From positions 11,538 to 75,537 of the forward strand of contig MU130318.1 in the NCBI GenBank assembly GCA_015039465.1: a stretch of DNA of 64,000 nt. The letters run 5' to 3'. The position numbers and the translations under genes were made by a program. The DNA comes from Phlegmacium glaucopus. Taxonomy: Eukaryota; Basidiomycota; Agaricomycetes; Agaricales; Cortinariaceae. Shown here one piece after another: positions 1 through 64,000 of the stretch. The notes below the pieces were generated by a model. It had not been told where the DNA came from, made no database searches, and saw only the letters and a program-made list of their open reading frames with translations. Numbering within the stretch: the first letter of the stretch is position 1; every line of letters begins with the position of its first letter.

Positions 1-1767
1 AGTTCGTCAAGGAAAGAACTCCGGTATCAGGTTGTCAAAGTCAAGACCGAGAGAGAAATGGATGACGCTATCGTAGCTCATCTACACACAGCCATATCAT
101 TGTATCGACGCGAGGACCGTGCTATTATCTTTACTCGGTCCAAGAATCAAGCGGCTGCACTTGCCCAACTTTTCAAAGTTAATCCCTACTACGCTGTTCA
201 GGACCAAGCGATGTTGGAGAGGAATAAAGATACGATGACAAAGTGGTTATCAGGCGAAAATAAAGTCATGGTATCGACCAGTATTTTGGGTTGTGGTATC
301 GATTATGCGCATATACAAGATGTTGTTCATCGAGAACCGTCTTTTTCAATGATTGATCAGTACCAGGAGGATTCGAGGGGAGGAAGGGATGGTTTGGAGT
401 GTAGAGCGACGACGTTTGTCGTCGATCAAAAGAAATATCAAGTGCCGAAGCAACTATACGACGTTGGGACGAAACTTTTATTGGAATCTATGAACGATAC
501 CGTCAATTGTCAACGAATCGCTCCTACTCTCTACCTTGATGGTCGTCCGGTTCAATGCATATCTCTTACTGGGGCAATCTTTTGTCAAAATTGTGATGAC
601 TCTGCCGGTAATCTTTCATCCATTAAAACCGCTATCACTACCATCACACCTCGGCGTCTGCCCATTTCTACCATTCCAACTCCTACCTCGACCATTCCTC
701 GTCGGCCTCCATCGCTTTCTGCTGCGTCTCTTTCTGCTCATACGCCTTCCAGCTTTCCAGGACATCTACCACCACGTCGTTCACACGACATATTTGACAC
801 CTCAAATCGTGTTGATCTTCGAGAGCTGCTCCGTCCTCCTAGGAAAAAATTTCATTCCTTGGATTCCATGAACGAGACTTTGCAATCTTCCCCTCTGAAA
901 AGACAAAAACTTTCACCAACTCCAATCCCACCTACGTAAGTGTTTGTCTACCGTTCTAGCTCTATAATAACCTTCTTTAGGTCATCGATATCTTTCCAAG
1001 GTCCTATGCGGACGTTGGAGTCGTCGCCTGTCTCTCCTACCGTAGGCCGTTCCTCGGGGCCCCCTCCTGCCCTTCGTGGATCTAAACCTGTTTCTTCCAC
1101 ACCTCGAAGACCTGATCGTCTAAGTGTAACCTTTGCCGAGCCTACTCCCAAGCGTCGCTCTGCTCATCCTGCGGGTATCCAAGCGAGACAACAACAAATT
1201 GCTGCTCAAAATGAGGCTCATGAGTTTAATACCAACGTCCAACAGCCCATTACACGAGCGTTCAATATATTTCAAAACACGTGCGTGATGTGTTGGATGT
1301 TTCGCAAGAGTGACTGGCGACTACATTGCTCTGACAATTGTCCTCGACGCACTGGAACACACGGTGGAGACCCAGAATATGCCACCTTTCGGTCTACAGC
1401 TATTCGACTACCTGCAGGCTGGTGTTTTTCGTGCCTTATCCATCAAGTAAGCCGTTCTCTTTTTCTCTGTGGATGATATTTACCAAGTCTCTATGTTCAG
1501 AAACGCATGGAACATCCTTTCTGCTCGCCTCGAGACTGTCCATGGCGAGGAATTATCACTCGGGTGATGTATATCTTTACAAAGATCCAAATTACATGTC
1601 CTTTTATGCCGGAAGATCTTGATGTTACAGTAACGCCAGACTTTTGTGCTTGGCTCAGTTCTGATCCTGGTGATTATATAGGGTCACCGTTTCATAACGG
1701 TTTAAAGCTTTTCTTATGGATAATTAGTGACTACGATCATTTAGAGGATGACCATCATTCGTATTAA
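1..1767 (+). CDS. RecQ-like DNA helicase, C-terminal part (5' end outside window)
   Basis: The reading frame is open from base 1, so the gene starts upstream. Three exons join in frame: 1-935, 981-1446 and 1501-1767, with GT-AG introns of 45 and 54 nt. The first exon carries the second helicase lobe: AIIFTRSKNQAAALAQLF (motif IV-like), STSILGCGIDY (motif V) and QEDSRGGRDG (motif VI, arginine finger region). These match the RecQ-like superfamily 2 helicases that are expanded in mushroom genomes. A Ser/Pro-rich linker follows, then a Cys-rich tail (CVMCWMF, HCSDNCP). The first lobe with Walker A and the DExH box is not in the window. The predicted role is ATP-driven 3'-5' DNA unwinding in the nucleus. 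It could be a degenerate repeat-associated copy, but all visible exons are open. Bases 1158-1767 are also represented in mirror image at 9153-9762. Confidence 0.8.
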
Positions 1768-2284
1768 CATCTTTTGCAAATGATTAATGAAGTTTATATT
1801 TACCACCCGGTCGTGTAATGGACAAATGAATACCACAGAAATGCACCAAAACTGAGAGGTAGGCAAAAGGTTTCGGAGCGAAGCGTTCTAAGGTGGTTTA
1901 GAATTAGGAAAGCCACCGAAATTGAGAGGTAGGCAAAAAGGCTTAGGCGCGGAGCGTATCATTTATTAGCGCCCAAAGGGCGTGGGTTTATTTGGAAAGT
2001 GTAATATATTATGTTATGTTATTGTGATGTGTATCGCATTTGGACTTGCTCATTTCGACACGCGATCACATGACTTCTCTTTGTTTACATTAGTATATCT
2101 TTATGGCCCACCGCGCCTTTTTCTTCTTACTATACTTTAATTCCACTGCTAAAAGACCGTGCTACGGCTTTAAGCAAATTCCTCTTCTTATAATCCTTGC
2201 ATAACCACCGTGTTACCGGTCGTTTAGTCAAACCAAACCCATCTTTTAAGCCCCCCCCATCCACTAGTCCATCAAGCCTACCCA
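1768..2284. other. Intergenic region between helicase and split JmjC-like gene
   Basis: No coding exon is seen. The stretch holds two partly repeated purine-rich segments sharing GAGAGGTAGGCAAAA (about 1855-1880 and 1925-1945) and a pyrimidine-rich zone just before the ATG at 2285 that could be a promoter. The whole stretch is present again, reversed without complementing, at about 8636-9152. Confidence 0.5.
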
Positions 2285-3554
2285 ATGTCCGCCCCAAACT
2301 CCTGGAGATCCGAACTCGGTGTTCGATCCAAACAGCCCCCTGTTGACCTAAACACTCTCAGGTATGCCTATCGTTGTTCTCATTCTACCTCAACTTACAA
2401 ATCCACAGCCCGGCTGAAAGAGTTATCGAGGAGGAGATTCGGAGGCGTAAGAGGGAGGCCACTAACAAAAGCCGGTATGGACCATTCTCACTCTTTTTCA
2501 TTGTCCTCCTTCCATTAAATCTTGTCCGCCAGGGACAAACAACGAGCAAGAAAGGCGGCAGGCCTGGATACGATCGATCCTGCCAAGCTAAAGCGGAAAC
2601 AGGAATATCAAAAGAACATCATGAAGGAAAAACGAGCGTAGGTTTCATTTTTTCGTATTGCTACACTGAAGATACAATCGTATAGGTTTGTAGACGAAAA
2701 GCAGTTGCCGGATCATCGAATCAAGCCTCTGGGAGGCTTTTAATCCCAAATGAAGATGTTGCTGAACCCATAGCCCTCGACCTTGACAGGTATTTTTATT
2801 CATACAACCCCCCAAAGCAACCGTGTACTCATTACCTGTTAGCCTAATTCCCATAGACCCCGCCTGGATGCCACAGGCTGGCCCCTCAAACGCGGATGCT
2901 GACGAGTAAGCTGCCTTCTTCACAAACTAAGCAAATTATATACCGACTCCTTCCTAGCGAAAAGATATATATCCATCCGATCTTGACGAACATGGATGTC
3001 AGGCCACCAACGCCGATAGATTACGACGAGTGAGTTAACTATTTGGACATTTTCACGCCCACTTTCAATTTGCTCCAGGGACATCGAAGAAATCGAATAT
3101 CTCCTTTTGTTGCGGGGAGACAGCCCCGATGTCAGTGATACCATGCAAACTTCCTCGTACGTCTTGTCGACCCACCGTGGCGTATCCATATACTCATTTT
3201 TATCTAGTCAAATAGAAAATCTTAACGATGACCCAACGCCCTCTACGGTGGCCACAGATACCGTTCCCCAAATACCTTCGTAAGTATTGTTAATCCCTCC
3301 GAATGTCCCTTTCCCGCTGATTACCTTTCAGCACAATTGAAATCGCCGAAGATGAACCCATGCCCTTTACGGTGGCCACAAATACCGTTCCCGAAATTCC
3401 ATGGTAGGTCTTGTTAATTCCTACGAATGCTTCTATCTGCTCATTACCTTTCAGCACAATTGAAATCGCTGAAGATGAACCCATGCCCTTTACGGTGGCC
3501 ACAGAGACAGTACCTCCAAGTACTAGGTAAGCACTATACATCCATACGACTACC
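2285..3554 (+). CDS. 5' half of a multi-exon gene (basic-region N-terminus), cut by an assembly gap
   Basis: Exons chain in frame from ATG 2285: 2285-2361, 2409-2474, 2533-2637, then about 2694-2789 and further short exons to 3526, all with GT-AG borders. The start encodes MSAPNSW. Exons 2 and 3 encode a strongly basic helical stretch (EEEIRRRKREATNKS, then DKQRARKAAG and KLKRKQEYQKN), which looks like a DNA-binding or nuclear basic region. The last three exons (3208-3279, 3332-3403, 3455-3526) are each exactly 72 nt and repeat a 24-residue module of the type IEIAEDEPMPFTVAT. The gene then runs into a 25-A tract. The last 167 bases are repeated at 9763-9929, where the exon chain continues into a JmjC-like domain, so I infer one gene. 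The exon 4 acceptor (after 2693) was chosen because it alone keeps the frame open. Confidence 0.6.
3208..3526 (+). repeat. Tandem exon-intron unit, three copies, period 123-124 bp
   Basis: Three 72-nt exons with about 51-nt introns are arranged at a constant period (starts 3208, 3332, 3455). Exon and intron are both repeated, so the duplication unit is genomic and adds an in-frame 24-residue module each time. A fourth, more diverged unit is at 9953-10015. The mirror block contains reversed equivalents starting at 7411, 7534 and 7658. Confidence 0.8.
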
Positions 3555-3579
3555 AAAAAAAAAAAAAAAAAAAAAAAAA
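3555..3579. other. Exact A25 tract, probable gap placeholder
   Basis: Exactly 25 A separate a truncated gene end from unrelated transposon DNA. The same length recurs at 7385-7409 and, plus one native A, at 15397-15422. Each tract sits where duplicated sequence is interrupted. I infer that 25 N were converted to A. Confidence 0.7.
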
Positions 3580-6500
3580 CTATCTATCTTATTGGAATAT
3601 CATGCATAAATATATGTAGCTGTTTTGGTGCATCTTCGATAAAATTCTGAGTGATATTTAAGATTTATAATTCTCTCAAATCAGTGACTTATTGGTGACT
3701 TTCTCTGAGCAGATAAACAACCAATAGGTGTGAATAAGTGAAGAATCAGCTCCAATATTTAGGACACCTGGCTGATTGGGCTGATTTGCCTTATGCCACT
3801 TACTCACAACTTAAATCAGCAGATTTTGCACTTACTATAGCATATTCTAACTTATAACTGCGGATCAGCAAGTGAGGTTTTTCCTGATGTTCTCTGTTAA
3901 TTACTAGATACAAAACTGCAGCTTCTACCACAGGTCCACAGCCAATGATGCTTCGTTTGACAGGCAAGGAACTTGCTCGACGTGGACCTGGTTTAAAGGC
4001 AGGATACCCCATCTCAAAATGACGAGAGAGAGCTTTATAACTTAGGGGTGAAGAGGCGATTTACGGTGAGTGTTACTTTTTACTAAAACCCCATCTACTC
4101 ACTATCAAATGGCTACTTCTGACCAGTGTGCGCTTGGGCCTGATGGAACAATGCTTGAACCCTCTGAGATCATATGGTTCAACGATCCTGACGATCCAAC
4201 CCCCATTCCACCTATCCAGCAAGCAGGAACTTTTCCAACTTTTCCTCCCAAATCACCTACCATCCATCCGTTTTTTCATGGCGGTCCTCCACCAGCCACC
4301 ATGGTTGCTGGATCACGACGTTCTACACGTGTCTCACATCCGTCAAAACGTGTCCTGGACCCAGATAACTCCGAACGCCCCAATGTGTCGAAGCGGCCTC
4401 GTCCTTCCTGCCGAAAAAATGTGGTTGAGTCCGACTCTGATGAGAAAGATGAAGATTCTGTTGATGATGGTCATGGGGATGGTGGTGCCGCTAACACAGA
4501 GGGTTTTGTGAGCGATGCTAACATCGACTCTGAGATGCTTGATGACTTGGAAGCAGTTGAAGAGGCGTACACAGCTACCAAGGTTATGGGTGACACCGAT
4601 CGTGAGGTATGTTTATATTCTTGTGTATTTTACTCCCATATCCCATTAATATTCTTTCGATCTGCATAGGCCCTTGCAAATCGCCCCAAGTCAGATCGCA
4701 CAGCCGATATTAGGACCATCTTCAAGCGCGATAAGGAGTATGTCAACCCCGAAACAGGAGCGACTGAAGATGGCCACTGGTGTACCCTCTGCCAGTCAGT
4801 CATTTCTCTCTTAACTTTTTTGCTTCATATCTCATGCCACTTGTCAGGGATGCTGGTATCCGAATCCGTAGTTGTTTCTTCTTGGGTAGTGTAACCTCCC
4901 TCCATAATCATATTGCTCGGTAAAATCCTTCTTCTCATCAATTGACTATTTTTCTAATCCTTTCAAACTAATCCTTAGTAACGCAGGACATGTAAAAATT
5001 TACACTGAGCGGTGCAAGAAACTTGGTATAGTAACAAATGAGCGAGTTTATGCAAAATCTGACAGCCTTGAGAGCATTGGGTGAGCCATACATATCTTTC
5101 TTGACACTAACACACTGACATTTTCCTGACAGGCCAACAAAGCAGGGTACCCTTGATAGTATCGTCACTCGCCAGCCTCGCCCACCTGCCTTTACAACCA
5201 AGGGACTGCTTGACTACATTGTTGAATTCGTTGTCTCTGAGGATGAGGTAATTTCAACGGTTAATTCTCATTCTATTCACACTAATTTAGAGCGGCCATT
5301 AATAGGCTTTTCACCTAATCGACAGGATGCCCTTCCGCCGCCTTCTCACATATCTTCGTCCTGCCCTTGCAGAAAAGGACTTACCCCATCGAACCAAACT
5401 TCGTGCTCAAATCCTTTCACGGGCAAAGATGTTGGAGCAGAAGATTTCTGGTATTTTCAAGGTAAATAGTTTAGGCTTGAGTTATTTAAGTTCCATGCTA
5501 ATAATTGAGTTGTGAAGGATATACCTGGAAAGGTTTCTTTTACATTCGATACCTGGACATCTGAGGCTGGAGACCCATATCTTTCAATGACCGGCCACTA
5601 CATCGCTGGCGCCAAAGAAAGTCCGCAGGATTGGGAGCTTAAGAGCGAGCAACTAGGCTTTACGCACATTGAAGGAAATCATTCAGGGGCTAATATTGGA
5701 GGTATTCTTATACAAATCATTGATAAATATGGAATTCGTCAGAAGGCAGGTGTTTTTAGGCATTCTATCAGTCAGCATTCCTTACCCACCCATGTATAGA
5801 TTGGCTGGTTTACTGCAGACAATGCATCCAACAACTTCTCTGCTATCAAAGAAGTTGCAGGGCAATTGAAGGACAATTTCGCTGACTGGGATCCTAAACA
5901 GCATTATGTTCGGTAAGGTTACTTTCGTTTTAAAGGAAATAAAGAGTCTAATGCAAAAATCTAAAGATGTATGGAGCATTCGATTGACCTCGCAGCTTGT
6001 CATTTCATTCAAGGCGTTGCTCCTTCATCAACGCAGAAAATTGTCAATAAAATCGGGGACTTTGGTGCAAATAACGATTCTGAGGGTGAAGAGGATGGCG
6101 ATGAAGTCGATATCTCTGATTCTGTTGGAAAAGCACTTGCTTTGGTGAAGCAGGTAAGCCCTTGTCTTGATGATACAATCTGTCTGAATAACTAATATTT
6201 ACTCTTAAGATCCGTGCGTCACCTCAAGCATGTGCATTCTTCGCTAAATCTTGTGAGAATGTTGATATCCCTTACATGCAACTTATGCTATGGGTCAGAA
6301 CACGCTGGGCTTCGCTATATGCATTTTTGGATCGCACTTTGAGTTTGAAGAAGGTATGTAGATTAAGAATCAATTGTTCTGGATTTATGTTGATCTGATT
6401 CATTTGATACTAGGCACTGAATCACTTCGCACAATTGGCAGATGAGAGCGATGAAGTTCCTAACCTAAAAGGAAAAAGTTATTCTGACTTCTACCTTCGT

Positions 6501-7384
6501 AAACGCGACTGGGAAAAGCTCGAGCTCATGCATGAAGTTCTCAAGGTATGTCGACAACAACTATTCACCTCTTTGCTCTATTTTGACGTGTCCATTTATT
6601 TTTATCGTCCAAGGAGCCTGCTAGTGCTAAGCAGACATTCTCAAGCTCGAAAGAGCCCAGCGCGTTTCGAACAATCCCCATCCTTGAATATCTTAAAGAA
6701 ACTTGGGGTAATATGGCGCAGCACCCTAAGTTCTCAGAAGTCGAGGGCCCAATTTACAAAGGGATTGAGAATCTAGATAAATGGTATAACAAAGTGAATG
6801 ATACTGATGCCTATTTCATCTGCCTCTGTACGTATTGGCTCCGAGTCCTCAATCAAAATCTACTCACTCACACTTTTATTTACAGTTCTTGATCCCAACA
6901 TCAAGAATGCATACGCACTTGACAAGTGGGATGCCAAATCCTACACCGCAGGTATGGCTCAGCTCGAGAAAGTGGTGCGTGCTGCTCTATAAATCCTATT
7001 TGGGTCGTGAATGAGGGGCTGAACAATTTCCAGTTTGATGCTTACTACGTCGCACCTGCCCAAGAACTCTCAGTTCCCATCACATCCTCATGTACGCTAG
7101 AATAAATATTGGTCTCAATGTATTTTTCTAATGTTGATTTTTCAGCTCGCAATGTATCCAGTACTCAATATGGATATTCTTGGATGCGTGCTTCTGTCCA
7201 CTCTCGTCAAGAAGCTGAGCGTTTCAGTTCAGGGCCAAGAGACGAGCTCAAGAGGTACTTAGATAGCCCTCTCGAAGAAGTTGATGGCGTGGTTGCATGG
7301 TGGGGAGTAAGTAATTTTGGATTTCATTGTTGGACATCCATTCTAACCTGTTACAACTTCATAGCATCACTCCTTCCAATATCC
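3580..7384 (+). mobile_element. hAT-family DNA transposon, 5' portion
   Basis: The segment holds the 5' non-coding region (3580-4108) and most of an hAT transposase gene, and is bounded by A25 tracts on both sides. No terminal inverted repeat is visible near 3580, so the left end is missing. Its last 712 bases (6673-7384) are nearly identical to 15423-16131, where the 3' end of an hAT element lies. I infer the two are halves of one element, or two close copies, misplaced during scaffolding. Confidence 0.75.
4109..7384 (+). CDS. hAT transposase, 3' end cut by gap
   Basis: The start is ATG 4109 (MATSDQCALG). Exon 1 ends at 4606 and exon 2 starts at 4670; at least ten further short introns follow. 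In order, the protein has a Pro-rich and acidic N-terminus, a BED-like zinc finger (WCTLCQ, then NHIAR), the family hallmark FTFDTWTS followed by PYLSMTGHY, GWFTADNASNN (second catalytic Asp region), CMEHSIDLAACHF, the insertion helices (WVRTRWASLYAF), and the start of the hATC dimerisation domain (LKRYLDSP, then WWG). These are the known landmarks of hAT transposases, which cut and paste DNA using DDE catalysis. The rest of the hATC domain is missing here because the sequence runs into A25, but it is present in the copy at 15423-16427. Confidence 0.85.
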
Positions 7385-7409
7385 AAAAAAAAAAAAAAAA
7401 AAAAAAAAA
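7385..7409. other. Exact A25 tract, probable gap placeholder
   Basis: Exactly 25 A follow the hAT exon at ...CCAATATCC. In the second copy the same exon continues past this point (16132 onward) without any A run, so the tract is foreign to the gene. The mirror-image block starts immediately to its right. Confidence 0.75.
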
Positions 7410-9762
7410 GCCATAAACACCGGTGGCATTTCCCGTACCCAAGTAGAAGCCGCTAAAGTTAACACGACTTTCCATTACTCGTCTATCTTCGTAAGCATCC
7501 TTAATTGTTCTGGATGGTACCTTAAAGCCCTTGCCATAAACACCGGTGGCATTTCCCGTACCCAAGTAGAAGCCGCTAAAGTTAACACGACTTTCCGTTA
7601 ATCGCCCTTTCCCTGTAAGCCTCCCTAATTGTTATGAATGCTTCCATAAACCCCTTGCCATAGACACCGGTGGCATCTCCCGCAACCCAGTAGCAATTCT
7701 AAAAGATAAACTGATCTATTTTTACTCATATACCTATGCGGTGCCACCCAGCTGTTCTGCATGCTCCTTCAAACGTACCATAGTGACTGTAGCCCCGACA
7801 GAGGGGCGTTGTTTTCCTCTATAAGCTAAAGAAGCTACAGGGACCTCGTTTAACTTTCACCCGCACTTTTACAGGTTTATCAATTGAGTGAGCAGCATTA
7901 GATAGCCGCAACCACCGGACTGTAGGTACAAGCAGTTCTAGCCTACCTATATATAGAAAAGCGATCCTTCCTCAGCCATATATTAAACGAATCAAACACT
8001 TCTTCCGTCGAATGAGCAGTCGTAGGCGCAAACTCCCCGGTCGGACACCGTAGGTCCGCCCCAGATACCCTTAATCCGATTGTCCATTACTCATGTGCCA
8101 ACGAAACCCCCCAACATACTTATTTTTATGGACAGTTCCAGCTCCCGATACCCAAGTCGTTGTAGAAGTAAACCCTAATTTTCGGAGGGTCTCCGAACTA
8201 AGCTACTAGGCCGTTGACGAAAAGCAGATGTTTGGATATGCTAACATAGAAGTCACATCGTTATGCTTTTTTACTTTGGATGCGAGCAAAAAGGAAGTAC
8301 TACAAGAAAACTATAAGGACAAAGGCGAAATCGAACCGTCCTAGCTAGCATAGGTCCGGACGGCGGAAAGAACGAGCAACAAACAGGGACCGCCTGTTCT
8401 AAATTACCTTCCTCCTGTTGCTTTTTCTCACTCTTACCCCGTATGGCCGAAAACAATCACCGGAGGGAGAATGCGGAGGCTTAGAGGAGGAGCTATTGAG
8501 AAAGCCGGCCCGACACCTAAACATTCAACTCCATCTTACTGTTGTTGCTATCGGTATGGACTCTCATAAGTCCAGTTGTCCCCCGACAAACCTAGCTTGT
8601 GGCTCAAGCCTAGAGGTCCTCAAACCCCACCTGTAACCCATCCGAACTACCTGACCACCTACCCCCACCGAATTTTCTACCCAAACCTAACCGATTTGCT
8701 GGCCATTTTGCCACCAATACGTTCCTAATATTCTTCTCCTTAAACGAATTTCGGCATCGTGCCAGAAAATCGTCACCTTAATTTCATATCATTCTTCTTT
8801 TTCCGCGCCACCCGGTATTTCTATATGGTTACATTTGTTTCTCTTCAGTACACTAGCGCACAGCTTTACTCGTTCAGGTTTACGCTATGTGTAGTGTTAT
8901 TGTATTGTATTATATAATGTGAACGGTTTATTTGGGTGCGGGAAACCCGCGATTATTTACTATGCGAGGCGCGGATTCGGAAAAACGGATGGAGAGTTAA
9001 AGCCACCGAAGGGATTAAGATTTGGTGGAATCTTGCGAAGCGAGGCTTTGGGGAACGGATGGAGAGTCAAAACCACCTAAGGACACCATAAGTAAATTGG
9101 TAATGTGCTGGCCCATCATTTATATTTGAAGTTATTAGTAACCGTTTTCTACAATTATGCTTACTACCAGTAGGAGATTTGCTAGCATCAGTGATTAATA
9201 GGTATTCTTTTCGAAATTTGGCAATACTTTGCCACTGGGATACATTAGTGGTCCTAGTCTTGACTCGGTTCGTGTTTTCAGACCACAATGACATTGTAGT
9301 TCTAGCAGGCCGTATTTTCCTGTACATTAAACCTCGAAACATTTCTACATGTAGTGGGCTCACTATTAAGGAGCGGTACCTGTCAGAGCTCCGCTCGTCT
9401 TTCCTACAAGGTACGCAAAGACTTGTATCTCTAAACCACTTATAGTAGGTGTCTCTTTTTCTCTTGCCGAATGAACTACCTATTCCGTGCTTTTTGTGGT
9501 AGGACGTCCATCAGCTTATCGACATCTGGCTTTCCACCGTATAAGACCCAGAGGCGGCACACAAGGTCACGCAGCTCCTGTTAACAGTCTCGTTACATCA
9601 GCGGTCAGTGAGAACGCTTTGTAGGTTGTGTAGTGCGTGCACAAAACTTTATATAACTTCCGAGCACATTACCCGACAACCTGCAACCATACTTTGAGTA
9701 CTCGGAGTAAAACTCGACGTTAAACAACAACAGAGCGAACCTATGGGCGTCCTACTCGTCTC
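7410..9762. repeat. Mirror-image (reversed, not complemented) copy of 1158-3510
   Basis: Reading this block from right to left on the same strand reproduces the left part of the window. The position rule is that paired coordinates sum to 10,920 with only small local shifts. Examples: 8632-8637 TGTAAC mirrors 2283-2288 CAATGT; the string at 8050 mirrors that ending at 2870; 9751-9762 mirrors 1158-1169. Identity is high but not complete (a few substitutions and a small indel around the 2200-2290 equivalent), so the source was a second allele or close copy. All ORFs called inside it are meaningless. No biological process inverts polarity without complementing, so this is best read as a data artefact. 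Confidence 0.9.
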
Positions 9763-9929
9763 TTCCCGAAATTCCATGGTAGGTCTTGTTAATTCCTACG
9801 AATGCTTCTATCTGCTCATTACCTTTCAGCACAATTGAAATCGCTGAAGATGAACCCCTGCCCTTTACGGTGGCCACAGAGACAGTACCTCCAAGTACTA
9901 GGTAAGCACTATACCTCCATACGACTACC
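9763..9929 (+). repeat. Direct repeat of 3388-3554
   Basis: The 167 bases match 3388-3554 at a constant offset of 6375, with only a couple of substitutions (for example CCCCTG for CCCATG). The match begins exactly where the mirror block ends and stops exactly where the first A25 begins at 3555. This is the pattern of two contigs that overlap but were not merged. Confidence 0.85.
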
Positions 9930-12043
9930 TCTTATCGCTAAAGTCCTTCAAGTATAATTGAAATTTTAGATGACGAACCCATGTGCCTGACAGTGCCCAG
10001 ATCGCCCACACCTCGGTAGAAATTAAATTTCACCATGATATTAACCATTAACTCAATGTCCATCCAGAGCGTTGCCAGATCCTCCTGAAGACCAAGCCCT
10101 GCGGGACCTCTCCCCTCTCACGGCCTTGGGATCCTCCGAGTGAGTCTTTTATTAATTGGCCTCGTAAATCACTCTCAAGTCTCTCCAGTCCACCAGATGA
10201 CGCATATGCATGCGCGCCGGGCACTCCAGAGCCCTATCAGAGTCCAAATATCGACCCACCTTCCTTCGGTGCATCAGATAGAGCCAATGCAGATGTTATT
10301 GACACTCCACGGTCCTCTCAGGCTTCCCCCTCACGGCTGACCATCCGTATTCCGCCTCGTGTCCCCGTTGAACACGACTATACGACTCTCGTTGGCTGCC
10401 CGTTCCTCCCGCAGACGCCAAGCGTCGTCTGGCCTGGTGGGACTGTCAAGACCAACCTCCCTTGGCTTCCGCACCCAGACAATCCCGAGGAGAACCTCAT
10501 GGCAAAGGTATGTTTTTCGTCAAAAATCTAAATGGGTTTTATACTAAGGTTATCGTCAGGACGAGAAACACGTTAGAGGTTTGGCAGAAACCGGTCGACC
10601 GGCCTCTGAAAGCGATTGGATATCCATTGTCCGATATGAAGACTACGCGGACGAATTCGCGCTTGGACAACACATTCGGGAACAAATCGCTCAAAGCCAT
10701 GCCGTTGTCGTGCGTGGGTGCCCATACCGTCCCATTCCCCTCGATGCCCAGCAAATTTGGAAGGGTATGAGGATACCCCCGGGCCAGACGCTCAACGTTC
10801 ACGGTTCGTATCTATTCCATTCTTTATGAAACATGTCTAATTATAGTTCCAGATGGCGCCAAAAGAGTTGAAGACGTGGCCATGCCCTTCAAATTCATGA
10901 CATTGGAGGACTTTTGTGAAGGTCAAAGGGATCCCAACAAGATCCAATGCGTGTTGCATTGTCCAACGGTCGATGGGAGCAGACCAGAGCTCATCCGGTA
11001 AACATTCTCTTTATTTCCACTCCCCATTACTAAGTCATATTAGCCAAGTCGACGAAGGACACACGGCGTGGTATCAACTCCAACATCCTTTTCATAGGGT
11101 GCGGGAGTCAATACCACTCGATGTGCAAAGCTCCAGTTCTTGGCTGCTGTTCCACCAGGCCCTCTGGCACACGTACGCCCACCATGATGCCGAGGGCTAT
11201 GGCACCTGGTCCCAGGTACTCCATGGGCTCAAAATCTGGGTTCTCATGCGCTCTCCACGCCATGACCGTTTTAAATCGCGCAAAGACATTTATGAGGCCT
11301 CCAACAAACTGCACAACGATGCCTTTACTGGAGACGGCGAATACTCAAAGAACTCGGAGCGGTTTGTCATTTATGCAACCCCGGGCGATCTAATGTAAGC
11401 CCTGATCCTGTGGTTTTCTACCTCTTAACTGATTATCCCTTCCAGTTTTCAATACCCCGGTTGCAAACACGAGGTCTACACGCCCGTACCGTCTGTTGTC
11501 CTTGGTGGACATTTTTATACCTACAATTCGCTTCATCTGACCGAGCTCTGGCGCGCGATTGACAAGCGGACAAATTCGCGATTCACCAATCAAACGCATC
11601 CGAATTCCACCCTCACGATCATGATGATGATGGCTGCGCTGCCTATCCTCCAAGAATCTCGTACGTGCTGTGCCTTCTTTTTTTCTGATGCTGTATTTAA
11701 CCCTTTTTGTTTATGTCCAGATCTTCGTCGAAAATCACTGGCAGCGTTGTGTAGAATGGTTCTCCATGTCTCTGACTACTCAGGCCCTATCGCTGACCGG
11801 GACCTTGTCATATACAATTCCAAACGGCCCAAGAAATACAAGGTCAAGGAAATGCCGGATGTGGAATACGCCAAGCAGCTTGCCAAGAAGCTTCAGACCA
11901 AGATGGCATTGAAGCTCGATGTCTGTCATTCCCTTCAGTCTTCCTCCGGCCCCGAGGACTTTCTATTTACGCCTCCAGGTTGGGTTCATCCAGGGGATCT
12001 TATTAGATGGAAAGAGGAATTTAATGTACCATATCCGGTGTAG
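9763..12043 (+). CDS. JmjC-like protein, 3' portion of the gene begun at 2285
   Basis: Exons: 9830-9901, 9953-10015, about 10068-10139, 10187-10506, 10560-about 10803, 10853-10998, 11042-11395, 11447-11669 and 11721-12043, all with GT-AG junctions. After Pro-rich repeats the protein has a conserved core: SDWISIVRYEDYAD, VVRGCPYRPIP, WYQLQHPF, then FHQALWHTYAHHDAEGYGTW, GLKIWVLMRSP, ATPGDLIFQYPGCKHEVYTP and VVLGGHFY. The HHD and the distal KHEVY are consistent with the HxD...H iron-binding triad of JmjC/cupin oxygenases. The predicted activity is Fe(II)/2-oxoglutarate-dependent hydroxylation or demethylation. Related proteins form lineage-specific expansions in mushrooms, and activity of this one is unproven. 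The N-terminus is at 2285-3526 if the contigs are joined. It ends ...VPYPV with TAG at 12043. Confidence 0.7.
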
Positions 12044-12135
12044 ATAATCGCAGTTCTTGTCTTCTCTTGGCAATTAATTTTTTTCTCCACTCGCTATAAA
12101 TCTCATGTGTCTAAATCGTTACTAACCTGCAGAAT

Positions 12136-13257
12136 ATGCCCCTCCCAGTATTACCTGTTGAGACCCGTTCTCAGATTTTTGCATACCTCAACGACACGAA
12201 CATTGCCCAACACATCCCAGAGGCCTTTTGGGCGATGGCACCCGATTATATCCGCCACCTTCACCTCGGCTGGACGTACACCTTTGACATGGTTCACACT
12301 CAAACGAAGTTGGTTGACAAGTATCCCAACTGTGGCCACCTGGTCGAACGGCTTAGTATTTTGAGCGACCAGACCTCGGCTGGTGTCGTCACCAAGTTTT
12401 TGCAGAACTTTCCTCCCTATCGCAAGCTCAAACATCTATGAATTACTCTGGCCGCACATCCCAGACAATCCATTACCTCTGCCAGCGCTTTACCGTTCCT
12501 CTCCCTTCTAGAAACTCTGATAGCCACCTCCCCCGATCTACGACGAATTTCATTTGTCCATATACACCCCTCTCCATTACTGATCAACGCTGCGGCCGCT
12601 CGTCTAACTCGCCTAGACATTGGCCACTTTTATCCCTCGGAACGTGCAATTTCTGTGCCTCTTACCCCCTTACTCGAGATTTTATCGGTTACAGCCAGTG
12701 TCTTTACGCATATCACGGACCCTCCTCCAGCCACTCTTCGCACTGTCATCATCAAGACTGATATCTTGCCCTCCTTTTTTCTGACGAGGGACTGCCACTC
12801 TTTTCTGGCACGATGTACCCACCTGACTGGCCTTGCTATTGTCGATCGCAGTGAGCAGCCCTCCCTTTTTTTACCTCTCTGTTAGTAACCGCTCTTTCGT
12901 TTAGCTCCTCGCAACTCTCCCCTCATCGCCATTGTCAAGAACCTCAAACCACCGATACTCAACGTTTGTTTCAAATTCACCCAACCCTATCTCGATGCGG
13001 TCGAAAATGTCCAGGAAATGCTCCTTCCCGGAGAGGTTACTTTCAAAATTTGCACGTTTATATTGTGCATGAGTGCTCATACAGCCTCTATCCGAGCCAC
13101 TTGCCGAGACAATACCCAACTCTTCGTCGAGGCTTTCAATTTGGACGCCTGTTTCGTTTACTGTGGAGACAAGGATCTTCACCCAGAGGCCCATACACCC
13201 GCGCAGAAGGAAATACTACATGAATGGGTTCGCATCGTCGATGCTTTAGGCAATTGA
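12136..13257 (+). pseudogene. F-box/leucine-rich-like gene with in-frame stop
   Basis: ATG 12136 opens MPLPVLPVETRSQIFAYL, an F-box-like start (LPVE...IFAYL). The frame meets TGA at 12439-12441 (...RKLKHL stop), but the same frame then stays open and looks coding for over 400 nt: ITLAAHPRQSITS, LPFLSLLETLIATSPDLRR, LTRLDIGHFYP, LEILSVTASVFTHI, CTHLTGLAIVDR. An intron at about 12850-12904 follows, and then an exon to TGA 13257 (QEMLLPGEVTFKI ... HEWVRIVDALGN). The pattern LRRIS...LTRLDI...LTGLAIV resembles the repeats of fungal F-box proteins. No splice donor lies near the stop that would remove it. It is either a single nonsense mutation or a sequencing error. F-box proteins normally choose substrates for SCF ubiquitin ligases. 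Confidence 0.6.
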
Positions 13258-13767
13258 AATTTTACTACTTGTAATTAAACATTAGAATGATTATTATTCT
13301 CTGACCTTGGCCTAATATCCGTTCGCTCTACTTATGTATAAATATAGCGCGCTTGTCTTTAATTAGATGATATATTACGGGTATTCTAAAAGTGTAATAA
13401 TGTAGTTGCTTCTTTGTTTGTCCAAGTTTGATCTCAGGGCCAACTTTTTTTTTTTTCTTCTCCACCACTACGATCATTCGCCTCGCCAACAGTACCTCCT
13501 TATCTTCCCTTTTAACGTCAATCAAAACAGCTGAACACCGTGTTTCGGTGTGCAGTCAATAGTTAATCCCGCCCTCTTCCTTAATCCCGCTCAGACAACC
13601 GTGTTTCGGTGTCTAGTCACTTTACAGGCCCCCTCATCCATCACCGTTGTGTTTATATCGTATTAATACTAATACCAATACCATACATCCCATTAAATTG
13701 AATCCTATATACCCCGTAAGCCTCCAAAAACAAGGAGAAACTATGTCCGACTGAAATTTAGACCTAG
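13258..13767. other. Intergenic region with repeated small hairpin
   Basis: No gene is seen. The string ACCGTGTTTCGGTGT, which can fold into a small hairpin, occurs twice about 60 bp apart (near 13537 and 13598), each followed by a similar (C/T)AGTCA tail. A pyrimidine tract (T12) lies at about 13445. Confidence 0.4.
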
Positions 13768-14088
13768 ATGATGCAAGATACGCAGACCTCCCCCGCTATC
13801 CAACCTACGCCAACTTCCCCAGAGACCCAAGATACGCAGACCTCCCAAGAGACCCAAGATACGCAGACCTCCCAAGAGACCCAGCATACGGAGACTTCCA
13901 CAGAGACCCCCGCAACCATCGACGAAAGCGAATTTATCCGACCCAAAATCAATGAGGTGTGTACATTCACGAGTTTTTTCTTCAACGAGCCGTCTAACAT
14001 ATCACAGTACAGAAAAGCCCAACACCTCAAAATCCACCTGATTTTCGAGGACCCCAACTTTGCACATGTCCTCTGGTTACTAGGATGA
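13768..14088 (+). CDS. Short hypothetical protein with Thr/Gln-rich tandem repeats
   Basis: The ORF MMQDTQTSPAIQPTPTSPETQ consists of tandem octapeptides of the type DTQTSQET, encoded by 24-bp repeats (about 13,776-13,910), then a non-repeated tail TPATIDESEFIRPKINE. A donor GTGTGT follows at about 13956 and an acceptor about 50 nt later could extend it (YRKAQHLKIHLIFEDPNFAHVLWLLG). It is not recognised. It may be the start of a gene interrupted by the repeats that begin at 14095, or just a coding-like minisatellite. Confidence 0.35.
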   Translation: MMQDTQTSPAIQPTPTSPETQDTQTSQETQDTQTSQETQHTETSTETPATIDESEFIRPKINEVCTFTSFFFNEPSNISQYRKAQHLKIHLIFEDPNFAHVLWLLG

Positions 14089-15396
14089 AGTAGGGTCATA
14101 CTAGGGTCGGACCTTTGATCATACTAGGGTCAGGCCTTGGGATCATACTGGGGTCCAAGGAGAATTTTACAATGCAGGACCCAGTACTTGCAATTTTTTG
14201 ATGAGATGAGTGATGAATCAAGTGATAAGTCCAGCAATCAGGGAAGTGATCAAGCCATACATCCACACTTGTCACCAACAACTTGTTTTGTGCCCATCTT
14301 GTGCTTGCCCTGCTGAGTGGTAGGATTTTTTGGTAAGTGTACTCTCCAATGTACTTCTTTTAACTTGCCTCTTCCCAGGTCACCAGTACTTTGAAGCTCA
14401 TATGGACACTATTCTCAATTTCATTATATTATCCCCACCACCTACACCTGTCAACGACAAGCACAATGGGAATAGAGATTGACTGGACATTATTCTCAAC
14501 TTCATATTATCTCCACCACCTACACATGTCAAAGACAAGCACAATAGGAATAGGTAGATTTACTGCACACTATTCTCAATTTCATAATATTCACCCCACC
14601 ACCTACACCCGTCGACGACGAGCACAATGTTGTAAGATCTTGTGTTACTGGGTGTTTTTTCATCAAGACCACGCTGTAATCTGCTGATAAATGTGATACT
14701 AGGTTTAAGAATGTGTTGTTGGTTGTGCTGCTGCGCTTTTGATTCCACAATTTTGAACGCACATGGATTCGTTGACTGGTAAGTATCTGTTTCCATCTTT
14801 TCTTGCTCTTTATTAACTTCTCCTTTTTCCTCCACAGTTTTTTTTGTCTCAGACGAGTGCAGGTTTTCTGATTGGTAAATGCTGATTCCTTTATTTTCTT
14901 TCTGTCCATTAACTTTTCTTCTTTCCAGCCTCTCATCATCTACCTCTTCCTGGACTTCTTTTATTGTGAAATCTATCATTTCTTCATGTTCAACACCCCC
15001 TTCCCACCTTTCTCTGAATCCTGGCACTTGTTGGTGAATTCTGTTTGTGTATATTTCTCATCATCTCTGGTTTGTATTGTAGGGCTTTGACTGGACATTA
15101 TTTCCAATTTCATATTACATAATATTCACCTCACCAGGTACACTCGTCGACGACAAGCACAATTGACTGGAGACTATTCTCAATTTCATATTATCTCCAC
15201 CACCTACACCTGTCAATAACGAGCACAATAGGAATAGAGATTAACTCTTATCACAAGTCATTTAGATGGATAAGGATAACACGAACCGCAGCTGCCCACA
15301 TCCACCACCTCTATTATACTTTAACTCTTATTAGAGGTCAGTTAGATAGAGATAAGGATAACACGAACAGCAGCTGCCCACGGCCACCACCCCTAT
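14089..15396. repeat. Minisatellite-rich, probably non-genic DNA
   Basis: First, three copies of ATACTAGGGTC-like units lie at 14098-14160. Second, a unit of about 85 bp containing ATTCTCAATTTCATATTAT ... CCACCACCTACACC occurs at about 14403, 14488 and 14565 and again at about 15088 and 15172. Third, two copies of a roughly 100-bp unit (TAACTCTTAT ... GCAGCTGCCCAC) lie at 15245-15394. Between 14640 and 15085 a different stretch is inserted. It has splice-like signals on the plus strand and a 155-codon Lys/Glu-rich minus-strand ORF (15027-14560), neither convincing. Confidence 0.5.
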
Positions 15397-15422
15397 AAAA
15401 AAAAAAAAAAAAAAAAAAAAAA
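15397..15422. other. A26 tract, probable gap placeholder (25 plus one native A)
   Basis: Twenty-six A precede CAATCCCC. In the intact hAT copy this site reads GAACAATCCCC, so at least one A is native, which leaves about 25 added. The sequence to the right starts in the middle of an hAT exon. Confidence 0.7.
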
Positions 15423-16427
15423 CAATCCCCATCCTTGAATATCTTAAAGAAACTTGGGGTAATATGGCGCAGCACCCTAAGTTCTCAGAAGTCGAGGGCC
15501 CAATTTACAAAGGGATTGAGAATCTAGATAAATGGTATAACAAAGTGAATGATACTGATGCCTATTTCATCTGCCTCTGTACGTATCGGCTCCTCAATCA
15601 AAATCTACTCACTCACACTTTTATTTACAGTTCTTGATCCCAACATCAAGAATGCATATGCACTTGACAAGTGGGATGCCAAATCCTACACCGCAGGTAT
15701 GGCTCAGCTCGAGAAAGTGGTGCGTGCTGCTCTATAAATCCTATTTGGGTCGTGAATGAGGGGCTGAACAATTTCCAGTTTGATGCTTACTACGTCACAC
15801 CTGCCCAAGAACTCTCAGTTCCCATCACATCCTCATGTACGCTAGAATAAATATTGGTCTCAATATATTTTTCTAATGTTGATTTTTCAGCTTGCAATGT
15901 ATCCAGTACTCAATATGGATATTCTTGGATGCGTGCTTCTGTCCGCTCTCATCAAGAAGCTGAGCATTTCAGTTCAGGGCCAAGAGACGAGCTCAAGAGG
16001 TACTTAGATAGCCCTCTCGAAGAAGTTGATGGCGTGGTTGCATGGTGGGGAGTAAGTAATTTTGGATTTCATTGTTGGACATCCATTCTAACCTGTTACA
16101 ACTTCATAGCATCACTCCTTCCAATATCCTACCCTTTCGAGTATGGCCCGTGATTATCTCGCTATTCAAGGGTCCGCTACACCTTCAGAGCGAGCATTTT
16201 CGAGTGGAGGGACCACCGGAACTGCCAAACGCAACCATCTCAATGTTGAAGTCTTCGAGGCCCTCCAATTGCTCAAAAATGCTTATCGAAATGGGCACGT
16301 TGGTGCTCGCTTGGATGCTGAAAAACACACAATTAACCTCTTAGACATTTTCAAGACTAATGGTGATGTTGATGTCAAAGTGGATGCCGCATGCAAGGGA
16401 AAAGGCCGCGAGAGCGATTTTGAATGA
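15423..16427 (+). pseudogene. hAT transposase, C-terminal part including hATC dimerisation domain
   Basis: This repeats the exons seen at 6673-7384 with few differences (for instance a 6-bp deletion in the intron after the exon ending YFICL) and then continues: HHSFQYPTLSSMARDYLAIQ, GSATPSERAFSSGGTTGTAKRNHLNVEVFEALQ. That is the hATC dimerisation motif (SERxFSxGG...R..L....E.LxxLK), ending in an acidic tail with TGA at 16427. The 5' two thirds are absent because of the A tract. Joined to 4109-7384 it would give a full-length transposase. The two copies may be the same locus assembled twice. Confidence 0.8.
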
Positions 16428-16642
16428 CTCCAGTAGCTTATGTACAAATTATGTATGTTTTTCTCAAATTTATATGTTCGGTTCAGGTTCAGACCAATAT
16501 TGAACCTGAACCGGACCCTCTTGAACCTGAACCGACCATCCAGTCCAAGGTTCAACTGGTTGTCTGGACTGAACCCAAAGTTCGACTCTCGGTTCTCCAA
16601 AATTTGGAAAGAACCGGACTGAACCGGACTTCGGCAACACTA
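15423..16642 (+). mobile_element. hAT transposon, 3' portion with right terminus
   Basis: The segment begins mid-exon at the equivalent of 6675 and carries the rest of the transposase. It then has about 200 bp of subterminal repeats built from GGTTC/GAACC (16,480-16,630) and ends in ...GACTTCGGCAACACTA. The terminus read outward-in is TAGTGTTGCCGAAGTC, a plausible hAT inverted repeat. It abuts the CHAT-like exon of the minus-strand TPR gene, so the element is inserted into that gene. The candidate 8-bp target duplication to the right is TGTATATG (16643-16650). The left partner cannot be seen. Confidence 0.75.
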
Positions 16643-19600
16643 TGTATATGACGAAACTACAAAATCGGAAATGTATGATCCTCGCTCGTATGCTGGGCCG
16701 TATACCCCAGCTGCATGGAGTGGAAGAAATGCGAGTGGGCCAGTTGGGCACCACCATATACGGCGTTGATCTGAAGGATTTGGAGGGACTGCAAAAGATC
16801 AGCATAAATAAGTTGACAATAGCCAACACCTTACCGAGTATCCTAGCGCTTTGAGGATTGGTTCGACAACTTTACACCACAGTTCGTTTAGAACAAGCGA
16901 CATGGATGATGGATCAAGGCTGACACGCAGAGGCATGCGATCACGATCTTCCACCTCCCGTTGCTTGAGTAGGCCAACTTGAAGGGTCTTCTGTAGTTGC
17001 TCTGCCTGCACGAGACTGAAGTTCTCTAGAGGGATGTGCAGAGGTTCCGATATCCCAGCTATAAGAGCCAATGCATCACATCGGGTGTCGTGAATGTTGA
17101 AGATGACGACTGGACCATCAGAAGGTAATGAGGACAGGAAGTCGCTGGCCTTAGGTGGCTGAAGAAAGTCATGGAAATCTGGAAGATCCCGAATCTCTTT
17201 AAGAAGTTGCCTATACTCTGTAGCGTGGAGGGTATGATTTTGAGTGTCATCCTGAAGGCGAATGTTTTCTGCAAGTGTCGCATGCGAAGAAGGAATTGAC
17301 AATGCTGAACGATTTCCGTAGGACTCTAAAGTACTTGCGGCCTGTATGAAGCGATTGGCCAAGGATGGATTCTCCATGCGAAGATTGTCAATTGGTGTAC
17401 GGAGTTGGTTGAGTTGATTCCACACCAAGCAGCGGCCTTGCTCAAGCCATTCAAGTGCAAGATCAGCTTTATTGAAACGGAGAGCGGTAGCCACAGCAGA
17501 TCCCACAAGATCAGAATAGTCGCGAAGGTTAGCATGACGGCGATGGATTGTTTGTTCCAACCCAGCAACCTCTGAGAGCAGACTAATGGCATTCGCAAAA
17601 TCAACTAAGCAGTGAAAGTCATCAAAGTCTGAGGATAGCTTGGCCGCAAGCATGGCAGACTGCAGACGAATGGATGGGGTGCCATTTGCCTCAGCAGCTT
17701 GACGGTATGAAGCAACACTGTTTTGGACATCAGGGAAATAACTTGTGTGTTGGAAGCGGTGCCAGTAAGATTTGCCAAGATTGTTGGAGTAAACTGGGAG
17801 GTCAGCATGGCCAGAAGGAGTGGTTTCAACAGCAATCTGATGGTAAGATATAGCATGGTCAATATCCTGGAGGTCGCCAGTGCGTTCAAAGCGACATGCG
17901 CACGAATTTCCAAGGCTGTTGAACCAATTCGGAAGGGCAACATGGCCAGAAGGAGTGGACTGGACAGTGTTCTGGTGGTGGGATATGGCATGGTCGATAT
18001 CCTGGAGGTCACCGGTGTGTTCAAAGCGATGTGCATACGAATTTCCAAGGCTGTTGAACCAACTCGGAAGGTCAGCATGGCCAGAAGGAGTGGATTGGAC
18101 AGCTTTCTGGTGGTAGGATATGGCATGGTCAATATCCTGGAGGTCGCCAGTGTATTCAAAGTGACATAAGTATGAATTTCCAAGGTTGTTGAACCGACTC
18201 GGAAGGTTAGCATGGCTAGAAGGAGTGGATTCAACAGCATTCTGGTGGTAGGATAGGGCATGGTCAATATCCTGGAGGTCGCCATTGTATTCAAAGCGAC
18301 GTAAGTACGAAGTTCCAAGGTTGTTGAACCGATTCGGGAGGTCAGCATGGCCAGAAGGAGTGGATTCAACGGCATTTTGGTGGTGGGATATGGCATGGTC
18401 AATATCCTGGAGGTTGCCGGTGTGTCCAAAACGACGTGCATATGAATTTCCAAGGCTGTTGAACCAACTCAGAAGATCAACATGGCCAGAAGGAGTGGAT
18501 TGGACAGCGCTCTGGTGGTGGGATATGGCATGGTCAACATCCCAAATGTCGCCGGTGCGTTTAAAGCGACATAAGTACGAAATTCCAAGGTTGTTGAATA
18601 AACCCGGAAGGTGAGCATGGCCAGAAGGAGCGGACTCAACAGCATTCTGGTGGTGGGATAGGGCATGGTCAATGTCCTGGAGGTCGCCAGTGCATTCAAA
18701 GCGACGTAAGTATGAATTTCCAAGGTTGCTGAACCGTCTTGGAAGGTGAGCATGACCAGAAGGAGTGGATTCGACAGCATTCTGGTGGTGGGATAGGGCA
18801 TGGTCAATATCCTGGAGGTCACCAGTGCGTTCGAAGCCACATAAGTACGAATTTCCAAGGTTGTTGAATCGACTTGGAAGGTCAGCATGGCCAGAGGGAG
18901 TGGATTCAACAGCGTTCTGGTGGTGGGATAAGGCACGGTCAATGTCCTGGAGGTCACCGGTGTGTTCAAAGCGACGTAAGTATGAAGTTCCAAGGTTGTT
19001 GAACCTACTTGGAAGGTTGGCATGGCCAGAAGGGGTGGATTCAACAGCATTCTGGTGGTGGTATATGGCATGGTCAATATCCTGGAGGTTGCCGGTGTGT
19101 TCAAAATGACGGAAGTACGAATTTCCAAGGTTGTAGGATATGACGGGAACTTCGGGAAGGACATCGAGACCAGGTGGAATCAAGGAAATTGCCTTTTTAT
19201 AATGAAAAATTACTTGAGTAATGTCGTCCATGTTTCCTGTCTCTTCGAAGCGCCGCTGGAATGTCTCGGCGGTAGTAATAGCGTTACGCAAGTCAGAGAT
19301 AGTACTTAGTGCTACTCCTCTGGCACCGTTCATAGCACCTGACTGAAAGGTAGAACTTGAAGCTACAAATCAGTCAATAGATGGATCTGAAAGCGGTCAA
19401 CCTCACATACATATTGTAGAGGTCATTTTGATGGACATGGGATTATCCTCTTTAAATGACGCGAACACATACTCCGCTGGAGTGTCTACAGGCCGACCAT
19501 AATAAGCACGTGTAGGGGGGACAAATGAATATCTTTAGCGTACCTTCCTCTGCACACACCATGACGTTGGCCGTGAATGTAAGGAAAGCAACATCACCCC

Positions 19601-20297
19601 CATCCTTCGAGTGAACGATCAACATCATATCGCCGGCATCGTGTTGACTGGATTTTGATTTAGCTAACAAACCCTTTTCGAAAAATCACTCACAAGTCGA
19701 TATTCTCAACGGCTTTCCATTTCTTAGAAGAGATCTTCGTGAGGCGTACGTTCTCGTTGTTGCAACCCTGAACGATAGACAGCGTTAGCTCATCATTGAA
19801 GTGATGAGGCGGCGAACATTCAAGAAAAATGTCTGAATCGCAGAGTAAGGGCACGCGGCAAAGGAAACGAACTAATTCTCACCCTTCAATAAACCTTTTC
19901 GACTTGCTGATGGCATTGGTTGGTGCGACAGGGTGTCTTCAGAGATCAACACACTGCTGTGGGGTGGTGGTTTGTATGGGAGATCGTGCTCAGAGATCGA
20001 GACGGCTGAGCTTTCGAGTGGCGTTCCAGGTTTTAGACTGTGTTCGGATGTCGCGACTGTGCCCTCTGTCCCTTGTACCATGCTTCGCTTGGATTCAAGG
20101 TGCAACCACCGTCCCACAGCACAAAGGACCTTCGAAAAGTAGGACTTAATATGCCCCACACCGCTGTCTAGAGCCGGAATTGGAGTACTCTGTTGTGCGG
20201 CGTTTTCGGTCGCGCATTCGAGCGGTGGTGATTGTCCTGGACTGTGGGCGAAGGAGGCTACAATTTCAGCCTCGTCAATATGGTCGAACGTGACCAT
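16643..20297 (-). pseudogene. TPR-repeat protein with C-terminal CHAT-like domain, disrupted
   Basis: ATG at 20297 starts MVTFDHIDEAEI, and the first exon ends KGLLKG. The second exon encodes DIFLECSPPHHFNDELT ... SSKKWKAVENID, a C2-like N-terminal module. The long exon 19333-16835 has about eleven 44-residue repeats of the type FNNLGNSYLRRFEHTGD, LQDIDHAISHHQNAVESTP, then a helical region and the start of a CHAT domain (GPVVIFNIHDTRCDALAL). A further exon (16788-16651) encodes RIWWCPTGPLAFLPLHAAG and then stops at the hAT element. Defects: six C instead of five at 19515-19520 (plus-strand G6) shifts the frame relative to the paralogue at 61,861; the junction at 16834/16788 is out of phase with the consensus donor; and the end of CHAT is lost. 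CHAT is a caspase-like peptidase fold, and TPR-CHAT proteins are abundant in mushrooms. Confidence 0.75.
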
Positions 20298-22275
20298 TGT
20301 GGGTATTAGAAAGATGGATAGATTGGCAGAGCGTGTTTGGAAGACAAAAGTATGTGGAAGACAAAGTATAGTTGGGAATTTGTGAGTTTACGTCCTAGTA
20401 TATGGAATCAACACTGCCTCATGTTGGCCGTGCGCTTTCATTGCGACATGCATAGGAAGAAACGAGGGCAATAAACATTCATGCAACATGGACGTCGTAG
20501 CATTGCATTGAACGGATATAGCACAGATAAGACATGACTGAAATTTATCACTTAGTAAATACCATAATGTCAGTCGAGATTGATATCCAGCACTTGCCTC
20601 ACAGACAAGCACCAGAACCATGATCTCCAGAGTCAATCCTCGTGCGTTGTTCATTATCGCAGACCATGATCGCATACCCATCTTTATATGTCGCAGACCA
20701 CGTCAACACCAGACATCAAGGCCCTGAGGCGTTGATGAGGCAGAAAAGCGCAAGGAAGAAAAACAACTCTCATATATAGGGTGGTCATGAGCCATCGGTT
20801 CCCCTGTGACGTTGGTTGCAATGCCTTCGGGGATCGACACATTGTGGGGTAGTAATGTGTACGGGAGATCGTACTCAGGCATTCAGACGGCTGAGCTTTC
20901 GCGTGGTGTTCCAAGCTTTGAACTGTATCCAAATGTCGTCACTGTGCTCTCTGTCCCATGTACCACGCTTTGCTTGGATTCAAGGTGCAACTACCGTATC
21001 ACAGCACGAAGGACCTTCACTTAATTAAGTTAATACACCCACACCACTACCTTGAAGTCATTGATGACTGACGTGAGGACTTTAAGGAGAGATAAGTCGC
21101 CTCTTTCAATTTGCATTGAACTTGATAAACGATGTCTTGTGATCGTTACTTTTCCTAGAATTATTAGTATTACAACAACACCGGGCTGCGCGGGTGAAAT
21201 TGATATGCCATCCGGACTTGAGTGTTAGGTCGAAAATAGAAGCGGTGGGGGTGGTCTAACGATGCGGCTTTGATAGTTCAAGCTTCACACATCCGTTATA
21301 TGCGCCTTCTCCAGGTGGGCTCGTAGCGACTTGCCGATGAGCCTGAAGGAGGGGACGTCAAACGATGAAGGATGGGGAAGAGGAAGGTCGGGTAGCAGCA
21401 CCAGTCACTGCAGGGGAGGGGATAAGCATGACGGAGAGAAAGTGGGATCAGGGACGAGGGACTGCTGTGCCTGCTACTAGGTACCGGCAAACCTGGAGGG
21501 GCGCTGAATGTGCACAGAACCTAATGAGACGGTAAGGCCAGAGAAGACAGACATATACATGTGGGTTGTGACGCGGGCAGGAGGTGTAGCTGATGGTTGA
21601 TCGTAATGTCTGAAGACGCCGCGGCAGTGGGTAGCTGCGGATTGGGCCATGCGGGAGGAGGGCTGAGAAAAAGTTGATGCGTTGGCTTGAAGTTGAACGT
21701 TGAACTTGTGACCGAGGGTCAAATTGTATATGTCGTCAGAGTTGATTCAGAGTCCTGGAATGAAGAAGGAATGAGTGTCATATATTAGCCGGGATGAAAA
21801 GAGGGTTACACATGTAAAAAGCAGCCATTGGCACTAATTCCACGTCAAAGCTCTCTTTTCGATGAATAACGTGACAGTCGTTCGAAGTACGCTGCCGAAG
21901 ATGGTCTGCATCAAGCGCACCTTGAAGGCTAGTACAACTTGCAGAGCGTGAAGGTGACTTTTGGTCGTGGGCACAGCCTGCAAGTTTGCTCAAACCTGTT
22001 GTCCTTGTACTATCGAGGTTAGGCTAGTTGAAGAGGGAGGTAAGTCCGCACAGAGACTGAAAGAACAGTGAACTCGATGACGCTTTGAAGTATTGAAGAT
22101 GCCCTGGATGCTTGGTACAGCGGCCTACATGCTTGCCTGGGAGATTGAATGAGTATGATGGTGGCGAGTAAAAAGTGGATACCTACTGAGTACTGAGGCC
22201 CTGAGGCGCAGCATAGAGTCTAGGTGCAAGATTTTAACTTGGACTTCCTGGGGCAGGGAATTGAAGGTTGAAGTA
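16651..22275 (-). repeat. Segmental duplication, copy A (inverted relative to 59690-64000)
   Basis: On the minus strand this stretch matches 59,690-64,000 on the plus strand: the TPR gene, its N-terminal exons, and upstream DNA such as GCGGACTTACCTCCCTCTT (about 22,030) and the CAAACTTGCAG segment (about 21,975). Differences include repeat number, indels of about 100 bp and the hAT and MITE insertions, so the duplication is not recent. Confidence 0.75.
19915..21030. repeat. Direct duplication of the first exon region (19915-20150 and 20810-21030)
   Basis: About 220 bp of the TPR gene's N-terminal exon (around CGGCTGAGCTTTCG and CCTCTGTCCC) recur at 20810-21030 with roughly four fifths identity by eye. 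They are upstream of the start codon in gene orientation. The upstream copy has no continuous exon and looks like a decayed tandem duplicate. Part of it is also seen in the paralogous locus near 60,650-60,750. Confidence 0.6.
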
Positions 22276-22557
22276 GTTGGATCTTGAAGCTACGCGTGTA
22301 GTCTCTGAGGACGCGAGCGTCGTGTTTATGGTGGTACAAAAAGATGGTGTAATCACGAGAGATCAGAGCGATCAAGCTTTGTCATCTAGACTTGTATTAC
22401 AGCGTCAACAAGGAAATCTTGTATTCTCTGGCTCGTCAAGGATTCTTGCATGCAGGTTCCTGTGTCCTCTCATCATTGTTTTTCTCAGTACTTTGTTTCG
22501 TTGCACCCCCCCTGCAAATTTCAAGTTTGATCCTGCCTATCGACATTTACTCATCAA
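20298..22557. other. Region upstream of TPR gene, no intact gene
   Basis: Apart from the duplicated exon fragment, I see only short minus-strand ORFs. One (21993-21778, ...VELVPMAAFYMCNPLFIPAN) is conserved at 60,064-60,324 in the duplicate locus. Since the surrounding non-coding DNA is also conserved there, this does not prove coding. The stretch 22280-22550 is AT-mixed and unassigned. Confidence 0.4.
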
Positions 22558-23172
22558 TAGGGTTACCAAAGTTCAGTTCAGTTCAGTTCTTCACCTCCTC
22601 AGCCTGAACTGAACTGAACTGTTTGCATATGGTCCTGAACTGAACTGAACCATTTAAGAACTGGTTCGAACTGAACTGAACTGAAGAACCATTATAAAAT
22701 CTGAAATTTTACCTTTTTCTGAAAATTTATTGTACAAAGACCTTCCTTAGCCCTTAGCCACTTGATTTCCACTCATATATGATCTCAGAACTCCTTTTGA
22801 ACACAGAAAACTATTGTTTTATATTTATTTTCCTAAATAGGCAGTACTGATCTATGCTGACATAATAACATCACATACCAAATCTGGCCATTACCTCCTT
22901 CCTTAGCCATTATTTCATGCTCAAAAGGACTGCCAAACCATTCCAATGTTCATAAATTACTGAAGGATCACTTTCCATACAATGTTAAGTCAAAAGAAGA
23001 GAATTGCCTGGCCTTCTGGGACCTAACGGTTCAGCAGTTCAGTTCAGTTCGAACTGCATGAACCGTAAATCTCTAAAAGCCTGAACCTGAACTGAACTGA
23101 ACTGAATTATCAGTTCAGTTCAGTTCAGTTCAGGTTCATGAGTCAGTTCTGAACTGAACTTTGGTAACCCTA
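22558..23172. mobile_element. hAT-type MITE with 8-bp target duplication
   Basis: The 615-bp element begins TAGGGTTACCAAAG and ends CTTTGGTAACCCTA, so the termini are perfect inverted repeats. It is flanked by CTCATCAA on the left (22550-22557) and CTCATCAA on the right (23173-23180). Dense subterminal repeats of TTCAGTTCAG/CTGAACTGAA lie inside both ends. There is no transposase ORF. The 8-bp duplication and TIR style point to hAT mobilisation. Confidence 0.85.
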
Positions 23173-23999
23173 CTCATCAAGCCCTAAGGTTATCAAATAA
23201 GTGCAGCACCGTCGTGAAACCAACACAGTAACTGCCAACAAACAAGCAGCAGCCCATAATAGGGCTGCACACCGTGACCGTACCTCACGGTATAGACGGT
23301 CCCATAGTACGGTCACCGTACCCGTGCCGTCAGGGCCCTATGCAACCATCTATACGGACGGTGGACGGGACGGACAACACCCGTCCAATGCCGTTAAACT
23401 ACGGCCGTCAACGGGATTAGACGGCATTGGACGGGAATATTCAAACAACACATCAATCAGCGTCAAAATCTATCTTCTTTTTGTTACAATTATTACAATG
23501 AGAAATCTGACTACGCTCAATATACGAACTAAGGCCTACTAAGGCTGACTAATAAATCAACCCCGTCAGATCAGAAGCAAAATTTAAAGTCGCATCGGTC
23601 TGGGTGCATCAAAAACCCCTGTGGGGAAAAGCTACCGGCCTGCGGTTAGAAAGTACATAGGGAAAAGTCGAGAGAAGCTGAGCCATCCAATGCTAAACCA
23701 ATAATTTTCTACATCTGTTCATCACTGCCATGCGTCTTATGACAAAAAGACCAGACAAGCCAGCAGCTCACTTATCGTTTACCCACCCCTTCCTGCGAGC
23801 TGAATACACCTTGAGTACACACTCTTACAATCTGACCATCCCATTCAATCAACTTCCAACGCACAACACGGTAATTATCTTTAATCCATTGCTCAATTAT
23901 CAGAGATTTATTTACCATACAATTCACCACAGGTATTGCACGACTGGCCGCAGGTATTTCCCCAGAAAAACTCAATGAATCCGGTATGTCTAGCTTATT

Positions 24000-26900
24000 A
24001 GGACCCCCGAAAGTCCTGCAAAATGATAGATACTAAAAACGCCAATTTCCGGATTCTTGTCCGGACCGATTTTAAGAAAGTTGGTCCGGATTTTATCCGG
24101 CCTAACTCGAAATTTCAGAACATTGTCTGGATTATGTATCTAGCCGTTTATAGGGCCAAAATCTGTCCGGATTGTGGTATCTGGCCTCTGGAGCGCTTAA
24201 AATTTATTGAAAAACCGAAATCCAGCTAAAATACCAAGCTAGGACTTGTCCTCGGCCTTTTCTCGCTTCCTGAAGTCCTTCATCGCCTTTTTCAGCTGAG
24301 CTTTCCCCCTTATCAAGTCATTGAAGAACTCCATATCGGCTGGAGAGAGGTTAAATCCGTTGTTATTGACATTTAGTGGCCGAGTATTCAACACTGCGAG
24401 AAAATTTGTTGGTGGGAGCAGGACATGTTGGTGAACTTGAAGCAACGCAGTCGCTTCTGGAATAGAACGGAAGTGGTTGCCGTGGCCACTGTGTTCGAAA
24501 ACCTGAAGAACAATCCGCGAAAGCGCGGCAATGTTGCTCGTGACGTCTGCTGGTTCATGCCTCCCATTTTTTGCTGCTGTCTTTTGATACATGACGATGA
24601 CTATAGTATATTTAAGTACTTCAGTAAACAAAGATGAGAGAGCAAGGGTTTTCAAATACCTTGTCCAATGCGCAGTTCGTCGTCAACTATGATTACCGCA
24701 TAATCACCTTTGGAGAGGTTTCGGTGTATGCTAATCCGAGCATTTGATAACAACTCCACTCGAGGGACCTTCGCATTCCGAAAAACTTTGTGACGGTGTG
24801 CCAAAGCCTGGTAAAAAACATTGTATACTCAACAGACTATTTGTCCAACAACACTTACCTTGGTTGCCTGTGTTGTAGCTGCCGCCACTGCATTGGCCGC
24901 ATTTCCAGCCGCTGCGCTGCTGTGGGACGCTTGTCCCCCCTTTGCCGAAATCCAACGAGCACGACGCTCAAGGCCTGTCCCAACCGCAAGATCGTCTTGT
25001 TCTTCCTTCAATATTGCATGGAAACGGCGGATGATTTTCTTGCGAATGGTTTCTTCGGGTCTGTCCTCAGGAACATCACCAAGTTTCGTACGAACACCAG
25101 TGGCCGCCTGTCGAGTCTGATGTGTGAACCGCATTTCAACCATTGCATCAAAGTTGAGATCGGTAACCGCTAGTGACCCCTTTCCAACGGGTTTGCTGGG
25201 TTCATCCCCCAGTCGGAGCTCTTGAAGTTGGCGCTGGTCCTGTCGGATTTGGTAGAAATCTTGCTCAATGGAATCCTTGATTGCATCTTCATCTTCAGCA
25301 GCAAATGTGTGACTAAATGCACACCCACTTCAGCGTGAAAATGAGTAGGGAATCAAGGAATTGCTATGCACACATGTGTGACCTCATCTGTAGTTAACGC
25401 TAGGGCTGCACAAGTCAGATTTGTGATCTCGGCTTCTTGAGATTTTGAGCGAGAAAGGGTGAAGTCTTCTTCGCGGTCAAGGAGAAACTGAAGGTGCTCT
25501 GCTTCTGATAGAACTTCCTCATTTTGTGAAAGGATGGAGGCGTTATCCTCGAGGTCGGCGTCCAAAGATACACGAGATAACCAAGAATCGATTCCGGGCA
25601 ATACCACAGCTGTATGTTGTAGGTTCCGTACTTGAATTGGAACCAATCCCAGAAGAGAAATCAAGCTATCAGCTTCTTCCGCCGCTGTTTCTGCAAGCAT
25701 GGAGATCTCGTCATCTGAGGGAAAGGTCGATAGGCTCCTTTGATCCAAACCAGCCATATCAAAATAAGTATGGGAGTAACCGGTTGCTCTGGACTTTGTA
25801 TTTGAGGTCTTTGCTTTAAATATTGCCCCCCGCATTTTGATCCTAAGTTTGGGAACCATGTAAAGGAAATCGAGCATCGTAAAGTCCTTTGTGACCTGTC
25901 TAGCTTCCCCAAAGGTGTGTTCACAAGCTTCACTTGAGTGCAGCCAAGGATATAATGGTGTCAAAACATCATGGACATGGTCACGATGAATGAGAACAAG
26001 TGCAAGGTATCCCTCAATGATGATTCGTGTGATATCCAGGGCTTCTCGTGAAAGAAGATAGATAGTTTTGGAGTATCCTGAGGCGGTTATGAATGTTTCC
26101 CAGGAATCCAAGAAATATCGTGCTCGAAGGACAAGTTTGACACGCTCATTGTGGGTTATAGAGCGGTTTTGGTATGCATCGATAAGTTCCCCGAAGACAA
26201 AAAGGTAAACGATTTCACCCAGATAATCAGGGTGATTGTCGCAAAGATATTTGAGGGTATCGGCGGCGAAGAGGCGAGTCGCAGCATTGTCATCTTGACG
26301 GTCGAGTCTCTCAACATCACGCACATAAAGCGGCGAGTGGTTCTCATACGCAAGTTCACGGATGTGTTCATACACAGCAATATGATTCCCAAGTACAAGA
26401 AGCCGGGCGCCAGAGAAGAGGTTGTTACGGAAAGTCTTCAGCGCATGTTTGGAATCTTGAACGATGGATACAGGTTGTCCTTTTATGACGGCAATCACGA
26501 TGTTGATATTGGGGCCACCTTTCCGAGGGTTCTTGAGAACATATTTGATTGTCGAGTCTGCCCTTTCAATAATAAGTCTCTGGACTGCTCGTTCAACTTC
26601 AGTTCCATCACAAGCATATGAGATGACTTCAACTTTTCGATTGATCAAACCATCAAGAATCCTCCGTGTCATGGGGTACAGTGTTTCAGCGTTGAGGTTG
26701 CTTGGGATGGGAATTGCGGCAATAATTATAGGTGTAACCTTTGGAGCAGCAATGGTCAGGCACCATAGTCGAACCTGTTCAAATAAGGTCTGTTAGGAAG
26801 GCCCAAAAAACTGAAGAACCGTTACCTTTGTGGCCTTTTTGTCCTTCAAACTATCTAGCAATTCCTTCAAGTTTTCAGGATCAAGTACACGCACAGGACC

Positions 26901-29900
26901 ATCAACGCCACCAATCAAAAAGTGGCACTTCTCTTTTCCATCGTAATAAAGGCGGAATGTGCTAAATAACTTGGTGTCATCGCAGCTGAGGGAGGTAGGC
27001 CCATAATAGTCAATTTCCTTTAAATGATCATCCACAAGGTCAAAGGTTCGTTGACAGATCTCGAGAGGAAACCGTGGTTGACAGGCTTCCCGTGTTCTGA
27101 AGGTTCGCTCGCTCGGCATAGGAAGATGTTCCTTGAGTGCTCGATACCCACGGGGACTGTGAACACTGAGGATATGGCAAAGCTCATCCCAAGCTGGAGC
27201 GTAACAGAAATTTTGCATTCCAACTCCACGCTCCTCACGGTCTTTTTGTGTGACCACCGCTTCAATCAGTCCACTGAAGACTTTATCGTCATATTTACCA
27301 CTGAGGGCACCTTGAGCATATTGAACACAGGGTGTGGATTTTGCGTTCTAGTTAACAGAGTTATGTCAAATCTGAACCGAGAGTGGGCCGATTAGGTTAC
27401 GTACTGGATTCTCAATAATTTCTTTGAGCCCAATTGTCCTCCCATAAATTTCGCCCAAAATCTTATTGCGATATTGCTTATTTGTGTATATTTGATTTTT
27501 GGGTAACGGCATTGGCTTCTGAAGTGCAGTTTTGAACGCCCGCGACACAAACACAACTTGGCATGCCTCACAAGGGAGCGCACGGTTCGGTGTACGGTCA
27601 GGTGTGCTTTTTTGACAGGACGTGGAAAAGATGCGAAGTCTTTGGTGGTCGTTCTTCCATGTATGGCCATGCACCTGAGCAGTCATCACTTCTTCTTTCT
27701 TGGATTTCGAAAGCTTGCTGAAAGTCTTCTTAAACAAGTCCTTTGCAATTGTGTCTACCTTACGTCCTCCGCCTCCTGGTGCTGCCGTTCTGTGCAGATA
27801 AGCATGAACTCGAGCATCATCTAACTCGGAGATGCCGGGACATGGCTTCATTAGCAGCTCTTCCGAACCCCTCCCAACAGCTGACATTGTTACTGTGGTA
27901 TTCTGGGACCCTAACTTTGTGAAACCCATCGTGAACAAGGACCGGGTCGCCGCAGCCTTTTTATTGGGCTTTTTGTTACAAGCTTTGAGGTGGGAGCGCC
28001 AGCGTGTAAGGTCGAAAGGCTCTTTGACGATGAAGGAATTACCACATCCAGAGTGGCGAACGGCACGGATATCATTCAAGGGATTGAACTCGGCATATGG
28101 GTCGTCTGAGAGGATTTTCTGTCGCCACTTGTTGAGTGAGCTCCTCTTGATCTCGAAAGTCCCCTCGCGCAAACTCTTCCTTGTCGCAAAGGTTGCTTTG
28201 GCAGATTTGCTTGTACCTGTACCAGCCTCCTTCTTACTCCCAGCCCCCTTCTTTGTCTTTCTCTCCCGCTCATTTTCACTTAGCTCATCATCTGTCAAGT
28301 CAAGTCCTAGATATACAGGTTGCCGTTTCCTCTTTGGGCCAACTTCTTTTTGGGATTTTGGTCCCGGGGGAGTATCCTCTTCAGAATCAACATCCATCAT
28401 CGCCGCCAACATGCTATCTGGTGAAGCGATCACTGAGGCACCCTCCATACTATTGAAGTCAAGGTTTCCTTCCAGACTTTCAGCTGTGTCGAGCTTGTCC
28501 AGTTGCGATGTGAAATCATCTGGCATTGGATTAAGGAGTTCAAGCAGAGAAAGGTAAGGACGAGTAGGTGGGGGGGGATGTACTGGGGCGTCTTCAACAA
28601 CTTCCGCAATAAAACTTGGTAGGTCTGGGAAATTATGATCTCCCACCGCAATTGCAACACTGATGTCAATATCCATTTCGGCTTGGTTCTGCATCGCAGC
28701 GTGTCCCTCCAGGGCAGGGCCATCTTTGACAACAACCGGTGTGGAACTCGTCTCAAATACTTGGAAAAACCGGAGGAACCAGTCAACACGGTGAAATACG
28801 GCTCACTTCACACACCAAAGAGGTTCTTTAAACACAAAATGTGCAATTGTGTTAGAAGTTGCAGGGCCGCAATTAAAGGTATCGTTCTGTCTTCCATGTG
28901 GCATGCAGTCACCTCCTTCTTCTGGATCCAGGTTAAAACGCACACACAGCCAAAGTCGAAGTTGAAGCATGAATGTTCGATGAGACGAGAACTTGTGTGA
29001 CAGTGAGTCGCCTAATGACAAATTAGAGAGTCTCACACCGCTTTTAATGACCACGTACCGTAACCAATCCTGCCATCCTTGAAATCCACAAATGCGGCAA
29101 TCCAATGGTTATTGTTGACATGCACTGGGAAGACAAGTTTTTCAATGCCGTTCTCTTTAATGTGTTTTTCGTAACGTCGCAGAAGTGGAGCCTTCTTTTT
29201 GTCATACATCCCAGCTTTCCCATTTTTCCTGACTTCCTCTGCAAGTGCCAACGGTGCAATAATAACTGTAGCCTTCATGGTTGCATCATTTTCCACAGTC
29301 TGCGAGAATTCCTCCATCATCATGTTGATGTGATCGTCTGACAACCACCCATCCCCTAGCAGTGTTGAAAGACATAGCGTGTTGGTATTTTGACGGCAAT
29401 ACTTCATGTCGGTCTTCCAAGGAAGCACATCGAGTGCTGCGATCGCTTTGCCAACTGCCTTCTTTGTTTCATCGTCGTGAATTCCATGACCTTTCTGTTT
29501 CTCCAACCACCGGTAACTTGTTTCCCATTTCTCTTTCTCCTTGATGAGGGCCACCATTTGCTTCCAAACGCGAATAGTCCAAAGTGGGAGTCGATCATGA
29601 CCATCATTGAATCTTGGGTCTATCACAGATTTTGCACCATCAAGCCAGGCCTGCCCAAATTCTTTTAGGAGATTGTCAAGGACCCTTTCTTGTGGAACGG
29701 GTCGTGTTCGTAGGCATTCCACCTCTGTACTTGGTGCTTCTTTGCTGAACCAAGCTCTTGCTTTTGCGCCAGTGATGCTTTTTGAAATCTTGGGTAATTC
29801 AAATGTGAGGAATTTGGTGACTGGTAGGTCTGAAGGAGGGAAAATGCGCTTGGATTGCAACTCTGGAATTTGGAGCATAGCGTCTCGTGCATCCGAAACT

Positions 29901-30390
29901 TCAGGGGGTACATCTTGGTACTTTTTATTGACTCCAATCCAATCTGATTCGTTGAAAATACCCTCAGCATCAACCTCAATATTGGGTTGTGCACTGGAAG
30001 ACATAAGAACTAGCGGGTCTGTCAAAAAGAGAGAGGGTTGTTCATGTTTGACACCGCATCTCAGTATCCTTTAGTTTGTGGGTTTGTTATTTAGTTTGTG
30101 GGTACTTGATAAAATGAAAATAATACTGGAGCACCATGGTTCGAACTCTGAAGCTCTGGCTTGACCTGACCTTGACTCCAAGGTAAGTTAACCAATTCAC
30201 TATATACCTACTTATGTCCGGTTAGGTATCTAGCCTGTCAATCCATCCTCAAGATCTGTCCGGATTCCGTATCTGGCATTTTGCTGATTTTGTCAAAAAT
30301 TTGTCCGGTTTGTATCTAGCCGAGCACCCTCATTTCCAGAATTTGTGTCCGGATCGGTATCTATCATTTTGCAGGACTTTCGGGGGTCCT
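24000..30390. mobile_element. Inner 6.4-kb autonomous DNA transposon (Ulp1-transposase type)
   Basis: The termini are AGGACCCCCGAAAGTCCTGC and GCAGGACTTTCGGGGGTCCT, perfect inverted repeats followed by AAAATGATAGATAC and its complement. The flanking 8-bp duplication is AGCTTATT (23992-23999 and 30391-30398). Subterminal regions repeat TTGTCCGGAT/ATCCGGACAA. It contains one large minus-strand gene (30025-24239). The 8-bp duplication fits hAT-, KDZ- or Zisupton-like superfamilies. The TIRs and protein do not look like the classical hAT protein at 4109. Confidence 0.85.
24239..30025 (-). CDS. Ulp1-like peptidase / zinc-finger / DDE-type transposase fusion
   Basis: Multi-exon gene spanning most of the inner element. 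Exon 1 (30025 to about 29057) and the next exon (about 29008-28804) form a C48 (Ulp1/SENP-like) peptidase. Landmarks are LLGDGWLSDDHINMMM, VNNNHW (catalytic His), GRIGYGDSL (Asp) and GRQNDTFNCG (Gln and nucleophile Cys). After an intron the frame enters an acidic, Lys-rich linker and a BED-like finger (SGCGNSF ... RWRSHLKAC). A conserved transposase region follows: PGISELDDARVHAYLHRT, GGGGRKVDTIAKDLF, ERGVGMQNFCYAPAWDEL, SCDDTKLF, YACDGTEVER, SSEACEHTFGEARQVTKDF. Candidate DDE residues are the Asp in SCDD, the Asp in ACDG and the Glu in ACEH. Further exons (25353, 24829, 24239 ends) give the C-terminus. I recognise the family from mushroom genomes as hypothetical proteins. Whether peptidase and transposase are one protein or two depends on the 28,800 intron. 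Confidence 0.7.
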
Positions 30391-30575
30391 AGCTTATTGC
30401 ATGCCGTCTACCGTACATGACCGTACGACGGCCGTATCCGTACCCGTCCCGTAGCCGTTGGGGTTTTACTTACCAAAGAGTACGGACGGTGGACGGTTGA
30501 GCTATACCCGTCTTATGACCGTTGATTGTACGGCCGTACCCGTCAGACGGTACGGTGTGCAGCCCTAGCCCATAA

Positions 30576-30842
30576 ACCCTTCATCCACGCTCCAGAAGCC
30601 GGCGGGCTTAGACGAGTGGGTGATACGTTCAGAATAGCAGACAGCGGGGCATGGCTAGCTCGACTACCGTAGTTGATGCCTAACATCAACAACGATGACG
30701 AAATGAAGCCTTACCTGAAATGAGAAATGTCCTTGAACTTATCTTCCCACTTTGTGCCGCTTTATTCAACCAATCCGCACACTAACTAACATTTTTATCT
30801 ACCCAGCCATAACAGCTTCAAGTTCTCTTACCCGCGCACGCA
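30576..30842. other. Short host spacer after nested transposons
   Basis: No ORF or repeat is recognised. It is the original host DNA that continues from 23,251 once both transposons are removed. Confidence 0.4.
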
Positions 30843-31286
30843 GTGCTGGACCTACGAACGCGACCTCACACACGGAACATTTTTTTTTTGTATTCTTTTC
30901 GGTCTAATTCTAATTCTTCGAATGCAGCTGCTGTTGTTTTTTCTATTCATCGACAATCTTCCTTCCAATTTCTTGACTTCGACCTTAACGCGACTCGAAA
31001 ACGCGTCCGACCCCTCGTGCTGCCCTTGCTGACGGAGCCTTACTTGTCCCGTTTCACTCACGGTAAGTAAATTCTACGACTACGTAAATCACTTACATAC
31101 AAAGCTTGCCAACACACGCCGGCCCTGCATCGTCGCCGTCATGACACCGACGTCGCTGCAATGACGAAGACCATGAGTCATATCGCACAGTTGAAAAAGG
31201 ATGAGAGCAAGGGAACGACAGCACAAAGACAAGATAGGGACAAGGACAGACGGAAGGCGGCTAGGGAAGGAAAGAAAATCCCATAA
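30843..31286 (+). CDS. Small basic hypothetical protein, two exons
   Basis: Exon 1 ends ...RKRVRPLVLPLLTEPYLSRFTH at a consensus GTAAGT donor (about 31062). After a roughly 43-nt intron the frame continues in phase: ACQHTPALHRRRHDTDVAAM, TKTMSHIAQLKKDESKG, QDRDKDRRKAAREGKKIP, with TAA at 31284-31286. The phase match and the Lys/Arg-rich helical C-terminus support a real gene. The start is uncertain: ATG 30843 precedes a low-complexity Ser/Asn stretch. No family is recognised. Confidence 0.4.
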
Positions 31287-32318
31287 TTTTACTACCCGGT
31301 ACGTCCCTCTTCTATACCTTCGAACACGCTCTAATATCTTCATTCATTCCGGCCGAACATTCACGCAAAGCCTAAACTCACACCGCTTAACCACCAAGAT
31401 GGTCAACATCGTAAGTTGGAGTTTGGAATACTGAACCCTGAGTATTATCAACTTTGATGATAGCGCAACTGCCTCATTTGATCTAGATTAATAGGCATTT
31501 CCTATTAAATTTAGGGTACGCATACAGTGCGCGTTTTATGAACCAATGAGAAGGTCCCGCAGCATTCAACTCCATTACTCAGCTGCAGGAGCTGGCATCC
31601 ATTCGTGGTTAATAATCAATAATTTGACTCGAAGCACGCACAAATGCCTTCATCATTTAATTTGATCGATTCCATTCAAATCACATTGACTATAGGATTC
31701 ATGATAGAGATAGCCGTCGTAATACCATATATCCCGCTTCTCAACAAAAATTGAGGCTCGAAGCGCTCAGTCTACCCGTGTATGAGTCATTGGTAATAGC
31801 TGCGCACTCACGCTGCCATGTCAATCAAGCTTAAGGCTGTTCAAAAACTGAAGCGCACAGCGGGTTGTCAAGCACCAAGTGCGGCTTTGTTGAAGGATAC
31901 ATAGTACTGCTTCAAGTTGTCGGAGGAGTTGGGCTGGGCGTCCAGAACCCAGGATAGCTAGAATATTCTGCTGTTCAATTAGCCTCGGTCTCGCATGTAG
32001 ATAGGATATATGCTGGTAACGATTGCCACTCGATATTTGAAACGGCTCGATATCCAGGTGCATTCATGATCCGAGTCTCTGCGGCCTGGCATGCGTAGAT
32101 CCAGAACAAACGGCCACTAAAAATCGTGGCTGAGATCCAAGCAGATAATTTGTTCATCCAATGGTCAGGTTCAAACTTGAGGATTGGAACTTCCATCATC
32201 GGAAGTTGTCTCAGGCTGCGATAAGGCTGTACCCTTTGGTCGGCACTGCTCTTGAATTTAAATCATAAGATTCTGTTGCCAAATACGATGACTAAAAGTG
32301 GCTTCATTTACATACATG
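31287..32318. other. Intergenic region, left flank of the Copia insertion
   Basis: No complete gene is seen. At 31398 an ATGGTCAACATC followed by GTAAGT, preceded by ACCACCAAG, looks like a short first exon with donor, but no continuation is found. A single ACGCACAAATGCCT word at about 31628 matches the repeated motif in front of the metallothionein gene beyond the retrotransposon. Confidence 0.4.
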
Positions 32319-32323
32319 ATTCC

Positions 32324-32569
32324 TGTTGGTATTTGGAGTAAGCCAAAAAGGCCACCGTAGACTAAACACGAAAGGGCCACAGAAACCAAGTATGGATAGT
32401 GGCACTACGGGCCACTATCATTGTTCTTACAAGTATATAAACTACATAGACTTATTGCTCTACCTCAGTCCGTTGTATCGTGACTGAGTTATTGTGATCT
32501 TAATCACTATCTAGCTTAATTGAAGCATGTCTATAAATAATCTACCACTAAGCGGTTTAGATTTCTACA
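32324..32569 (+). repeat. 5' LTR (246 bp)
   Basis: Contains a TATA-like AAGTATATAAACT and CTCAGTCCGTTGTATCGTGA. It lacks two segments present in the 3' LTR. Confidence 0.9.
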
Positions 32570-32691
32570 GGTTATGGGCCTTTCGCATCACGCTTTATAC
32601 GAGACGTGACGTAGAAACCTTTTCCGCAAAACAAATATCGGAATTATTCCTTTTTCCCTCTGGCAACAAAATTTTTATCCTCTCTACGACT

Positions 32692-35600
32692 ATGACCGTT
32701 CCCACTGAAAACCAGTCCTCTTCCCCTCCAAATCCTCTTACACTTGCCGATGCCTCCAAACCCATTGTGACAAAAGAAACTATATCTTTCACCTTCAAAG
32801 GCGATCGCCTTGACAAAGATGGGGGTAATTGGAAGGGATGGAGCTCTGAAATTCTGGATCTCCTCGACATGGCTGGTCTTGGCTCTCACCTAACTGACGA
32901 CATCTCCAAAGCACCCCCATTGGACCTTCAGCCGAATGCACACCGCAATTGGGTGTCCAACGACCGATCTGTCCGAGGTTTCCTGCGGTCCAGTCTTTCT
33001 CCCACTGAGAGAGACCTCGTATCCACACTCACTAGTGCTAAAGAGACCTGGGAGAAATTGGAATCTTACCATCTTGAAGAGGGACCCATAAAGCAGGCAA
33101 ACCTGATCCAGAGCACTCTCACTACTCGCATCGACCGTGACGATCAGATGATGGCAAAAATCCGAAAACTCCGAGACGACTTACGTCGGGCCTTCCGTAT
33201 GCAAGGTGGCATCAACGAGGAAACATTCATATCCATCATTATTCTCCAAGCACTTGGTACTGGACTTGACCACTCCCGTGCCATTATCCAGAGAGACCTC
33301 CGCGCCTCCACTATCTCTTCCCCTTACACTGTTGATAATCTTGTGGATTTCCTGGACCAGGAGTATCAGATGCTGATGGGAGATAAACAACGGGCTTCAA
33401 AGGGCGACATCACGGTTGCTTTAGCCGCCCAGTCTATCCAAAAAGGCAAAGCCCCTGTCATCTGTGCGAACTGCAAACGCCCTGGACATACCGCCCCATG
33501 GTGCGTCCGTCCAAATGGAGGAATGGCCGGGAAGACAATTGAGGAGTCGAAGGAGGCCCGGCGTAAGGACAGAGACTCCAAGCTCCATGTTTCATCTCAA
33601 TCCGCTTCCAGCTCTTCTCCTCGTGTCCAGGTATCTGTTCGAGGGACCGATGGCCGCTCTTACCTCATGTACACTGATACCTCATCACTCACTCCCTTAA
33701 CCGAGACCCAGCCTACTGCCAAGGAATTTGCCGGAATCGCATCCATGGAACCTGAGCAACTCCCCAATGATGTCGAATACCACGGTTTCCTGGCAGCGAT
33801 TCAGGAGGAGCAATATGACATTGAGTCCAACAAAGAATACAAGGTTAGTATCAACTGGAACGACTACTCAACAAAGAGCATCGACACCACAACCGCATCC
33901 GCATTCACCCACTCTGCCGTCAGCAACCCCTTCTTCCTAGACTCAGGCGCAAGCTCTGCAATCAGCCCAGTCAAAAGCGACTTCACCAACCTTCGACCTT
34001 TCTCCCATAAAGTAAAAGGAATAGGCGGCTCTGTCATCGAAGCAACTGGAATTGGGAACATCAAGATACCAGTAGCCAAAAATTCGTATCTATGGCTTAA
34101 GAATGCGCTATACATACCGAACGCTACTGTACGATTAATTTCAGTATCATCAGTCGCCAGAGATTCCAACGCGCTAGTTCACTTCGACCATCTTACGTGT
34201 TGGATAACCAATCGCACATCCGGAAAGACGATGGCACATGGGTCCTTAGTCCATGGAAAGAATATCTATGCGCTTGACATTTATGATCCACCAAATGAAG
34301 CCGCCTACTCGATCACTCATTCCCCAAATCTCGAGACATGGCATCGTCGTCTAGGTCATGCAAACTTTCAAGCCATTACTAATATGGCAAGAAAAGGCAT
34401 GATTGACGGTATGCCCACCTCTTTTCCTACTACACCACCCAAGTGTGACTCATGTATCCTTGGAAAACAGACGAAGACGCCAGTTCCCAAGATACGAAAG
34501 GAGGAGAGCAGATCAACTAGGAAGCTGGAAATAGTTTGGGTAGACTTGACTGGGCCCATGGCAGTGGAATCACGAACAGGGAACAAGTATGTTATGAATA
34601 TTGTTGATGACTACTCGAGTTACCCATGGTCCATCCTCTTGAAATCGAAAAATGAAGCCTTCCATTATCTAAAAGCATGGGAGATCGCTAGAGAAAAAGA
34701 AACAGGACTGTCAGTAGGAAAGTACAGAACAGATAATGGCGAATTGAAGACCGATGAAATGAAGCAATGGATCGAATCACGAGGGACGCAGCACGAATTC
34801 ACTGCACCATACACTTCGGCACACATCGGGCGAGTGGAGCGCATGCATAGAACTCTGATGAACAAGGCGCGCACCATGCGAATACATGCCAACCTACCCC
34901 TTTTTCTATGGGACGAGCTGTACCTAACTGCGTCACACCTACATGCAAAAACGATTACCCGCTCCTTAGGTGATATTACCCCATATGAAAAATGGCACAA
35001 TCGCAAACCTGACTACTCATACATGCGCGAAATTGGATGCAAGGTATTCACCCTCATACTGAATCGCAATAACCCAAAAATATATGAACGCTCGGTTGAA
35101 TGTGTCCTAATCGGTTACGATCTTAACGCCAAGAGCTATCGATGTTACCACCGCTCTACAAGACAAGTTGTTAGCTCCTATCACGTCCGGTTCATTGAAT
35201 CACATGAAGGCCATATACAATCAAACCCTGCAGGATCACCCGTTCCAACCTCAATATCAGAAAGCACACCTGATCACAAAGATTCCATTCGATTAGAAGA
35301 CGAACTCCGACCGTCAAACAGAAATAGATCTACCAATCACGAACCTATTGATGTGCTCGGAACACCATTGACTGAGGACACCGATCACAATATTCAAAAC
35401 GACCATGTGGACAACTCGGATGTGGACACACCTAGGCGATCTTCTCGATTGGCACAAAAGAAATCTGACATGGCTACTGGCCTAACGCGTCCCAACCGAC
35501 TCGAAAATGCTATACAGCAATCGAAAGAAAGCGCGGAACGAATAGTCCAAAGCAAACTAAATCGTGCAAACAACTCCGAGTCAGACAAATCAGGGCAGGA

Positions 35601-36996
35601 GCTTGTGGAGAAAGGGGAGAGCGAGGCAATTAAGGAACTTTGTGATGTATTCGATCATCTAAAACTGGACACACCTGATGAATCAGAAATACAGAGAACT
35701 GATCGCATATTGGCAGCCATAGCGACGATTCCTGAAGCGAATTTCGATAACTTCGATCTGGATGAGCCGAAAAACTGGCAAGAAGCTAAGGCATCTCCGT
35801 ATAGTGCTCAATGGAAGGCAGGATACCTTGAAGAATTGACCTCGTTGAAAGAAATGGGAGTATACAAGCTTATTCATCGGTCCCAGGTACCTCCCACCAC
35901 AAAAATTCGAAAGGGGCGCCCCGTTTTTAGGCTCAAACGAAACTCGGACGGTCTTCCTGTCAGGTGGAAGGTACGTCTGGTATTCAAAGGTTTCGAGCAA
36001 ATCTATGGCAAAGACTATACTAGCACGACCTCACCGACCGCACACATGGAATCCTGGCGTATACTTTTGCACCTCGCAGCTACCCTAGATTGGGATGCCC
36101 AGCAAATTGACGTCAAAACGGCCTTCCTTTATGGCCTTTTGCCAGATGATGAGATCCAATACATGGAGCAGCCCATCGAATTTGAAGAAACCGGAAAGGA
36201 GGAGTATGTCTGGATGCTTCAACGAGGCTTATATGGTATGAAGCAGAGCGGGAGGATATGGAATAAGACAATGAACGACGCTATGTTGACTTGGGGCTTC
36301 ACTCGCTTGACTTGCGAATCATGCATCTACTACAGGAATACACCAGCAGGTACAGTAATCTCTGCTGTTCATGTCGATGATTTTCTCTCGATAGCTAGCT
36401 CACGATCCGAAAATGAAAATTTCAAGTCCCAAATGAAGTCATTATGGACGATATCGGACCTTGGCGATGCCAAATATTGCGTTGGTATAGCCATTCTACG
36501 AGACAGACAGACGAGAACAATCTACCTATCCCAGACAGCACTTATCGACAAGGTCGTCCAACAATTCGGTCAGAACCATAGCCACCCGATTTCGACACCA
36601 ATGGACCCGGGTCTCAAACTCAGTCGCCCTGACAAGTCGTCATTCACTCCTCTAGATAACGACCGACTAGCGAAGACTCCCTACCGATCCCTAGTTGGTT
36701 GTCTCATTTACTTAGCCGTTGGCACACGCCCCGACATATCCTATGCAGTACAGCAGTTGTCGCAGTTCCTCGACAACTACTCATACGTCCATTGGAATGC
36801 GGCTGTACGAGTCGTACGATATCATTTTCTACGCGAACGCGTTCAGTCGGGCGACATTGCCCTGTCCTACATCAACACAAAGGACAACATTGCCGACATC
36901 TTCACGAAACCGCTAGATGCTACTAAATTCACCCGGCTTCGCACCTTCTTGGGCATCACTTGCCACGATCCCATGCGAGGAGGAGCATCTACCTAG
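32692..36996 (+). CDS. Copia Gag-Pol polyprotein with deleted RNase H domain
   Basis: One continuous frame of 1434 codons from ATG 32692 (MTVPTENQ); an in-frame ATG lies upstream at 32527 inside the LTR. Order of domains: UBN2-like Gag; CCHC zinc knuckle (CANCKRPGHTAPWC); aspartic protease (FFLDSGASSA); GAG-pre-integrase (LETWHRRLGHANF); integrase (WVDLTGPM, YVMNIVDDYSSY, GRVERMHRTLMNKA); reverse transcriptase (QIDVKTAFLYG, LYGMKQSGRIWN, HVDDFLSIAS). After the connection region (GTRPDISYAVQQLSQFL) the protein jumps from AAVRVVRY straight to HFLRERV and the terminal KDNIADIFTKPL. In intact Copia proteins a domain of roughly 130-150 residues with the RNase H acidic residues lies between the two VRY motifs. 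It is missing here without loss of frame, so the copy should be unable to complete reverse transcription alone. Confidence 0.9.
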   Translation: MTVPTENQSSSPPNPLTLADASKPIVTKETISFTFKGDRLDKDGGNWKGWSSEILDLLDMAGLGSHLTDDISKAPPLDLQPNAHRNWVSNDRSVRGFLRSSLSPTERDLVSTLTSAKETWEKLESYHLEEGPIKQANLIQSTLTTRIDRDDQMMAKIRKLRDDLRRAFRMQGGINEETFISIIILQALGTGLDHSRAIIQRDLRASTISSPYTVDNLVDFLDQEYQMLMGDKQRASKGDITVALAAQSIQKGKAPVICANCKRPGHTAPWCVRPNGGMAGKTIEESKEARRKDRDSKLHVSSQSASSSSPRVQVSVRGTDGRSYLMYTDTSSLTPLTETQPTAKEFAGIASMEPEQLPNDVEYHGFLAAIQEEQYDIESNKEYKVSINWNDYSTKSIDTTTASAFTHSAVSNPFFLDSGASSAISPVKSDFTNLRPFSHKVKGIGGSVIEATGIGNIKIPVAKNSYLWLKNALYIPNATVRLISVSSVARDSNALVHFDHLTCWITNRTSGKTMAHGSLVHGKNIYALDIYDPPNEAAYSITHSPNLETWHRRLGHANFQAITNMARKGMIDGMPTSFPTTPPKCDSCILGKQTKTPVPKIRKEESRSTRKLEIVWVDLTGPMAVESRTGNKYVMNIVDDYSSYPWSILLKSKNEAFHYLKAWEIAREKETGLSVGKYRTDNGELKTDEMKQWIESRGTQHEFTAPYTSAHIGRVERMHRTLMNKARTMRIHANLPLFLWDELYLTASHLHAKTITRSLGDITPYEKWHNRKPDYSYMREIGCKVFTLILNRNNPKIYERSVECVLIGYDLNAKSYRCYHRSTRQVVSSYHVRFIESHEGHIQSNPAGSPVPTSISESTPDHKDSIRLEDELRPSNRNRSTNHEPIDVLGTPLTEDTDHNIQNDHVDNSDVDTPRRSSRLAQKKSDMATGLTRPNRLENAIQQSKESAERIVQSKLNRANNSESDKSGQELVEKGESEAIKELCDVFDHLKLDTPDESEIQRTDRILAAIATIPEANFDNFDLDEPKNWQEAKASPYSAQWKAGYLEELTSLKEMGVYKLIHRSQVPPTTKIRKGRPVFRLKRNSDGLPVRWKVRLVFKGFEQIYGKDYTSTTSPTAHMESWRILLHLAATLDWDAQQIDVKTAFLYGLLPDDEIQYMEQPIEFEETGKEEYVWMLQRGLYGMKQSGRIWNKTMNDAMLTWGFTRLTCESCIYYRNTPAGTVISAVHVDDFLSIASSRSENENFKSQMKSLWTISDLGDAKYCVGIAILRDRQTRTIYLSQTALIDKVVQQFGQNHSHPISTPMDPGLKLSRPDKSSFTPLDNDRLAKTPYRSLVGCLIYLAVGTRPDISYAVQQLSQFLDNYSYVHWNAAVRVVRYHFLRERVQSGDIALSYINTKDNIADIFTKPLDATKFTRLRTFLGITCHDPMRGGAST

Positions 36997-37013
36997 TCTA
37001 CGGTGAGGAGGAG

Positions 37014-37376
37014 TGTTGGTATTTGGAGTAAGCCAAAAAGGCCACCGTAGACTAAACACGAAAGGGCCACAGAAACCAAGTATGGATAGTGGCACTACGG
37101 GCCACTATCATTGTTCTTACAAGTATATAAACTACATAGACTTATTGCTCTACCTCAGTCCGTTGTATCGTGACTGAGGTGAGCAATCTACTAAACTTAC
37201 TTTACCTTACTATGCTTACCGTTGCCTAGTTATTGTGATCTTAATCACTATCTAGGTACAGGAAAATATATTTAGTCCGTTATATCATGACTGAGTTATT
37301 GTGATCTTAATCACTATCTAGCTTAATCGAAGCATGTCTATAAATAATCTACCACTAAGCGGTTTAGATTTCTACA
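37014..37376 (+). repeat. 3' LTR (363 bp) with two extra GT...AG segments
   Basis: Identical to the 5' LTR except for one substitution and 117 extra bases in two blocks, 51 bp (GTGAGCAATC...GTTGCCTAG) and 66 bp (GTACAGG...CTATCTAG). Both blocks begin with GT and end with AG, and the first contains a branch-site-like CTACTAAACT. Confidence 0.9.
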
Positions 37377-37499
37377 ATTCCTAATCATTAGAGAACTAAA
37401 CGAGTCAGATTGTAGTGGAGGCAATGCTGAGTGATTTTAAGAACGACCACGTGCTTTGCGCCATTTTTTGAACCAATCATGGACGGATCATCTGTCCTT

Positions 37500-37625
37500 T
37501 CCTTATTGGTGACGCACAAATGCCTCCTTCCTCATTGGTGACGCACAAATGCCTCTTTTCCCGATCGCACTAGTTTCCGTCGATGGCCAAATACTAGACA
37601 ACTCTTGGAAATGATATATAAAGGG
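37500..37625 (+). promoter_or_regulatory. Metallothionein promoter with paired repeat and TATA box
   Basis: Two copies of ATTGGTGACGCACAAATGCC lie 29 bp apart (about 37504 and 37533), about 150-200 bp before the start codon. A CCAAT-like AACCAATCATGG lies upstream (about 37470) and TATATAAAG at about 37615. The spacing suits an inducible promoter; the binding factor is unknown. Confidence 0.55.
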
Positions 37626-37707
37626 CTTCAATCCTGGATGAATTAAGTATCCACAGATCGTTCCCTCCTATTCAATTACCACTACAGAACTTCACAACAT
37701 AACCACC

Positions 37708-38077
37708 ATGACCAACGTCAGTGTTCTTTGCTAGCTCTGTCATCTTTCCACCCGACTGACCATTGTAATGCTCTGCGTCCACTATAGAACATCCAAACCA
37801 TCCCTGTCGTTCGAGCAACTAATGCGTGTGAATGCCAGGACTGCAAATGTATCAAGTAAGTGGCACTACTGAGACCTTCTGTGATATGATTCTCATAACT
37901 TGTTACCATTCTTATAGCTGTACTTGCGGTGTCCCTGTTTCCCAAGCCACATGTGGCAAGCCAAGCTGTGGATGTGGAGACAAGTAAGCGGTCAATGATA
38001 TGAATGTTCTTCATCATAAATTGATTTTTTTTTTCTTTCCCAGTTGCACTTGCGTACCCAGCGAATGCAAGTGCTGA
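37708..38077 (+). CDS. Metallothionein-like cysteine-rich protein, 58 residues
   Basis: Four tiny exons: 37708-37716, 37788-37855, 37918-37983 and 38044-38077, all GT-AG and in phase. The protein has 13 Cys in 58 residues, mostly in Cys-x-Cys pairs: ACECQDCKC, NCTCGV, CGKPSCGCGD, NCTC, ECKC-stop. There are no aromatic residues, as usual for metallothioneins, which bind Cu(I), Zn or Cd through thiolate clusters in the cytosol. The N-terminal MTNNIQTIPVVRATN is Cys-free. Overlapping antisense ORFs are shadows. The gene is sandwiched between a Copia element (ends 37376) and a TIR element (starts 38332). Confidence 0.85.
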
Positions 38078-38331
38078 GCGCTGAGCGCTGATCGTCCACC
38101 ACACAGACGCACCCAGTTTCTTAGCTTCGAGTCTCGATGTACCATTGATACTTACCTAGCCTGTGTATGAGAAGAACGAGTATATCATTATGAATGTGAC
38201 AGTATTATTTTTTACGCAGTGAGCTCGGCAGAGAAAACGTCTACGAGTCTCGTTTTGCATTTGAAGATTGCGCCGAAAATTAAGCTGGAAACTTCAGGCG
38301 AAGCATAGCCGAGTTAGAGAGTCGCCTAAAC

Positions 38332-40489
38332 TATGGCAACAGAACCTGGACTGCCCTGTTTTTGATCAGCGAACACCGTTAGCCGACCGAACTTAGTCAC
38401 CGGTGTGCCGGATTACTAATTTAGTAATATATATCTGTGACATTGGAATTTTGGGAGTGGATTTCTAATAACTTTCCTGCTCCTCGACGTTACCTCAAGT
38501 GATTTTGGAGATATTTAGAAGCAATATGTCTTAATAAAAAGTTAAAATGAGTTCCCAATATGTACAATGCTGTTTTTAATTTGTTTTTAATGAAGTTGTG
38601 GCAGGTCACATCATGTCACATGTGGCAGAATTCTGATGTCAATCAAGTATCTCGGGATCCGCTAGGCCTACGATGACGATTTTGGGTGCGTTAGAATTGC
38701 ATTGAGGAGTAGATGTGTTCCCCACCTTAAAATATATGGTTTGGTCAATTTTTGGTAGAAATTGAAAATGAGGATCTTGAGAATGCTAAGCATGAATTCC
38801 TGAGACAATGACATGGTAAAAAAAATTGTTCTCTTGGAAAACAGTTCTAATGTATACAAATGAGTGAACCCCATCAGAAAATTGGTAAATTTTTGGTGTT
38901 GTGCAAGCAAAATTTGAAGGTGCTGTTACTGTTTACCTGCTGTACTGTAGGCTACACCAACTTCCAAACATGCATAATGTGCCAAGCTTTGCACCTTCAG
39001 TATTCTTATTGCCTTACTTTTAGTTTAGCTTGAAAAATATAATAAAACTCAGTGTCTGTGAGTGATAAAGCAAATGAATTTATTCAAATTTACCTGAAAG
39101 AGACATCATGATAACAAAGCTTCAAATACATGGTAAGCAAATGAAATATGTAAGGATTTAAGCTCACTCAATGTTTGCAAGTGATAAAAGCAAACAACTG
39201 AAGAGAAATGTCACAGTGAAATACTATATATGCAAAAGTAAGAAATGAACTAAATTACAACAGTGGTACAACTTGACAAGTACTAGTAGAACAAAATGAC
39301 AGCTCTCAACTAGGGCATAGAGGAATGAGTAAGATATGACATAGTATTAGAGTAATAAAATCACCATGATAAATTATTATGGTGAGGCAGCAGGAGAAAT
39401 GGTTTAAAATGATGGGTGCATGAGTCTTGTCACTTGTGATCAGCTTGTGATATCCAATTCAGATGTAAGTGGTCTATGGAGTTCAGAATACAAAGGTACA
39501 CTTGTTCACTGTAGACCTCAGTCATTTGCCTACCAAAATGAGGTAAAGTACTATATCAGCAAACTCCGATTTTTGTCATAGTGGGTTATAGCAAAATATA
39601 GTAAGATATAGCATGGGTCCCTATCTCTGTAGCACTACAGAGATAGGGACCCATGCTATATCTTATTATATTTTGCTATAACTCACTATGACAAAAAATC
39701 TGAGTTTGCTGATGTATTGCTTATTTCTTAGTACTTACAAACATTCAAGTTTACTTGTATGCCATCTAGGAATTTTTGTGCCTAGGTACAGATATTAATA
39801 TAAACTTATTGTATGCCTAAACACTTAAAATTCCAGCAAGCTACAACTGGGTGAACCTGCCAGTGGGTGGATTATCATTAACTTGAGTCTTGGGCCAGCA
39901 TCTTCAAATTTTACTTGCACAACACCAAAAATTTACCAATTTTCTGATGGGGTTCACTCATTTGTATACATTAGAACTGTTTTCCAAGAGAATGATTTTT
40001 TTTACCATGTCATTGTCTCAGGAATTCATGCTTAGCATTCTCAAGATCCTCATTTTCAATTTCTACCAAAAATTGACCAAACCATATATTTTAAGGTGGG
40101 GAACACATCTACTCCTCAATGCAATTCTAACGCACCCAAAATCATCATCGTAGGCCTAGCGGATCCCGAGATACTTGATTGACATCAGAATTCTGCCACA
40201 TGTGACATGATGTGACCTGCCACAACTTCATTAAAAACAAATTAAAAACAGCATTGTACATATTGGGAACTCATTTTAACTTTTTATTAAGACATATTGC
40301 TTCTAAGTATCTCCAAAATCACTTGAGGCAACGTCGAGGAGCAGGAAAGTTATTAGAAATCCACTCCCAAAATTTCAATGTCACAGATATATATTACTAA
40401 ATTAGTAATCCGGCACACCGGTGACTAAGGTCGGTCGGCTAACGGTGTTCGCTGATCAAAAACAGGGCAGTCCAGGTTCTGTTGCCATA
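38332..40489. mobile_element. 2.16-kb element with 594-bp terminal inverted repeats
   Basis: The left arm 38332-38925 and right arm 39896-40489 are long near-perfect inverted repeats beginning TATGGCAACAGAACC. The flanking direct repeat is CTAAAC (38326-38331 and 40490-40495). The two 80-codon ORFs in the arms are mirror images of the same repeat DNA and are not evidence of a gene. The 970-bp interior is AT-rich with no transposase, and holds a second, nested hairpin (39555-39712, arms about 75 bp with a 3-nt loop around GATAGGGACCCATGCTATAT). This is a non-autonomous element or foldback transposon of unknown superfamily. Confidence 0.8.
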
Positions 40490-41772
40490 CTAAACGTATA
40501 TTTTAGTGCACTTGCTGAGTTGCTTGCAACGTTGGAGGTAGATATGAGCCGTGGGAGAACCGGTGAGCCGAATTGAAGCCACGGCCATCGCCGACTCGCC
40601 AGATGATTGTCATGTAGCTTCAAATAAATTGGCCGGGTGCTAGTGGGTCCACCGAAAAAAACTAAGCGACACGCGTAGTTAATTTAAAGATATATGACCA
40701 GCTACAAAACAGCTCAAAAATGAGCTGTTTTGTATTAGCTAGTCAAATTTTTTTTTCAATGGCCTCAGTGGATTTCTTAGTGTTGGTAGAAGACCCACTG
40801 GATTTCGGGAGCTCTATATGCTCAAATACCCTTAGAATTTTAGCTAATTTATTTGAAGCTACAAGTCAGAGTATTTTAAAATTGATCAGTTTGCATGATA
40901 TTATTATTTGTCTCATACTAATTATTGGTTCACGTTGTTCGAGCTAGACAAATGTTAATATACTCAGAAGTGGTTTGCGGTTGGACGTGACAATCCACCG
41001 AACCGCTGTTCGATTCCAGATTCCAACCTATTCCAACACCGACACATCGGGAAGGTTGAGTGAGCAGAATTCGGCAAAGAAAAAAAGATGCGGAGATTGA
41101 AAATGAATTCCTTGTCTAGCCTCCGGCAGCCGTCTTTCTTTAGAATCTTTACATCGACGGACAGCGGCCGGGACTTGAAGCTGACTTTGTTTAGCCTTGG
41201 ATCCTCACATCAAGAGATTTGAGGGAGCCATGTGGTGATGGAAAAATACGTGTCACATCCGGCCCATGATGGTATCGGAACCGTAACAGGCTAACCAAAA
41301 CTTGAACAACTTGAAGGAAGGAAGGGAGAGCGAAACAACAGTTCGCAAGCAAATGGCCCATCGTACAACCCAACTTACAATTTGGTAGAAGACAAATGAG
41401 GTATGTTTGAACTTACGTAAATTGCGTCCGCCTAATGATGCCACAATTTTGAGGACGCTTACCCATAAATGAGCTAGCTTCGGACAAAGCCGCCGCTTCG
41501 CTGTTCAACTTTGTCCTCAGACTTCCCCCGAGACATCGCGTTGTGTTCTGGGTATCAAACATGGTCTCCTGAACACCACGTCCGACACCACGGTCCCCTC
41601 GAAGTTGACAACATAAAATTCATAGCTAGTAAGTTATTTTAAGTGCATATAAATCATGGAAGCTGATAATACTGATTGTGGATTTAGATAGCTTTTAGGG
41701 AGTCTATCTACCGAGAAGCGTTCAAGTACAAGTTCACATTGACCACATCAAGTCGCTTGTCAATTTTTTGTG
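40490..41772. other. Intergenic region upstream of the GH16 gene
   Basis: No exon chain is recognised. A compact inverted repeat (AGCTACAAAACAGCTCA ... TGAGCTGTTTTGTATTAGCT) lies at about 40,691-40,733. The segment 41,640-41,772 is the likely promoter and 5' UTR of the GH16 gene. Confidence 0.4.
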
Positions 41773-43341
41773 ATGAAGTTCTTCTACTGCCTACTATTGT
41801 CGGTCTTTACAGTATCCAGCTCGTCGCCATCCACGTTCTTTCTTTCAGACAAAATTGTCGGGGCTGACTTTTACCAACACTTTGACTGGCAGGCTTTGCC
41901 TGATCCTACACACGGACGCGTGTAAGTATCTTCTCGCATCGACTATTGACTCTCCTTGGAGATAACTGAAAACTCATTATAGAAATTATGTTGACCAAGA
42001 AACCTCTATCAAGCAGAACCTGACTTTCGCTTCCGATGATACCTTTATCCTGAGAACAGACTACCGTAGTGTCCTCGACCCCGACGGCCCTGGGAGGAAT
42101 TCTGTGCGGATAAGATCGAAGAAGACGTTCTCTAGACACGTTGCTATGTAAGCGTTAAGCTCTATACACCATTGACTATCTCTTCATTCCTGATATCAGC
42201 TTCGACATACGTCACATGCCACAAGGATGTGGGTCAGTAATTTTCACTTTATAAACTCAAAGCGAGCCGAAAGAACCCATGCTCTTCACAGGACCTGGCC
42301 CGCTGTTTGGGAAACAAAAGAACTTGGGTGGCCACAAGGCGTGCGTTTCTGAACGTTGACATGGACCCGCTTTTCTTCCGCTAACGACCATTGTTTATAT
42401 ACATCAGGGAGAAATTGATATACTCGAGGGCGTCAACGATCAGGGGTCAAATGCGGCGACATTACACACCACTACAGGTATTCATCCACACGTCTCCCAT
42501 TCAATTGAGACTGAGATTGCGCAGGATGCCAGATGCCTCAGTTCCGATACCAGACAGGGTACGTAGCAATTTAGATCAAGCAATACTTAGATATGGACCT
42601 AATACATCGCGCTGAAGGCAATCCGGACAACTGGACTGCGATTGGACTGTTAACGGAAACACAGGTTGCACAGTGTCTTTTCCGGGTGAACTAAGTTACG
42701 GACCGTCATTCAACGACAATGGAGGTGGATGGTACGTCATATATCTAATAGATGTCTTCAATTTTACTTTCCCTTATTTTCAGGTTTGCCATAGAGCGCA
42801 CTGATGCCAACATAAATGTTTGGTTTTGGCCTCGCTCTAGTTTCTTTGTTCCTCCTGAGGTCGAGTGGTGTTTAGACACTGTGCATCCTATCACTTGGGT
42901 ATGTGGGGTTTTATCTCTGTATATCTTCGATAGGACTTATTTGTCAAATCCGTCTTGCAGGGCTTGCCCACAGCCCACTTCCCGAATACCTTTTGCGACT
43001 TTTCGAGCCATTTCAGCGAAGAAAATATCATTATCAATCTCACCCTCTGTAAGGTTTCATTCATCTCGTTCTATTCCGTATCAATGATCAAACTTTGAAG
43101 GTGGTGATTGGGCTGGAAATGTATATGGAAACTCTGGTTGTCCTTCTACCTGTGTTGGTATGTTTTCGCAGTCGTCTCCACACTGAGCAACCATACCAAT
43201 GTTCAGAATGCAGATTTTGTTAACAACAACCCGGCCTCTTTCGTGGATGCCTATTTTGACTTTGCATCTATCCGTATATACACGGACGAATCAGAGGAAA
43301 TCCATCCTCAACACCATCACGCGCCTGTGACCTTTGTGTGA
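41773..43341 (+). CDS. Secreted GH16 family beta-glucanase
   Basis: ATG 41773 encodes a signal peptide (MKFFYCLLLSVFTVSSSSPS). Exons include 41773-41921, 41983-about 42148, 42200-42232, 42292-42341, 42408-42477, 42525-42558, 42618-42732, 42783-about 42898 and three more to TGA 43341. The core is WPAVWETKELGWPQG, then GEIDILEGVNDQGSNAATLHTT. The ExDxxE motif carries the catalytic nucleophile and acid/base of GH16. CDWTVNGNTGC, SFNDNGGGWFAIERT, WFWPRSS and GDWAGNVYGNSGCPSTC follow, typical of fungal mixed-linkage glucanases. It should hydrolyse beta-1,3/1,4- or 1,3-glucans outside the cell, in wall remodelling or nutrition. A His-rich C-terminus (HPQHHHAP) is unusual. All exons seem intact. Confidence 0.88.
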
Positions 43342-43964
43342 CATGAGGATTATATTTCGATGATGTCGACGCCGTTCGCGCATATAGGGGTCATAACTTA
43401 CGCGTGCACAAGTTTTCTTTTTACCTTGTAATTAGAATAACAGTTACTACACTCCCTAATTATAGAATCTACTCCCAAGAAGAGTTCGGAATATTTGATT
43501 TGTCACACCGCGATCATGTGATCGCATAGATGATTTCCCAATGATTTTCCTCTGTCTTTGTGCCAGTCTTGCGACTCTTAGTGTCTATCAATATTATGAG
43601 TTCTAATTATTATAAGTTTAACTGTAAATTACTGTTTTATGTTATACGGCATGTTATGAGCTGGGTGGGTGAAAACACGCAAAGCGTGTTTCCCAGCTGG
43701 AGAGGAAACAACCGACACATGCGAGGGCCGTACTTCGGCGTAGTCTCATAAAACAGAAAGCGATGACAATCTGTCGTAATAAACTAACGAACTTTCTTTT
43801 TTGCTGAGCGTAACAGGTTCCATCTAGCGAGAGTCATGAACCTGTCAGTGTCACGTTAGAAGAAACGCGTTAATCATTTGTCACGTGGTTGAAATGTTAA
43901 ACATCAGCGAGGCTCAACCAAGTTAACTGGGCCTCTCAACGTTAAATCGAGCCCTGATACTACC
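43342..43964. other. Intergenic region between GH16 and CxxC gene
   Basis: Holds the GH16 3' end and an AT-rich stretch. A GC-rich hairpin-like string AACACGCAAAGCGTGTT lies at about 43,674. The stretch 43,850-43,964 is the likely promoter of the next gene. No other gene is seen. Confidence 0.4.
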
Positions 43965-44874
43965 ATGTCTTGTACTACTTCTATCTCAGGCGCTCCAACC
44001 CCTGTTTCCAGCGACTCGAGACCTACAGTATCGGTCGATGCACTCCGATCATGTTCTTTTTGTAAAAAGGTCAAGGTACCCACCCTCTCGAAGTTTAAAC
44101 TGTGCAGCGATTGTCGAGAGAAATTTCGGAATGTTCAACAAAAACGCAGGGATATTAGAAAAGTTCTGGGAACCACGAATAGGGAACGTCTATGTAACTC
44201 TTCCAACGTGGAGAGTATCGGCCAGACTTCCACCAACAACCCAGTGGTACGTGAACGCACGATGTTGACAACCTAATGCACTAAAAGGTATTATGTAGGA
44301 AACAATTTGCACGGAATACCAAACGTCCAGCGACCTGTTTGCAGCATTGAAATTGCTCAACGTCTCAACGTCTCCGTTGAGTAACCGTATCGGGCAGTTT
44401 ATCCAGTTCCATGGATCGTATACGATTGTTACTGCATCTGATATTAATAATCTTCAACGCGTCTGGCTGCTAGCCTTTGAACTACGTTCAAAGGCATGGC
44501 TCCCGTTCCAGTTCGTCTCTACTCATGTTTCCACCGAATGTATCCACTTGACGTAGCCACTGTAAAGATTTCAGCCACCTCTCTCCTTGATCGGAGACGA
44601 AGACACCCAAACGCTCTGTTTCGCATGTACATGCACCGAGACCCCCACAAATTTGGCACCTACGTCAATAGTGCCATACGGGAAGGCGTCTGCAACATCA
44701 CACTACAATTCTTTCATACGTGAGGTTTGCAGAGGTGTGATAACCCTCAAATCTATCGTTGATAAAACACATCCTTTGGGGATCCCCGGTCAGCATATTG
44801 TCGTTCGTGTGGAACACCCGCTTAGCAAATATCATTCACATGGCCACCCTCACATGTCCAAAACTCGATTGTAG
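43965..44874 (+). CDS. Unrecognised CxxC-zinc-finger protein family, member 1
   Basis: ATG 43965. Exon 1 carries a C4 finger, CSFCKK ... FKLCSDCREKF, followed by a basic helix (RNVQQKRRDIRKV). A second exon (about 44300-44515) encodes CTEYQTSSDLFAALKL, IGQFIQFHGSYTIVTASD, RVWLLAFELRSK. A third (about 44572-44874) encodes LIGDEDTQTLCFACTC, VITLKSIVDKTHPLGIPGQ, HIVVRVEHP. The last two blocks match the minus-strand gene ending at 45439, which shows they belong together. Exact donors between exons are uncertain and the gene may be decayed. The finger suggests nucleic acid or protein binding; no function is known to me. Confidence 0.5.
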
Positions 44875-45438
44875 CTCCTCCTGGATGTAGCATCCCTCTT
44901 GTGAGATTTCCGACCTCCAACCCGCATGTAAAATTTCAGTCCACATCCAATAGCGTCACGGACCAAGCAGATCGCGACTTTTTCTTTGTTGTCTCCGTTT
45001 CGTTCACCTAATCACTCATAGAACCAGTGGATATATCGGTATCGTCTTGATGATTTCATTTGTAAACCAAAGTCCATATGTATATACGTTAGCAAATTCT
45101 CAATATTTCGAACCGCTGGCCTGCTTCATCCATACCGAAGTCGATGATTTCTGCAGTTGTCGTGGGGAGTCGTGATCCATTCCAGTCGGAAACCTACCAA
45201 AATTAGGAAAACCGACCCCAAAAGGGCAGGAAATGTCCAGAAACATGAGACCCAGAGTCCCAGACCAAGTTCTCCCTGCAGGGGGATGAAAATCTCGAGC
45301 TGCCCTGCAGGGCAAGCGGCGATCACATTTCTTCACACTTTCACCGCAACGTCACCATCAGAACCCTGAGAAATAATGTTTGACTTTACTTCGAAAGTGG
45401 TATGAATACTGGGGGGGGGGACTAGAATACTATTAAAA

Positions 45439-46520
45439 TTAAACATTACGATGCTCGACGCACACAATAATTTGTTGACCAAGAATATTGAGAGGATGTG
45501 TGTTATCATCCAAGACAGTCACATTGACTTTGCCTCCACACATGCGTGGTACGGCTTGGCTGGCAGTCGAAGCGAAGCCGGCACGGGCCCATCGAACTAG
45601 AAATCCTGGTCCATTTGATTTCTGAGGGCCAGGTGGAGCAACAGCTCGAGTATGGCCAAGGCAGTTACATGGATAGGACAAGGTCGCAGATCCAGGAGCA
45701 GAAGGGTCTGGTAATACCATTGCATCCCCAAGTCTAAAGATTGGGGGGGGGGGAATATATCACATACAACGTGCAAATTAAGAACGAATACGAACTCGAA
45801 AGAGAGGCGAGCGATCTTTCGCAGATCTTTAGCGACGAGATAGATGCGTTTGGTGTTATTGATGGAAGATACGGCGACGATAGTATGAGAACCATGGAAT
45901 TGAAGAAATTGAGTCCCCTCGTTGCTGGCAGGATACGAGGAAAGGGCCTTTGACTTTAAAGCATCATAAAGCGAGCTGGCAGTTTGATAATCCTGAACGT
46001 TTGTGGCCTAGCAGCATGTAAAAAAAGGATTCCGTCCAACGAAGATATATTCACTCACCGATTTGACAGTGGCTATAGGCAGTGGCTTCTTGCCGTGTCG
46101 TCGAATAATTGGCTTTAAGCTAGCTTTCATCATCTTCATGGCCACTTTCCGCTCTTCTCCTTCAAGCTCGTACAGAGATTTTTGGGCCCCCCTCGTATCA
46201 CCCTCAACAACCTTTCGGCTCTCGTCACGTTGGGTGCTACTGCACGCGTTTTCTCCTTTCATCGACGCGCCTGTCGTGTCACATTTTCTATTGTGAACGT
46301 CCGTACGTGCAAGGACTGCCGTAGTTTGCATTTCCTTTATTTTTAGGCGCATTCGCTCTCGTTTTACCTTGTTTTTCGCCCGACATGCATTACAAGTCTT
46401 GAATGGCAAGTTAATGTCGATCGCTTGTCTGCATCTGCCGCATCTCCTGTAGTCAACTACACGGTCCATGGCATCAAGGAGCTGTTTCGTAGTAGCAGTC
46501 TGGTTTAATACACTGTCCAT
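45439..46520 (-). CDS. Unrecognised CxxC-zinc-finger protein family, member 2
   Basis: Probable start ATG 46520 (MDSVLNQTATTKQLLDAMD). The finger is RCGRCRQ ... FKTCNACRAKNKVKRER, then an acidic/basic helical region. Exon 1 ends ATVKS at a GTGAGT donor (about 46059). The next exon encodes TNVQDYQTASSLYDALKS, GTQFLQFHGSHTIVAVSS, RIYLVAKDLRK. The last encodes LPDPSAPGSATLSYPCNC, GGKVNVTVLDDNTHPLNILGQ, IIVCVEHRNV with a stop at 45439. It is paralogous along its whole length to the plus-strand gene at 43965, and the two are tail to tail about 560 bp apart. Better splice support than member 1, so this may be the functional copy. Confidence 0.55.
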
Positions 46521-47304
46521 GGTGTCAAGGAGTTGAGTAATGCTTAGTGGATGTCTTTGAAGTCCTGTCACAGTTTTGGGAAAGTCAATGTCCACGTGAT
46601 GTGACAGATACGCGTCGAAAATAAAATTGCCAAAAAAAACTTGTAGTGTATTACATATGTAATATGTATTGTAGCATCCAATCTCAAGCTTTGTAATTTT
46701 ATAATGACAGCTACTAGTAGAGGTATCGCTCCATTGTGAGTACCCCAAAATTCGCCGGTGTTCATAAGGTCGACCCCATGACCAAATTTTTGACTATTTA
46801 ATTGATTCCATGTGGCATGTGAGCATTATGGTTAAAATTTATTTATGCCTTTCTACGGAGAAAAATGCCATATACATATGTTTGCGCTTTCGTGAAAGAC
46901 CGGATTCCTAACTTCTGACTGACTTTACACCAGCAGCCTAAGCAAATTTCAGTGCTCACTTCTTCAAGTTTACCCCGGCAACGACGGGTATTCCATGGAC
47001 TTAGAAGATGATCGGTGAAGAAGTACGACTATTCACAACGATTCCAATTGTTCAACTCTCAAAGCTTAAACTTTTCTTTACTCCACTACTGCGCAGATAG
47101 AAGTAGAGTAGATAGAAACATCCAGAAAAAAATGGAATACAAATCAGAACACTCAAGCAACTTTGAGTAAGAAACAGAATCAAGGCCGGATCTAAATCAT
47201 GGGGACAAGGGACTTTTTTTTTGTATTTATAACCACGTCTGTGATCTATCTACAACGCCTGCGAAACAAATTTGACTTGAAATGTTACTGTCTAACTTCA
47301 GGTG

Positions 47305-48326
47305 TTAGTCACCGATGGTCGATGGTAGGATGTCAAAACAGGCACGGATTTGTCGGAGTGTGGTCACGCGACCATAATTTTGACCACCACAGCCTTCCTT
47401 CGTACACTTGGTTTCCCAACAAGCCAATGCTTCTGGCCAATCGGCAGCGCCACCAACCTCAACGCATATGGTGTCGCCCAGTGGTCGTCTATCCATTTCG
47501 AGGAATATGGCATTTTTGAACTCTCGCCAGGTACGGTTATCCAACTCAGTCACACCACAACGATGACAATGATACGATGAACTAACGTGGCGAAAATCAG
47601 TTATGGTATCTATATATAATAATAACGTCATACGTAATACACGTACCTATTTCCGGCCACAAATCTTTCGGGACTGTTAAGAAGTCGTCGAAATATATCT
47701 CGGCGCTTCCGGTGAAGGTTGAGTAGTGGCAGGAGATCTTTAGAAGATAGCTGATTGAGAGAATGAGCATGTATAGGGTCGTACAAGTCGAGAGTAAGCG
47801 TATGTGTAGACGCGAGCTTGGCTTCGTAATCCCAGCCATAGTGCCTTGACAACGCATAACATCTGATGGGGTGTTGGTCTAAGATTTGCGATGAGCTGAA
47901 AGCTGAACGCAGGCTTGTGATAGGTCGTTGGGTGTCCCACTTTTCTGCTAGAGCCAAGATGGCTTCTATTTTATCGAACGAGGTCCGAGGTGATATAGGG
48001 AAACCGTAAATGAGTTGGAGAACGTGTTCCATGGGGAAATCTGCCTCGTATACGTCTAAAATATCTGGGTATGACTTGGTGTTGTTACTCGATGTCGCAT
48101 CATGATAATTAAGAGATGGGCGACAAGTTTTAGGTTGGGGTAGGCTGAATATGGTATCGAATAGTCCTGAGCTTGTGCGCAATGTGTACGAGTGAAGTCG
48201 GTAGAGCGTTCCCTCAGTTGAACGAAGGGTTACGTCGCCGTCGGGGTAGGAGAAGAGGGGATGATAGGAACTCTTGCATGGAGTTTCTGCTGAGGTTTTC
48301 AGTGTACAGAGTGTAGACGCAGCCAT
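47305..48326 (-). CDS. BTB/POZ domain protein with Cys-rich C-terminus
   Basis: Two exons: 48326-47647 and 47581-47305 (GTACGT donor, intron 65 nt, phase preserved). The N-terminal half is a fungal-type BTB domain: HPLFSYPDGDVTLRSTEG, LYRLHSYTLRTSSGLF, then EADFPMEHVLQLIYGFPI, and helical repeats AILALAEKWD, IRCYALSRHYGWDYEA, LLNLHRKRRDIFRRLL. The second exon adds YHCHRCGVTELD and CWETKCTKEGCGG, a possible zinc-binding tail. BTB domains mediate dimerisation and Cul3 contacts, and this class is expanded in mushrooms. All landmarks are intact. Confidence 0.85.
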
Positions 48327-50175
48327 TTCACTAGAGACACTAATGGTGGCAGTTTAAAGATGAGGGAAGTGGGGGGAAGACCGTTTAAATATGATCGTGT
48401 ATGCAGGATACTTTAAATTTTTGGAACCGTAGTTCCCTGCTTTGGATGCACGTGGGAGAAGAGACGGAGGTATGTAAAGTGGATCGAGGGTCATGGAAAT
48501 TGATGATGAGATGTGTGTCGTCGATTACCGTAAGTATATGACAGGGATCGTATGGTGTCGTGAGACGGTATGTTGCATGGGCCCAATTTAGCGAACAGGG
48601 TGTAGCAAAGAGATTGGTGAGAAAAAAACATGTATGACTTCATCTGGATGGTTGATTTTCAAAAATACAGGGCAAATGCCAAGTTATCTTCGGGTTTGTG
48701 TCCGAAACATGGATCCACTGACCACTGTACAAAATATCATTACCTCCGCAGTTTGAGTCACGTGGAACAATATGGGCAATTGGGAACGAACCATTGGCTA
48801 CACCGGAGATTCACGAAACACTCCAGATAGACTTTACTTTAACATATCCCACCTGATCAGTCCCCGCTGCAGGTCAACGACAGCTTGGGAGTCCTCGTTT
48901 CTCAGTCCTTGCTAAACTAGGGATCAGGAGACCCGATGTGACACTATGGCAAGGTTGACTGTGGTAATTCTTCAGGTCGCTTAGTGTTTCACCTCGAACC
49001 TGACTATGAAGATATGACTGCAAAAAAGGGTGCAAGTTTCAAGTGAAAAATTGTTACATAAAGGTAGTAATTCTAACTAACCTTGATCGTAGCTTACTGA
49101 AAATGACCACAGAAGGAAGAGTAGAACGCAGAATCGTTCGTTTCCACCCAATCATCACATGTGAAAGCGATTTCATCGAAACAAAGCTCGAGATCACTAG
49201 AAGAGATTTGAAGAGCCAATGAGAACCAGTGAGAACATCAGAATCAAACATGGACGTAGGTTAGGTGGTGCCGTCAGGTTGTAAGTGTCGAACTGGAAGT
49301 GTCAATTTAAACTCCCAGGCACCCGCTAGAAGTATCTAGCGACGGTTTCAAGAGACCGCTGCCCTAGTGGTACCAGTTCGTAATGAAAGCAGTACTGAAG
49401 ATATGGATATGGTGAAAGTTAACCGCGACTGAGGGCTAGAGGTGAACTGGAGGGAGTTATGCCCTCATTGTAAAACGCGAGGGACAAGAGGAGCGCTCTA
49501 TTAACGCCGGTGTCGCTTCAACACGACGATAAGCGAAGCCGGTTGCTAATTGTGATAAGGTTGGATCTGCACGGTGACGGTCATGAGGTTTTCTAAAAAT
49601 TGAATGATTACCGATGGGGCGACCACGGAATTAGAGATGTCAGTCCCACTCGTCGTTCCGTAAATTTGTCGGGAGGTTGTGTTGAACGCACCCTGTGATC
49701 ACCAGTTCCTATGCACATAACACCAAACCCCACTACATAAACACCATCAAGACAATGCATAAGCTCATGTGAACACTATGTAAAAAAGAAGACACTCACA
49801 GAATATCTTCGAAATACAGTCTCCGAGGACATATTAGATCAACTCGAATCACTAACAAGCACACCTTTAGGGTCGAACATGGACAGAAAACTATAGACCA
49901 TTTGGGCGGCGAAGTCACTGTAGTCTGTCAGACTGTGAACATGAAGCAAGCCAAGCATGTCCTGCCACGACAACGTGTCTGTCAAACTTCGAGTCGGAGT
50001 TTCTATAGTTGTATTCCAGCATGGCCGTCACCCGTGCCTGCATTGCCGAGAACATGCGTAGAATCAGCTGACCCAGCGGTGATCAGACAAGACAGGCACT
50101 TGCCCCGAAAATCCACTTCTGTTATCTACGCTCCTACTTAAGTACTCGACATACCTAGTTGACACAGAGAGGTAA
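48327..50175. other. Gene-poor region
   Basis: No ORF with coding character on either strand; all are under 90 codons and overlap one another. The first 200 bases are the probable promoter of the BTB gene. I see nothing else I can support. Confidence 0.4.
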
Positions 50176-50874
50176 TCACTGCAAACCATATAATTCTGCG
50201 TAAGGATCCCAAGATGGGTCCGTGTGCCTTTCGTATTCCAAAAAGTCAGCAACGATCTTCGCAACTTCTTCTCCATAGATCTCGCCTATGAATGCGAAAA
50301 TTATATCAAGTCCTGCGCTAACCCCTGACGATGTCCATATATTTCCATCAACAACCCATCGAGCACGTGTAATCCACTGAACTTTCGGTCCAAGCTGGAT
50401 CGTCCTGGCCCAACTACGCTTGTTTGTGGTCGCCCTCTTTCCATCCAATAGACCTGCACGAGCAGCTAAACCCGACCCAGTACACACAGTGATTAGGTAC
50501 TTGAGAGTTGGGTAAACCTTTGCGATATATTCAACAACTTCCTCTACGTTGGCGGGGTCACGAGTTCCGATACCGCCAGGTATAAGCAACACATCGATTG
50601 GAGGTGCGGTTGAGAAAGTATGAGTAGGTTTAATGGACTGCCCAAAATCAGATCGAGGGTTTCCAAAAGCTCCAGGTAACTTGGTGGATATAGGGTCGAG
50701 CGTCTGAGCAATCACTGAAAGATTGAGTGGGTATGCAAGTGATAATGTATTCAGTGCATCCAATGGTCCAAAGATATCTAGGGCTTGATATCCTGGGTAG
50801 ATGACGACACCATATGCCAGAGGAACCGAACTCTCTGGACGGGCAGACTGTGGAAGCTCCAAGATGACTGACAT
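50176..50874 (-). CDS. DJ-1/PfpI family protein (isonitrile hydratase-like)
   Basis: Intronless frame of 232 codons from ATG 50874 (MSVILELPQSARPE); an in-frame ATG at 50913 would add 13 residues. The fold starts with AYGVVIYPGYQALDIFGPLD. PPIDVLLIPGGIGTRD follows, and the nucleophile elbow is YLITVCTGSGLAARAGLLDG, with the Cys in VCTGS and RATTNK after it, as in fungal ThiJ/PfpI and InhA-like proteins. VSAGLDIIFAFIGEIYGEEVA completes the domain. Members act as isonitrile hydratases, glyoxalases or chaperones; this one's substrate is unknown. The sequence is intact. Confidence 0.88.
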   Translation of the reverse strand: MSVILELPQSARPESSVPLAYGVVIYPGYQALDIFGPLDALNTLSLAYPLNLSVIAQTLDPISTKLPGAFGNPRSDFGQSIKPTHTFSTAPPIDVLLIPGGIGTRDPANVEEVVEYIAKVYPTLKYLITVCTGSGLAARAGLLDGKRATTNKRSWARTIQLGPKVQWITRARWVVDGNIWTSSGVSAGLDIIFAFIGEIYGEEVAKIVADFLEYERHTDPSWDPYAELYGLQ

Positions 50875-51770
50875 TAGCGAACCAGCTGAATCTGATACTA
50901 TCGTAGATATCACCGGTTCGCACTGTCAGTTCCAAGGTTGAGACTCAGCTGATTGGAGTGGCAGACAACGGGAAGCGTGGAAAACGGGATACAGCCTAAT
51001 ACCTGGAACAAAAAAAAAGAACACCTGACATACCCAGCAACGATGTCATTCGGGCCCGTGGGTGCAGAGATATTTCAAGAGTGTGAATCAATATGATCAG
51101 CGCGAACTCCTGATCTTTGATAGTATTCTGCGCCGCATATCAGCAACCCGCCAACAAAGTCACCGGGTTTTCCGGGTTTTAAGCGGGTTTTTTGGGTTTC
51201 CCTGACCTAAAAACCCCTGAAACCGATGGAAAATGGGTACTGGACAACTACTTTTGGGATAAACCAACCCAACTGTGGAAAAAGGTTTCTGAAAAAAGTG
51301 GTCTAGGTTTCGAGATTTTTCTAGGCTCTTTTTTTTTTTTTTTTTCCGGTCCAAAAACCTAGAGTAACGTTATTGACAACTTTAAGCTTACACATGGCAT
51401 ATATTTCGGCCGACGCATGATATTAATTGAATTGCGTACCTGATATTCGATTATACATAGCCACAGTGTACTCACTCTTTGTGCCATGTGGCAAGTGAAT
51501 ATAAATAACCTAACTGCAAGTGCTTGGAAATTTGGCGTTTGCATCTATATATGCCCGGAATATATAGCATAATAATAAGCAGTGTGTAAACGTCAGACCC
51601 GGGATCTCACTCAGACCTCTCGGAAGGACCATGGAGGACCATCCGTTGTCGCGCCATGGGAAGGTTAGAATATAGATAGCGTATTTGCCTCTGTTATGAA
51701 CTTTTTTTTGAACTTTTGCCGGTTGGGTCAAGCTGCGACCGCATCCAGGCAATTAGTGTTGCCTATGTCC
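50875..51770. other. Intergenic region with pyrimidine tract
   Basis: No gene is seen. A T17 run lies at about 51,329-51,345 and purine/pyrimidine-rich words with GGGTTTT repeats lie around 51,160-51,200. The T run is not 25 long and shows no duplicated flanks, so I do not class it with the A25 gaps. Confidence 0.4.
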
Positions 51771-52544
51771 AGGACCCCGGATAATAGGCGGAGAGGCCTG
51801 ATCTCGAAATCGGGTTTCTTGTCCGGACATGTTTTCGTGGTTTGTGTCCGGATCCTCCCTGGCCTCCACCAAATTTCTAAAATTTGTCCGGATTTGGGAT
51901 TTGGGTTGTTTTGTGCCTAAAATCTGTCTGGATGGCATCTGGAATGCTCTGGGGTGCTGCCAGAGCAAGGAAACAGTGAAAAAAGCTCCAATCTCTATTT
52001 TAATAACTATATACTGAGAATAGAGACCGTGACACCAATCCTCGTCTTTGACATTGATTCTAGCATTTTCACTCAGGCTGTGTGCACTTCACAGTGTTCA
52101 GGATCTGCTTTTCAGCTTGTTGAAAGCCAAATTGTTTAGTCTGAAGTTGCGCTGTCGCTGAAGAAATCACACAAAATTGACACCCGCTGAAGTAGCCAAA
52201 TAGTTGATTAGCAACAGCACAGATATTTGATGATTCAGTAATTGATGCATGCCCATTGTTTCCACAAAGCCCTTGGCTCTGGACGGCAGAAGGATAGCCC
52301 ATGTAATATTGTGCTCAAATTCTACTACTATACACCACAGGATAGATAACACTTGAGACACACTTTTGTGTCCGGATATTGGATTTGGGCTTTCCACCTT
52401 TAAAAATTCTTGTCCGGATAGTTGATCTGACCATTTCCTCCTAAGTACCCCCTTTTGTCCGGATTCTGCTCAGGCTGATTTGCCCAAATCCTTTTTTTTT
52501 GTCCGGAAACGGATCAGAGGTCTCACGCTATTGTCCGGGGTCCT
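51771..52544. mobile_element. Non-autonomous relative of the 24000-30390 transposon
   Basis: The termini AGGACCCCGGATAAT and ATTGTCCGGGGTCCT form an imperfect inverted repeat, flanked by the 8-bp duplication CTATGTCC (51763-51770 and 52545-52552). Inside both ends are multiple TTGTCCGGAT words, as in the large inner element, and the outer bases (AGGACCCC) agree with its TIR. There is no ORF. The two share size of duplication, terminal bases and subterminal motif, so this 774-bp element is probably mobilised by the Ulp1-type transposase. Confidence 0.8.
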
Positions 52545-55194
52545 CTATGTCCCCACCTAGTCGCCGACTCAGGATCCAAGGTACCCAAGGTACACAGTAA
52601 AACATTGAAGCCATCATGTTTGATGGAAATCAAAAAAACTAAATTTAGTCCACACATGATTTTTACACGCTGGTCCATCTGACTTTAAATCCCCATACCG
52701 CGCCGCTCCCACGGTTTTTTGGCTGAGTGCCTCAATTATACGCCGCTTGCACCACATATTTTGTGCACACCAAAGAAAAGCATAGATATTAGAAGCCCTT
52801 TGATTTTTTTTGATCAAAGATGGTGTCTTATTTCCCTTGGAATCGAGCTTGTATGCCTCATTTGCCAACCAATTCCTTTCTTTTTTTTCTTTCCCAAGAG
52901 CCCATATTTATGGAAAGTACTTTCCTTGTTCAAATGTTCAATTTCAGGGTTCAAAACAATCTGGGAGCTGTGAAATTACAATTTTATGTTGTAGAGTTTA
53001 GGGGAGGTCAAAATTTTCATAGAAATTAGCGTGGGAGGCTCAGATTTACTGGTCTGTATATCGCAGGATTTCTCCTTCATATACAGACGGTCACCGGTCT
53101 ATTCCTGAGCTTTCCCGAGACGCTTTTTAAACGTTAGACACTAAGACAGGCAGTGAAATTATTCGTGCGTCAAACCCGGCGCACATCACAAAAAGCCGAC
53201 GCCTGGTATAACAATGCTTAATATAGTGCCGGTACAAGCGCTCATTATCTAATTCTTCAAGCCCCTGCTCAAAACGCTTCACAGTCATTGAAGGTTTATC
53301 CCGAGTTCACGTACGATTTATTTTTAATTCAGGGCCTGGGACTCCGAATTTATAGGAGCAGTAAAGTTTTAAACTTTGAACAACTTAAAGTTCTCGGTCA
53401 TAAAATCACCCACACGGTGACTAAACACGCTTGGCATTAAACACTATCATTACACCCTAGGGTCCGAGTCCTTCAAAGGTAAATCAAAAGGCGTTGGGAG
53501 GGGGTAAACTCCCAATCATCACCCAGCTGACAACTAAAAAGTCTACTATGCTTTAAGTTTATCCATTCTGCGTTCTATACACACCGGACATTGGCTCTTT
53601 AAAACATCTTGAGAATAAAGCGTGATTGTATTCAAATTATTTATAACATCAGGCTTTATTCAGTGTTTTAATGAATCAGCATTTGCAATGTATATATAAT
53701 CTATTTTTGGAGCCTTGTATAATCATCAGTTCCGAGGTGTATCTAATTTTGTCATTATGGAGTAAATTTAAAACACGCAGATTATTTCCTGAGACTAATG
53801 TAACTCACTATCTGATGTACTTGGGTAGTGTCACACTTTCGTAGCTTTTGCAGAGGAGGAAAACGCCAAGTTAGAAAGTAAAGTAGGAAAAGCGCAGGTA
53901 TTTATAAATGAATCTTGTTGGAATTATTGTTGACTGCAATAGTAGCGTAAAGGACTAGTACTACTAACTTAATCACAGAATGTCTGATAACCGGACAGAC
54001 CTTATGTCGACAGTAGAAATAGCACCAGGGAGGAATGACCATTACTTGTTGAGCAATTGTCGGGTCGGAGTGATGAAGGTAGGTCGGCATCACGATCCAA
54101 TGGTTTGACAACTGCCACCGCCGGCTGAAGTTAGAACATCGATAAGGTTGGAAAAATATGGTTGACCTACAAGATATGGAACGAAACAAAAGTTGAAGAA
54201 GTATCGTAGTCCAACTTGCTCTGTCCAGATCTAGAGGTACAGGATAGATGACATGACTGCGAAGCCAACATTAGAAACAATTATCTTATTCCTCTCACGA
54301 GGTTTGAAAAGCGGCGATGAAGGTTTGAAGTGCTGCAATATTACATCATTGGCCAATACTGAGGATTGTTCAAATGAACTTAGTTTGCGGGCCGCTGCTT
54401 TGCCACACAGCAATACGAAACCTTACTTTTATTATGTAGTTCTATGTACTGGCTGCTAGCCTCTGAACTACGTTCAAAACCTGCAACCCACCCGGGCCAA
54501 CAACCACATCCGTCGACGGCATGATATGGCTCGAGATAATGCCGTACAGCGCCGTTCACCTGGCCACCATGACCTGCCTTCCAACATCTAATGCCTCCCC
54601 TGCACGCACAGGCGTCCCTCGTGTTGTCTTAGGGCTTAAGATCGTGTCGGTTGGGGTTAGCCTTCAATTTTGAGGGCTGCACTTCCAGGGTTTGGGTGAG
54701 GATTTATCGACATTTAAAAAGCACCTACAAGTCTTAATTCGCAGCAGTAGATAGTGAGCGCTAGTGCCAACTCGCACTACGGCCAGTCTACTGGCGCTCG
54801 ACGGCACGGCCCTCAGACACCAGACACTCCTTACTACACCTGCTCAACCGCCTCAACGATCCTCCATGAAAGCCCTTACGAAAAAAATCGACCCTTTCCT
54901 GGTACTTCTCTTCAATCCCTGTGCCTCCTTGACAGTATCAACATTGAACAAAATTCACATTTTAAATGCTCCGGTCATCAAGGCTGCCCTCGACTATCCA
55001 CACTCTCCCAGATTATCCCAGACTCAACGTAGATTGCGCTTCAACCTCGCATTCTAGCCAGGTTGTAGAGAAAATCCAACGGTTGGAAAGTACTCTAGGA
55101 ATTTATTATTCCAAATTCTCGTCATCTCATTGATATGTTTTCCTGCCCTGTGTTCTCAAAATGCATAATTCAATTGCTACTACGTCACGGTATC
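52545..55194. other. Gene-poor region with fragments
   Basis: No intact gene. A 30-40 bp fragment at about 54,447-54,480 (CTGGCTGCTAGCCTCTGAAC...) matches the second exon of the CxxC gene near 44,463 and is probably a dispersed relic. The stretch 54,754-55,057 has two overlapping ORFs with no recognisable domain. Confidence 0.4.
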
Positions 55195-57271
55195 TTAACT
55201 TCTAACTATGTAGATCCAAGACTCCCAAAAGTCTTTAGGAATCGCAGGCAGTCTTTTCGGAAGACGATCGGCTTCCTCGGGGAACGGTGACTCTTGTACG
55301 AGGCCTTTCAAGTCAACATACTTTGACGTGGCAAAAACTTTGAAGAAGGTAACCTCGTTTGGCTGGAATCGGATGGGATATCCACCCTCAGTACCATAGC
55401 CGATTGTGACTACCTCATTGGCACGCAGTGGTCCCTCTTTTTTAGGCTCGGGATGGTAAAATGACTAAAAAGTCTTTGAAATGAGCATTCCGTTTCCCTT
55501 TATGCCACAAATTAAACCTACGTACTGCAATTTCATAAGTGGCAGGATCAAAACCAAAGACATACGGAAAGAGAGGGGTCTGGTAGTTATGGACGCTAAG
55601 CGTGAAGCCAAATAGCGGGCTTATGTCAGTGATTTTCACTGCTGCTGTAACTTTGGGTCCCTTCTTGATATTGGTCTTTGGCCTTAGAGGCTTGCCCGAT
55701 GTAAAGAGATCTTTCCCATTTTCGGCCGGAAAGTAGATAAGTTCTGAATCTCCACCCATTGACAAACGTTCAAGTTTGACTTGCAATTTGTCGCCTATAG
55801 TACTGGAGCTGCTTCGAAGAAGAAGGTGAAAATTGAAGCGAGTTACCGCGTCAATTATAGTCGAGATGTGTGAATTTGGAGTAGAGAGTCCTAAAGAGTT
55901 ATCTTCTGGAGTGAATTGAATGTTGCTTTCTGCATAATGAGGGATAAGTTCGTCCTGCCTTTCTAGCTTCATGCCTCCATGCGGAGATCGAGAAATTACA
56001 ACGTCATAATCGAGCGAATCCGAGGGACGATCATAGGGCGATTGGCGGACGAACACCTTTGGATGAAATTGATTCCATTTGGTCACACCAGCTTTTGCAT
56101 CATCCTTCAAGAACATCCTACCAAGTTTCTTGAAACTGGAGCTAAGAGGCGAGACATGAAACGGTTTCAACCCTTCAAAGCACTCCTCGCCGCTAGTGAT
56201 TGTGAACTCTGTCTCCTCATCAACTCCATGAATGGTGCCAGCGGGCACTGAGAACGTCTCGTTCTTGCTTAACGATACCGGGAATTGACGGCCAAGGTCT
56301 GTCATGCTGAAAAGAATCCTTGTCTTGTTATCCCCTTCCACATATGGAGTTTGCTTTGGTAACCGTGACTTGTTCTCTGGTCGCTCCAGAGTGTGGAATA
56401 GACCAATATATGTGGTTTCGGTAAGATTGCGTCCAGGTTGTCGGAGAATATTTAGGAGGAGACTGGTGAAAGCCCCGCTACGGTGGCCACCTGTCGATAT
56501 TTCATAGGCGAGCTCATCATGCTGGCATGCAGCAAGGAGAATGTGCGATGTTAGTGGAGGATATGGAAGGTGGTGGTCTTGGATTTCTGTAGGGGATCTA
56601 GCACAGTCTAGATTCCAGATGTCTTCGTCAAGGCCTTTTGGAAAGGGCGAATCAGGAGGTGCGAGGAAACGTGAATCCTCTAAATCCGAGTTGTTTATCC
56701 GGCCCATCCCTCCAGAATGACATGAATCAAATATTGCCGTCTGAAATCAATCATCAGCAGATATTGAAATGTGTAATGATAAAAACCAACAATGTTGTTT
56801 CCTTTGATGGACGCCAGTTGCCTCATGAGGGAGGCAATAGTGCGATCAGGGATTCCGCGTACTCCTGCCACTCTATCGTCATATGGACAGATCGTTTCCA
56901 TGTTATTATTTCCGGCAAGGGAGTTTTCCGCGGGAGCTTCGTAGCTACCATGACCAGCAAAGTAGAAAACTATGGTGTCGTTCCGGTGTATATCTTGGTT
57001 GTTAATGAAGTGTTCCTCGAACGTAGATAAAATGTTCTTTCGCGTTGCTTCCTCATCCCATAGATGTTTTATATGAAGCGGGTTTGCATGAAGGGACTCC
57101 GTTAAGAACCTGCAAACGTTTCCGCTGTCCTTTATACATCCTTTGAGATTGCGTATTTTGGCATCCTTGTATTTATTGATCCCGATAATCAAGGCAAACA
57201 CGTGGTTGTTGACTATAGTATCTGCAGAATGCTGATATTGCCAAACTGTTTCCCCTAGACTGGGATGGCAA
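55195..57271 (-). CDS. Caspase-like (peptidase C14) protein
   Basis: The exon with VFALIIGINKYKD opens after an acceptor at about 57,272 (CHPSLGETVWQYQHSAD precedes it). It continues CIKDSGNVCRFL, DTIVFYFAGHGSYEAP (catalytic His) and ends KGNNI. After an intron, TAIFDSCHSGGMGRI holds the catalytic Cys. HILLAACQHDELAYE, GGHRSGAFTSLLLNIL and QTPYVEGDNKTRILF complete the caspase fold. A long C-terminal region follows with a last exon (about 55,440-55,195: FYHPEPKKEGPLRANE, EVTFFKVFATSKYVDLKG, DFWESWIYIVRS). The layout is that of mushroom caspase-domain proteins, whose roles in cell death or heterokaryon reactions are presumed. Further 5' exons are likely up to about 57,500 (GHPGGTFLSDLNQLS at about 57,340-57,400), so the start is not fixed. 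Confidence 0.8.
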
Positions 57272-59689
57272 CTGAGGGTAAAGTATCAGCAAAAACAGAT
57301 AAATTTATATTTTAGTACAAGAGCTTTCACCATTCTGATGCAGAAACGATTGAAAGCTGATTGAGGTCAGATAGGAAAGTTCCACCAGGGTGACCGAAAA
57401 ACAAGCTGTAACAAAATTGGATAAATCGGGGAAAATCCAACTACACTGGCATAGATGGGCTTCACCTTCCTGATACGAAATTCCGAGTCATAGCAATATT
57501 ATTCGTAAGGAGTTGGTCGTCTGAACAGCCGCTAGCTGGGAGGCATGGAAAGCAATTGTCTTTTTTCACGTTGGGGTCAGACCTAGTCTTCCGTAGCCAG
57601 ACTTCGATGTAACACTGATGATAAGTCGATCAGCTTCAGACCACAACTACACGATTTCGGAGTTTAAACCATCACGTGTAGCACTAACCAAATCGAACGC
57701 GTCTTGCAAAATGTTTTGCACAACGAAATTTGCAGCGCAGCATTTGATGTGACCAGCTGTCAATCAAATTTTAGCAGAATAAGGTCGAGACTGGGCTAAT
57801 TGATATACATCATGGCCTGAGAGCAACGGATAAGATCCTCAAGGCTCATATTCGTCGTCAAACGAGGCTCCGGAAGCCTGCGAATGTGCCAGTCACATCA
57901 AATCTTGCGCTGCGAATTTGTTGTGCAAAACATTTTGCAAGACACTGTAATGCGTCGTATCAGAATTAGGGGTGGGAAGGACATCAGATAACGGCTCTTC
58001 TGTTTGTTCCAAATTTTGGGGCAAGGAGTAGCCGTCCGGCCTTGAGAAAGTTGAGAAGAACCCTTGGGTGCATACGGTGTTTTGGTGAAATTGTAAGGTG
58101 CGAGAACTGGAGTTGATGATAGAAAATAAGAGTGATTAGGAATGGGTGTTGAGGGCGAAGGAAAATCATTCAGAGAGGCCTGAACCTGGAATTCAACTCT
58201 GTACGGAGGGAGAAGTTGGAAGGAGAGGTCACTGTTGACCGAAAATTAGTAGTTTCACGTGATCCTAAAGTTGGAATCTTGTAGCACGGTTTGACCACCG
58301 TACGTGAAATCAGACTATATATGAGTAAGTCGTCAATCAATACAGATAAAAGAAGAGCACAAATTTTATTAGTCTGACCAATTTGCCAACACTTTGAGGT
58401 GTTTCCATATTTTCATTCCCACGACGAACGGCCCGCGTACGGCCTCAACGGCAAAAAAACCTGCCACGAGATGGTTGACATTGACTTGACATAAGTAACT
58501 TATATGGAGATGGCCTTACCCTGTGTGTTCCTGCTGAATTAAGCTTATTGAATTGGTGTCGTGATCCATTGGTATGCCTGCACGGCGTGTCAGCTCCACA
58601 GAGCAATAACAACTCGTTGCTGACCGGTTTGGGGGGAAGTCTTTGAGGTATTTACACGATGACTGGGGCAGCAGCTTGCAAGCTATTTGTACTTTGTCCT
58701 TGATGATTGATGAAGCAACGTTAAACTTTGGTGATGGATGCCCGAAACTTGACAGTGAAACAACCTACAGTCATTCAGAAGCCAAGCATATCTGTACATC
58801 CTTTGTTCAGTCTTTTGCGGCTCGCGTCTTGATAGCTTGATGTCTTGAGGATTCATCGGTAATCTGCCAGTCTAAAAGTCCCTACCATTAAAATTTCCGA
58901 AATATGAATTGGTCCCATTCATTTCCCTTATCGCTTACAAGAGTCGTCACTTGGAAGTGCGAAGTTTCCGACCACTAATTGCACCTATGAACGTACTGTG
59001 AATCAAACATCTTTGGATAGCAAGAAGCTTGAATGGTACTCAACATGCGAAGACGGATATCATGGAAGAGCGGGACTGAGGCTACATTATGCTTCTCAAT
59101 AATGCTGCCTTCCAGAAATTTAATGTACCGCCAGACGTTAGAAACGATCAACTGCATGGCAGCCTCCTATGGTTCACATGTGCTCCACAGCCTTCCAGAT
59201 GACCCTTAGACTTACGGTGTGGTTTCTGTTAACCGTAGAAGTGCGCTGAAGTCCAAGGACGAGGAACAAGTTGAAGAGCATGCAAGGGGTTTACAAGTGG
59301 TCTGGCTTCAAGCCAGGCGGCAACAAAATACCACTCCGAATTAGGCTCCGAATTAAAAATGCTTGAAACGAAGCACCTGCAGCCATCCAACGAAAACACA
59401 GGTAACAGCGTGATTACGAATCCTTTTTAAGTAGGACTTATGCAGACTGCAGTTCTATTTGTAATAATGCCAGCCTTTTGGTACTAGCGTCCAACGTCCA
59501 ACGTCCAACCCCCTTCCACCCTGTCATTTTAAAAACTAAAATAAAGAATATTTCAAACCTCAAAGACTACACGCGCAGCTTCTTATATCAAGATTCAATC
59601 ATCCACTTCGACTCAGAGAGCTACTAGGTAGATATCTTATCTTATCATTCTGCATAGCCACTGATGGGCTCATCATACTACAGCCATGC
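57272..59689. other. Intergenic region upstream of caspase gene and before duplicated block
   Basis: The first 250 bases probably contain N-terminal exons of the caspase-like gene. Apart from the inverted repeat at 57,701-57,943 I find no gene or repeat. ORFs are all short and lack coding character. A triple GTCCAAC repeat lies at about 59,488. Confidence 0.4.
57701..57943. repeat. Inverted repeat, arms about 52 bp
   Basis: The left arm (57701-57753, GTCTTGCAAAATGTTTTGCA...) is complemented by the right arm (57892-57943), with a spacer near 138 bp and a few mismatches. It may be a small MITE or foldback; no clear target duplication is seen. Confidence 0.6.
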
Positions 59690-62600
59690 CTCTGCAACGT
59701 TTCAATTTCAACGTTCGACTCCCTGCTCCAGAAAGTCCAAGTCAAAACTTTGCATGTGGGTCTGTGCTGCGCCTCAAGCGTCACCACCATCATACTCATC
59801 CAATCTCCCAGGCAGGCATGGGAGGCCACCGTACCAAGCATCCGGATCTTCAACACGTCAAGGTGTCATCGAGTTCGCTGTGAACGGTATGGATGAAATC
59901 TGAACCAACGTTCCGCATCTCTAGCTTCTCCTGAATATCCCCAAGGATGATCGATATTAATTGTTCGTCCTTTTGAACATGTTCTTTCAGTCTCTATGCG
60001 GACTTACCTCCCTCTTTGACTAGCCCGGCCCCGATAGTACAAAGACGACACGTTTGAACAAACTTGCAGTGTCCCAACAACGAAAAATCACCTTCACGCT
60101 CTGCAGGTCGTACTAGCCTTCAAGGTGCTGCTCGATGCAGACCATCCCCTTTCGGCAGCGTACTTCGAACCACCGTCAAGTTATTCATCGCAAAAGGATG
60201 TTTTAAGAGCTTTGAGGTGGAATTGGTGCCAATGGCCGCTTTTTACATGTGTAACCCTCTTTTCATCCCGGCTAACATACGACGCTCATTCCTTCTTCAT
60301 CCTAGGGCTCTGAATCGACTCTGAACCCAGGAGCAAGCGGCCAACAGATACAATTTGACCCTCCTCGGTCACAGGTTCAACGTTCAACTTGTTGAGAAGG
60401 CGCATATAACGGATGCGTAAGCTTGAAACATCAAAGCCGCATCGTTAGACCACCCCACCGCCTCTGTTTTCGACCGTTACTCAAGTCTGGAGTCTGGACG
60501 AACGTTGGCATGACTCGCAAGGAAAAGTAACGATCACATGACGTTCGTTGCAAGACGCGACTTTATCTCTCTTCTTAAAATCCCAACGTCATGACAACCA
60601 ACTTCAAGGTAGTGGTGTGGGATGTATTAAGTCATACTTTCCGAAGGACCTTCGTGTTGTGAGACGGTCGTTGCACCTTGAACTTCACTACCCACAGCAA
60701 TGTGTCGATCCCCGAAGGCACTGTGTCGCACCAACGAACGTCACAGGGAATTACTGGGGGAACCGTAGGATCGTGACCACCCTGTACATGAGATTGCTTT
60801 TCTTTCTTGTGCTTTCCCCCTTCACCAACGCATCAGGGCCTCAATGTCTGGTGTTGACGTGGTCTGCAACATATAAAGATGGGGATGCGATCATGGTCTG
60901 CGATAATGAATAACGTACAAGGATAGACGCCGGAGATCATGGATCTGGTGCTTGTCTAGGAGGCAAGTGCTCGATATCAATCTCGACCAACGTTATGGTG
61001 GTTACTAAGTTATAAATTTCAGTCATGTCTTATCTGTGCTATATCCGTTCAATGCAATGCCACGACGGCCATGCGGCATGAACGTTTCTTGCCCTCGTTT
61101 CTTCCCGTGCATGTCGCAATGAAAGCACACAGCCAACATGAGGCAGGGCAGTGTTGATTCCATATTCTACGACGCAAACTCGCAAATTCCCAACTTCAAT
61201 AGCTCATACTTTGTCTTCCACATACTTTCGTCTTCCAAACACGCTCCGCCAATCTATCCGTCTTCCCAATATCCGCAATGGTGACGTCCGACCATACTGA
61301 CGAAGTTGAAATTAGACAGACGACTTCAAGTTTTGGACGACCACTCAAAGTCCCAACGTCAAACGTCAATGATGACAACCAACTTCAAAAAGCAATTAGC
61401 AGTGTGTCGATCTCTGAAGACACTCCGTCGCACCAACCAATGCCACCAGCAAGTCGAAAAGGGTTATTGAAAGGTAAGAATTAGTTTCGTTCTCCGTTTC
61501 CGCCTGCCCTTACTCGTGCAATTCAGATATTTTTCTTGAATGTTCGCCGCCTCATCACTTCAATGATGAGCTAACGCTGTCTATCATTCGGGGTTGCAAC
61601 AACGAAAGCTTGCGCCTCACAAAGATCTCTTCTAAGAAATGGAAAGCCGTCGAGAATATCGACTTGTGAGTGATTTTTTGAAAAGGGTTTGTTAACCAAA
61701 TTGATAAAGCAGCGGCTAATGTACCAAAGTCCAGTCAGCACGATGGTGGCGATATGATATTGATCGTTCACTCGAAGGATGGGAGCGATGTTGCTCGTCT
61801 CAAATTCACTGCCAACGAAATTTACACCATGGTGTGTGCAGAAGAAGGCACGCCAAAGATATTCATTTATCCCCCTATGCGCACTTATAATGGCCGGTCT
61901 GTAGACACTCCAGCGGAGTATGTGTTTGAGTCAGTTGAAGAGGATAATTCCATGTCCGTCAAGATGACCTCTACAATATGTATGTGGGGTCGACTGCTTT
62001 CAGATCTATCTATTGACGGATTTGTAGCTTCAAGTTCTACCTTTCGGTCAGGTGCTATGATTAGTGCCGGAGGAGTAGCACTGGGTAATATCTCTGACTT
62101 GCGTAACGCTATCACTAGTGCCGAGACATTCCAGTGCCGCTTCGGAGAGACAGGAAACGTCGACGACATCACTCAAGTAATTTTTCATTATAAAAAGGCA
62201 ATTTCCTCGATTCCACCTGGTCTTGATGTCCTTCCCGCCATGTCGTACAACCTTGGAACTTCGTACCTAAATCGCTTTCAACGCACCGGTGACCCGCAGG
62301 ATGTTGACCATGCCATATCCCACCTACAGAGTGCCGTCGAATCCACTCCTGACCATGCCAACCTTTCGAGTTGGTTTAACAATCTTGGAAATTTGTACTC
62401 AATTCGCTTCAAACGCACCGGCAACCTACAGGATATTGACCGTGCTATATCCTGCCACCAGAGTGCTGTCGAATCCACTCCTTCTGGCCATGCTGACATT
62501 CCAAGTAGATTCAACAACCTTGGAACTTCATACTTATGTCGTTTCGAACGCACCGGCATTGTCCAGGATATTGACCATGCCATATCCAACCTCCAGAGTG

Positions 62601-64000
62601 CCGTCGAATCCACCCCTTCTGGCCATGCCAACCTTCCGAGTAGGTTCAACAATCTTGGAACTTCGTACCTACGTCGCTTTGAACGCATCGGCGACCTCCA
62701 GGATATTGATCGTGCCATATCCTACCAGCAAAGTGCTGTCGACTCGACTCCTTCTGGCCGTGCCGACCTTCCGGGTTGGCTCAGCAGTCTTGGAATGTCG
62801 CACTCAATTCGCTTCAAACACACCCGTGACCTCCAGGATATTGACCATGCTATATCCTACCAGCAGAGTGCTTTAAAATCCACTCCTTCCGGCCATGCCA
62901 GCCTTCTACGTCAGTTCAACAATCTTGGAAATTCATACTTACTTCGCTTCGAATGCGCCGGCGATCTCCAAGATATTGATCGTGCCATATCCTACCACCA
63001 GAGTGCGGTTGAATCCACCCCTCCTGGCTATGCTGACCTTCCAAGTAGATTCAATAACCTTGGAACTTCGTACTTACGCCGCTTCGAACGCACCGGCGAC
63101 CTCCGGGATGTTGACCATGCCATATCCTACCAGCAGAGTGCTGTCAAATCTACTCCTTCTGGCCATGCCAACCTTCCAGGTAGGTTCAACAACCTTGGAA
63201 CTTCGTACTTACATCGCTTTGAACGCACCGGAGACCTCCTCGATATTGACCATGCCATATCCAATCACCAGAGTGCTCTCAAATCCACGCCTTCTGGCCA
63301 TGCTAACCTTCCGACTAGGTTCAACAATCTTGGAACTTCGTACTTACGTCGCTTTGAACGCACCGGAGACCTCCTGGATATTGACCATGCCATATCCCAC
63401 CACCAGAGTGCCCTCAAATCCACTCCTTCTAGCCATGCTGACTTTCCGAGTTGCTTCAACAATCTTGGAAATTCGTACTTGCGTCGCTTCGAACGCACTG
63501 GCGACCTCCAGGATATCGACCATGCCATATCCTACCAGCAGAGTGCTCTCAAATCCACTCCTTCTGGTCATGCCGACCTTCTGAGCTACCTCAACAATCT
63601 TGGAAATTCGTACTCGGTTCGCTTCGAAAGCACCCGCGACCTCGAGGATATTGACCATGCCATATCATACCTCCAGAGTGCTGTCGAATCTACTCCTTCT
63701 GGCCATGCCAACCTTCCAAGTTGGTTCAACAATCTTGGAACTGCGTGCACACTTCGCTTTGAATGCACCTACGACCTTCAGGATATTGACCGTGCCATAT
63801 CCTACCACCAAACTGGTGTCGAATCCACTCCTTCTGGCCATGCCAACCTCCCGCGTCAGTTTGACGCCCTTGGAACTTCGTACTCACTTCGCTTCGAAAG
63901 CACTGGCAACCTCCAAGATATCGACCGCGGGATATCCCACCATCAGAATGCTGTTGAAACAACTCCCTCTGGCCATGCCCTTCTCCCACTTTACTTCAAA
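59690..64000 (+). repeat. Segmental duplication, copy B (inverted relative to 16651-22275)
   Basis: The plus strand matches the minus strand of 16,651-22,275 over the upstream DNA (59,690-61,277) and the TPR gene. It lacks the MITE and hAT insertions. It carries a segment of about 107 bp (59,880-59,985) that copy A lacks. Confidence 0.75.
61278..64000 (+). CDS. TPR-repeat protein, frame-intact paralogue (3' end outside window)
   Basis: Exons 61278-61473, 61527-61665, 61735-61979 and 62028-64000 join in phase. The start is MVTSDHTDEVEIRQ. DIFLECSPPHHFNDELT and SSKKWKAVENIDF form the C2-like N-terminal module, then VCAEEGTPKIFIYPPM and YVFESVEEDNSMSVKM. The last exon starts SSSTFRSGAMISAGGVALG and has at least twelve 44-residue repeats (FNNLGTSYLRRFERTGD, LQDIDHAISYQQSAV, STPSGHA) before the window ends in an open frame. 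Unlike copy A it has five C at 61,871-61,875 and stays in frame. By comparison with copy A the C-terminus should be a CHAT domain, which is not visible here. TPRs are protein-binding scaffolds, and the near-identity of units suggests ongoing unit gain and loss. Confidence 0.8.

Follow-up and report, generated by a model that had tools for sequence, protein, structure and literature searches.

The window analysed here is a stretch of 64,000 nucleotides of Phlegmacium glaucopus DNA lying within contig C112 of a 60.5-Mb, 259-contig assembly. Near its left end, an open reading frame (58-936) carries a Helicase_C match (PF00271, Pfam search) just upstream of the region 1158-3510. Further right lie sequences related to a hAT-type transposon, runs of adenine of nearly constant length, and two blocks that read as mirror images of nearby sequence. 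The features considered below, in window positions, are as follows.

1158-3510, plus strand: forward source of the first mirrored block, following the helicase-type open reading frame, and multi-exon gene with 123-bp units
3388-3554, plus strand: left contig end, directly duplicated at 9763-9929 (by alignment; 40 of 40 bases at its start)
3555-3579, plus strand: filler of exactly 25 A, no adjacent mirrored block found in the window
3580-7384, plus strand: hAT-type transposon sequence with a filler on each side, truncated within an exon at 7384
7385-7409, plus strand: filler of exactly 25 A, directly before the mirrored block
7410-9762, no strand: mirrored block, a reversed, uncomplemented string that probably extends leftwards the contig beginning at 9763
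9763-9929, plus strand: right contig start, equal to forward 3388-3554 (by alignment)
14403-14628, plus strand: tandem units in forward orientation, matching the second mirrored block after plain reversal (83-89%)
15241-15396, no strand: second mirrored block, mirroring 14430-14581 at 89% with 4 gap positions and adjoining the third filler from the left
15397-15422, plus strand: run of 26 A, interpreted as a 25-A filler joined by one A of the flanking sequence
15423-16424, plus strand: 3' part of a second hAT copy, starting abruptly after the filler

The window also contains two tandem arrays (17745-19134 and 62247-63999) with a period of about 135 bases, which lie in mutually opposite orientation and are about 78-83% alike, and an inverted repeat of 594 bases at 98.5% identity (38332-38925 and 39896-40489).

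Positions 7410-9762, reversed without complementing, reproduce 1158-3510. The original prediction had described the block as a mirror copy of this region and expected more than 90% identity from end to end after plain reversal; ungapped alignment gave 98.09% identity over 2353 bases (2308/2353), with 45 differences and no indels. The paired coordinates sum to 10,920 along the entire block, as predicted, and the mirrored splice sites and start codon it had listed would be covered by this base-by-base match as a whole. Every other relation between the two regions was far weaker, at 25.2% for direct comparison, 22.5% for complement only and 0.4% for the reverse complement, and the last value rules out an ordinary inverted repeat or inversion. 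When the reversed block was slid ungapped along the window (starts 5001-9801 excluded), the best match at any other place was 29.2%; the mean was 25.3% with a standard deviation of 0.97%, the true place being counted in the mean. The mirrored pair was absent among the best 80 self-BLAST matches of the window, in agreement with the expectation that ordinary BLAST would miss it. Complement-only relations within the window consisted only of homopolymer runs among the matches listed.

The differences between the forward and mirrored copies comprised 25 transitions and 20 transversions, and were unevenly placed. In forward coordinates, 39 of the 45 fell at 1203-2500 and none at 2501-3318. These substitutions, together with the lack of indels, are consistent with the suggestion that the mirrored copy derives from a second allele or close copy. 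The predicted borders at 7410 and 9762 also held, with one refinement: positions 7410-7416 match 3504-3510 at only 4 of 7 bases, whereas all 7 agree with 3381-3387 of the preceding 123-bp unit. Because the block's end fits the preceding unit, block and right contig together exceed the forward copy by one 123-bp unit. The lengths agree, since the turned block plus 9763-9929 makes 2520 bases and forward 1158-3554 makes 2397, a difference of 123 or one repeat unit.

The right border of the block joins the neighbouring contig to the base. Turned round, the block ends as forward 3348-3387 (40/40 bases), and the right contig, from 9763, picks up at forward 3388 (40/40). The turned block is thereby shown to be the sequence that properly precedes this contig, without a single base lost or gained at the join. 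As deposited, the block instead meets 9763 with its far end, which corresponds to forward 1158. The deposited block is an in-place string reversal of sequence belonging to the left of this contig, bordered by a 25-A filler (7385-7409) on its left and by the true contig start (9763) on its right. The direct duplication of 167 bases between 3388-3554 and 9763-9929, which the original prediction did not include, places the end of the left contig and the start of the right contig on the same sequence, and the two contigs thus overlap.

The exact 25-A runs at 3555-3579 and 7385-7409, also absent from the original prediction, belong to an assembly-wide class. Counting exact A runs across the assembly on the written strand and on the other strand, we found 2 and 3 of 20 A, 0 and 1 of 24 A, 157 and 1 of 25 A, and 72 and 1 of 26 A. 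This strand bias (157 vs 1), the fixed length and the lack of any forward run of 24 rule out natural poly(A); one-stranded runs of fixed length are instead gap fillers on the deposited strand, and the data show that these poly(A)-like runs are a fixed 25-base filler. The 26-A class is the same filler with one flanking base that happens to be A: the ratio of 26-A to 25-A runs (72/157, or 0.46) compares with 0.55 expected from a chance A beside a 25-base filler. The filler may originally have been 25 N, changed to A by a letter conversion either in the assembly pipeline or in the data copy that we analysed. A search of the whole assembly for 40 A gave no sign of longer gaps converted to A. It returned 87 forward and 80 reverse overlapping matches, so no A run can exceed 126 bases and long runs occur on both strands.

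The sequence between the first two fillers resembles a hAT transposon. Positions 6670-7384 are 98% identical to 15421-16129, and the exon cut at 7384 continues in this second copy at 16110-16424, which contains a hAT dimerisation domain (PF05699, E = 1.2e-10, Pfam search). Pfam searches with the individual open frames in 4070-6773 found nothing. The hAT piece at 3580-7384 may have been placed there by the same scaffolding step.

Another copy of the locus was found on contig C43 (12.8 kb), which represents the second allele or else a close paralogue. Its positions 1-2867 align with window 515-3378 at 93.7%, and 2685-6945 align with window 9817-14080 at 90.9%; the two pieces overlap because of the tandem units. 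This contig is collinear across the site and lacks the 6.2-kb insert between the aligned parts. At the positions where the forward and mirrored copies differ, C43 sides with the forward copy 20 times and with the mirrored copy 20 times, and all three differ once; the mirrored copy is therefore no worse a sequence than the forward one. Region 1158-3510, its mirrored copy and C43 644-2867 make three distinct versions of the locus, exceeding the number expected in a plain dikaryon.

The original prediction concerned a reversal at this place; the reversal was borne out, and further mirrored blocks occur in the same assembly. Of the window's three fillers, one lacks an adjoining mirrored block. Beyond the window, we sampled the first 30 of the 157 listed 25-A sites (3-kb loci L006-L035), two more of the 157 being fillers of this window. 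At L021 (57/57 bases) and L035 (94/97), the filler directly adjoined a plain-reversed copy of sequence found elsewhere in that 3-kb locus. Beyond the mirrored piece at these two loci, the continuation did not match that of the source (14/60 and 19/60), and a base-exact in-place flip was seen only at the window site.

Searching the genome with reversed 100-base flanks, we found that at least 14 of the 30 filler sites had a partner of at least 94% identity over at least 95 bases. Such partners were found for the right flanks of L009, L010, L013, L014, L016, L021, L029, L031 and L035, and for the left flanks of L007, L016, L017, L018, L019, L021 and L032. We scored 40 of 319 and 40 of 1285 candidate matches in the reversed-flank searches and 40 of 1239 in the search with unreversed flanks, which makes these counts lower bounds. 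With L011 (90%) included, at least 10 of 30 right flanks had a reversed partner. The search for unreversed copies covered right flanks only. Among these ten, at least four (L009, L011, L014 and L029) are repeats that also occur unreversed among the 40 of 1239 candidates scored, and repeats present in both polarities do not show which copy is backwards. The other six occurred unreversed only at their own place among the same scored matches, with L031 found also in a neighbouring unit of 85% identity. The left-flank site L032 lies within a tandem array that is itself mirror-symmetric. Because of this symmetry and of the flanks repeated in both polarities, these counts need not equal the number of backwards blocks.

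Other relations also appeared in this sample. A plain-reversed match of 695 bases at 99.4% links L009 (2322-3015) with L014 (421-1115) on different contigs, and involves a repeat found in both polarities. At L018, on contig C21, positions 1-386 and 2639-3027 flank a filler and stand in a complement-only relation (398 columns, 85.7%).

Control sequences were 30 reversed 100-mers from filler-free parts of C112, two of them overlapping, with repeat content unmatched to that of the filler sites. None of the 30 had a full-length reversed partner of at least 94%; four had one at 85-91% and one had a shorter partner. One of these matches led to a stretch of contig C26 with a mirrored repeat and another to a mirrored block on contig C107. 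There, L047 1-1786 carries the base-by-base complement of C112 sequence (L043, 3366-5151), unreversed in order, at 1780/1786 bases (99.7%), which makes it a plain reversal of the opposite strand of C112 over at least 1786 bases. Normally aligning sequence starts immediately to the right of this block. On the left, the block extends beyond the stretch examined, in which the sole filler lies about 4.4 kb to the right, so no contact with a filler was seen.

A polarity reversal of 2.35 kb, one-stranded fillers, a base-exact join and further mirrored blocks together fit a reversal made in the computer. The block at 7410-9762 is not a feature of the organism and serves no biological function; that it is an artefact, of whatever kind, is as good as certain. 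Our preferred and, in our judgement, quite probable explanation is that a gap filler extended contigs into gaps, that these extensions were written as reversed strings, and that gaps of 25 N became 25 A. At this locus, the contig that ends at 3554 and the one that starts at 9763 have 167 bases in common, yet stand as neighbours across gaps. The block would then be the left-end extension of the contig at 9763, made by a long-read gap filler and written backwards through an orientation error. A tool of the PBJelly type, which leaves 25 N at overfilled gaps, would be our guess. An extension written backwards would show no detectable overlap with the opposite side, and would therefore leave behind a filler, a mirrored block and duplicate contig ends. 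The original prediction had proposed a contig written backwards. Its computer-side reversal is supported, with the refinement that the block looks like an extension of one contig's left end and less like a whole contig.

PBJelly treats runs of 25 or more N as gaps and extends contig ends into them, and it flags gaps as overfilled where the extensions fail to overlap (PMC3504050). Hybrid fungal assemblies have been patched with it, in a report with no known tie to the present genome (PMC7550596). The block shows 0 indels against the forward copy, whereas mean identities of 88.61-95.17% are reported for PBJelly fill on simulated reads in one benchmark (PMC8848313), a difference that corrected reads would explain. 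The absence of indels across 2353 bases thus points to an extension built from accurate or corrected sequence, or to a tool other than PBJelly. Among the matches listed in a literature search, we found no gap-filler bug that writes reversed extensions, although one may still exist.

Several other origins were weighed against this gap-filling error. The block could be a separate piece, such as a haplotig from the second nucleus, which a scaffolding program or a manual edit put in place backwards, with no gap filler involved. The 45 substitutions without indels resemble a second haplotype more than read error, and the even split of C43 over the differences (20 forward, 20 mirrored) points the same way; however, the base-exact meeting of the turned block with the right contig suits an extension better, and similar blocks adjoin other fixed 25-base fillers. 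We regard a separate piece as unlikely, but as the most serious competitor. Much less credible is a reversal introduced while the data copy analysed here was prepared and absent from the public assembly. The window and the searched genome do share one source, and the change from N to A could be a packing effect, but the borders of the blocks fall at contig joins and fillers, of which later copying would not know.

Neither a cellular origin nor coincidence offers a credible account. A real mirror-image duplication made in the cell might be suggested by the length and high identity of the block and by the adjoining transposon sequence. Template copying and strand exchange keep antiparallel polarity, however, and we reject such a duplication as extremely improbable because the left border is a filler of fixed length and C43 lacks the block. 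Chance or low-complexity mirror similarity, arising from approximate palindromes or tandem repeats, could draw on the 123-bp tandem units at the locus and on high-scoring matches of repeats to reversed sequence, as described in one study (PMC11099658). It is refuted by 98.09% identity over 2353 bases against a maximum of 29.2% elsewhere in the window, and its probability is negligible.

The interest of the finding is one of data quality. The mirrored block breaks the gene model at the locus. Since it is only reversed, it is invisible to standard two-strand aligners; mirror blocks likewise escape dot plots, and so pass as unique sequence, inflate genome size and split genes. They should also attract no reads. 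Reversed sequence serves as a null for alignment statistics, as outlined in one account (PMC2829014), and reversed blocks within the data would spoil that control. Aligning an assembly to its own plain reversal and inspecting the gap flanks would be a cheap screen. A broader proposal, which we hold only tentatively and think somewhat improbable, is that a widely used gap filler, or one version of it, writes extensions backwards, and that many public drafts carry kilobase mirror blocks beside short gaps that are counted as unique.

The locus resembles three known systems in part. Overfilled gaps, as the relevant passages of the PBJelly description present them (PMC3504050), share with it end extensions that do not meet, a 25-N threshold and duplicated sequence around the gap; unlike the locus, they come, in those passages, with no mention of reversed, uncomplemented extensions or of fillers converted to A. 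Inversion misassemblies also place a wrongly oriented block at a contig join, but that block is reverse complemented, whereas the one described here is only reversed. Mirror repeats of the H-DNA type have the same reversed symmetry on one strand; they are short and rich in purines or pyrimidines, whereas the block at this locus is 2.35 kb of gene sequence.
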